From positions 1 to 36,459 of the forward strand of contig JAKAJS010000161.1 of the NCBI GenBank assembly GCA_021813685.1: 36,459 nt of DNA. Direction: 5' to 3'. The notes under the pieces are model-generated. The model had not been told where the DNA came from. It saw only the letters and a program-made list of their open reading frames with translations, and did no database searches. Positions 1-36,459 of the stretch are shown here, piece after piece. A program made the position numbers and the translations under genes. The stretch comes from Deltaproteobacteria bacterium. Its GTDB lineage: Bacteria; Desulfobacterota; Syntrophobacteria; Syntrophobacterales; Syntrophobacteraceae. Positions within the stretch are counted from its first letter, which is position 1. Each line of letters starts with the position of its first letter.

Positions 1-105
1 GACTTGTCCCATGTTGACTTATCAAATCGTTGCCTCTTTGTCCAGCCTGATTTTCCACGTTCCCGGCCAGGCGTCACTTGCTGGTATCAGTTTTTTTGAA
101 AATCA
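1..105. mobile_element. possible insertion-sequence terminus (remnant)
   Basis: Sequence abutting the abrupt end of the DUF1016 reading frame. It carries TGTTGACTTATCAAA near position 12 and TGGTATCAGTTTTTTTGAAA at about 82, short motifs of the kind I associate with ends of IS21-type elements. No transposase is visible inside the window, so the assignment rests on the motif impression and on the fact that a gene stops exactly here. Low confidence. Confidence 0.25.
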
Positions 106-360
106 CCTAAGGTTCTTTTCGGAAAAACCGCTACCATATTCCACAATCAATTGTCGTGACAGTGACGCGACAATCTCTGCCCCGTATTCAGCCCGCTTCT
201 CTCCAAGAATGTCCAGACGGATACGCCGGCCGATCCGCCAGTAGAGCAGAGTCAGCGCAGCATTGACCGAGAAGGCGACAGATGCGCGCGCCTCGTCAAT
301 CAGCCCGCGGACATCGGTAATTAACGCCTCTTCGGCTGGCAAGAGTTTTTTTGAACTCAT
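103..360 (-). pseudogene. truncated DUF1016 / YhcG-type nuclease, N-terminal domain only
   Basis: About 85 residues starting at the ATG at 360-358 (MSSKKLLPAEEAL). The sequence matches the DUF1016 N-terminal domain: a helical stretch with LLYWRIGRRI, then GAEIVASLSRQL and a terminal GFSEKNLR just before the stop. Full YhcG-family proteins are roughly 330-380 residues and carry a C-terminal PD-(D/E)XK nuclease domain, which is missing. The frame stops where sequence resembling an IS end begins, so this is probably a gene cut by insertion or deletion. The family is linked to restriction, recombination and defence functions; this copy is unlikely to be active as a nuclease. Confidence 0.7.
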
Positions 361-432
361 ACGTCCGTCAATCCCTCGGAGAGATAAATACTGCAAGGGG
401 GATGTCTCCGCTACGCTCACGCGCGCCCTCAA

Positions 433-687
433 TCTTTATGCCGGCACAAAGAGCCAGCCCTCGCAATGATTCTTTCAGTCTGTCATCATGTGGTCTGATG
501 ACACCTGGGATCGCCGGTAATGTTCACTTGCAACCACCGCCCCCTTCCCTTCCCGGAGCGCTATAAAACCGAAAATCACGGCATCTCTGAAACCACCTTT
601 CTGGAATGGCCCAGTATCCATTTTCTCGATCCGCAAGGGGGGAGGTGGTCTGAAACGGCCATCGGGCCTCCTTGCCTTCAACACGCC
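433..687. other. non-coding stretch without a recognisable gene
   Basis: I find no ORF with a recognisable family, no RNA gene and no convincing promoter here. Short frames exist on both strands but their translations are proline/arginine-rich and look like non-coding frames. Together with the neighbouring relics this looks like decayed accessory DNA. Confidence 0.4.
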
Positions 688-834
688 TTACGTTTTGGAG
701 TTGTTCCCACGCTCAGCCTCAATATATTTGTAAAGCGCAGGATTGGAAACACCTATCATTCGGCAAATCTGATCGACCGCAGTGGAACCATTGCATATCA
801 TGCCAATAAGTGGCGCTTTTTTCAGGCGGGGCAT
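688..834 (-). pseudogene. relic of a recombinase/resolvase-type helix-turn-helix
   Basis: A 48-codon frame whose C-terminal half, QICRMIGVSNPALYKYI, resembles the C-terminal helix-turn-helix of serine resolvases/invertases (pattern AEICRxxGISRxTLYRYL). No catalytic serine-recombinase domain precedes it, although the frame stays open upstream to 969 with unrelated sequence. It is either a fragment of an eroded site-specific recombinase or a chance resemblance; the neighbouring DUF1016 truncation makes decayed mobile DNA plausible. Confidence 0.35.
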
Positions 835-1042
835 AACGAGAATTATCAGGATATGTGGAGCAACGGGGTAACCTTTTGACAGAGATGGCCCCCGACTGCA
901 TGAACCTTGAATAGCCCCATTGTCGTTAGCTGGCTGCGAAGCGACCGGAGTCCCCGCTTGCTCTTCCATATCATCAAAAACGGTCGTTTTCCTTTTGAAA
1001 TATTCCCGGCAAAAGGATGGCTTCCACCGAGAAATAGCAAAT

Positions 1043-1059
1043 CCCCCTTTTGCAAAGGG
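1043..1059. repeat. short CCCCCTTT-type palindrome
   Basis: CCCTTT and AAAGGG arms (1045-1050 and 1054-1059) around a TGC loop inside a CCCCCTTTTGCAAAGGGAG context. A closely similar palindrome with 8-bp arms occurs at 27194-27212. Such CCCCCTTT/AAAGGGGG repeats are dispersed intergenic elements in several bacterial genomes; no coding role is visible. Confidence 0.5.
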
Positions 1060-1091
1060 AGAATCGGGTTCGACGCGTTCTGCGGGATTCG

Positions 1092-1150
1092 GCCAAATGA
1101 GCCGCGAAGCGGCGTGGGGGGTGCAGGGGGCGATAGCCCCCGCTCTTTTC
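1092..1150 (+). repeat. dispersed intergenic repeat, copy 1 (double hairpin plus T-run)
   Basis: About 59 bases nearly identical to 15597-15660: a GCCGC-GAA-GCGGC hairpin, then GGGGGC-GATA-GCCCCC (1126-1141), followed by GCTCTTTT. The differences from copy 2 are a few substitutions and one indel. The second hairpin plus T-run has the form of an intrinsic terminator on the plus strand. Here no plus-strand gene precedes it, so it is more likely a resident repeat than a dedicated terminator. Confidence 0.7.
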
Positions 1151-1170
1151 GCTTTTTGCCTCTTCTTCTC

Positions 1171-1374
1171 TCAGATGCTTTTCGCAGTCACGAGCCGGGC
1201 GAAGTGTTCGAACGAGCGGTCGTAGGTTTTTTCGGCCTCGGGGGGAAAGCAGCAGGCGGGAAGCTCGCGGCTTTTGAGGTGGGACTGGATGCATTCGCAG
1301 CAAATCCCGCTTTTGGGGCATCCTGCATAGGTGCAGGCGCATTTGGCGCTGTTTTGTTCTCTTTTACATTCCAT
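1171..1374 (-). CDS. DUF6485 family small cysteine-rich protein
   Basis: Complete 67-residue protein with cysteines arranged as a probable metal-binding module: MECKREQN, CACTYAGCPKSGICCEC, then LPACCFPPEAEKTYDRSF. The order and the PPEAEKTYDRS segment are typical of DUF6485, a short family common in anaerobes; its function is unknown. By inference the cysteine clusters bind zinc or an iron-sulfur cluster. The gene starts 2 bases after the stop of the sigma-54 regulator on the same strand and is probably the last gene of that transcript. Confidence 0.75.
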   Translation of the reverse strand: MECKREQNSAKCACTYAGCPKSGICCECIQSHLKSRELPACCFPPEAEKTYDRSFEHFARLVTAKSI

Positions 1375-1376
1375 GT

Positions 1377-2768
1377 TCAGTCATCCTCATCGGCTTTGTT
1401 CGACTTTCTTCCGCAGTCGATGCCGTATTTTTTGATTTTGTAGTGGATGGCCCTTCGGCTTATCCCGAGAAGGTTTGCGGCCTCCTTTTGCACGAAGCCG
1501 GCCTGCTGGAGGGCGCGCAAAATCGCATTGCGCTCGCTTTCCTCCAGGGAGAGCGCCGAGGCGTCGCCCGAGGAGTGCGTCTGGATTTTGAGCGGCTCAT
1601 CGGGAAGCCCCGAAAGGCACAGGTCGCTTTTTCGCAGAACGCCGTCGCGGCACAGGACAACGCCGCCTTCGAGAGCGTTTTTGAGTTCCCGCACGTTGCC
1701 CGGCCAGGGATATTCGGAAAGCCATTTGGTTGTCTCGGCGGGAAGTTTCACCGCTGGGACGTCGTGCGTTTTACAGAAGTTTTCCACAAAATATTGTGCA
1801 AGGCCCGGGATATCCTCGCGCCGGTCACGAAGAGGCGGAATCTTTAACGTCACTACGCGAAGCCTGTAGTAGAGGTCCTCGCGAAAGCTTCCCGAGGCGA
1901 CCTCCTCGCGCAGATCGACGTTTGTGGCGGAGATGACACGGCAGTTGACGGAGATTTCCCTTAGATCTCCGATTTTTCTGATTTTTTTGTCTTCCAGGAA
2001 CCGCAGCAGCCGTACCTGCATGTCGTGGGAGATGTTTCCGATTTCGTCGAGAAAAAGCGTGCCCTTGTCGGCGGCCTCGATGAGACCCTTCTTGTCCTTT
2101 ATGGCATGGGTGAATGCCCCGCGAACGTGTCCGAAAAGCTCGCTTTCCAAAAGCCCGCTGGGCGTAGAGCCGCAGTCGACGACGACGAAGGGCTGTTCGC
2201 GGCGCGGCCCTCTCTGGTGGAGAAGATGTGCGATCCGCTCTTTGCCCACCCCGCTTTCGCCCAGGATGAGCACGTTTACGTCACTGCGGGCGATGCGGTC
2301 GACCAGATCGTACAATTCGCGCATGGCCGGGCTTTTGACTCCCCAAAGCGATTCGCTGAGGGGGGGGAGAGCATCGGGCGCCTGTCTGGGCGAGTTTTTC
2401 TTGAGCACCTCCTGGACTTTGGAGATCAGCTCACGCCCGTTGAACGGCTTTGTCAGATAATCCACCGCCCCGGCTTTGAGGGCCTTTACCGCGTCGGGAA
2501 TCGTCCCGTAGGCGGTAAGAAAAATCACGGGCAATCCCGGATAGATCTGCTGGGCGGCGGAGAACAGATCCATGCCTCCCAGACCCGGCATCTTCACGTC
2601 GGTAATCATCAGGTCCACCGGCCCGGCGTTCAGAAGCTCCAGGGCCTCTTCCCCGCCGGAGGCGGTCGCTACCCGGTAGTCGATCGACGAAAGCCGGGCC
2701 TCCAGAACGGCCAGGATGCTCCGATCATCATCGACGACAAGAATTTTTGGTTTGGCTGGTGCGCTCAT
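1377..2768 (-). CDS. sigma-54-dependent response regulator, NtrC family (GlrR-like)
   Basis: 463 residues in three domains. The receiver (about 8-122) has the acidic pocket DDD at 13-15, phospho-acceptor Asp57 (TDVKMPG) and Lys107. The AAA+ sigma-54 activator domain (about 140-370) has Walker A GESGVGKE at 170-177 and Walker B GTLFLDEIG. The C-terminal Fis-type helix-turn-helix (about 415-455) contains LGISRRAIHYKIKKYGI. The sigma-54 contact loop, usually GAFTGA, reads GAFTHA (217-222). Order kinase, QseG-like protein, regulator matches the E. coli glrK-yfhG(qseG)-glrR arrangement, so a cell-envelope-responsive role is inferred. The gene begins 16 bases after the QseG-like stop. Targets cannot be told from this window. 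Confidence 0.93.
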   Translation of the reverse strand: MSAPAKPKILVVDDDRSILAVLEARLSSIDYRVATASGGEEALELLNAGPVDLMITDVKMPGLGGMDLFSAAQQIYPGLPVIFLTAYGTIPDAVKALKAGAVDYLTKPFNGRELISKVQEVLKKNSPRQAPDALPPLSESLWGVKSPAMRELYDLVDRIARSDVNVLILGESGVGKERIAHLLHQRGPRREQPFVVVDCGSTPSGLLESELFGHVRGAFTHAIKDKKGLIEAADKGTLFLDEIGNISHDMQVRLLRFLEDKKIRKIGDLREISVNCRVISATNVDLREEVASGSFREDLYYRLRVVTLKIPPLRDRREDIPGLAQYFVENFCKTHDVPAVKLPAETTKWLSEYPWPGNVRELKNALEGGVVLCRDGVLRKSDLCLSGLPDEPLKIQTHSSGDASALSLEESERNAILRALQQAGFVQKEAANLLGISRRAIHYKIKKYGIDCGRKSNKADEDD

Positions 2769-2784
2769 TCGGACACGCAGGAAA

Positions 2785-3417
2785 TCAGGGCGTCATTTCC
2801 TGCTTTTTCTCCTCATATTTTCGATGAATTTCATCCAGGGATTTAAGATCGTGGCGCAGCTGGCGGATCTGACGTTCGGCAAGTTCGAGCTTCCATTGGA
2901 GGGCATGGACCACCTTTTCCTTCATGAGCACGATCCCGCGGAATTCGTCCTTTTTTTTGGTTTTTTCACCCAACGGGCCGCCGGCGCCCTTGCCTATGGC
3001 CGACTGGAGCCTCAGGAGGAAGGGGGTGAGCATTCTCGGGTCCTCCAGCCCCCTGCACGATTTGACCTCATCGGCCCATTTCTTCCAGGTCGTCACCGCA
3101 CGGTCGTATTCATCCTTATTGTCGGCAAGGACCAGCCGGGTCGCTGCAAGTCCGAAGAGGGCGCTCCGCCTGATATCGGAGTTTTTCGCCTCGTTTTTGA
3201 GCATCTCGAAGCCGGTTTGCGCCTTTTCGTAGTGGCCCGACTCGAAGGCCTTGACCGCGTCTTTGAGGGTATCCATCTCCACGTCGCGCCGAATGGCCGG
3301 GGCTGAATCCGGGTTGCATCCGTCGGCTGCAAGGGAGGGAGCGGAGGCGGCAATCAGAAAGAAGAGTAGAGGCACGAAAAAGAGCAATTTGCGCAGCGCC
3401 AAGTTCCTAAACCCCAT
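2785..3417 (-). CDS. QseG/YfhG-like exported protein between kinase and regulator
   Basis: 210 residues from the ATG at 3417, which overlaps the kinase end by 11 bases. An N-terminal signal sequence (hydrophobic 11-30, ending SAPSLAADGC) is followed by a charged helical protein and a C-terminal coiled-coil region (about 165-208, LELAERQIRQLRHDLKSLDE). Cys34 lies close to the signal end but ADGC is not a good lipobox, so lipoprotein status is uncertain. By position it corresponds to QseG/YfhG, an outer-membrane lipoprotein that modulates the partner kinase in enterobacteria. Functional equivalence is inferred from gene order and architecture, not from strong sequence likeness. Confidence 0.65.
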   Translation of the reverse strand: MGFRNLALRKLLFFVPLLFFLIAASAPSLAADGCNPDSAPAIRRDVEMDTLKDAVKAFESGHYEKAQTGFEMLKNEAKNSDIRRSALFGLAATRLVLADNKDEYDRAVTTWKKWADEVKSCRGLEDPRMLTPFLLRLQSAIGKGAGGPLGEKTKKKDEFRGIVLMKEKVVHALQWKLELAERQIRQLRHDLKSLDEIHRKYEEKKQEMTP

Positions 3418-4873
3418 TGTTCGATCTTTCCCCATATAGAGGCAAGGTGAAGCTGAAAGTGCTCCCCTCCCCGGGTTTGCTTCGAAGGCCGATTTCCCCA
3501 CCATGCGCCTCGACGATGTACTTGGAAATACTCAGCCCCAGGCCAACCCCGTCGACTTGATCCCGAACCCCGGACGCTCTGTAATATTTATTGAAAACGA
3601 GGGTCTGCTCGGAATCGGGAATTCCAGGACCCTTGTCGATAACCGCAAATACCAGAAGGGGCGTTTTCACCGACTTTTCCTGCCGGACAGAAACGATTAT
3701 TTCACTGCCCTCCGGCGAAAACTTTATAGCATTTCCAAGCAGATTGAGCAAAACCTGCTGCAAATTTTCCGGGTCGCAGGTAAATTCGGAAACTCCCCCG
3801 GAGACTTCCGAACGGATAGCGATTCCTTTGGCCTCCGCAGCGGGAACCAATCTCGATATGGCGCCTTCGACGAACTCCTCGAGGTCGATAACCCTCGGGT
3901 GGATTTCAACCGCTCCGGCCTCCAGCCGCGAGATCTGCATGAGATGGTTGAGCAGCAGGGTGATACGCTCCAGTTCACGGCTCGCGATCAGAAGAAAACG
4001 CCTCTGTTTTTCATTGATGCCCCCCATCACTTCTTCGCAAATCAGGTTTACCGATTCGCGGATGGAGGTGAGGGGGGTGCGGATTTCGTGGCTGAGCATC
4101 GAGATGAAGTCGGAGCGCATGCGTTCTTCTTCGGTAAGCCGCGCCGCCATGTCGTTGAATGCGCCGGCAAGCTCTCCGAACTCATCGCTCGAATGAATCC
4201 GGATGGGTGCGGTGATGCCCGAACTCGAAAGGGACTTGATTCCGCGCCGCAGCTCGCGCAGCGGGCGCACCATGCCGAAGCTGAAGACGATGATGCCGAG
4301 CAGGCCGATCACGAGAGAGGCGAGAACGCCCACAACCCCCAGCTCGTCGGCCCTTCGGCCCCGCGTGTTGAGGCTTCGGACCATCTCTTCGATCTGCTGC
4401 TCGTTGGCCGCCCTGGCTTTCTGGATCTCCGCGGCCCATTGGGTTACCATCTCGTCGGTTATCCAGGGAGGGTTCGCATGGGCGTAGGCGTCCTTATCCT
4501 TGCCCGATTCAAACTGCGCCTGGAATTCCTTGCTGAGCGCCTCCCAGGGATTTTTGCCGTTATTGGGCGCGCTGAGCCACAAGATATTATAGAGGCCGTC
4601 TTCGTATTGTTTGAGCCCCTCCTCAAAATACTTCCGGTACTCCTCGGTCTTCAACAGCTCGAATTTTTTCTGATTTTCGGCCATCGACCAGAGCGCGTCC
4701 ACCATCGCTTTCGAGGAGGTCGAAATGAGATAGTTGCGGTTTACGATATTCTCGGTTGTCCTGGCCAGGTGTTTGATTTGCGCGAAAAGGATCAAAATGG
4801 TGGCATAAAAGATGAGGCATGCCAGAAAATACCAGGCGAGAAGCTTGAACAGTATTCCGGATTTAATCTTCAT
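3407..4873 (-). CDS. sensor histidine kinase (GlrK-like)
   Basis: 488-residue membrane kinase: TM1 (about 8-31), a helical extracytoplasmic sensor domain (32-178), TM2 (about 179-201), HAMP linker (RPLRELRRGIK onward), HisKA domain with phospho-acceptor His262 in SHEIRTPLTS, and a HATPase domain with NLLGNAIKFS (N box), DKGPGIP (G1) and GVGLGLSI (G2). All catalytic motifs look intact. It heads a tightly packed operon with the QseG-like gene (11-base overlap) and the sigma-54 regulator, its likely phosphotransfer partner. The periplasmic domain has no motif that tells the signal. Confidence 0.92.
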   Translation of the reverse strand: MKIKSGILFKLLAWYFLACLIFYATILILFAQIKHLARTTENIVNRNYLISTSSKAMVDALWSMAENQKKFELLKTEEYRKYFEEGLKQYEDGLYNILWLSAPNNGKNPWEALSKEFQAQFESGKDKDAYAHANPPWITDEMVTQWAAEIQKARAANEQQIEEMVRSLNTRGRRADELGVVGVLASLVIGLLGIIVFSFGMVRPLRELRRGIKSLSSSGITAPIRIHSSDEFGELAGAFNDMAARLTEEERMRSDFISMLSHEIRTPLTSIRESVNLICEEVMGGINEKQRRFLLIASRELERITLLLNHLMQISRLEAGAVEIHPRVIDLEEFVEGAISRLVPAAEAKGIAIRSEVSGGVSEFTCDPENLQQVLLNLLGNAIKFSPEGSEIIVSVRQEKSVKTPLLVFAVIDKGPGIPDSEQTLVFNKYYRASGVRDQVDGVGLGLSISKYIVEAHGGEIGLRSKPGEGSTFSFTLPLYGERSNNGV

Positions 4874-4930
4874 CTACTCTCGACGTCACGATTTTCCAGC
4901 CATTTCGAAAAAGCTCGACCAGGGCGTCAC

Positions 4931-4946
4931 GCCCCCCGAAGGGGGC
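4931..4946 (-). terminator. GC hairpin with TTCG loop after the Uma2 gene
   Basis: On the minus strand GCCCCC-TTCG-GGGGGC forms a 6-bp GC stem closed by a stable UUCG-type tetraloop, 15 bases past the stop of the Uma2-like gene and before the glrK-like kinase. There is no U-run, so if it terminates it is not a classical intrinsic terminator. It may instead be one of the dispersed GC palindromes. Confidence 0.45.
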
Positions 4947-4960
4947 TAATAATAAACTGT

Positions 4961-5449
4961 TCACAAAAGGTCAATATCGATGTGTGTGGGGAAGTCGGGA
5001 AACATCTCACTTTTCACGATCTCCCCCTGTCGATTGAAAAAACGCATATCCCCATCTTTGTTGCAGAGCCAAAATTCCGCTGCGCCCGCCTCAAAATAGA
5101 GGAGTTTCTTTTCTTCCGACTCTGCAAAGCTGTTCGCGGGCGACTCTATCTCAACAATGAGTTCGGGAGATTCGGGGAGCACCAGCTCACGGACACCGTG
5201 CTTTTTGTGGAATGCCGTGCCGGCCCAGGCAACGTCGGCGACCCTGGTTCCCCTGGAAGTCTGGATCGGACATTCCACCGACGCCCTGTGGCCTTCTCCA
5301 TTACGCTCAAACCATCCATTGATGCGCGACTGATACTTGCCCTGAGCGTAAGAGGCCGGAGTCATCATAAATTTACCCCATTCATTCGTCTCTATTTTGA
5401 AGGGCAGGTCTTTGAGGCTTGGATTTTCGACCACTTCACGCCATTCCAT
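4961..5449 (-). CDS. Uma2 family (DUF820) PD-(D/E)XK nuclease-like protein
   Basis: 162 residues from the ATG at 5449, chosen because AAAGGAG sits 7 bases upstream; an in-frame start at 5500 lacks such a site and would overlap the upstream gene. The Uma2 fold signature is visible: RVADVAWAG (beta strand with Asp), PELIVEIESPANS (acidic E-I-E strand), then KKLLYFEAGAAEFWL with the lysine and the terminal strand. These match the D-ExK-type core of the superfamily. Uma2 proteins are abundant in cyanobacteria and some anaerobes; their biological role is unclear. It starts 35 bases after the universal stress gene. Confidence 0.8.
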   Translation of the reverse strand: MEWREVVENPSLKDLPFKIETNEWGKFMMTPASYAQGKYQSRINGWFERNGEGHRASVECPIQTSRGTRVADVAWAGTAFHKKHGVRELVLPESPELIVEIESPANSFAESEEKKLLYFEAGAAEFWLCNKDGDMRFFNRQGEIVKSEMFPDFPTHIDIDLL

Positions 5450-5484
5450 CGGGTGCTCCTTTCCAAAACACGGCTGTTCCCCCT

Positions 5485-6429
5485 TCAGTTCACCAGACAA
5501 ACAATGGCGCCCCTGGAATTGTTGAGTATCTTGGAGGCGTGGCTTCCAAGAAGGAAGGGCTTTTTTCCCCGGAAGCTCCTTTTGCCCAGCACCACTACCT
5601 GGAACCTGTGCGCCTCGATTTCGGCGAGAAGGTCGCGCGCTATGCCTTCGCGAGTGGGCAGCACCAGGGTCTCCACCTTCTGCGGGTCAACGCCCCGCTC
5701 CAGGAGAAGCCTTCGCCCCTCGGCCATGGAGCGCTCGACGGCGCCGGTCCACTCGACCCTCCATTTTTCTATCAGGGCTTGTCTCTGTTTCTGTTCGGTT
5801 TCATTCAAAATGTGACCGTCATCCCAGAACTCGGGGGGAAGCGACGGTATGATGTGCATGAAGGAATAGCTCAGGGATCGGCCGGGCGCGAAAAAATCGG
5901 CCGCATATTCGGAGAGCGCCCGCGATTCCGGCGTCCCTTCCATGGCGATAAGTACATTCATGGAATCGTATGCGGGCACGTCTACGACCCAGACGGCCGC
6001 CTCGCCCGCATACTGGGCCACCTTCGCCGAAACGCCTCCAAGGAGCAGCGTCTCGACCTGGCTTCTTCCCCGCCTGCCCACGGCTATCGTTCCGATCCGT
6101 TCGCTCTGCGCCTGCTCGAGTATGTCAGCGGCCGGGTCAACGCTGTCGATTTTGAGGCGAAGCTCTATGTTGGATTCCGGGAATCCCGCCTCGGCAAGCT
6201 TTTCCGAAGCGGCCTTCAAAACCGCCTGCCCCGGTTTCTCCTGTGTTCCGTATTTGTTGCTCCCCTCCACGTCCATGTAGAGGTCTTCGGGAAGAAGAGT
6301 TGCAACCTTGGGGACGCAGTGCAGGAGCACCAGCTTCACATCGTCTCGCTCCTTGAGCAAACGGCCCAGCACCGACACCATTTCCAGCCCTTTTTTGGTC
6401 CCATCTACCGCTGCAAGTATCGTCCGCAT
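5485..6429 (-). CDS. universal stress protein, tandem UspA domains
   Basis: 314 residues with two UspA domains. Domain 1 (1-152) begins MRTILAAVDGT and carries GRRGRSQVETLLLGGVSAKV, the G-x2-G-x9-G(S) ATP-binding loop. Domain 2 (155-314) begins MNVLIAMEGT and ends VVVLGKRS with LLGSHASKI, a weaker version of the loop. Tandem Usp proteins are cytoplasmic nucleotide-binding stress proteins. It lies between dinG and the Uma2 gene on the same strand, 84 bases after dinG, and could be transcribed with either. Partners or the inducing stress cannot be read from the sequence. Confidence 0.9.
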   Translation of the reverse strand: MRTILAAVDGTKKGLEMVSVLGRLLKERDDVKLVLLHCVPKVATLLPEDLYMDVEGSNKYGTQEKPGQAVLKAASEKLAEAGFPESNIELRLKIDSVDPAADILEQAQSERIGTIAVGRRGRSQVETLLLGGVSAKVAQYAGEAAVWVVDVPAYDSMNVLIAMEGTPESRALSEYAADFFAPGRSLSYSFMHIIPSLPPEFWDDGHILNETEQKQRQALIEKWRVEWTGAVERSMAEGRRLLLERGVDPQKVETLVLPTREGIARDLLAEIEAHRFQVVVLGKRSFRGKKPFLLGSHASKILNNSRGAIVCLVN

Positions 6430-6513
6430 ACGCTTCCCCCTTTCGCGATAAATAACCCGGCTTAAGCAGTGAATGGCTCAATAAAACCTGCCTACAGTAA
6501 TCAATATAATGAG

Positions 6514-8430
6514 TCAGAGGCTCCCCAGAAAGGGATCGATCTGCTCGAGAGAGTGGACAATCCGGCAGGGGGGCAGACTTTTCACGAAGACCTGCCCGTA
6601 GCCTTTGGTGAGGATACGAATGTCGAAGACGGCTATCACCCCGCGGTCCCCCGAGGAGCGGATGAGCCGGCCGATGCCCTGTTTGAGCTGGATTGCGGCC
6701 CTGGGCACCTGGTAGTCGTAGAAGGCGTTGCCGCCCTGCTTTGCGATCCGGTCCAGCCTGGAGGCGGTCACCGGGTCGTCGGGGACTTCGAAGGGCAGCT
6801 TGTCGATGATCACACAGCTCAGGGCTTCTCCGGGCACATCGATACCCTGCCAGAAAGAACTCGTGGCAAAAAGGACCGACGCCACGTTTTCCTTGAATTC
6901 CTGCAGTAGAGCCCGCTTGGTCTTCTGCCCCTGCACCAGGAGAGGAAAAGAAATTTTTCCCTCCACCAGTTTATAGACCTCGTTCATGTTTTTGTAGCTG
7001 GTAAAGAGCAGGAGCGTTCGGCCGCGGGTCTTTTCGATTATTTGCGCGGCCTCCTCGGCCATCCGGGTGCAAAACACCCCGTCGTTTGGCGCCGGAAACC
7101 GTTGGGGAATGTAGGCTATGGCCTGCCGTTCATATTCGAAAGGCGAGTGGAGCAGAAGCTCCCGCCCTTCGGGAGGAACGCCCAAGGCCCTGCGCGCGAA
7201 GTCGAAAGCCCCCGCAACCGACAGTGTGGCCGAAGTCAGTACGACCGATGAAACGGCGGCAAAGAGGAGTTCTTTCAGAATCGGCCCGACTTCGATCGGT
7301 GTGGCGTTAAGAGCCCCTCCCTGCTGGTTTGCTTCCCTCCAGTAGACCAGGGACTCGTCTTTTTGTTCGATGAGCGCAGTTAGAGCAGCCGAAAGCTCTA
7401 AAGCCCGCCGCCCGGCGCCTGCCAGGTTTTCCGCTTTTTCCTCAAAGGGCTTTACCATCGCGGGAAGCTCATCGAGGGCGTGGATGATCTGACGGCACGC
7501 TGCGGCGAAATCCTCGCCCGCCTTTTCCGGGTCAAACCGTACACGCACCGCCCCTTTTCCCGGTGGGGCGAGGCCCAGTGTGAAAAGGCGGCTCAGCACC
7601 TCGAGTTGTCTTCCCGCGTTCAGGACCGCGCCAACATCGAGCTTGCCCGCGCTGCCGCAGGCCTTCACGATGTCCCTGGAAAGCTGTGCCAGGGCGAAGC
7701 TGCTGAAGTGGATGCCGAAATAATCGCTTGCCACGTCCTCCAACTGGTGGGCTTCGTCGAACACCACCGCGTCATACTCCGGGATGACCCCGTCCACTCC
7801 CCTCTGACGAAGCGCCATATCGGCAAAAAACAGGTGGTGATTGACTACCACCAAATCGGCGCGGGCGGCCTCGTTTCGCACCCGCGTGAGATGACAGCGC
7901 GAAAATTCAGGGCACTGGCGCCCCAGGCAGTTTTCCGAACTCGAACACACCTCGTTCCAGGTCCGAAAATTGTCGGGCAGCCAGGGGATTTCCGAACGGT
8001 CGCCCGAAGTGGAGGTAGCCGCCCATTTCTGGAACCGGCGAAAGAGCCCGGCTTCCTCCCGGTTCCAAAGCGTCGGCTGGTAGCAAAACTCAAAGAAGCG
8101 GCGCTTGCACAGGTAATTCCTGCGACCCTTGAGACAGACCGCCTTGAGGTTGGAGTCGATGTGCTTCCGCAAAAACGGAATATCGTGGTCCAGGATCTGG
8201 TCCTGGAGCGTTTTGGTGCCCGTGGAGACCACCACCTTTTTTCCGCTCAGCATTGCAGGAACAAGGTAAGCCCAGGTTTTGCCCGTGCCGGTTCCCGCCT
8301 CCGCCAGGAGCGTGGATTTCGCTCGAAAGGCCTCGAAGACCGCCCGGGCCATTTCCAACTGACCCGGCCGGTGCTCGAACCCGGGGACCTTCTCGGCCAG
8401 AATTCCCTGCGGGCCGAAATATTTTTCCAT
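6514..8430 (-). CDS. dinG: ATP-dependent DNA helicase, DinG/YoaA (XPD-like) family
   Basis: 638 residues from the ATG at 8430, which has GGGAG 6 bases upstream; a GTG at 8442 is the alternative. Superfamily-2 helicase with an iron-sulfur domain: Walker A GTGTGKT (46-52), Cys108, then Cys168-x4-Cys173-x5-Cys179, the DinG/XPD four-cysteine spacing for a 4Fe-4S cluster, DEAH box at 225-228, and C-terminal motifs including SSFWQGIDVPG and QGIGRLIR. It would unwind DNA with 5'-3' polarity during repair or conflict resolution. All motifs look intact. It follows serA on the same strand with a 97-base gap holding a heptamer repeat. Confidence 0.95.
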   Translation of the reverse strand: MEKYFGPQGILAEKVPGFEHRPGQLEMARAVFEAFRAKSTLLAEAGTGTGKTWAYLVPAMLSGKKVVVSTGTKTLQDQILDHDIPFLRKHIDSNLKAVCLKGRRNYLCKRRFFEFCYQPTLWNREEAGLFRRFQKWAATSTSGDRSEIPWLPDNFRTWNEVCSSSENCLGRQCPEFSRCHLTRVRNEAARADLVVVNHHLFFADMALRQRGVDGVIPEYDAVVFDEAHQLEDVASDYFGIHFSSFALAQLSRDIVKACGSAGKLDVGAVLNAGRQLEVLSRLFTLGLAPPGKGAVRVRFDPEKAGEDFAAACRQIIHALDELPAMVKPFEEKAENLAGAGRRALELSAALTALIEQKDESLVYWREANQQGGALNATPIEVGPILKELLFAAVSSVVLTSATLSVAGAFDFARRALGVPPEGRELLLHSPFEYERQAIAYIPQRFPAPNDGVFCTRMAEEAAQIIEKTRGRTLLLFTSYKNMNEVYKLVEGKISFPLLVQGQKTKRALLQEFKENVASVLFATSSFWQGIDVPGEALSCVIIDKLPFEVPDDPVTASRLDRIAKQGGNAFYDYQVPRAAIQLKQGIGRLIRSSGDRGVIAVFDIRILTKGYGQVFVKSLPPCRIVHSLEQIDPFLGSL

Positions 8431-8489
8431 CACAACTCCCACAGCCCTCGTGCACTCCCCGAAATGATGACAAAATCCGGCGCGGATTT

Positions 8490-8523
8490 CTTCCCGCTCC
8501 CCGCTTCCCGCTTCCTGCTTCTG
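8490..8523. repeat. heptamer-type simple repeat (GGAAGCG-like)
   Basis: Tandem imperfect units read on the plus strand as TTCCCGC, TCCCCGC, TTCCCGC, TTCCTGC, TTC. The same unit appears at 11549-11627. It fills the gap between serA and dinG. Slippage-prone short tandem repeats of this heptamer type are known from several bacterial genomes; no function is visible here. Confidence 0.7.
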
Positions 8524-8527
8524 CCCC

Positions 8528-10114
8528 TCACAGCTTCACCTGCTGCACGGAAACGATGCTCGGATGGGACCGCAGGGCCTCCAGCACCTCCTGGGGGGCT
8601 TCGCCGTCCAGCTTGATTATGGCTATCGCCCGGTCCTCGGCGCGGCTGCGGGCAAGATGCATGTCGGCGATGTTTACGTTGAAGTTACCGAGTGTCGTTC
8701 CGATATGGCCTATGGTCCCGGGCTTGTCGAGGTTCTGGATGATGAGGTTCACTCCCTGGAGTTCGGCCTCCAGCATGTAGTCGTTCAAGCGGACCAGGCG
8801 GACCTCCCGGCCGAGAAAGACGGCTCCCGTGGCCGTAAATTCCATTTTCCCGGGTCCGCGGGCCGTGACCGTTATCTCCCCGGTGTATCCCCTGGACTGC
8901 GAGGTCGTTGAGGCGGTCAGCTCGATCTGACGGTGCTTGAGCAAAACGGGGGCATTAATGAGGTTTACCTTTTCGGACAGAATCGGGTCGAGAAGCCCCT
9001 TGGCGACACTTTGGGTAAGGGGCTGCGCCGGGATATCGAGAAGGTCCGCCCCTCCGTAGGTAACGTGTAGCGCAACCACGGGCCTGCAAAGCTGTCCCTG
9101 GAGGCTTCCGAGCCGCTCGGCAAGGAGCAGGTAGGGCTTGAGCCTGTCGTAGTCTTTGAGGCTGATCGACGGGAAGTTTACCGCATTGAGTATCAGCCCC
9201 CGCTGGAGGTAATCGAGGATCTGCGAGGCGATGGCCAAAGAGACGTTTTCCTGCGCCTGTCGGCTCGACGCCCCCAGGTGCGGGGTGAATATCACGCGCT
9301 CCATCTCCAGAAGAGGGCTTCCCGCCGGGGGTTCCTTTTCGAATACATCGAGTGCAGCGCCCGCCGCATGCCCTTTGGCGATAGACTCGCAGAGCGCTTC
9401 CTCGTCAATCAGCCCGCCGCGCGCGCAGTTGAGAATGCGCACGCCGGGCTTGGTTTTGGCGAGCGTCTCCCGGTTGATTATGCGGCGCGTTTCTTCGGTG
9501 AGAGGCGTATGCAGCGTGATAAAATCCGATCCCGCCAAAAGCTCGTCGAGAGAAACATACTCGACTCCCAGGGCCTTGGCCGCCTCGGGCGCTATCACCG
9601 GATCGTAGGCAAGGACTCTCATCTTCATGGAAAGAGCCCGCTCGGCCACGATCGAGCCTATCCTTCCGAGTCCCACGATGCCCAGCGTCTGGTGATAGAG
9701 TTCGGTGCCGAGGAATTTTTTCTTTTCCCAAAGCCCGTTGCGCATCGACGCGGTAGCCTGCGGGACGTGGCGCGCAAGAGCCAGCATCATCGCCAGCGTG
9801 TGCTCGGCGGCGGCCATGGCGTTGGCCCCCGGCGTGTTCATCACCAGGATGCCCCGCTCGCCCGCAGCCCCCACATCGATGTTGTCCACGCCGGTCCCGG
9901 CCCTGCCGATGACCTTGAGCCGTTCGGCGCCCGCGATCAGATCCGCTGTGACCTTGGTGCGGCTGCGCACTATCATGGCGTCGTAGCCGGGAAGAATCGC
10001 CTTTATCGCGTCGGCCCCGAGCCCCTCGGGCATGTCCACCTCGATCCCTTCGGCCGATCGAAATACCTTTAAACCGCTCTCATCCAGCCCATCGCAGATA
10101 AGAATCTTATACAT
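8528..10114 (-). CDS. serA: D-3-phosphoglycerate dehydrogenase, long form with ACT domain
   Basis: 528 residues, the usual size of the long SerA type. It oxidises 3-phosphoglycerate with NAD in the first committed step of serine synthesis. Visible: substrate-domain start MYKILICDGLDESG, Rossmann loop GLGRIGS, NTPGANAMAAAEHTLAMML, the catalytic Arg in NCARGGLID, Glu in DVFEKEPP, His in TPHLGASSR, an allosteric substrate-binding domain (about 320-445) and a C-terminal ACT domain (about 455-528) starting LIIQNLDKPGTIGHIG. The start is 28 bases after the stop of the upstream sigma-54 regulator on the same strand, so read-through from that pair is possible. Confidence 0.97.
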   Translation of the reverse strand: MYKILICDGLDESGLKVFRSAEGIEVDMPEGLGADAIKAILPGYDAMIVRSRTKVTADLIAGAERLKVIGRAGTGVDNIDVGAAGERGILVMNTPGANAMAAAEHTLAMMLALARHVPQATASMRNGLWEKKKFLGTELYHQTLGIVGLGRIGSIVAERALSMKMRVLAYDPVIAPEAAKALGVEYVSLDELLAGSDFITLHTPLTEETRRIINRETLAKTKPGVRILNCARGGLIDEEALCESIAKGHAAGAALDVFEKEPPAGSPLLEMERVIFTPHLGASSRQAQENVSLAIASQILDYLQRGLILNAVNFPSISLKDYDRLKPYLLLAERLGSLQGQLCRPVVALHVTYGGADLLDIPAQPLTQSVAKGLLDPILSEKVNLINAPVLLKHRQIELTASTTSQSRGYTGEITVTARGPGKMEFTATGAVFLGREVRLVRLNDYMLEAELQGVNLIIQNLDKPGTIGHIGTTLGNFNVNIADMHLARSRAEDRAIAIIKLDGEAPQEVLEALRSHPSIVSVQQVKL

Positions 10115-10142
10115 TATCTATTCCCCCCCACTTTCCCATCGA

Positions 10143-11504
10143 TCATAATTTGTACTCCTTAAGCTTGCGCCACAGAGTGGTGCGCGGAATATCAAGCAGC
10201 TTGGCCGCCATGCCCTTGTTGTAGCCGGTCCGCTCGAGGACCTTGGCGATATAGCGTTTTTCGAACTCGGCGAGCGGCAGAAGCCCTTCGCCTTCAACGG
10301 TGTTGAACTCGAGGTTCTGAATGTCCCGGGGCAGATCGTGCTGACAGATCTGATCGCTATCGGCAAGGGCCACCGCCCTCTCGATGATGTTTTCAAGCTC
10401 TCGTATATTTCCGGGGAAAGAATAGGTCATGAGAATATTGAGCGCCTGAGGCTCAATGCCCCGTATCTTTTTGCGGAAAGCCCGGCTGTATTTTTCGAGG
10501 AAATGATCGACCAGGAGCGGAATGTCTTTGCTGCGCTCGCGCAGCGCCGGCAAAGTGATGCTCACGACGTTTAAACGGTAGAAAAGATCCTCGCGGAAGT
10601 TTCCGAGCGTGACTTCATGCTTCAGGTCCCTGTTGGTTGCCGCGATGATGCGGATGTCCAGGTCTATGGGGCGAACGCCCCCCACACGCAGGATGCGTCT
10701 TTCCTGGAGGACGTGCAGCAGCTTTACCTGCATGGAGAGCGGCATCTCGCCGATCTCGTCCAAAAACACCGTTCCCTGCGAGGCCGATTCGAGCAACCCG
10801 ATCTTGGCGGCCGTTGCGCCCGTAAACGCCCCCTTCTCGTAGCCGAAAAGCTCGCTGCTGATCAATTCGTCCGTGAATCCTCCGCAGTTGAAGCATACGA
10901 AGGGGTGGTTTTTCCTGGGGCTCAACTGGTGGATCGCCCTGGCCACCAGCGCCTTGCCCGTGCCGCTTGCCCCCTGGAGCAAAATGTTGCAGTCGACCGG
11001 GGCGATCTTTTGCACCATCGAAAAAATCTTTCTCACTGCCGGGCTTGTCCCGACGATCGTGCTCAGTCCGATTGCGCCAAGGTCGTCCGCTCCCCCCCCG
11101 AGCGGTCCGAAAAGCGAAGGGTTTCCCCGGCACATGACGGCCCTGGCGATCGCGCTCCTGCAAAGCGTTCGGAGCTCGTTCAGTTTCAAGGGCTTTTCCA
11201 CATAATGGTAGGCCCCCTCCCGGATGGCCTCCACCGCTCCGTCAATGCTCCCATGGCCCGTCATCAGGATCACTTCCGTTTCATTGCGAAACGCCTTGCT
11301 TTGGGCTAGGATGTCCATCCCGCTCGCATCCGGCAGATGCCTGTCGCAAAACACCACATCGAAGGGGGCCTCCCGCATCCGCTCCAGATACGGCACGCCG
11401 CTCGTAAAGGCTTCGACCTCCAGACCCTCCCTGGAAAGAGCCAGGCTCAGCCGTCGGCAAACGGCCGCCTCGTCGTCCAGTATCGCCACCCGCGCGTGCT
11501 GCAT
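10143..11504 (-). CDS. sigma-54-dependent response regulator, NtrC family
   Basis: 453 residues from the ATG at 11504; a longer in-frame extension upstream reads through simple repeats and is rejected. The receiver has DDE at 10-12, phospho-acceptor Asp54 (CDRHLPDASG) and Lys in VEKPLKL. The AAA+ domain has Walker A GASGTGKA, the canonical GAFTGA sigma-54 loop, Walker B GTVFLDEIGEM and the arginine-finger region FREDLFYRLNVV. The C-terminal Fis helix-turn-helix reads LLDIPRTTLWRKLKEY. It lies 26 bases after a sensor kinase on the same strand. The gene divergent to that kinase has a perfect -24/-12 promoter, so this activator is the obvious candidate to drive it. Confidence 0.94.
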   Translation of the reverse strand: MQHARVAILDDEAAVCRRLSLALSREGLEVEAFTSGVPYLERMREAPFDVVFCDRHLPDASGMDILAQSKAFRNETEVILMTGHGSIDGAVEAIREGAYHYVEKPLKLNELRTLCRSAIARAVMCRGNPSLFGPLGGGADDLGAIGLSTIVGTSPAVRKIFSMVQKIAPVDCNILLQGASGTGKALVARAIHQLSPRKNHPFVCFNCGGFTDELISSELFGYEKGAFTGATAAKIGLLESASQGTVFLDEIGEMPLSMQVKLLHVLQERRILRVGGVRPIDLDIRIIAATNRDLKHEVTLGNFREDLFYRLNVVSITLPALRERSKDIPLLVDHFLEKYSRAFRKKIRGIEPQALNILMTYSFPGNIRELENIIERAVALADSDQICQHDLPRDIQNLEFNTVEGEGLLPLAEFEKRYIAKVLERTGYNKGMAAKLLDIPRTTLWRKLKEYKL

Positions 11505-11530
11505 TCTCGCTTCTTTCCCGCCATCTCGAA

Positions 11531-13084
11531 TCAATGAAAGGGTTCGGAGCGCTTCTCGCTTCCCGCTTCCCGCTCCCCGCTTCCCGCTTCCGCCTGCTCG
11601 CTTCCCGCTTCCTGCTCCTCGCTCCTTTCGGCAGCCGGAAGCAGAACCGAAAAAACAGTGCCGACTCCCACCTCGCTTTTTACCTCGATCCGCCCCCCGT
11701 GTCTTTGTACGATGGAGTAGACAACAGACATCCCCAACCCCGTCCCTTGCCCGGCCTCCTTGGTGGTAAAAAAGGGCTCGAAGATGCGCTCCAGCGTCTT
11801 TGCATCCATCCCCTCCCCGGTGTCCCGGACATCGAAGCAAATAAGGTCAGGCGGTTCCTCTCGTACTTCTACCGTTATGGTTCCCCCGTTGGGCATCGCC
11901 TGCACACTGTTGAGGAAAAGGTTTGAGAAAACCTGCTGCAGGCTTCTGAAATTTCCCCGCACCGGTCGCATTCCTTCCGGGATCCGAACGTCGAGTTTTA
12001 CCCCTGCGAGCGCGGCGTGGTTCTTTACGAGCGCAACCGTGCTGCCGATGATCTCTGCGGCATCGACGCTCGCTCTTCTCCTTTGCTGGGTGCGCGCAAA
12101 ATCCAGAAGATTTTTCACAATACCGCACGCCCGCTCCGACTGCGTGAGAATATCTCCGATCAGTTCCCTGGCTTCTCCATCCATCCGGTCCTCGTACTCT
12201 TCCAGGTAGCTCTCGGCGGTGAGAGAAATGTTGTTCAGGGGGTTATTGAGCTCATGGGCTATCCCGGCTGTAAACGTACCCAACGCGGCCATCTTCCTTG
12301 CCTGCAGCAGGTGCTCCTGGTTGGCTTCCAGCTCCCGGGCCATCCGGTCGAAAGCATCGAGCAACCCGTGCATTTCGTCTGTTTGCAATCCTTCGTAGCT
12401 GCCGGGGCTGTAGGTGCCTCTGGCCACCCCCTGGATCGTGTTCTGGAGCACTTTGAGGGGACGCAGCAAACCCAGGGAGATCAACCTCATGATGAGCAGC
12501 ATGAGCAAAAAGAAGACTCCGAGAAAAGCGAAGGGCAGCCACAAAACGTTTGCGATCGCCTTTTGGGTCTCCTTCTGTTTGAGGCGCAGAAAGGTCGTGG
12601 CAAAATCGGTCAACTCCCTTCCCTGCCGGCGCATCAGCGCGCCATCCCCCGCGGGTTCTCCGCTGGTGAGGTACAGATTCTGCGTCTTTACGTACCCGGC
12701 CAGGACACCGCTGAACTCTTGGTACGTCTTTCGGGTGGCGATGCTCACGATGTCCCCGGAAAGATCCGAAACGAGGGAACCGATCTTGTCGAGGTAGAGT
12801 TTTCCCTCTAAAAGATTGGAACGGTCTTTGTAGAGAAGGTAGTTCTTTTCGTATCGACGCACTTCCAGTACATTATCCAGAAGTTCATAGTAGCGGTCTT
12901 CCAGGAAAAGATGGTGCTTCAGCCTGGAGAGATTCCAAAAATCCATGACGGTTAACGCGGATACCGACAGGAAGGTTACCGTGAAAAGAACGAATATCTG
13001 TCCTTTTATGGAGCCCAGCAGCCACCGGAGCGACTGAGTTTGCAGGAAACGCGGAAGATGCGGCAACGGGGTGAATTCGCTCAT
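11531..13084 (-). CDS. sensor histidine kinase, HAMP type, with repeat-encoded C-terminal tail
   Basis: 517 residues from the ATG at 13084, preceded by GGGAGAAG; the frame is open further upstream but without kinase-like sequence. Architecture: TM1 (about 28-48), a helical extracytoplasmic domain (about 50-180) with the motif RRYEKNYLLYKD, TM2 (about 181-205), HAMP, HisKA with His277 in AHELNNPLNN, and HATPase with NLFLNSVQAM, DTGEGMD and GTGLGMSVV. HELNNPL kinases are typical partners of NtrC-type regulators. The last ~30 residues (EEQEAGSEQAEAGSGEREAG...) are encoded by a heptamer DNA repeat and form a charged low-complexity tail outside the catalytic domain. Confidence 0.93.
   Translation of the reverse strand: MSEFTPLPHLPRFLQTQSLRWLLGSIKGQIFVLFTVTFLSVSALTVMDFWNLSRLKHHLFLEDRYYELLDNVLEVRRYEKNYLLYKDRSNLLEGKLYLDKIGSLVSDLSGDIVSIATRKTYQEFSGVLAGYVKTQNLYLTSGEPAGDGALMRRQGRELTDFATTFLRLKQKETQKAIANVLWLPFAFLGVFFLLMLLIMRLISLGLLRPLKVLQNTIQGVARGTYSPGSYEGLQTDEMHGLLDAFDRMARELEANQEHLLQARKMAALGTFTAGIAHELNNPLNNISLTAESYLEEYEDRMDGEARELIGDILTQSERACGIVKNLLDFARTQQRRRASVDAAEIIGSTVALVKNHAALAGVKLDVRIPEGMRPVRGNFRSLQQVFSNLFLNSVQAMPNGGTITVEVREEPPDLICFDVRDTGEGMDAKTLERIFEPFFTTKEAGQGTGLGMSVVYSIVQRHGGRIEVKSEVGVGTVFSVLLPAAERSEEQEAGSEQAEAGSGEREAGSEKRSEPFH
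11549..11627. repeat. heptamer-type simple repeat inside the kinase 3' end
   Basis: Imperfect tandem CTTCCCG/CTCCCCG units on the plus strand (minus: GCGGGAAGCGGGGAGCGGG). The array codes in frame for the acidic/Gly-Ser tail of the sensor kinase and ends just before its stop. It uses the same unit as 8490-8523. Unit-number change would shift or truncate the tail without harming the kinase core. Confidence 0.75.
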
Positions 13085-13228
13085 GGACTTCTCCCGGTAA
13101 GGGAAACCGTGTGTGTGCATCCCGGAAGCAGGCCACCAGGGGCGGAGCCGGGAGCAGGGGGGCGGGAGGCGGGCGTCCTGCCTCTGGCGTTTCACATTGA
13201 GACGGAGAGCACGGCTCATCGCGACAGG

Positions 13229-13247
13229 TTGTTCCACTTTGAAACAA
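13229..13247. promoter_or_regulatory. inverted repeat, possible activator (UAS) site
   Basis: TTGTTCCACTTTGAAACAA is an inverted repeat (TTGTTnC-N5-GnAACAA) 75 bp upstream of the -24 element. A shorter palindrome GAACA-A-TGTTC lies at 13296-13306. NtrC-type activators bind dyads about 80-150 bp upstream of sigma-54 promoters, so the first site is well placed. The link to the neighbouring regulator is inferred. Confidence 0.4.
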
Positions 13248-13322
13248 ACCCTTCCCTGGCGTTCAATTATATGACGTCCGCCCCGCCAAGTAAACGAACA
13301 ATGTTCCGGGTTTTCTCCCGTT

Positions 13323-13337
13323 TGGCACACCGATTGC
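13323..13337 (+). promoter_or_regulatory. sigma-54 (-24/-12) promoter
   Basis: TGGCACACCGATTGC: TGGCAC, five bases, TTGC. The invariant GG (13324-13325) and GC (13336-13337) are separated by exactly 10 bases. Transcription would start near 13349, leaving a leader of about 19 bases before the ATG at 13368. It faces the Usp-TauE-TIGR02186 genes and stands next to a divergent kinase and sigma-54 activator. Confidence 0.85.
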
Positions 13338-13367
13338 GATACGGAATGGGAAAAGGGGAAAAAGCCT

Positions 13368-13808
13368 ATGGAACGAATTCTTGTGAGCATGGATTGCCGA
13401 AGCGGGGGGTGGGAGGCACTGGCGCGGGCCGTTTCCCTTTCCGCAAGGATAGAGGCCAAAGTGTATGCACTTTTGGTGACACCGTCACCCACAGTGGTCG
13501 AAAGCGGGGCGGAGGCAATCTGCGGAGCCGTTTTGGAGCGGCTTGAAAAACTCGTCCAGACGGCAAGGGCCTCGGGGGTTCCCATCGAGTGTTTCGTCAC
13601 CGAGGGCGATTACGAGGAAGAAGTCAACCGGTTCGTCGACTGTAATCGGATCACGCTGGTAATAGTCGAACGACCCGATGAAAAAGACCCTCTGGCCGAG
13701 CGGAAACTGGGTCAGATTCGCAGCATTCAGCATCGCATATCCTGCCGGGTTGAACTGGTCAGCCCGCGCAAACTCAATCCGGAGAAAGGGAGGAATCAAC
13801 CGTCATGA
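13368..13808 (+). CDS. single-domain universal-stress-like protein, degenerate nucleotide loop
   Basis: 146 residues starting MERILVSMDCRSGGW. The alternating strand-helix pattern and the strand ITLVIVERPDE fit a UspA-like alpha/beta fold. The G-x2-G-x9-G(S/T) ATP loop is not visible: the region after LVIVERPD reads EKDPLAERKLGQIRSI. It is the first gene after the sigma-54 promoter and overlaps the TauE/SafE gene by 4 bases (ATGA), so it is translationally coupled to it. By inference it is a non-ATP-binding regulatory or stress partner of the transporter. The family call is moderate. Confidence 0.7.
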   Translation: MERILVSMDCRSGGWEALARAVSLSARIEAKVYALLVTPSPTVVESGAEAICGAVLERLEKLVQTARASGVPIECFVTEGDYEEEVNRFVDCNRITLVIVERPDEKDPLAERKLGQIRSIQHRISCRVELVSPRKLNPEKGRNQPS

Positions 13809-14740
13809 GCCTGTTCCATATGTATCTTCCAATTGCGGGAAACTCCGTCAACGTTCTTTTGATCCTGGCCCTGGGGATCGGTGTGGGTTTACTCTCGGGG
13901 CTATTCGGGGTGGGCGGCGGTTTCCTCATGACGCCCCTGTTGATCATGGTAGGCATTCCGCCGACCGTTGGGGCAGCGACCGATTCCAACCAGATCGTCG
14001 GGGCTTCGACATCGGGGACCCTGGCCCATTTTCGCATGGGAAACGTCGACTTTAAAATGGGATGGCTGCTGCTTCTGGGAGGCATCGCCGGGGGCACGGT
14101 GGGGGTTGCGATCATCAAGGTCCTGCGGGCGATGGGCAACGCCAATTTCCTGATCCAGGTCTGCTACGTGGTCATGCTCGGGGTGATCGGGGCCTACATG
14201 TTCGCCGAAAGCTTACAAGCCCTGCGTAAGACGCGCAAGGAAACGGCTCCGCCCCCGACGGCCAGAAAAGAATCGCTCTACGCGCGCATCGTAAAAAGAC
14301 TTCCCTGGCAAACCGACTTCGAGCGCTCCGGCGTGCGCCTTTCGGTGCTCCTGCCCCTCATCCTCGGCTGCTTTGTCGGGATCCTCGCCGCCATCATGGG
14401 GGTCGGGGGAGGATTCATCATGGTGCCGGTAATGGTCTACCTGCTGCGCATGCCCATGCACGTCGTCGTGGGAACGAGCCTGTTCCAGATTCTTTTCACC
14501 TGCATTGATGTTACAATCATGCAGTCGTGGCAAAATCACACGGTCGACTTCGTTCTGGCCCTGCTGCTGCTCATCGGCTCCTCGGTGGGCGCGCAGATCG
14601 GCGCAAGGCTCGGCAAGAAACTGCGCGGCGATCAGCTGAAAATACTTCTGGCCACCATCGTACTTCTCGTCTGGTTTCAGATGCTCTACGGACTCATCGC
14701 CCGGCCCGGGATTCTGCTGGCCTATGTAAAAGGACACTGA
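13805..14740 (+). CDS. TauE/SafE family membrane permease (sulfite exporter-type)
   Basis: 311-residue polytopic membrane protein with two homologous halves, each carrying the family glycine motif: GLLSGLFGVGGGFLMTPLL near residue 30 and GILAAIMGVGGGFIMVPVM near 200, with about eight predicted transmembrane segments. TauE/SafE proteins export small anions such as sulfite, sulfoacetate or related organosulfur compounds; the substrate here is unknown. Both VGGG motifs are intact and the length is normal. It overlaps the Usp-like gene by 4 bases and is followed after 2 bases by the TIGR02186 gene. Confidence 0.92.
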   Translation: MSLFHMYLPIAGNSVNVLLILALGIGVGLLSGLFGVGGGFLMTPLLIMVGIPPTVGAATDSNQIVGASTSGTLAHFRMGNVDFKMGWLLLLGGIAGGTVGVAIIKVLRAMGNANFLIQVCYVVMLGVIGAYMFAESLQALRKTRKETAPPPTARKESLYARIVKRLPWQTDFERSGVRLSVLLPLILGCFVGILAAIMGVGGGFIMVPVMVYLLRMPMHVVVGTSLFQILFTCIDVTIMQSWQNHTVDFVLALLLLIGSSVGAQIGARLGKKLRGDQLKILLATIVLLVWFQMLYGLIARPGILLAYVKGH

Positions 14741-14742
14741 AA

Positions 14743-15492
14743 ATGAAAACACGATACCTCATGCTCCTTGCGGCCCTGTGTGTTTTCACCGCCTCCTCCG
14801 CCTTTGCGCAGAAGGCCGCCGGCCTTGCGATAAACCCGAGTTCCATCAACATCGGAACATTCTACGACGGCATCACCCTCACCGCCACCGGCTCCATCCC
14901 TGCGGACAGCGAGGTCGTCGTGCGCTTTCTCGGCGCCACGTCGGAGATTCACCTCAAACAGGTGGGAAAAGTCGGCGGCCTCGTGTGGATGAACCTGGGT
15001 TCGGTCACGTTCAAGGATGCCCCCGCGGTCTGCATAGTCTCCTCGGCAGTGGATTTCAACCACCTTGAGGCAAACAACCTGAGACTCACCGGGTTGAAAA
15101 ACTCCATGAGGCTCGATGCACAAGGGGATCGCAATGACGATGTTTTCGCCGAATTCATCAAGCTGAAAAAGAAGGAAGGGCTCTACCGCGAGATGACCGG
15201 AAACATCACCTATGCGAAGGCCGCCAACGGACAGAAAACCTTCCGGGCGCTCATTCCGCTTCCCTCCCGGCTAAAACCCGGAACCTACACGGTCGATGTC
15301 GCCGCAGTACAAAACGGCCGGATCGTCGCCCATGCCGAAAAGACGCTCGAGGCCAAACTCGAAGGGCTCCCGGCCCTCATGTCCGCCATGGCCTTCAACC
15401 ACTCGATCCTCTACGGGGTCTTTGCTTCGATTATCGCACTGCTCGCCGGCCTCGGGATCGGACTGGTCTTCCAGAGCAAGGGGGCGCATTGA
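14743..15492 (+). CDS. TIGR02186 (PF09608) exported, C-terminally anchored protein
   Basis: 249 residues from the ATG at 14743, 2 bases after the permease stop. A signal peptide (1-22, ending SSAFAQ) is followed by a beta-rich domain starting INPSSINIGTFYDGITLTATG, a feature of the TIGR02186 family, and one C-terminal transmembrane helix (about 222-243, SILYGVFASIIALLAGLGIG). The protein would face the periplasm, anchored at its C-terminus. The family is typically found beside TauE/SafE permeases, suggesting an accessory role in anion handling; the biochemical function is unknown. Confidence 0.85.
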   Translation: MKTRYLMLLAALCVFTASSAFAQKAAGLAINPSSINIGTFYDGITLTATGSIPADSEVVVRFLGATSEIHLKQVGKVGGLVWMNLGSVTFKDAPAVCIVSSAVDFNHLEANNLRLTGLKNSMRLDAQGDRNDDVFAEFIKLKKKEGLYREMTGNITYAKAANGQKTFRALIPLPSRLKPGTYTVDVAAVQNGRIVAHAEKTLEAKLEGLPALMSAMAFNHSILYGVFASIIALLAGLGIGLVFQSKGAH

Positions 15493-15540
15493 GGTGACGG
15501 CGAAAGCGAAAAGCGAGGGGATAAGAACGCGGGGAGCTGT

Positions 15541-15660
15541 GCCCCCCGCACCCCCACGGGTTCCGGATTGCGGGGCGATGCCCCGCAATCCGGAGCGCCA
15601 AATGAGCCGCGTAGCGGCGTGGGGGTGCAGGGGGCGCTAGCCCCCGCGCTTTTCACCCTT
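15541..15660 (+). repeat. nested palindromic repeat, copy 2; attenuator-like fold
   Basis: Four pairings are visible. 15541-15557 pairs with 15619-15635 at 16 of 17 positions. Inside, TCCGGATTGCGGGGC (15562-15576) pairs perfectly with 15580-15594 around a GAT loop, and GCCGC-GTA-GCGGC forms at 15606-15618. GGGGGC-GCTA-GCCCCC (15630-15645) followed by GCGCTTTT looks like a terminator and competes with the outer stem. The 3' part (15597-15660) is a near-identical copy of 1092-1150. It lies 19 bases before the phosphotransferase start codon. Confidence 0.75.
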
Positions 15661-15678
15661 CCCCCCCAGGAGGAATGC

Positions 15679-18306
15679 ATGGACATCGTTCGCGGGCTCA
15701 AGAAGATTTTCTCTTTCCGGTCCTCTTCGAACCCGGTTTTGCCTTTCAGCGTGCTCTTTAAAAAATTCCGGAGCATTCTGGAGCGAAACAACCTCATCCT
15801 GGAGCTCATGGCCGACATGGGCGACAAGCTGGGGGGAGAGTACATCTTCGACAGCCAGTACATCATAGACATTTCCGAAAAAATCGGCGACCTGGTCTTT
15901 AAGCTCATCTCCGACCTGTGCGTCATGACGCAGGACGAGATCGTCGACCTGTTCATCGCCTTCGAACGCATCCAATTCGAGATCCAGGAAGAACTGGCGG
16001 GCAGGAGGGCCTTTCCGGTGACTAAACCGGTGCTCCTTCTGGAAGAATTGGGGGCCGATTTCCAGGAGGAGGCGGGAAACAAGTTCGCAAACCTCGGGGA
16101 ACTGCGCAACACGCTGGGGCTGCCCACTATGGACGGCTTTGTGGTAACGACCAGGGCCTTTTTCGATTTCATGGAGGCCAACGGTCTGTTTGCTCATATA
16201 GAAAAAGGGCTTGCCGCGCTCGACCCGGCCGACGACGCGGCCATGGAAGCCTTTTGTGACGAGGTGCGCGGGCGGATCCTTTCCGGGGCCATGCCCGCAC
16301 ACGTGGTCTCGGCCATCCATGCGGCGCTCGATATTGTGTGCGGAAGATCCGGGGGCGAGGCGGCGCGGTTTGCCGTGCGCAGCAGTGCCTGGGGCGAAGA
16401 TAGCGAGTTCAGTTTCGCCGGCCAGTATGACAGCGTGCTAAATGTGCCGAGAAAGAAAATCCCGGATGCCTGGCGGGAAGTGGCGGCAAGCGCCTACGCG
16501 CCCGAAGCGTTGCGCTACAGGCTTCACAGGGGCTACCGGGAAAGCGAGACGGCGATGGCGGTCGGCTGCCAGGTGATGGTGGAAGCCGAGGTGAGCGGGG
16601 CGATGTACACCTATGCGCCGGTGGCCGCGGAAACCGAGGCCATGGTGATCAGTGCGGCCTGGGGCCTTGGCGTTGCCGTTGTGAGCGGGGTTGCCGAATC
16701 GGACACCATTTTTCTCGACCGCCTTCCTCCCCACCGGATTCTCTCCATCGAACCGGGACACAAGACAACGAAAATGGTCGGCGTGCAGCACGGCGGGACG
16801 GCCTGGATCGATACGCCGCAAGAACTGCAGGACGCTGTGTGCCTTTCCGAGGACTCCATCCGCAGGCTCGCCGAGGTGGCGGTAATGATCGAGAAATACT
16901 ACAGGCGCCCGCAGGATATCGAGTGGGCCTTCGACAGCCGGGGAAATCTCTACATCCTGCAATCGAGGCCTCTCAATGTGCGCCCCGACCAGCCCGAGCG
17001 CCACATGGTCCATATCGACAACGCGGCCCTTTCCGCGCAGGTTCTTTTCTCGGGCAAAGGGACGGTGGTTCAGGGGGGGATCGGCTCCGGAAAGGTCTAC
17101 GTGACCACCTCCGACGAGGACTTGAAGGATTTCCCCTTCGGAGCGGTTCTTGTCGCCCGCCATACCTCTCCCCGGTATTCGCGCATCATGCGCAGGGCAC
17201 AGGCCATCCTTACCGACGTCGGTTCGGCCACCGGCCACATGGCTACCCTTGCCAGGGAATATCGCGTCCCGACGGTTGTGGACACCGGAATCGCCACAAA
17301 GGTGCTCAAAACGGGGGATGAGGTGACCCTGGACGCCATCCGCAATGTCGTCTATGCGGGCACGGTGAAAGAACTGAGCCAGTTTGAGATCACCCACGAA
17401 GAGGTCTTCGAAGACACCTACGAATACCGCATGCTGAGAAGAGTGCTAAAGAAGGTGACCCCGCTCAATCTCGTCGATCCCAACTCAGAATCCTTCCGGG
17501 CTGCCCGCTGTCGGACCTGGCACGACATCACCCGGTTTGTTCATGAAAAAGCGGTTGAGAGTCTCATCGTTTTAAGCGAGAATTACCAGCGTCTTCAGGA
17601 CAGGAGTTCCCGGCGGCTGGAGTTCTCCATTCCGCTCGGCCTTATGATAATCGATATCGGCAAAGGAACGAACGCACCGGCCACAGCCCGCTCCATTGCG
17701 CTCGAGCAGATTGAATCGATCCCCATGAAGGCGCTCCTGGAGGGACTCCAGGAAAGCGGCATGTGGGAAACCGCGCCGGCCGCGGTAGATATCGGCAGCT
17801 TCATGTCGAGCCTGACCCGTACCTTCAGTTCCTCGATGGCCGGGCCGGAGGACGTTGGAAGAAATCTGGCGGTCCTCTCCGACAACTACATGAACCTGCA
17901 CCTCAGACTGGGATATCACTTCAATATCCTGGACGCCTACATTGGGGAGGAGCTAAACGATAATTATATTTATTTCCGCTTCCTCGGTGGAGTCTCCAAC
18001 ATCGAACGCCGCTCCCGCCGGGCGCAGTTTATCGCCGATGTAATGGAGGGCTTCGATTTCCGTGTCGAAATCCACGGGGATCTGATCGTAGGCAGGCTCA
18101 AGAAATTGACAAAAGAGCTTATGGTCGGCAGGATGAAAGTCCTTGGCGGCCTGATAGGCTATACGCGCCAACTCGATGTCGATATGACCGGCGATGAGAG
18201 GGTCGATTTCCATCTGGCCGAATTCATGCGCAGGATTCAGGTTCTTAAGGAGGTAAGCGAGGATGCCCCCATGTGCGAGTTGCACCCGACTCTTGATTCT
18301 GGATGA
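15679..18306 (+). CDS. PEP-synthase/PPDK-like protein without the PEP-binding barrel
   Basis: 875 residues from the ATG at 15679 with AGGAGG 5 bases upstream. Residues 1-110 are helical and unrecognised. Residues about 115-435 are the PPDK/PEP-synthase ATP-binding domain, with FAVRSSAWGEDSEFSFAGQYDSVLNV (shown here in parts: FAVRSSAWGED and SFAGQYDSV), EVSGAMYTYAP and QDIEWAFD...ILQSRPL. Residues 450-570 are the swivelling phosphohistidine domain with His520 in GSATGHMATLAREY. The C-terminal PEP/pyruvate TIM barrel is absent; residues 575-875 are a helical domain I do not recognise. It may transfer phosphate from ATP through His520 to an unknown acceptor. The next gene, a receiver-only regulator, overlaps its end by 44 bases. 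Confidence 0.85.
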   Translation: MDIVRGLKKIFSFRSSSNPVLPFSVLFKKFRSILERNNLILELMADMGDKLGGEYIFDSQYIIDISEKIGDLVFKLISDLCVMTQDEIVDLFIAFERIQFEIQEELAGRRAFPVTKPVLLLEELGADFQEEAGNKFANLGELRNTLGLPTMDGFVVTTRAFFDFMEANGLFAHIEKGLAALDPADDAAMEAFCDEVRGRILSGAMPAHVVSAIHAALDIVCGRSGGEAARFAVRSSAWGEDSEFSFAGQYDSVLNVPRKKIPDAWREVAASAYAPEALRYRLHRGYRESETAMAVGCQVMVEAEVSGAMYTYAPVAAETEAMVISAAWGLGVAVVSGVAESDTIFLDRLPPHRILSIEPGHKTTKMVGVQHGGTAWIDTPQELQDAVCLSEDSIRRLAEVAVMIEKYYRRPQDIEWAFDSRGNLYILQSRPLNVRPDQPERHMVHIDNAALSAQVLFSGKGTVVQGGIGSGKVYVTTSDEDLKDFPFGAVLVARHTSPRYSRIMRRAQAILTDVGSATGHMATLAREYRVPTVVDTGIATKVLKTGDEVTLDAIRNVVYAGTVKELSQFEITHEEVFEDTYEYRMLRRVLKKVTPLNLVDPNSESFRAARCRTWHDITRFVHEKAVESLIVLSENYQRLQDRSSRRLEFSIPLGLMIIDIGKGTNAPATARSIALEQIESIPMKALLEGLQESGMWETAPAAVDIGSFMSSLTRTFSSSMAGPEDVGRNLAVLSDNYMNLHLRLGYHFNILDAYIGEELNDNYIYFRFLGGVSNIERRSRRAQFIADVMEGFDFRVEIHGDLIVGRLKKLTKELMVGRMKVLGGLIGYTRQLDVDMTGDERVDFHLAEFMRRIQVLKEVSEDAPMCELHPTLDSG

Positions 18307-18676
18307 TGAGCCCATAGTGTGCAAGCGGCTCAAACCCGCCTTCCAGAAGGCCGGCTACGAAGTCGAGACCTTCACCGACAGCGCCTCCGCCCTGGAAAGA
18401 ATCGAGGAGCAACGCTTCGATGTCGTCATTACCGACCTCAAAATGGAAGGAATCGATGGACTCCGTTTTCTTGCCCGGGTAAAAGAGCTCTACCCCGACA
18501 CGGGCATCATCGTCATCACCGGATTCGCCACCTCCGATACCGCGAAGGAATCCTTCCGGAAGGGCGCCTTCGATTTCGTAGCCAAGCCCTTTAAGCTGGG
18601 CGATATTATTGATTCGGTTCGCCGCTTCGAAGAGAGCAGGGCTTCAAGCCCCCCGGAGGAGAGCCGGAAAGAATGA
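18263..18676 (+). CDS. receiver-only response regulator
   Basis: 137 residues starting in the end of the phosphotransferase gene, with AAGGAGG about 10 bases before the ATG. A single CheY-like receiver: DDE at 14-16, phospho-acceptor Asp58 (TDLKMEGIDG), a conserved Thr/Ile strand IIVITGFAT and Lys in VAKPFKLGD; after it only a short charged tail ending SRKE. There is no output domain. It resembles the receiver of the sigma-54 regulator at 10143-11504 (both LDDE...VCxRL and F(T)xS patterns), so it may compete for the same kinase or act on the phosphotransferase. These links are inferred. Confidence 0.88.
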   Translation: MPPCASCTRLLILDDEPIVCKRLKPAFQKAGYEVETFTDSASALERIEEQRFDVVITDLKMEGIDGLRFLARVKELYPDTGIIVITGFATSDTAKESFRKGAFDFVAKPFKLGDIIDSVRRFEESRASSPPEESRKE

Positions 18677-18734
18677 AAAATCCGCGAAAGAGCCGCCTGC
18701 CGGTTGGGCCGAGCGAAGCGATGCCCGGCTCGCT

Positions 18735-19574
18735 ATGATCCGATTTGAGAATTTGCAGAAAAGATACAACCGGGTCGAAGCGCTTAGAGGCGTAAGCCTC
18801 GAGGTCGGTACGGGAGAGTTGTTTGCGTACCTGGGGCCCAACGGTTCGGGCAAGACGACGACCATAAAGATTCTTACCTGCCTCGCGGTCCCGTCCGCCG
18901 GCGACGCATGGCTAAACGGCTTTCACACGGGAAAACAAAGTCTTCAGGCAAAGCGCCAATGCGGAGTCGTTCCCCAGAACATCAACCTCGACAATGAACT
19001 CACGGTGCGCGAAAATCTCGATCTTCACGGAAAACTCTTCCAAATGGGTCGAAAAGAACGTGCGGGGCGCATCGCGGAAATCCTCGAATACATCGAGCTT
19101 TCAGACAGGATAGACAGCTCGGTAAAAACCCTCTCCGGCGGGCTCAAAAGGAGAGTCATGATCGCGCGGGCTCTCATGCACTCCCCCCGCATACTATTTC
19201 TGGACGAGCCGACCGTGGGCCTCGATCCGGCCATCCGGCGCAGGATCTGGTCTCTTGTCAAGAACATCCAGCAGAGTGGAACGACGATTTTTCTCACCAC
19301 CCATTACATCGAAGAAGCGGAATTTCTGGCCGACCGGGTGGCATTCCTGGACGAGGGGAAAATTGTGGCTCTCGACACCCCGCAAAATCTTATGCACTCG
19401 ATGGGCGAGTGGGCACTCGACACGCTCGGCGACGGCCGCATGGAGACGCTCTATTTTGCGGACAGAAACGAGGCCCAAAGGCACCTGTCCGACTCCCGGG
19501 CGGGTTTTTCCCTGAGGCGCGTAAATCTCGAAGATGTCTTCATCGCCCGCACCGGCCGGAGAGTCACGCCATGA
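18735..19574 (+). CDS. ABC transporter ATP-binding protein (ABC-2/DrrA-NodI type)
   Basis: 279 residues from the ATG at 18735 (MIRFENLQKRYN), where homology begins; upstream in-frame sequence looks non-coding and no strong ribosome site is visible. Walker A GPNGSGKTTT, Q-loop VVPQNINLDNELTVREN, signature LSGGLKRRV, Walker B RILFLDEPTVGLDP and switch His in LTTHYIEEAE are all present. A short C-terminal extension (about 215-279) is typical of drug/polysaccharide-type exporters. The permease start overlaps its stop (ATGA). It is 58 bases after the receiver gene and probably in the same operon. Confidence 0.93.
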   Translation: MIRFENLQKRYNRVEALRGVSLEVGTGELFAYLGPNGSGKTTTIKILTCLAVPSAGDAWLNGFHTGKQSLQAKRQCGVVPQNINLDNELTVRENLDLHGKLFQMGRKERAGRIAEILEYIELSDRIDSSVKTLSGGLKRRVMIARALMHSPRILFLDEPTVGLDPAIRRRIWSLVKNIQQSGTTIFLTTHYIEEAEFLADRVAFLDEGKIVALDTPQNLMHSMGEWALDTLGDGRMETLYFADRNEAQRHLSDSRAGFSLRRVNLEDVFIARTGRRVTP

Positions 19575-20305
19575 GCGGCATGTTCGCGATTTATCTCCGG
19601 GAGATGCTGATCCTGCGAAAGAGGCTTTTGCGGCAGCTGGCCTCGATGTCGGTGAGCCCGCTTCTCTACCTGGCGGCCTTCGGGTTTGGCATGGGGCGGG
19701 GGGTAAAAGTCGGCGCGCACTCCTACCTCGAGTTCCTGATCCCGGGGCTCGTCGCCATGACCAGCATGACCCAGGCCTTCGCCATCGGAAGCGAAATAAA
19801 CATAGCGCGTTTCTATTGGCACATTTTCGAAGAGTTTCAGGCTGCGCCCATAACCAACATTTCCTATGTGGCCGGGGAGGTGCTTGCGGGGGTGACGAGG
19901 GCGCTTTTTTCCGTTCTCCTGATTGTTGCGATTGCGGCCGTCTCCGGCGTGAGCCTTTCCTACAACCTCTATTTCTGGGTCGCAGCCGGGCTTAACAGCT
20001 TCGTTTTCGCCTCTCTTGCCGTCGGCCTCGCGATGCTCGTAAAATCCCATTCCGATCAGGCGCTTCTCACCAATTTTTTCATCACTCCGATGGCCTTTCT
20101 CGGAGGAACCTTTTTCCCCGTCGCCCGAATGCCGACGTGGGTGCAGCGGATTCTCTATTTCCTCCCTCTCACCCACGCCTCCGAGGCCATCCGGACGGCT
20201 GCCTTCGGAGAGCGCCCCCCGGGCTCTTCTTTTCTCGTTCTTGCCGCACTCGGAACCCTTCTTTTCATCTTCGCCTTTCTCTCCGTCAAACGGTCGCTGG
20301 AGTAG
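19571..20305 (+). CDS. ABC-2 type transporter permease
   Basis: 244 residues with six predicted transmembrane segments, including an N-terminal amphipathic start (MSGMFAIYLREMLILRKRLL) and the ABC-2 signature region FLGGTFFPVARMPTWVQRILYFLPLTH. Paired by a 4-base overlap with the ATPase, it would form a two-gene exporter. The substrate is not evident; DrrB/NodJ-type permeases export drugs, polysaccharides or lipids. Its presence in the sigma-54 gene string suggests export linked to the upstream phosphotransfer genes, which is inference. Confidence 0.92.
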   Translation: MSGMFAIYLREMLILRKRLLRQLASMSVSPLLYLAAFGFGMGRGVKVGAHSYLEFLIPGLVAMTSMTQAFAIGSEINIARFYWHIFEEFQAAPITNISYVAGEVLAGVTRALFSVLLIVAIAAVSGVSLSYNLYFWVAAGLNSFVFASLAVGLAMLVKSHSDQALLTNFFITPMAFLGGTFFPVARMPTWVQRILYFLPLTHASEAIRTAAFGERPPGSSFLVLAALGTLLFIFAFLSVKRSLE

Positions 20306-20361
20306 CTCCGGACCCGGCGCTGGATGCCTCGCGAGGGTTGAGCCGTCCCGCAAGCCCCAGA

Positions 20362-20400
20362 ACCGGCCCTGACCGTAAAAATACAGCTATTCCAGGGCCT
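20362..20400 (+). other. loose inverted repeat after the ABC operon
   Basis: GGCCCTG and CAGGGCC arms about 24 bases apart, 55-90 bases after the permease stop, with no T-run. It could mark the end of the exporter transcript but is weak evidence for a terminator. The rest of 20306-20539 holds the -24/-12-like box described separately and no gene. Confidence 0.3.
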
Positions 20401-20429
20401 TGATCTCTTGCCGGGGATCCCCCCCGGAC

Positions 20430-20445
20430 TGGCACGCTACTTGAC
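20430..20445 (+). promoter_or_regulatory. near-consensus sigma-54 promoter candidate
   Basis: TGGCACGCTACTTGAC matches TGGCACG-N4-TTG fully except that the -12 GC is GA. The GG is at 20431-20432 with the right 10-base spacing. The same stretch contains TTGACA (20441-20446), a good sigma-70 -35 hexamer, but no good -10 lies 17 bases on. It would drive the small gene at 20540. The -12 deviation makes it weaker than the 13323 promoter. Confidence 0.45.
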
Positions 20446-20539
20446 AAACAATAGAGAGAAAGAAGTTCGGAAAAATTTGAGGGGAGGAATTAAAAAACCA
20501 TTTCATGATGAATAACATATGCGGAAAAAGGAGAAAGCC

Positions 20540-20845
20540 ATGGAAGCCGTACAAAGCTACTGTGACAACGTGGTGACCGAATTGAGCGTGTGGAAGGCCA
20601 AAGCCTATGATGTGGTGCGCAGGTTCGACAAGCTTTCCTCCGGCGAGAAGGGGAAGGTGGCCGATCAGATAAACGATCTGCACGTGTACATCGAGGAGCT
20701 TGAAAACCGCATCGCGAGGCTGAGAACCGAGTGCCCTACCGACTGGAAGGCGGACCAGATCGAGATGGAGAACGCATTCGGTCATCTGAAGGGGAAGTTC
20801 AACGACATTTACGCCAATGTATCCCCCGGAGACATTGGCGGATGA
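20540..20845 (+). CDS. small helical protein of unknown function
   Basis: 101 residues from the ATG at 20540, with AAAGGAG upstream; a start at 20519 is possible but lacks a site. The sequence is charged and almost entirely helical (for example ADQINDLHVYIEELENRIARL) and likely forms a coiled coil. It begins MEAVQSYCDN and ends SPGDIGG, with no membrane segment and no signal peptide. I do not recognise the family. It follows the ABC exporter and has its own -24/-12-like box, so it may belong to the same regulon. A strong hairpin follows its stop. Confidence 0.7.
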   Translation: MEAVQSYCDNVVTELSVWKAKAYDVVRRFDKLSSGEKGKVADQINDLHVYIEELENRIARLRTECPTDWKADQIEMENAFGHLKGKFNDIYANVSPGDIGG

Positions 20846-20864
20846 TCCACGAAGAGGTCTGACT

Positions 20865-20903
20865 CATCAGGCGGGAAAAGGGCGCGGCCTTGCCCGCCTG
20901 ATG
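20865..20903. terminator. 11-bp hairpin between convergent genes
   Basis: CATCAGGCGGG (20865-20875) and CCCGCCTGATG (20893-20903) form a perfect 11-bp stem with a 17-base loop. It sits 20 bases after the small helical gene and 8 bases before the end of the convergent FMN-protein gene, so it can serve both transcripts. There is no T-run on either strand. Confidence 0.6.
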
Positions 20904-20910
20904 CGCCGGA

Positions 20911-21363
20911 CTACTGGAGATGCACCTCGGTAATTTCCCGGAACTTTTCAACGATAATAAATTTTTGCACCCGCACCCCGATGAGAGCGCAGGTCGAGGC
21001 CGTTGCAAACTTCTCCAGAGTAGGGTGTTTTTGGAGAAAGAGGCCGAGAGACTCCTCCCTTTCCCGGCCGCTGAGCTCGCGAGCCTCCCCGAGAATGGTT
21101 GCCGCGCTCGCCGTATCAAAATCGGACTCCAGGTTGTTTCGGTTGTCCACGAGCATGGCCACCCGCGGGTGCTCCAGGATGTTTGCAAATTTCCTCGTAT
21201 CCCTTTCGGTGGCAAAGAGGATGCAGTCACGGGCCTGCGAAGCGGCAAACGCCACGAGACTTGAGTAGGGTTGCCCCGCCGAGTAGGTGGATAAAACTGC
21301 CAGCTTCTGAGTGGAGAGCAAAGAGGTGAGGATGTCCGAGGTCTTTTCCGAACCGGTTTTCAA
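20911..21363 (-). CDS. pyridoxamine 5'-phosphate oxidase-like FMN-binding protein
   Basis: 150 residues with the split-barrel flavin-binding pattern: LLSTQKLAVLSTYSAGQPYSSLVAF (strands 1-2; key residues LAVLST and GQPYSSL), ILFATERDTRKFANI (with the T-x-K-x-x-N motif) and HPRVAMLVDNR. This family binds FMN and in many members handles small flavin-linked oxidations or haem/cofactor chemistry; the substrate is unknown. Its start overlaps the stop of the NAD(P)-binding protein gene by 4 bases, so the two are coupled and may form a flavin/pyridine-nucleotide pair. Confidence 0.85.
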   Translation of the reverse strand: MKTGSEKTSDILTSLLSTQKLAVLSTYSAGQPYSSLVAFAASQARDCILFATERDTRKFANILEHPRVAMLVDNRNNLESDFDTASAATILGEARELSGREREESLGLFLQKHPTLEKFATASTCALIGVRVQKFIIVEKFREITEVHLQ

Positions 21364-22328
21364 TGGGGATATCCTTTCGTAAAAGTATCTGCCGGGAACA
21401 TGACGGAGCCCGCTTCCGTTTCCCGCAGAGCCTGACGCAGGGAGTCGACCATCGGGGTAAGGGGAATCGGGATGAGTTCCCGGATTCTATTTTCCTTGCA
21501 CACGACCTCGTTTTTGAGCCCCTCGATAAGAGGCGAGGCCAACCCCGAGGAGACGGGCGTCACCAGAGCCACCCACAGCGAGGCAAGGCGCGGGGTAAGA
21601 ACCGGAACGGAGAAGACAACGCGCCTTAAGCCCCGCACTCCGGCATAGAGTCTGATCATCTGCCTGTAGGTGACGATTTCGGCGCCCCCGATATCGAACC
21701 TGGCGCCGGCGGTTCTACTTTCCCGCAGACACCCCACGAGGTATCCGACAGCGTCATGGATGTCTATCGGCTGGCAGCGCGTATCGATCCACCGCGGGGC
21801 AACCATCACGGGCAGTCGCTCGACGAGATAGCGAAGCATTTCGAAGGGCGCACCTCCCGCCCCGATTATATTTGCTGCGCGCAACTCCGTGAGTGCGGGT
21901 TTTCCGGAGGAGAGTATCTTCGCCACTTCCTGGCGGCTGGCAAGATGCTCGGAGAGCCGGTCGCCATATTCTCCGAGTCCTCCCAGGTACAGTATGCGCT
22001 CGACTCCCTGCTTCCCGGCCGCCCGGACGAAATTTTCGGCGGCCTTTCTGTCCTTTCCGGCAAAATCCCCCGAACGCCCGACCGCACGTCCTCTCATGGA
22101 ATGCACCAGGTAATAGGCAAACCGTACGCCTTCGAGAGCGGTGTCCAGAGATCGGTCGTCGAGCAGGTCCGCCTCCACCACGGAGCCCTCGATGCCTGGA
22201 TTGAGCTCTTTGAACCTGCGCTCCGAGCGGACAAGAAGTCTTGGCTCATAGCCTTTCCGGCCAAGAGCCCGTGCGAGCCGGCGTCCCACAAACCCGGCCG
22301 CTCCCGTCACCAGGATTTCTTTTTTCAT
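21360..22328 (-). CDS. NAD(P)-binding protein, atypical SDR (NmrA/YbjT-like)
   Basis: 322 residues beginning with the Rossmann loop ILVTGAAGFVGRRLARAL, the TGxxGxxG signature of extended/atypical short-chain dehydrogenases. Further family features are ADLLDDRSLDTAL, FAYYLVHSM, and RILYLGGLGEYG in place of the YxxxK active site, so it is more likely a nucleotide-binding isomerase/reductase or regulatory type (YbjT/NmrA, complex I NDUFA9-like) than a classical dehydrogenase. It is divergent to the SRPBCC gene with 97 bases between and coupled to the FMN protein. Confidence 0.85.
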   Translation of the reverse strand: MKKEILVTGAAGFVGRRLARALGRKGYEPRLLVRSERRFKELNPGIEGSVVEADLLDDRSLDTALEGVRFAYYLVHSMRGRAVGRSGDFAGKDRKAAENFVRAAGKQGVERILYLGGLGEYGDRLSEHLASRQEVAKILSSGKPALTELRAANIIGAGGAPFEMLRYLVERLPVMVAPRWIDTRCQPIDIHDAVGYLVGCLRESRTAGARFDIGGAEIVTYRQMIRLYAGVRGLRRVVFSVPVLTPRLASLWVALVTPVSSGLASPLIEGLKNEVVCKENRIRELIPIPLTPMVDSLRQALRETEAGSVMFPADTFTKGYPH

Positions 22329-22425
22329 AGCCCGATCCGTTGACCTTTTCGGTCGGTGCGGCGATTATTGGACTTGTGCAATCGGGACAAAAATAAGCCT
22401 CCATGGAGACTTTGGTAAGTGTCAA

Positions 22426-22950
22426 ATGGTCATTCGTGAAAAGATACGAATAGAAGCTCCTCTTTCCGTCGTCTGGTCGGTCTTCACATGCCTGGAAGAC
22501 TGGGCGCAATGGAACGGCGTTTGCAAAAGCGCCTGCCTGGTTGTCCCTTCCTCGCCCGACGAAAGGGCAGGAGAGACGGTTTCGGAAGGGGCTTGCATCG
22601 CCTTCACCATAAGACCGGCAATCTTTCCGATACGAATAACGCCCAGGGTCACCCGATATGTCCCGCACAGGGAAATAGTCTGGGAGGGCAGCCGGTTCGG
22701 CGTCCACGCCGAACACGCATTCGCCTTCGATGAGCAAGACAAAAGCGTCGTGGTCACCAGTACGGAAAAATTCGGAGGGTTCGGCCTGCTTTTGAGCCGC
22801 CTCGCGCTCATCCCCTCGCGCCTTCATCGCCTTACCCGCGAGCTTCTCCTCGCGCTCAAGAGGGAAGCCGAGTCACGGGTAGTTCCAGGAAAGCCTTTAA
22901 AAGGCTCTACGCCAGGACGTTATTTCCGATCGGACGACGGCTCCCTTTGA
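22426..22950 (+). CDS. SRPBCC (START/polyketide-cyclase-like) ligand-binding protein
   Basis: 174 residues with the helix-grip fold pattern: IRIEAPLSVVWSVFTCLEDWAQWN at the N-terminus (key residues IEAP, VW and WAQWN), a central hydrophobic-strand region (ITPRVTRYVPHREIVWEG, HAEHAFAFDE) and a long C-terminal helix LTRELLLALKREAESR. SRPBCC proteins bind hydrophobic ligands; the ligand is unknown. The last 4 bases overlap the -35 element of the toxin-antitoxin promoter. Divergent from the SDR-like gene, it may share control with that pair. Confidence 0.8.
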   Translation: MVIREKIRIEAPLSVVWSVFTCLEDWAQWNGVCKSACLVVPSSPDERAGETVSEGACIAFTIRPAIFPIRITPRVTRYVPHREIVWEGSRFGVHAEHAFAFDEQDKSVVVTSTEKFGGFGLLLSRLALIPSRLHRLTRELLLALKREAESRVVPGKPLKGSTPGRYFRSDDGSL

Positions 22951-22981
22951 CAGCGACCTTTTTACGGACTATATTTGGTCC
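22947..22981 (+). promoter_or_regulatory. sigma-70 promoter with overlapping operator for the toxin-antitoxin genes
   Basis: TTGACA (22947-22952), a 17-base spacer and TATATT (22970-22975): a near-perfect sigma-70 promoter. An inverted repeat GGAC-N8-GTCC (22966-22981) covers the -10 element. This is the expected place for autorepression by the antitoxin or antitoxin-toxin complex. The GGAG ribosome site follows at about 22992. Confidence 0.75.
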
Positions 22982-23001
22982 TACCAGGATGGAGGCATAT
23001 C

Positions 23002-23277
23002 ATGAAACTGACCAGTCAAATAAAGCCGATCAGCTATCTCAAGACGCATGCCGCTGAGATCGTACGCACAATGGGGGATAAACAGGAACCCTTGATCATC
23101 ACCCAGAACGGCGAAGCCAGGGCAGTCCTGCAGGACATTGAAAGTTATGAGCAAACGCAGGAAACTATGGCGCTTCTGAAAATTCTGGCGTTAGGTGCTC
23201 GTCAGATCGATGAAGGTCGGGTCGTGTCCGCGACCAACGCCATCCAGGGGGTTCGTGAGCGTAGAAGGGCTCGCTGA
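23002..23277 (+). CDS. type II antitoxin, Phd/YefM family
   Basis: 91 residues from the ATG at 23002 with GGAGG 7 bases upstream. The N-terminus KPISYLKTHAAEIVRTM and EPLIITQNGEARAVLQDIESYEQ form the Phd/YefM DNA-binding fold; the C-terminal part (about 60-91) is charged and would wrap the toxin. It should neutralise the neighbouring ParE/RelE-like protein and repress the shared promoter through the operator over the -10 element. The toxin start overlaps its stop by one base, the normal coupling for such pairs. Confidence 0.9.
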   Translation: MKLTSQIKPISYLKTHAAEIVRTMGDKQEPLIITQNGEARAVLQDIESYEQTQETMALLKILALGARQIDEGRVVSATNAIQGVRERRRAR

Positions 23278-23603
23278 TGCCATTTCAGGTATTCCTGACC
23301 GACGACGCTGTCCGTGATCTGGAAGATTTATACGATTACATCGAAAAGCACGATGCACCAGGAAAGGCGAATTATGTTCTCGAACAGATTGAAAAGGGAT
23401 TCGCCAGTCTGTCTGAAAATCCCCAACGCGGAACCTGCCCCAAGGAACTGCTGACCATTGGAATTCGGGAGTACCGGAAGATTTTTTTCAAACCATACCG
23501 CATCATTTATGGTGTCATGGCCGAGGCGGTCTACGTCATGGTGATCGCCGACGGTCGACGGGATATGCAGACGCTGCTTCAACGCCGCTTGCTGCTTGGA
23601 TGA
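23277..23603 (+). CDS. type II toxin, RelE/ParE family
   Basis: 108 residues of normal RelE/ParE length: FQVFLTDDAVRDLEDLYDYIEKHD, ENPQRGTCPKELLTIGIREYRKIFFKPYRIIY (key residues NPxRG, EYR and YRIIY) and ADGRRDMQTLLQRRLL. The ERRxYR-like strand and the terminal R-R-D-x-Q-T-L-L pattern match ParE-type proteins, which poison gyrase, although some relatives cut mRNA; the target cannot be decided here. All family positions look intact, so the pair is probably functional. It may stabilise the adjacent mobile DNA. Confidence 0.9.
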   Translation: MPFQVFLTDDAVRDLEDLYDYIEKHDAPGKANYVLEQIEKGFASLSENPQRGTCPKELLTIGIREYRKIFFKPYRIIYGVMAEAVYVMVIADGRRDMQTLLQRRLLLG

Positions 23604-23827
23604 CCTTTAGGTGAATTTTATGGTATAGTGGCTGCAATGAGAGCAATGCAGGGAACCCTGTTGACCAGTCGGACCGACGGGCAATCCCGAAGTGCACTTT
23701 TGGTGGTACAGATGTGCTCAGGCAGGATAAAATAGTTGGCTCTCCCCATACCGGGCCGCTGAAATTTTGCGGTGGGAGATTTTCCCTGTGGCAACCTGTT
23801 GTAGGGAGTCAGGATAAACGGACAGAG
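23604..23827 (+). other. gene-free stretch with several small hairpins
   Basis: No ORF or known RNA gene is recognised in these 224 bases. A TATAGT hexamer lies near 23624. Downstream, short pairings occur: GTCGG-A-CCGAC and the mutually exclusive CGGG-CAAT-CCCG near 23669-23690, and CTCCC...ACCG with CGGT-GGGAG at about 23741-23777. The first T-run terminator downstream is at 23885-23909. The region could encode a small RNA or be the remains of an older insertion; neither can be proved here. Confidence 0.3.
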
Positions 23828-23884
23828 TGAGGGGATTTTTTTCAGAATAAATTGACAGGTAGTTCATTATTGTCGGAATAAATG

Positions 23885-23909
23885 GGCCTCACGGAAGAGG
23901 CCTTTTTTT
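23885..23909 (+). terminator. intrinsic terminator at the transposon left end
   Basis: GGCCTC-acggaa-GAGGCC (23885-23902) followed by seven T. Classical rho-independent form on the plus strand. It would stop transcripts entering from the toxin-antitoxin side or end a small RNA made from the preceding gap. Confidence 0.8.
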
Positions 23910-23917
23910 ATTTAGAA

Positions 23918-23974
23918 GGGGCGGTGAGTTCTGCGAAAACTCCCGCCCCGCAAACAACGGGTACAGTAGTACCC
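23918..23974 (+). promoter_or_regulatory. two strong hairpins in the leader of the DUF6431 gene
   Basis: GGGGCGG plus GAGTT pair with AACTC plus CCGCCCC (23918-23949; 12 pairs with one bulged T), and GGGTAC-agta-GTACCC is perfect (23959-23974). They lie between the terminator at 23885 and the ATG at 23989, with a GGTG ribosome site just after the second. Such structured leaders can keep transposition genes silent when transcribed from outside; this is inference. Confidence 0.55.
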
Positions 23975-23988
23975 ACAAAGGTGAAGCG

Positions 23989-24231
23989 ATGATACTGCCT
24001 GCTGTTGTCGTTCTCAAGGATATTTACGAGAAGGGTCGGGATTATGTGTGGCCCAGGCCGGAAGTTTGTCCGAAGTGCAAGGAAAGGAGGCCGTGGGGAC
24101 ATGGTTTCGTCTTGGCCTACTTTGAGGGGTTCGCATCGGCCCTTTTTTTGCGCCGCTATCGTTGCCCGCAATGCGGCTGTGTGATTCGCCTCAGGCCGCA
24201 GGGTCACTTTTCCCGTGCGAAAAGAAGATGA
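23989..24231 (+). CDS. DUF6431-type zinc-ribbon transposon protein, probably truncated
   Basis: 80 residues with two CxxC knuckles, CPKC at about 28-31 and CPQCGC at about 59-64, and the DUF6431 context RRYRCPQCGCVIRLRPQGHFSR. DUF6431 proteins accompany DDE transposases and ExeA-like ATPases in mobile elements and probably bind DNA. Family members are usually longer after this point; here the frame ends 8 residues later and the next gene fragment starts in another frame with a 4-base overlap, so the deletion that removed the transposase likely also cut this gene. Confidence 0.65.
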   Translation: MILPAVVVLKDIYEKGRDYVWPRPEVCPKCKERRPWGHGFVLAYFEGFASALFLRRYRCPQCGCVIRLRPQGHFSRAKRR

Positions 24232-24662
24232 AGCTCGTACTCGTTGTCGACGAGGCATCGCTTCTGCGGTTGGAAGTTTTCGCGGAGATCCACACCCTGT
24301 GTCAGTTCGATCTCGATTCCAAACCGTGGTTGCCGATCGTTTTCGCCGGACAGGCGCACCTTATAGATAAGCTGATGTATCCGGGATCAAAGCCCCTGGC
24401 CTCAAGAATCGTTGCAAGGTCCCATCTTGAAGGCGCCGACCGCAATCAGATGGAAAGCTATCTTTTGCATCACCTCAAACTGGCCGGGATAAAAAGAAAC
24501 CTTTTTGAAGAAGCCGCCGTCACGGCCATCCACCAGGGCTCGGCGGGGCTTTTCAGGAAGGCGAACCACCTGGCCAGAGGCTCGCTCATAGCCGCGGCTC
24601 AAAGCCAATGCGCGGTAGTGGGCTCAGAACACGTGCGGATCGCTTCCACCGAGCTTTTTTGA
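24228..24662 (+). pseudogene. C-terminal half of an ExeA/TniB-like AAA ATPase
   Basis: 144 residues starting at MKLVLVVDEASLL, the Walker B strand with DEA. Then sensor and lid parts follow: PIVFAGQAHLIDKL, SRIVARSHLEGADRNQME, GIKRNLFEEAAVTAIHQ, GLFRKANHLARGSLIAAA. The Walker A loop and the N-terminal half are missing, so it cannot bind ATP on its own. Full proteins are about 260-280 residues. They act with DDE transposases to select target DNA, in the way TniB or TnsC do. The cut falls at the junction with the DUF6431 gene. Confidence 0.8.
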
Positions 24663-24682
24663 AGATCATGAAAAAGATCTTC
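24661..24682. repeat. inverted repeat over a start codon
   Basis: GAAGATC (24661-24667) and GATCTTC (24676-24682) form a perfect 7-bp palindrome with the ATG of the primase-domain gene in the loop. In RNA it would expose or hide the start codon; on DNA it could be a protein site. Confidence 0.5.
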
Positions 24683-25477
24683 CGAAAGATCGGCGACTAC
24701 TTCGGTTTTTCCTGGCGGTTGGCTGTTTTGGACCTGGAAAAGGGGCGCTGGATCGTAGAGCCCACCCCGGAAAGGATCGGCTACCTCAAAGCCGAAAACG
24801 CCAACGGCAGGCATATCCTTATGCAACCGGCCGATGAGTCCCGGTATTTACTCGCCGATGACCTTTGCTGGGAACGGATATGCCGGCAGCACAGACACAG
24901 CAACAGCACCTGGAAGCCGGGGCGGATGGTGGTTGAGACCTCGCCTCAAAACTACCAGGTGTGGATTCGATGCCAAGAAGAATTATCCCTTGCTCAAAAG
25001 CGCTACTGGTTAAAAAGGCTTGGCAGCGACCCCGGAGCGGCCCCGAACAACCGATGGGGTCGCTGTCCAGGCTTCCGCAACCGCAAAGACAAACATCGCC
25101 AAGCAAACGGGCAATACCCCCTCGCCAAGCTGATCTGGATAGATTGGACCTCGCAGGCTCGAGTACCACCAATAATCGTAGGGGCGCCGATTCCTGATGA
25201 GACTCTTTCCCATCCACCCCCAAGGGGGGCTGCGTGTCATAGGAATAATATCTGCCGCTCGGACTATGACAGAGGAGGTGAGTCCCAGACCGATTTTGCT
25301 TATGCTTTGGCGCTCGCCCGCAGGGGGCATGGAGAAGATGAAATCCGCAGTCGCTTGTTGTCGGAGAGAACATGTTGGGACAATCATGCCGGCCACAGAA
25401 GGATCGATCTTTATCTGGATAGAACCATCAGAAAGGCAAAAAAAATCGCAGAGAAAACGCGGCATCCGTCCAAATAA
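24668..25477 (+). CDS. RepB-type DNA-primase-domain protein (transposon cargo)
   Basis: 269 residues from the ATG at 24668, 5 bases after the ATPase fragment. The RepB_primase-like domain spans about 15-175: LAVLDLEKGRWIVEPTPERIGYL (key residues DLEKG), NGRHILMQPAD, VVETSPQNYQVWI (the S-P-x-N-Y-Q strand) and RWGRCPGFRNRKDKH. The C-terminal segment (about 205-265) reads SDYDRGGESQTDFAYALALARRGHG with a helical tail. Such proteins occur on plasmids and in DDE/ExeA transposons. It seems complete, unlike its neighbours. A role in element replication or regulation is inferred. Confidence 0.75.
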   Translation: MKKIFRKIGDYFGFSWRLAVLDLEKGRWIVEPTPERIGYLKAENANGRHILMQPADESRYLLADDLCWERICRQHRHSNSTWKPGRMVVETSPQNYQVWIRCQEELSLAQKRYWLKRLGSDPGAAPNNRWGRCPGFRNRKDKHRQANGQYPLAKLIWIDWTSQARVPPIIVGAPIPDETLSHPPPRGAACHRNNICRSDYDRGGESQTDFAYALALARRGHGEDEIRSRLLSERTCWDNHAGHRRIDLYLDRTIRKAKKIAEKTRHPSK

Positions 25478-25712
25478 CGCGTTTGTTCCATTTAATCAGA
25501 AAAAATCAGACCATTTAATTTGAAATCCGACAGCAGAGCTTCGCGACTCAACAATATTGCCCCCGGGCTCCCCCTCCCGGTTCATCATTTTGATTTCCTT
25601 CCGCCCTGATTTGGGCTATTGATTACTCCTCCCACGACTTCCTCGCAGGGGGCGCGCGGGGGCGGCCTTCTGCCCCGGCCGGTGGAACGTTTCGAATCCG
25701 GAGAGCAATTCC
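25478..25712 (+). other. transposon right end and upstream region of the DUF945 gene
   Basis: Holds the two inverted 13-mers (25488-25500 and 25511-25523) and TCCGACA (25526-25532). From about 25640 GC-rich repeat-like sequence (CAGGGGGCGCGCGGGGGCGG, 25648-25667) lies about 45 bases before the DUF945 start codon, resembling the placement of the hairpin repeats before the genes at 15679 and 35852. No coding sequence. Confidence 0.5.
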
Positions 25713-27095
25713 ATGAAGAGAATCCTGACGGTTGCACTATCCGTTTTATTTATTTTGGGGCTCGCCTACGGAGGGGCCAGTTACTGGATCGGGAGTCAGG
25801 CGCGCAGGTTCCATGACCAGAGCATCGCGCGAATAAACGGGTCAAAAGATCTCAAGGCATCGGTTATCAGCTATACACGCGGCCTTTTCAGCTCCAGGGC
25901 GATAACCCGGCTCACGGTAAGGCCTTCCCGAAAGGGCAGTCCCATCAGTTTCGAAGTCGTTGACACGATCTATAACGGCCCCTTTGTCTTTTTGCATGAC
26001 CCGCACCTCCGGGACGGCCTTCGACCCGTTATGGCGGTCGTTCGGACGCGGCTTGCACCCGGCCCGGACACGGGAGCGGTGCTCAAAGAAATCCCCGAGC
26101 TTGCCTACGCCGAGGTGCTGACGGTGCTCACGCTGGGCGGCAATGCCTCCTCCTATCTGGATATCCCTGCTTTCCAACACAGTTTCCCGGACCACAAGGG
26201 CGGACAAACAGCGGTGAAATGGGGCGGCCTCACCGGCAAGATCCACTTCGACTCCCGGCTCTCGAAGGCCGACGGCTCGCTAAACTGTCCCTCGCTGCTC
26301 GTCTCGGGGCAGGACGGTCAGCTGCAAGTAGAAAACGTACGCGGGCGATTCGGTTCCCACCCCGGAATACAGGGAATAACCGTAGGATCGACTTCTGTCT
26401 CCATAGGCGACATCAAATCGATAAAAGACGGCCATAGCGTGTTCACCCTGAGTTCAGCAGATCTGCGCGCCCAATCCAGGGTCGAGGGGAAAAAAATTAG
26501 CGGCTCCATTCGACTCGATTTTGGCAAACTCGACACGGGCGGCCTGGGGCTTGGCCCCTTTGCGATCGATATCGAGGCTCGAAGGCTGGATGCGGGGGTT
26601 CTCGCCAGGTTTCAAAAACTAGCCCCGGTCTTGCAGCGGGAGGAAATACAAAACGATAAGGCGGCAAAATACCAGGCGAGGATACTGCTGCTCAAAATGG
26701 CGGCCGATCTGCTCGCAGGGCGCCCGGAACTGGAGATAAAACAGCTCGATTTGAGAACGGAGAAAGGAGACCTCACCGGCACGGCCAGGCTTGGTTTTGA
26801 CGGTGCAGACAAGGGGTTTTCCCGAAACATCCTGCTGCTTTTGGCGAGTATGGATGCGAACGCTCAACTCTCCGTCTCCCAGGCGCTTTTCTATTTCGTC
26901 GCTCAAAATGCGCTCGATAAAAATGGGGCTTCCGGTGCGGATCAGGCCAAGACGGACGCTGCAAACCTCGCCGCACGTTTTTTGGCCGCAAAGTATATGA
27001 TTTCCGAGGCGGGGGCCTTCAAATCCAGCGCTGCCTTCAAACACGGGGTTCTCACCGTCAACGGGAGCAGGCTGGGACTTTCAAAACTGCCCTGA
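25713..27095 (+). CDS. DUF945 (YdgA-like) exported protein
   Basis: 460 residues: an N-terminal signal anchor (about 1-24, ILTVALSVLFILGLAYGGASYWIG) then the DUF945 pattern GSQARRFHDQSIARIN, SYTRGLFSSRAITRLTVRP and YNGPFVFL, and a long beta-rich body ending FKHGVLTVNGSRLGL. YdgA-like proteins are periplasmic or inner-membrane-anchored, function unknown. The conserved H/Q-rich N-terminal motif and the final NG-x-L strand are present. No operon partner is close; the next gene is 188 bases downstream. The length is close to the family norm. Confidence 0.85.
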   Translation: MKRILTVALSVLFILGLAYGGASYWIGSQARRFHDQSIARINGSKDLKASVISYTRGLFSSRAITRLTVRPSRKGSPISFEVVDTIYNGPFVFLHDPHLRDGLRPVMAVVRTRLAPGPDTGAVLKEIPELAYAEVLTVLTLGGNASSYLDIPAFQHSFPDHKGGQTAVKWGGLTGKIHFDSRLSKADGSLNCPSLLVSGQDGQLQVENVRGRFGSHPGIQGITVGSTSVSIGDIKSIKDGHSVFTLSSADLRAQSRVEGKKISGSIRLDFGKLDTGGLGLGPFAIDIEARRLDAGVLARFQKLAPVLQREEIQNDKAAKYQARILLLKMAADLLAGRPELEIKQLDLRTEKGDLTGTARLGFDGADKGFSRNILLLLASMDANAQLSVSQALFYFVAQNALDKNGASGADQAKTDAANLAARFLAAKYMISEAGAFKSSAAFKHGVLTVNGSRLGLSKLP

Positions 27096-27193
27096 AGCAC
27101 AGCTCTTGTGTTCCGTTTTCTCCTCATTATATTTACTGCGTGAGCAGTGACCAGCCGTAGGCCCTGGAACGATCGGAGGACTTGCACTTAAGT

Positions 27194-27212
27194 CCCCCTT
27201 TGGAAAAGGGGG
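27194..27212. repeat. CCCCCTTT palindrome
   Basis: CCCCCTTT-GGA-AAAGGGGG, a perfect 8-bp stem, followed by more G. Same type as the weaker palindrome at 1043-1059. It lies in the 188-base gap between the DUF945 and DUF5752 genes and is probably a dispersed repeat. Confidence 0.6.
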
Positions 27213-27283
27213 GGAAACCGGTCCTGTGACTCTGCGCCCTTTCGTTTCTGTTTTGCCTCTAAACATCCGGGAATCAGGAACAG

Positions 27284-27976
27284 ATGATCGACGCGAACAA
27301 ACCCGCCCTCAATCCTTTCTGGTTCCATGAATGTGTCGTTTTGACCATGCCCACGGGAAGGACTGCGGTAAACCTGCGGGAGATGCTGCAGGTCGTGCGT
27401 GAGATTGACGCCTCGGTTCTCTCCTATCACCTGTGGCAGTCGCGCATGTCGATCGTTCATCCCGAAGTCGAATATACGAACGATTTTGCCCTGTGGGCCG
27501 CAAATTCCCTGCAGGACATCCGGCTGGCGGAAAAGCTGAGCGTAATCGACCCATTCAGCTACGAAGATATGGAAGAAATCCGGGAGGTGATAGCCGAGGT
27601 CCTGGAGGGGTACATGTGGGACCTTCCCTCCGTTCCGTGGGCCAGGCCGGGGTTCGAGTTCCACTTCTGCCAGGCCTCGACGGTCGTGCTGCTTCGCTCG
27701 CGAATCGTCGCGGGCACGCTCGACGAGTTCCGTTCGGGGCTTTCCATCGTAGGCGCCGATTCGATCTATTATCACTTCGTGGATGCGCGCTGGCGCTTGA
27801 GGAAATTGAAAACCGACGACTTTTCCATCTGGCTGCGGGACTCCTTCGGTCTGCCTGAGCTGGTTTCGGCCATTCAGGGCATCGACGTGTGGTTTTCCAC
27901 ACTCGAAGACATTCGCCAAAAGATCCTGGACCTGATTGACAGCTATGTAGAGAATCCCGATGACTACACGCCTTGA
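27284..27976 (+). CDS. DUF5752 family protein beside trehalose genes
   Basis: 230 residues: FWFHECVVLTMPTGRTAVNLREML, YHLWQSRM, EYTNDFALWAANSL (all quoted in parts) are family features; a second half with DSIYYHFVDARWRL and DFSIWLRDSFGL follows. The His/Trp/Asp-rich motifs suggest an enzyme or sugar-binding protein, but DUF5752 has no proven function. It overlaps the TreT-like gene by 17 bases and so is translationally linked to it. A role in alpha-glucan or trehalose metabolism is inferred only from the neighbourhood. Confidence 0.8.
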   Translation: MIDANKPALNPFWFHECVVLTMPTGRTAVNLREMLQVVREIDASVLSYHLWQSRMSIVHPEVEYTNDFALWAANSLQDIRLAEKLSVIDPFSYEDMEEIREVIAEVLEGYMWDLPSVPWARPGFEFHFCQASTVVLLRSRIVAGTLDEFRSGLSIVGADSIYYHFVDARWRLRKLKTDDFSIWLRDSFGLPELVSAIQGIDVWFSTLEDIRQKILDLIDSYVENPDDYTP

Positions 27977-29207
27977 CGAACTCAAAACGGTTGCCGGAGC
28001 CGCGGTTATCGACCAGTTGCGCCGAATGGCGGATCGTCTGGGGCCGCTTCGCCTGGTGCATATCAATTCCACCCGCATCGGGGGCGGAGTGGCCGAATTG
28101 CTCATCGGCATCATCCCCTTGTGGAAAGAGCTGGGAGTCGATGCCCGCTGGGAAGTCATCGAGGGCGATCAGGCGTTTTTCGAAGTCACCAAGGCGATGC
28201 ACAACGCCCTCCAGGGCTTCAAGGCCAATATCGGCAAGCCGATGTTCGATCACTACATCGAAATCAATCGCCAGAATGCGGAACGGCTCCGTTTCGAGGC
28301 CGATTTCGTGGTTGTAAACGATCCTCAGCCAGCCTATCTGATCCGGTTCATTCGTTCTCAGGCCGGCACATGGATCTGGAGATGCCACATAGACGCTTCC
28401 AGGCCGGATCGGCATATCTGGAGATTTTTGCGGGAGGCCGTAAAGGACTACGACGCCTCCATCTTTTCCATGCCCGGTTTTTCCCGGAACCTTCCCCACC
28501 CCCAGTACCTGGTCTATCCTTCAATTGATCCGCTAAGCGACAAAAACCGGGAGCTTTCCGCCGAGGAAGTCTCGGCGGTGCTGGACCGGCTGAAGATCGA
28601 AAGAGACAAGCCGATAATTTTGCAGGTCTCCCGGTTCGATTCGTTCAAAGATCCCCTGGGAGTCATCGAGGCGTTTCGCATGGTGCGGGCCCACACGCCC
28701 TGCCGGCTCGTGCTGGTGGGAGGCGAGGCCACCGACGATCCGGAGGGGCCAAGGATCTATGCCCAGGTTCAGGAAGCCGCCCACGGGGAACACGACATCA
28801 ATCTCCTGCTCCTGCCCCCGGAAAGCCACTATGAAGTTAACGCCCTGCAGCGGGCCGCCGATATCATCGTGCAAAAATCCGTGCGCGAGGGCTTCGGGCT
28901 GACCGTCACCGAGGCCATGTGGAAGGGAAAACCCGTGATCGGCGGGGCGGCGGGAGGCATAGTGCTCCAGCTGCGCAATTTTCGAACCGGATTTCTGGTC
29001 CACTCGCCGGAGGGCTGCGCCCTTCGCATCCGCTACCTTCTCCGCCACCCCGAAGTGGGAAAACGCATGGGCAAACTCGCCAAAGAGTTCGTGCGAAACC
29101 ACTTTCTCGTGACTCGAAACCTCAGGGATTATCTCTCCCTGATGCTTCTGTGCAAAGGACCGGGAAGCAGCGCCGGGGGCAAACCCGGCCGGTCCGTCAT
29201 ATTATAG
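27960..29207 (+). CDS. treT: GT4 glycosyltransferase, trehalose synthase (TreT)-like
   Basis: 415 residues in two Rossmann-like halves. N-terminal half: LRLVHINSTRIGGGVAELL, the G-G-G-V-A-E nucleotide-sugar loop, then EVIEGDQAFFEVTKAMHNALQG and the acceptor-site strand WIWRCHID. C-terminal half: IILQVSRFDSFKDPLGVI and the GT4 E-x7-E motif SVREGFGLTVTEAM. These are features of TreT, which makes trehalose from an NDP-glucose and glucose. The length is normal and the conserved residues are present. It is coupled to DUF5752 and followed by treY after a heptamer repeat. Confidence 0.85.
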   Translation: MTTRLDELKTVAGAAVIDQLRRMADRLGPLRLVHINSTRIGGGVAELLIGIIPLWKELGVDARWEVIEGDQAFFEVTKAMHNALQGFKANIGKPMFDHYIEINRQNAERLRFEADFVVVNDPQPAYLIRFIRSQAGTWIWRCHIDASRPDRHIWRFLREAVKDYDASIFSMPGFSRNLPHPQYLVYPSIDPLSDKNRELSAEEVSAVLDRLKIERDKPIILQVSRFDSFKDPLGVIEAFRMVRAHTPCRLVLVGGEATDDPEGPRIYAQVQEAAHGEHDINLLLLPPESHYEVNALQRAADIIVQKSVREGFGLTVTEAMWKGKPVIGGAAGGIVLQLRNFRTGFLVHSPEGCALRIRYLLRHPEVGKRMGKLAKEFVRNHFLVTRNLRDYLSLMLLCKGPGSSAGGKPGRSVIL

Positions 29208-29306
29208 TTGCTGGTTGCTGGTTGCTAGTCAACTGGAAACCAGCAACCTGCGACTAGCAACTGGAAACCAGCAACCAGCAACCAGAAACCAGAAACTAGA
29301 AACTAC
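29207..29306. repeat. ACCAGCA-type heptamer simple repeat
   Basis: Imperfect tandem ACCAGCA/ACCAGAA/ACTAGAA units, with the opposite-strand form GTTGCTG at the left (29207-29227), so the two halves can also pair as a long inverted repeat. It fills the 109-base gap between the TreT-like gene and treY and ends just before the GGAG ribosome site of treY. Confidence 0.75.
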
Positions 29307-29316
29307 TGGAGCCTAC

Positions 29317-32148
29317 ATGCCACCCTCGGCAACCTATCGCGTCCAGTTCAACCGGAATTTCAAATTCAGCGCCGCCCGTAATCTTGTGCCCTACCTCCAT
29401 GATCTGGGCATTACGGACTTGTACGCTTCCCCCATTTCCCACGCCCGCAGGGGCAGTCTTCACGGCTATTCGGTGACCAACCCGACCGAAATAAACCCGG
29501 AGCTGGGCTCTCGCGCCTCCCTCGACTCTCTTTCGCAAAGGCTCAAATCGCGCGACATGGGCCTCATCGTCGATGTGGTTCCCAACCACATGGCGCTAAG
29601 CCGCGACAACCCCTGGCTGATGGATGTGCTGGAAAGCGGGGCCGGCTCCCCGTACGCCATTTTTTTCGATATCGACTGGCACCCGCCAAGCAAGGTTTTG
29701 GAGGGAAAGATTCTCCTGCCCGTGTTGGGCAGATATTACGGAGAGGCCCTGGAGGCGGGGGAATTCCAACTGGTCCTGGATGAAAGCGGCGTTTCTGTCA
29801 GGTATTTCGATCATGCTTTTTCGCTCGACCCCAAATCCTACGGGGGCATTCTCGCGTTGCGCCTCGGAGAACTGGAAAAAGACCTGGGGGAAGCAGACCC
29901 GGCGGTATTGGGCCTAAAGGGGCTCGTTTCGCTTTGCGAGCACCTGCCGGCACGCTCCCACACCAGCCCCAAAAAGATACGCGAACGGCAAAGACTCAAG
30001 GAAATCATCAAGAAAAGCTTGTGGCTTTTGTACCAGGGGACCCCGGCGGTCAAAGAATTCCTCGACCAAAACCTTGCCGTCTACAATGGCAGAAAGGACG
30101 ATCCGGACAGCTTCGATCTTTTGGACAGGCTCCTCTCCGATCAGCCCTACCGCCTCGCCTTCTGGAAAGTCGCCCTCGAGATGATCAACTATCGCCGCTT
30201 TTTCAGCATCAACGACCTGATCGGTATCCGGATAGAAGACCCCAAAGTGTTCGAAGCCCTCAACCGCGGCCTTCAATTCGCCCTGACCCGGGAAGGCAAG
30301 GTCGCCGGGACACGGATCGACCACATAGACGGGCTCTACGACCCCGAGGAATATCTGCACCGTCTGCACCCGGGCGCTTCCTCCCATTATATGGTGGTCG
30401 AAAAGATTCTGGCCGAAGGCGAGAGCCTGCCTCCCAAATGGCCCGTATCGGGCACCACCGGGTACGATTTTCTCAACATGGTGAACGGCGTGTTCGTCGA
30501 TGAGGGCGGGTACCGCAAACTGCAGCAGATATACGCCTCTTTTACCGCAACGCACTCCGGTGCGCCCGACGTCATCTATGAGGGCAAAAAAAAGGTGATG
30601 AGCACCCTGTTTGGCGGGGAGGTGGAAAACCTCGGCTTCTACCTGGGCCTTCTTTCCTGTCATGACCGACTGGCCCGCGATCTTTCCCGGAAAGACATAG
30701 TAAAATCGCTCGTCGAGGTTACAGCCTGTTTACCGGTCTACCGGACCTACATCAGAAGCTATGAGGTGAGCGAGCGGGACAGGGAGCTGATCGAACAGGC
30801 CCTGGCCGAAGTCGAACGAAGAAACCCCTCCTTCAACCCGATGGCGCTCGCCTTCATGCGCCGTCTTTTGCTCCTGGATTTCCCGAGCTATCTCACCACA
30901 GAACAAAAAAACGAACGGCTGAACTTCGTCATGCGCTGGCAGCAGTTCAGCGGCCCCATAATGGCCAAGGGATGCGAGGACACCGCCCTCTACATCTACA
31001 ATCCGCTGATCTCGCTAAACGAGGTGGGCACGAGTCTTAAACCCGTCTCGGTCGAATCCTTCCACGAATTTAACAGGCAAAGGCAAAGGCTCTGGCCCCA
31101 TACCATGAACGCGACTTCCACTCACGATACGAAGCGGGGAGAGGACGTGCGTGCGCGCATCAATACGCTTTCCGAAATCGCCGAAGAATGGCAGGAGGTG
31201 CTCGATCGGTGGAAACGGCTAAACGCGGCGAAAAAGGTCTCCGTCGATGGCCTGCGGGTCCCGGACCCCAATGAGGAAATATTTCTCTACCAGACGCTGA
31301 TCGGCGCCTGGCCGCTTCAGAGCGAGGAAGTCCCGGCTTTCCGGCGCCGTCTCAAGTCTTACATGATAAAGGCTGCGCGGGAAGCCAAGGTGTACACCCG
31401 CTGGACCGCCCCCGACAGCGGTTATGAAAACGCTTTACTTGCCTTTTGCGACTCCATTCTCGATGAGACCGGCGCACAAAAATTCCTCGAAGATTTCCTG
31501 GAAACCCTTTCGCGCCTGGCAGGCCTCGGGGCGTTGAATTCGATTTCCCAGCTTCTTTTGAAGATCGGCTCTCCCGGGGCGCCCGACTTCTACCAGGGGA
31601 CCGAACTGTGGGAGTTAAACCTGGTTGACCCCGACAATCGCCGCCAGGTGGAATTCCGCAAGCGCGTGCGGATTTTGAAAGAGATAAAAAGGCGGGAGTC
31701 CAAAACCCCGGACACCCTCATCGCCGAACTTCTCGCCAACTGGGAGGACGGCCGGATAAAACTCTACGTGACCTATAAGGCCCTTAGCTTTCGCAGAAAC
31801 CACCGGGACCTTTTCCTCGAAGGCGACTATATCCCCCTCGCCTGCTCGGGGTCCAAAGAAAACAAGGTGGTAGCATTCCTGAGAAAAAGGGAAGACCGGT
31901 GGGCATTGGTCGCGGTCCCCAGGCTTGCCGCAAAACTTGCCGCACCTGGAGCGCCGCTTGGCGAACTGGCTTGGGAGGATACCTCCCTGACAGTTCCCCC
32001 GGAAGCTCCCGCTTCCTGGACCAACGTTTTTACCGGCCTCCGGGTGGAAGCGGTCTCGGGCTCCGAGCGTGGGAGGCTCCCTTTAAGGCGGGTGTTCGCG
32101 GGTTTTCCCGTAGCGTTGCTGGAGGGAGGCGAGCCAGCGATCCGATGA
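29317..32148 (+). CDS. treY: malto-oligosyltrehalose synthase
   Basis: 943 residues from the ATG at 29317 (GGAG 6 bases upstream); the frame is open back to 29215 but runs through the simple repeat and is rejected. GH13 family: TYRVQFNRNFKFSAA, DLYASPI, VDVVPNHMA, catalytic Asp in TRIDHIDGLYDP, acid/base Glu in MVVEKILAEGE, WPVSGTTGYDF and STHDTKRGEDVRARI. It turns the reducing end of maltodextrins into an alpha,alpha-1,1 linkage. TreZ, the hydrolase that normally frees trehalose from the product, is not in the window. The motifs look intact and the length fits TreY. Confidence 0.95.
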   Translation: MPPSATYRVQFNRNFKFSAARNLVPYLHDLGITDLYASPISHARRGSLHGYSVTNPTEINPELGSRASLDSLSQRLKSRDMGLIVDVVPNHMALSRDNPWLMDVLESGAGSPYAIFFDIDWHPPSKVLEGKILLPVLGRYYGEALEAGEFQLVLDESGVSVRYFDHAFSLDPKSYGGILALRLGELEKDLGEADPAVLGLKGLVSLCEHLPARSHTSPKKIRERQRLKEIIKKSLWLLYQGTPAVKEFLDQNLAVYNGRKDDPDSFDLLDRLLSDQPYRLAFWKVALEMINYRRFFSINDLIGIRIEDPKVFEALNRGLQFALTREGKVAGTRIDHIDGLYDPEEYLHRLHPGASSHYMVVEKILAEGESLPPKWPVSGTTGYDFLNMVNGVFVDEGGYRKLQQIYASFTATHSGAPDVIYEGKKKVMSTLFGGEVENLGFYLGLLSCHDRLARDLSRKDIVKSLVEVTACLPVYRTYIRSYEVSERDRELIEQALAEVERRNPSFNPMALAFMRRLLLLDFPSYLTTEQKNERLNFVMRWQQFSGPIMAKGCEDTALYIYNPLISLNEVGTSLKPVSVESFHEFNRQRQRLWPHTMNATSTHDTKRGEDVRARINTLSEIAEEWQEVLDRWKRLNAAKKVSVDGLRVPDPNEEIFLYQTLIGAWPLQSEEVPAFRRRLKSYMIKAAREAKVYTRWTAPDSGYENALLAFCDSILDETGAQKFLEDFLETLSRLAGLGALNSISQLLLKIGSPGAPDFYQGTELWELNLVDPDNRRQVEFRKRVRILKEIKRRESKTPDTLIAELLANWEDGRIKLYVTYKALSFRRNHRDLFLEGDYIPLACSGSKENKVVAFLRKREDRWALVAVPRLAAKLAAPGAPLGELAWEDTSLTVPPEAPASWTNVFTGLRVEAVSGSERGRLPLRRVFAGFPVALLEGGEPAIR

Positions 32149-32350
32149 GGTCCTGGCTTGGTTCACATTTCATAAGACCTATTTTTTCGGCCTTCCGCTC
32201 TCAGGCACCCCGCTCTTCGGTGTACGCCGATTTCCGAGCGTCTCCCTTTTCATTTTTCATTCCCGTAATTACAGTAGATGTAGTGAAAATCCATTGAGTA
32301 AGGCTACTTAAGTCGCCGGCAAGGCGCCTTCAAAATCTTGGGCCCTGAAA
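32149..32350. other. intergenic gap after treY
   Basis: No gene recognised. Contains a loose palindrome AAGTCGCC-GGCAA-GGCGCCTT (32309-32330; one mismatch), which could end the treY transcript although no T-run follows. Confidence 0.35.
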
Positions 32351-32354
32351 CCAG

Positions 32355-32389
32355 TATAATTCGAAAAAGAGTGCTGAATCACAAGCACT
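32355..32389 (+). promoter_or_regulatory. -10 element and leader hairpin of the CsbD gene
   Basis: TATAAT at 32355-32360 is a perfect -10 hexamer, but no good -35 hexamer lies at the standard distance. AGTGCT-gaatcaca-AGCACT (32370-32389) forms a 6-bp hairpin in the leader, ahead of AGGACAGG and the ATG. An alternative sigma factor or activator could supply the missing -35 contact. Confidence 0.5.
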
Positions 32390-32403
32390 GAAAGGACAGG
32401 AAG

Positions 32404-32604
32404 ATGAACTGGGATGTCATTAAGGGAAATTGGAAACAAGCCAAGGGTAAGATCAAGCAACAGTGGGGAAAACTCACCGACGACGATCTGGAAGTAATCG
32501 CCGGGAAGCGGGATGAGTTGATCGGAAAACTCCAGGAACGCTACGGCATAACCAAGGATGAAGCTGCAAAGCAGGTAGATGCTTTCTACGATAAAGCAGC
32601 GTAA
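32404..32604 (+). CDS. CsbD family stress protein (YjbJ-like)
   Basis: 66 residues of typical CsbD/YjbJ form: MNWDVIKGNWKQAKGKIKQQWGKLTDDDLEVI, then GKRDELIGKLQERYGITKDEAAKQVDAF (quoted in parts: GNWKQAKGKIKQ and AGKRDELIGKLQ). The family is small, helical, soluble and abundant under general stress; its molecular function is unknown. It is a single-gene unit with its own promoter-like leader and a strong hairpin after the stop. Confidence 0.93.
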   Translation: MNWDVIKGNWKQAKGKIKQQWGKLTDDDLEVIAGKRDELIGKLQERYGITKDEAAKQVDAFYDKAA

Positions 32605-32618
32605 CAAAGGTCGGCAAG

Positions 32619-32658
32619 CAGTGAACGGTGAACGATTTTTTCTCGTTACCGTTCACTG
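32619..32658 (+). terminator. long inverted repeat after the CsbD gene
   Basis: CAGTGAACGGT (32619-32629) and ACCGTTCACTG (32648-32658) pair perfectly over 11 bp; inner AACGA/TCGTT extends the pairing after one mismatch. The loop carries TTTTTT. It likely ends the CsbD transcript and may also protect its 3' end. Confidence 0.6.
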
Positions 32659-32837
32659 TTCCTCATTGTGATCCGGTCGCCGGTATGATAGCCCCCTTCA
32701 TGAGCCCCTTCGGGGAACATGTTGGGGATGAGCCCTTCGCGGACATGGCGGGCGAAGCCGCGCAGAATATTGCCCGCTTCCACCTGGCGTCCGGTGGCAA
32801 GAGCCAGCCCTTCCAGGGCGATCATCGTATCGCGCCC
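32646..32837 (-). pseudogene. relic of glycogen-debranching enzyme (amylo-alpha-1,6-glucosidase)
   Basis: A minus-strand frame of about 63 codons. [33 protein letters not shown] and [15 protein letters not shown] read as the debranching-enzyme glucosidase domain, whose usual signature is [17 protein letters not shown]...FARxVRxGLIPNxFP...YNTADA. Nothing of the gene remains beyond this block at either end; real enzymes exceed 600 residues. The YihY gene overlaps it in another frame. A leftover of a glycogen/trehalose gene group, in keeping with treY and the TreT-like gene next door. Confidence 0.8.
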
Positions 32838-33679
32838 CCCCTGCCTTTGCCCTCGGGATGAGAGCGTTCATACAAAACATTTACTTCCCCGCCCAAAAGA
32901 AGCACCATGCCGGAGATATAGAGCCACAACTGCAGGATAATGACCGCCCCGATGCTCCCGTAGGTAAGGCTGTAATTGCTGAAGTGAGTCACATAATATT
33001 GAAAACCCAAAGATGCCAGAGCCAGAAGGACCACTCCAAAAACGCTCCCGGGACTTATGAACCGGAACTTTTGTTCCACATCCGGACCGAAATAATAGAC
33101 CATTGCAAACGCCAGCAGCAAACAGACAACTACGATGATCCAGCGCACCGTGGCGAACAGGATGAGCAGGGGCTTGCTGTTGCCCAGAAGCCCTATGAGC
33201 CGGTCCTGGATCACCCCGCCAAAGATGATCAGGCTGAACCCTCCTATCACCAGAATTAAGAACAGCACCATCAGGAGCAGGGCCGTGCCCCTAAATTTCC
33301 AGTACGGACGACTGTCTTGGACCTCATAGGTAATGTCCAGTTGTTGCATGATGGCGGAAAGTCCGCTGGAAGCAGACCAGAGCACGAACACGATTCCGAA
33401 GGAAAGAAGCCCCCCACGCCTCCGGGAAACGACGCTGTTGACTATCCCGGTGAACAGGTCGGCGGACTGTTTGGGTAAGGCCTGCGCGAGAAGGTCCATG
33501 ATTGCCTGCTCCAGGTGGGGGATCGGCAGATAGGGCAATATACTTAGAAGGACAATGGCCGCCGGGAAGATCGAAAGAAAGAGATAATAGGCCAGGGCCG
33601 CAGCCCCGTTGAAAACATTGTGATTGGAGATCCCATTGTACAAGTCTATGGCGAATTGTTTTATGGAAGCTGTGCGCAT
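32822..33679 (-). CDS. YihY/BrkB family inner-membrane protein
   Basis: 285 residues from the ATG at 33679, preceded by GGGGAG. Six predicted transmembrane helices, with the family motifs [50 protein letters not shown] (quoted as [10 protein letters not shown]), [19 protein letters not shown] and SYGxIG-type [22 protein letters not shown] near the end. The function is unsettled; it was once called ribonuclease BN. The C-terminal tail ([16 protein letters not shown]) runs into the debranching-enzyme relic, so it may have been altered by that join. Confidence 0.92.
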
Positions 33680-33733
33680 GGTTTCTCCCCTTGCGGCGGC
33701 GTGTCGCTGCTGACGGATTGCCTTGCCCAAACG

Positions 33734-33756
33734 GCCCGCCGGTTTTGCCGGCGGGC
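33734..33756. repeat. 9-bp perfect palindrome upstream of yihY
   Basis: GCCCGCCGG-TTTTG-CCGGCGGGC, a perfect 9-bp stem in the 286-base gap between the divergent YihY and DUF1469 genes. It could be a leader hairpin of the YihY transcript or a dispersed palindrome. The rest of the gap has no gene. Confidence 0.5.
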
Positions 33757-33965
33757 TGCCATGACGATTCGGGATCGGCGGGGGCGGTCTGTGTTCCGTG
33801 GGGTTGGTCGGTTTGTTTGACGCTTTCCGCCCCCGTCCTTACAGTAAGAATAGAATATCATCACGCTCTTACATAGTGTCCATTGTCGGAAAACGGATGC
33901 GGCACTGAAAGTTTCCAGGCTGGAAAGAGCGCTTTCCGGACTGCGGACTGAAAGAGGAATTCATA

Positions 33966-34385
33966 ATGAACAACACCGAGCGAGAAAGAACCAGTAACCG
34001 GGATGTGAGTGACATGTCTCTGATCGGAGGCATCACCGGGGATCTCGTGCGAAACGCCATTACTCTTGTTCGAAACGAAATTCGAATGGCCGGGGCGGAG
34101 ATTTCGAGTCAAATCTCGAGTGCGGGGAAAAACTCGACGCTGGTCACCAGTGGTGCATTTCTTGCCTATGCCGGGCTTCTCTACCTGCTTTTCGCCGCGA
34201 CGGCCGGGCTGGCGATACTCATCCCGGTTCCCCTGGCCGCCCTGGTTGTCGGAGGAGCGACTTTCCTCCTTGGCGGATTGATCTTGTTCCTGGGGAAAAA
34301 ACGCCTGCGTGCGGATGTCATTCCCCATGAGACAATAGACACTGTAAAGGAAGATGCCGAATGGATGCGCAATCGGTTGACATAG
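33966..34385 (+). CDS. DUF1469 (holin superfamily III-like) membrane protein
   Basis: 139 residues from the ATG at 33966: a polar N-terminus (SLIGGITGDLVRNAITLVRNEIRMAGAEI, quoted in key part GGITGDLVRNA), then two transmembrane helices (about 62-84 and 86-106) and a charged tail. This is the DUF1469/Phage_holin_3_6 pattern with a LVRNEIRMAGAE amphipathic helix. Despite the holin name, chromosomal members are usually stress or envelope proteins next to CsbD/YihY/DUF3618-type genes, as here. AGAGGAA precedes the start. The next gene starts inside its end. Confidence 0.85.
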   Translation: MNNTERERTSNRDVSDMSLIGGITGDLVRNAITLVRNEIRMAGAEISSQISSAGKNSTLVTSGAFLAYAGLLYLLFAATAGLAILIPVPLAALVVGGATFLLGGLILFLGKKRLRADVIPHETIDTVKEDAEWMRNRLT

Positions 34386-34768
34386 GGCCAAAAAGAAGGG
34401 CCCGCATGGATCAGATGAGGTTTAACGGGGAGATTCAACAGTTGCGGTCGGATATGCTGGAAGTGGAGGATAGAATCGTGGAAGACCTCGATAGGCTCAA
34501 GGAACTGCTCACGCCCTCCCGGGTTGCAAATTACCTGTTTTTGACCTTCGGCCAGGAACTGCTGGAGCAAATCAAGGCAGCCGACTGGGGCAAACTCGAA
34601 GAGGTGAGCGACAAGGCGAAACAAAGTATCAGCAATCACAAGGTTCTCTCAGCTCTTTTGGGCATAGGCGCGAGCGGACTGCTCATTTATGCTCTTAGGC
34701 AGTCCGGGAAAAATGACCGCCCGCAGTACTCCCCGAAAAAATTTGAGGTAAACGGAAGCATACAGTAA
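34361..34768 (+). CDS. DUF3618-like helical protein with one membrane helix
   Basis: 135 residues if the ATG at 34361 is used (AGGAAG upstream, 25-base overlap with the DUF1469 gene); an ATG at 34406 also fits. A helical first half (EIQQLRSDMLEVEDRIVEDLDRLKELLTP, quoted in key part RSDMLEVEDRI) is followed by one hydrophobic segment (about 98-114, LLGIGASGLLIYAL) and a short basic tail. The arrangement is that of DUF3618-like proteins, which follow DUF1469 genes. A role in envelope structure is inferred; function unknown. Confidence 0.7.
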   Translation: MDAQSVDIGPKRRARMDQMRFNGEIQQLRSDMLEVEDRIVEDLDRLKELLTPSRVANYLFLTFGQELLEQIKAADWGKLEEVSDKAKQSISNHKVLSALLGIGASGLLIYALRQSGKNDRPQYSPKKFEVNGSIQ

Positions 34769-34796
34769 GAATGGGGGAAGCGGTGAATGGGTGAGT

Positions 34797-34849
34797 GGGG
34801 GAATTGGTGGATGGGAAAAACAAGGCTTTTTCGATTCACCCATTCCCCC
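34797..34849. terminator. imperfect long inverted repeat between convergent genes
   Basis: GGGGGAATTGGTGGAT (34797-34812) pairs with ATTCACCCATTCCCCC (34834-34849) with two mismatches around an A/T-rich loop. It stands after the DUF3618-like gene and before the convergent membrane protein gene, where a bidirectional terminator is expected. Confidence 0.5.
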
Positions 34850-34968
34850 GCCCCCACCCCGCAAAATCTCTGAAGTTGAGCCTGCTGGAACCAGGGCGGA
34901 AAATCTGTAGTGGACTCGAAGCGCCGGCGGCCCGCCATGGCGAACCCGACCGCGGCGCTGGCCGCAGC

Positions 34969-35340
34969 TCATTTCTTTTTTGTCACGATAATCGATGAAA
35001 TCCAGAAGAAAATAAAACCCAGCTCGACCAGTCCGTCCAGCAGGTAAATGGGGGAAATTGTCCCGTTTATCGAAAAATAGATATCGACGACTGCAAGAGA
35101 GGCGGCCGTGCCCATGCCGAGAAGAGCAAATTCGGCACCGCTGTTGTTTCGGATGCCGGAGATGCTCAGGACCGCACCCGTTACCGCCAGCAGGAGCCCG
35201 ACGGTGATCACCAGCCACAAATCGGTTTTGGGGCCCGTGAGGAGGACAAAGGAGTGCATGTTTACCAGGGGCCAGATTCCCGTAGTTAACAGGTACAGAC
35301 CCTGGAGTAACGACAATTTACCCAGACGAGTGGCAGGCAT
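34969..35340 (-). CDS. small four-helix membrane protein, function unknown
   Basis: 123 residues from the ATG at 35340, preceded by GGGGAGAG; in-frame sequence before it is non-coding in character. Four predicted transmembrane helices: about 9-26, 40-60, 68-88 and 94-116 (SPIYLLDGLVELGFIFFWIS), ending in a basic VTKKK tail. I do not recognise a named family. It is followed by the long inverted repeat and preceded 26 bases upstream by another small minus-strand gene. Confidence 0.7.
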   Translation of the reverse strand: MPATRLGKLSLLQGLYLLTTGIWPLVNMHSFVLLTGPKTDLWLVITVGLLLAVTGAVLSISGIRNNSGAEFALLGMGTAASLAVVDIYFSINGTISPIYLLDGLVELGFIFFWISSIIVTKKK

Positions 35341-35366
35341 CGATTCACTCTCCCCGGCTTGCGGTT

Positions 35367-35552
35367 TCAGGCCCTTGCCCTTTTCCAGACCAGACTGCTC
35401 GGAAGCGAGACGGAAAAGGCCGCCCAGAGCCATCCCTTGTGCTCGGAAATCCAGAGTTCGGGGGAACGGGACAGGGCTTCGTTTCCAAATTCCTCCCGGG
35501 CGGTATAATCACCCTCCGCGGGTTTAAAGAGGTTATCCGGGTGTTTTTCCAT
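35367..35552 (-). CDS. hypothetical short protein with a hydrophobic C-terminal segment
   Basis: 61 residues: MEKHPDNLFKPAEGDYTAREE, a linker, then GWLWAAFSVSLPSSLVWKRARA. The last third could be one short membrane helix. A GGGAG ribosome site precedes the ATG, and the gene ends 26 bases before the four-helix protein starts, so the two may form an operon. No family recognised. A frame change near the end cannot be excluded because the hydrophobic part is short. Confidence 0.45.
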   Translation of the reverse strand: MEKHPDNLFKPAEGDYTAREEFGNEALSRSPELWISEHKGWLWAAFSVSLPSSLVWKRARA

Positions 35553-35851
35553 GATCGACTCCCTTGAACCTTTTCAGGGAATAGTCATCTTGCCGTTTGG
35601 TTTCAAAACGACCCTGGTGCAGCCCTCTTCCTTTCTGATTTCCATAATTTAATCATCGAGTCCCGTCAGTTAGCTCAAAAGAGCGGCCGCCCTCGCCCGG
35701 AGAAAAGCTTCGGTACCTGGAAATATCCAGGAAGAACTCGTGGTCTGGAGGCGCGCCAGTGCATATTTTTGCTGGATGCGGCCTTTCAAATCCGGGGGGC
35801 GCGGGGGAAACATTCCCCCGCTCTTTTGGGCTTTTCACGAAAAGGAGTCTC
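35553..35851. other. gap with terminator-like hairpin repeat before the MMPL gene
   Basis: No gene recognised. At 35801-35821 GCGGGGGAA-aca-TTCCCCCGC is a perfect 9-bp stem followed by TCTTTT, the same form as the hairpins at 1126 and 15630. It stands 30 bases before the start codon of the MMPL gene, the position also seen for the copy before the gene at 15679. Confidence 0.6.
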
Positions 35852-36459
35852 ATGCTGGAAACCTGGGGACGGCTGGTGTATCGCTTTCGCTGGTGGATAG
35901 TCGCTTTTTCGCTTCTCTCCCTGGGCCCCGCCGTCTGGATGACATACCGGGGAGGCCGCCTGGAATCGGTGATCCTGCCGGCCAACACTAAAGCGGGGAA
36001 AGCGCTCAAAGTGATTCAAAGGGAGTTGCCCCCTGTCCTTCCATCCTTCGATCTGATCTTTCGAAGCCCGACGCTTCGCGCCACCGATCCCGCGTTCGAG
36101 GCCGAAGTTAAGCGAGCCTTGAACCCTCTTTTGCACGATCCTCAGGTAGCGAGGGTCCTCACAATCTACAACGGGGGGGAGGATCGAGCAGAGTCGATTT
36201 CGCGCGATGGACATGCAACGACTGCTAAAGTCGAGATCAAGGATGACGGAAGGGACCAGACCACGCTGACCATGAAAATCTATCCCGGGCTGCGGGCCAG
36301 AGTGCATTCCACGACTCTTGAGGTTACCGCCTATGGTCTGCTGCCTCGAAACTACGAACTGACGACTCTGGCCGAGGCCGATGCAAAGAGCGGCGAGATG
36401 CGAGTGCTCCCCCTGGTGGGATTGCTCCTGATTTTTGTCTTCGGGTCTTTGACGGCCGC
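35852..36459 (+). CDS. MMPL/RND family transporter, N-terminal part (cut by window end)
   Basis: The first 202 residues of an open frame that continues past the window. ATG at 35852 with AAAGGAG 7 bases upstream. TM1 (about 15-32, WWIVAFSLLSLGPAVWM) is followed by a periplasmic porter domain (about 35-185) with LPANTKAGKALKVIQREL, FEAEVKRALNPLLHDPQV and VTAYGLLPRNYELTTLAEAD, then TM2 at VLPLVGLLLIFVFGSLTA. This is the pattern of MMPL-type exporters, which move lipids or other hydrophobic compounds to the outer envelope. The remaining helices and the second porter domain lie outside. Confidence 0.85.
   Translation, partial: MLETWGRLVYRFRWWIVAFSLLSLGPAVWMTYRGGRLESVILPANTKAGKALKVIQRELPPVLPSFDLIFRSPTLRATDPAFEAEVKRALNPLLHDPQVARVLTIYNGGEDRAESISRDGHATTAKVEIKDDGRDQTTLTMKIYPGLRARVHSTTLEVTAYGLLPRNYELTTLAEADAKSGEMRVLPLVGLLLIFVFGSLTA

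Follow-up and report, generated by a model that had tools for sequence, protein, structure and literature searches.

A sigma-54-associated gene module that joins a TauE/SafE permease to a barrel-less PEP-synthase-like protein in sulfur bacteria

Results

A conserved gene module on contig JAKAJS010000161.1 of a Deltaproteobacteria bacterium (Syntrophobacteraceae; GCA_021813685.1) is best read, with a probability of about one half, as an anion permease complex of sulfate reducers that is under sigma-54 and two-component control and is governed by a dikinase-like phosphotransfer protein; for both substrate and phosphate acceptor, we infer the candidates given below. The best reading also holds that the module is self-contained and belongs to dissimilatory sulfur bacteria. 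Its core comprises a histidine kinase, an activator, a Usp, a TauE, a TIGR02186-like protein, a barrel-less PEP-synthase-like protein (PEPL) and a receiver. The studied module lies at positions 13323 to 20305 of the contig, whose 36,459 nt form the window. No description of this gene set was found in the open-access literature searched, including under TIGR02186 and PF09608.

The genes are tightly packed, with overlaps of 4 nt between Usp and TauE, 44 nt between PEPL and the receiver, and 4 nt between the ABC ATPase and permease, and a gap of 2 nt between TauE and the TIGR02186-like gene. The sequence-only reading had described same-strand genes with overlaps or short gaps, which held except for a 186-nt gap (15493-15678) 5' of PEPL that consists mostly of inverted repeats. 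The divergent kinase and sigma-54 activator that it had noted are both present. A defence system was considered and rejected, as PADLOC gave no match for PEPL, TauE or the TIGR02186-like protein, and only the usual ATPase matches for the ABC ATPase.

Table 1. Features of the module and its flanks in the window.
Feature	Position	Strand	Evidence and remarks
NtrC-type response regulator/enhancer-binding protein (receiver, sigma-54 AAA with GAFTGA, Fis HTH)	10143..11504	-	Pfam over cut-off
Membrane sensor histidine kinase (HisKA, HATPase_c)	11531..13084	-	Pfam over cut-off; orthologues adjoin module
Putative upstream activating palindrome 1, GTTTCACATTGAGAC	13189..13203	+	Sequence comparison; 1 of 5 exact places in own genome
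Putative upstream activating palindrome 2, GTTCCACTTTGAAAC	13231..13245	+	Sequence comparison; 42 bp from palindrome 1
Sigma-70-like promoter TTTACT-17-TATAAT for divergent kinase-activator genes	13266..13294	-	10/12 bases; kept in L113-L115 and L118
Sigma-54 promoter TGGCAC-N5-TTGC (TGGCAC-ACCGA-TTGC at 13323-13337)	13323..13338	+	GG-N10-GC spacing; expected start near 13349
Usp-like protein	13368..13808	+	PF00582, 30.5 bits (cut-off 24)
TauE/SafE (TSUP) permease, C-terminus -KGH	13805..14740	+	PF01925, 174.6 bits (cut-off 32.6)
TIGR02186-like/PF09608 protein, C-terminus -KGAH	14743..15492	+	PF09608, 135 bits (cut-off 24.5)
PEPL	15679..18306	+	Helical N-terminal domain 1-115, ATP-grasp (PPDK_N), swivelling phosphohistidine domain (His520), C-terminal domain 574-860
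Single-domain receiver	18263..18676	+	PF00072
ABC transporter ATPase, DrrA-like; local addition, non-core	18735..19574	+	Pfam/NCBIfam matches, neighbourhood comparison
ABC-2 permease; local addition, non-core	19571..20305	+	Pfam/NCBIfam matches, neighbourhood comparison

The sigma-54 pattern matched the whole window 11 times at up to 2 mismatches against 12.2 expected, which is within chance; we took the promoter at 13323 as real on the strength of its conservation across loci. We scanned 27 loci with a sigma-54 consensus under weights of our own choosing; two were cut by contig ends, leaving 25 testable, and 17 of these (the window included) had a site scoring at least 13 of 15 at 23-55 nt before the first gene, while 8 had no good site. 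Upstream starts in the relatives were placed by alignment, with no start codon at the place used in L127 and L128, and L179 and L043, identical in length and gene places, look like one contig. In seven other loci of the same genus (L113-L118, L125) the score was 13.5-15 and the bases between the -24 and -12 elements varied. None of 200 shuffles of the 350-bp upstream region reached the score of the 13323 site. The perfect promoter proposed from the sequence is both present and kept at the same place elsewhere.

GAFTGA is found in the activator of the window and in 18 of 19 relatives, and an activator orthologue adjoins the module in most relatives. The two palindromes upstream of the promoter track an adjacent NtrC-type activator across loci, a comparison in which 13.9 kb was counted as upstream for L123, whose start lies off the contig. 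The pattern was derived from the window together with near relatives, none of which is therefore an independent test of it. At 2 mismatches it occurred 17 times in the window versus 16.7 in shuffles, with no excess, and only exact matches stand out: the whole own genome has 4 per strand, while the reversed pattern, used as a control, gave 0 and 1. The three other exact places, in or near what we take by eye to be ftsA/ftsZ-like, HDOD-like and molybdopterin-oxidoreductase-like genes, were considered as a wider regulon of the activator and read as chance; no sigma-54 site was found in about 3 kb around them. With promoter and enhancer sites both kept across loci in step with the activator, the proposed control of the module by sigma-54 and this adjacent activator is supported at the level of sequence, as the sequence-only reading had anticipated.

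The TauE and TIGR02186-like genes were adjacent in 30 of 30 loci of the phylum. The name TIGR02186 holds at the Pfam level, through PF09608, while the protein falls below the NCBIfam TIGR02186 cut-off (70.2 vs 255.25 bits). By eye it has a signal peptide, a presumably periplasmic domain and a single C-terminal membrane segment. Alphaproteobacteria have an adjacent pair as well, with a TauE 50-54% identical to that of the window; PEPL, a single receiver and a sigma-54 activator are not annotated in the four alphaproteobacterial regions with a gene table, the tables being incomplete. As the pair has no annotated PEPL in those four regions and no adjoining full PEPL in 10 of the 30 phylum loci, it does not need PEPL.

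Both membrane proteins of the module, although unrelated, end in a -G-(G/A)-H tail, which the alphaproteobacterial TIGR02186 proteins lack. In most loci the codons of the TauE tail, -GGH, read GGAGGN right before the next start, so its glycines may be a by-product of a Shine-Dalgarno sequence. Judged by codons, which mostly differ in the TIGR02186-like tail, this explains neither that tail nor the TauE histidine. The Usp ATP-binding motif is G..G.(8-10)G(S/T); it was found in none of 16 relatives of the Usp-like protein and is absent by eye from the window protein.

PEPL matched PF01326 (ATP-grasp) and PF00391 (swivelling phosphohistidine domain) over cut-off, its phosphohistidine residue His520 was kept in 55 of 55 sequences, and Pfam found no PEP/pyruvate-binding barrel family in it, all of which agrees with its description from sequence as a barrel-less PEP-synthase-like protein. 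Residues 116-568 align with PEP synthase (PpsA), from which PEPL differs in this missing barrel family and in a TIGR01418 score of 328.9 bits, short of the NCBIfam cut-off of 739.75. Unlike rifampin phosphotransferase (RPH) and the two-component dikinases HpeHI/PpsAB, which are among the nearest known systems, it is ordered as helical domain, ATP-grasp, swivel and unassigned C-terminal domain, and its neighbours are two-component genes and a permease. Its C-terminal domain had no Pfam match and, searched alone, no convincing match to solved folds in the PDB, where a distant one is possible.

This domain holds 13 invariant residues, His, Glu, Arg and Asp among them, as an active site would. It is conceivable, though we think it rather unlikely, that PEPL is a metabolic small-molecule dikinase, comparable to phenylphosphate synthase or HpeHI, phosphorylating a compound that TauE moves, and that the module is catabolic or detoxifying rather than signalling; barrel-less dikinases of such build are reported to phosphorylate phenols (PMC12167813). 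The neighbourhoods, however, showed no recurring catabolic enzyme but kinases, receivers, Usp-like ORFs, extra PEPL copies and a metallophosphoesterase, and certain genomes in the phylum carry at least nine PEPL copies, which fits regulation better.

The ABC pair begins 58 nt after the receiver and shares its strand; no terminator-like site was listed in the interval, and the sequence-only reading had made it integral to one signalling-plus-export system. Yet it adjoins the receiver only in the window genome; in G032 a distance of about 4.5 kb, with two opposite-strand ORFs, separates the two, and the loci examined from the other relatives, some of them ending about 1 kb past the receiver, gave no exporter of comparable identity. 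There the receiver is followed by Usp-like ORFs, PEPL copies or unrelated ORFs. The pair scores below the NCBIfam cut-offs for a DrrAB-type exporter (drrA 274.1 vs 312.45 bits; drrB 88.3 vs 223.05 bits). Lack of conservation beside the receiver largely refutes an integral exporter, which we regard as highly improbable, and we rejected it as a module part; what stands of that proposal is that permease, phosphohistidine protein and receiver form one conserved unit.

Orthologues of TauE, the TIGR02186-like protein and PEPL occurred in the same 18 of the 39 genomes examined from the order. Across the phylum, the PEPL C-terminal domain was present in 89 of 247 genomes, of which 83 carry dsrA as read by hand from search-result rows; in the own genome no dsrA was found over cut-off. 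The Fisher and permutation tests of co-occurrence ignore relatedness, and the dsrA association may reflect shared phylogeny, not function. Were the dsrA tie one of lifestyle only, the module might serve carboxylates (lactate, pyruvate, acetate) or general energy stress. Usp genes at its head or tail in many loci would suit such a role, as would the case of Desulfovibrio vulgaris, for which one article gives nine sigma-54 operons with TSUP or PSE transporters, two of the PSE transporters being co-regulated with lactate genes (PMC4641369). We consider this unlikely, however: no carbon-metabolism gene was seen in the core among the relatives examined.

Discussion

The permease reading that we favor can be set out in three steps. 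In the first, which is strongly supported by sequence comparison, the kinase would phosphorylate the adjacent NtrC-type activator, which would bind two palindromes that resemble GTTYCA-N3-TGRRAC and lie about 80-130 bp before the sigma-54 promoter, and so turn on as a set the genes for Usp, TauE, the TIGR02186-like protein, PEPL and the receiver. In the second, TauE and the TIGR02186-like protein would form a single inner-membrane transporter for a small anion, the latter giving the periplasmic domain, as their 30/30 adjacency and family membership suggest; exported sulfite or an organosulfonate would be the likeliest substrate. In the third, for which the residues and fold of PEPL argue, PEPL would move a phosphate of ATP onto His520 of its swivelling domain, in the manner of PEP synthase and rifampin phosphotransferase, and from there to an acceptor within the conserved C-terminal domain. 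The receiver would act as the switch, with phosphotransfer governing the permease or its substrate, and we infer that PEPL and the receiver together control the permease. The downstream ABC exporter would be a local addition.

A bolder version, which we hold to be distinctly unlikely, is a hybrid phosphorelay in which PEPL loads ATP phosphate on its swivelling histidine and hands it to the receiver or the permease, gating sulfur-anion movement, with the -G-(G/A)-H tails as docking or acceptor sites. If true, transporters would come under histidine-based control by a third route, in addition to histidine kinases and the PTS.

A close regulatory likeness is to the TSUP/PSE operons of D. vulgaris, where a TSUP permease is likewise under sigma-54 and an enhancer-binding protein; the main text of that article does not contain TauE, phosphoenolpyruvate or universal stress, and as far as its text was covered it gives these sigma-54-controlled permeases without substrate data (PMC4641369). 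TauE did not occur in the passages retrieved from a second sigma-54 article either.

The module is an all-or-none set of genes that comes with a regulator, putative binding sites and a promoter of its own, and its substrate, inducer and partners are therefore testable in one relative; Desulfosarcina cetonica JCM 12296 (locus L055) is a named relative that carries it. To our knowledge, the movement and control of sulfite and related anions in sulfate reducers are poorly understood. PEPL defines a dikinase-like family whose C-terminal domain lacks a Pfam family and a convincing PDB match, and the module points to an undescribed control of the movement of small charged molecules, in which a transporter is joined to an ATP-driven phosphate-transfer protein.

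Conservation of the gene set

The sequence-only reading had proposed a single sigma-54-driven system, and a conserved neighbourhood was borne out by tblastn of the window's genes against loci from relatives. The set of histidine kinase, NtrC-type activator, Usp, TauE, TIGR02186-like protein, PEPL (the barrel-less PEP-synthase-like protein) and receiver recurs among relatives of the same order and in Desulfobacteraceae, and parts of it were also found in Nitrospirae. Eighteen of 39 genomes of the order carried PF09608, and the same 18 carried orthologues of TauE (at least 68% identity; next best 33%) and of PEPL; among these, the PEPL of G023 and the TauE of G035 were cut by a contig end, and the PEPL of G037 had only 40% identity, the orthologue call there resting on its position beside TauE. 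The module was patchy within genera (present in G002 and G004, not in G003), as expected if the unit is gained or lost whole. In the neighbourhoods examined for 30 of the 44 PF09608 matches listed, TauE adjoined the PF09608 gene in all 30 and PEPL lay next to the pair in 19; in L175 one further PEPL is truncated where the contig ends. When the seven genes were compared two by two, their distance matrices correlated in all 21 pairs (r 0.59–0.93; 13–25 loci per pair), with 0 of 999 permutations as high.

Positions and strands of features in the window.
Feature	Position	Strand
NtrC-type activator	10143-11504	-
Histidine kinase	11531-13084	-
Palindrome GTTTCACATTGAGAC	13189	
Palindrome GTTCCACTTTGAAAC	13231	
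Sigma-70-like promoter of kinase gene	13266-13294	
Sigma-54 site of module	13323	
Usp	13368-13808	+
TauE	13805-14740	+
PF09608/TIGR02186-like protein	14743-15492	+
Inverted repeats 5' of PEPL	15515-15661	
PEPL	15679-18306	+
Receiver	18263-18676	+
ABC ATPase and permease	18735-20305	+
Weaker sigma-54-like site	20430-20445	

The window is one entire contig of a 5.06-Mb draft in 285 contigs; among named relatives the genome stands closest to Syntrophobacteraceae and "Deltaproteobacteria" MAGs. In the gap 5' of PEPL, inverted repeats are nested, 44 nt long at 75% and 15 nt long at a perfect match; since the perfect hairpin core occurred, among 234 loci, only in L001, a piece of the same genome, the repeats look like a local insertion. 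Seven-base tandem repeats (unit CGCTTCC) occupy the 3' end of the kinase gene at 11550-11623, with a similar array at 8490-8521 and one of another unit at 29230-29305. Further along lie a Phd/YefM antitoxin and ParE toxin pair (22975-23603) and a RepB-primase-like protein (24608-25477), a mark of a plasmid or mobile element.

Promoter and putative enhancer sites

The key bases of the module's sigma-54 site were exact, and when the region upstream of the module was shuffled 200 times, no shuffled version reached its score (out of 15, on a consensus with our own weights). Over the whole window, the pattern with two mismatches occurred 11 times against 12.2 expected, within chance, so we take the site as real from its conserved position among loci and not from the window count. 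The first comparison comprised 27 upstream regions including the window's, of which two were cut by contig ends. A site scoring at least 13 lay 23–55 nt 5' of the first gene in 17 of the 25 testable regions, upholding the promoter originally read, and was missing in eight (L121, L127, L128, L129, L045, L046, L048 and L053).

Thirty phylum loci formed the second set, which we grouped by PEPL and activator; the background rate was 0.07 sites per 700 bp. Where PEPL and an upstream activator were both present, a site lay within 180 nt in 9 of 12 loci; L170 and L176 scored 12.5, just under threshold, and L181 had none. Five loci have PEPL but show no strong match to the activator within 6 kb (L174, L185, L186, L190, L191; in L185 two partial activator-like matches lie 3–6 kb off), and nine TauE–TIGR02186 loci show no strong match to PEPL (L164-L169, L171-L173; partial PEPL-like matches in L167 and L172); no site was found in either group. 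In L163 and L178 the activator is downstream and the site more than 500 nt away; L175 has no site, and L184, which lacks PEPL, has one 520 nt away. The weaker site 3' of the ABC genes, TGGCACGCTACTTGAC, precedes a small gene with a resemblance to the sll1863 stress family (27.7 bits against a cut-off of 35).

Alignment of the upstream regions of ten loci revealed the two palindromes, 42 bp apart, and the sigma-70-like promoter of the divergent kinase gene. The palindromes were missing in L116 and L118, close relatives in which no activator was found beside the module. In a search of 55 loci with the pattern slightly widened, 45.8 kb of upstream sequence gave 32 occurrences and the other 682.6 kb gave 9, a 53-fold excess. 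The widened pattern was present in 18 of the 31 loci whose activator lies within 6 kb, versus 3 of 23 with none at that distance (L041, L127 and L186; the L127 activator lies ~7 kb downstream). Five places in the whole genome carry the exact pattern, two of them at the module; with two mismatches allowed it was not enriched in the window (17 versus 16.7 expected). These sequence comparisons support one module with one sigma-54 promoter and dedicated putative enhancer sites.

Genes downstream of the receiver

The ABC exporter had also been counted into the system, and this was not borne out. The ABC pair follows the receiver in the window, while L117, L119, L120 and L053 have one or two more PEPL copies and then a metallophosphoesterase, L121, L123, L043, L052 and L129 have Usp-like ORFs (by eye), and other loci have unrelated ORFs; the contigs of L113 and L115 end ~1 kb past the receiver. 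Because these genes vary among loci, the exporter is best read as a local addition. The metallophosphoesterase, calcineurin-like (Metallophos) at L117:109-816 and assigned by sequence likeness in the other three, is a possible phosphatase partner. At 25713-32148 the window encodes DUF945, DUF5752, a TreT-like glycosyltransferase and an alpha-amylase-family protein, probably for trehalose synthesis; ORFs resembling the first three (by eye) also lie 3' of the receiver in G029 (L118).

The PEPL protein

PEPL residues 116-568 can be aligned to PEP synthases, but a Pfam search found no PEP/pyruvate barrel family in PEPL. Among 55 sequences including the window's, His520 and Arg234 were invariant and Lys135 was present in 52. 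Residues 574-860, with invariant His615, His622, Glu623, His747, Arg781 and Asp833, gave no Pfam family; a profile search brought up no solved relative, and fold comparison yielded no convincing match. The N-terminal 117 residues likewise gave no Pfam family. In build, PEPL comes closest to RPH and to the two-component dikinases HpeHI and PpsAB (PMC12167813). Among the matches listed, 39 of 92 other PEPL copies in the order (25 genomes) had another TauE-family gene less than 10 kb away, so the PEPL–TauE partnership extends beyond the module.

A shared C-terminal tail

TauE and the TIGR02186-like protein, membrane proteins unrelated to each other, both end in -G-(G/A)-H at the very C-terminus in pairs from the phylum and Nitrospirae. 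TauE ended in histidine in 54 of 55 loci, nearly always as -GGH or -KGH (exception L185), and the TIGR02186-like protein likewise in 54 of 55, mostly as -GAH or -GGH (exception L181). The tail was missing in 12 of 12 TauE paralogues (26–36% identity) unpaired with a TIGR02186 protein. Alphaproteobacterial pairs were sampled at 33 loci, five from named plasmid records and the others from the class to which the Croceibacterium genome belongs; unlike its counterparts in the phylum and Nitrospirae, the TIGR02186 protein there had a terminal histidine in 0 of 31 readable cases, and TauE had one in 5 of 33. Outside these 33, the TauE of L194, an "uncultured proteobacterium" bin, ends in -GGH. The two glycines of the TauE tail may have arisen as a by-product of the ribosome-binding site of the gene that follows, an origin that does not explain the TauE histidine or the TIGR02186-like tail.

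Link to sulfur metabolism

A profile built on the C-terminal domain of PEPL matched in 89 of 247 phylum genomes, dsrA (E <=1e-90; one genome so counted, G266, is below the curated cut-off) in 121 and PF09608 in 39. With relatedness ignored, dsrA was present in 83 of 89 PEPL genomes versus 38 of 158 without PEPL (Fisher 3e-28), and PEPL in 38 and dsrA in 37 of the 39 PF09608 genomes. The six PEPL genomes without dsrA are five that are 62–80% complete and the window's own, a 97% complete draft with no dsrA over the cut-off; as it carries a full-length aprA, the missing dsrA may be an assembly gap. L048 comes from Nitrospiraceae bacterium Ngb-4, which we take to be Nitrospirae Nbg-4. Nbg-4 is reported to have genes for sulfate respiration (PMC5812927).

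Proposed function

The individual parts are of known kinds; the combination, its regulation and a PEPL family with this C-terminal domain were not found in the literature searched. TSUP transporters under sigma-54, resembling the window's TauE in this respect, were already noted in a sigma-54 study of D. vulgaris, which gave their substrate as not known (PMC4641369). We propose that TauE and the TIGR02186-like protein would form a complex, that its cargo would be a sulfur anion, and that PEPL and the receiver would control the complex or its cargo. We give this composite reading, a sigma-54 module serving regulated sulfur-anion traffic through such a complex, a probability of about one half.
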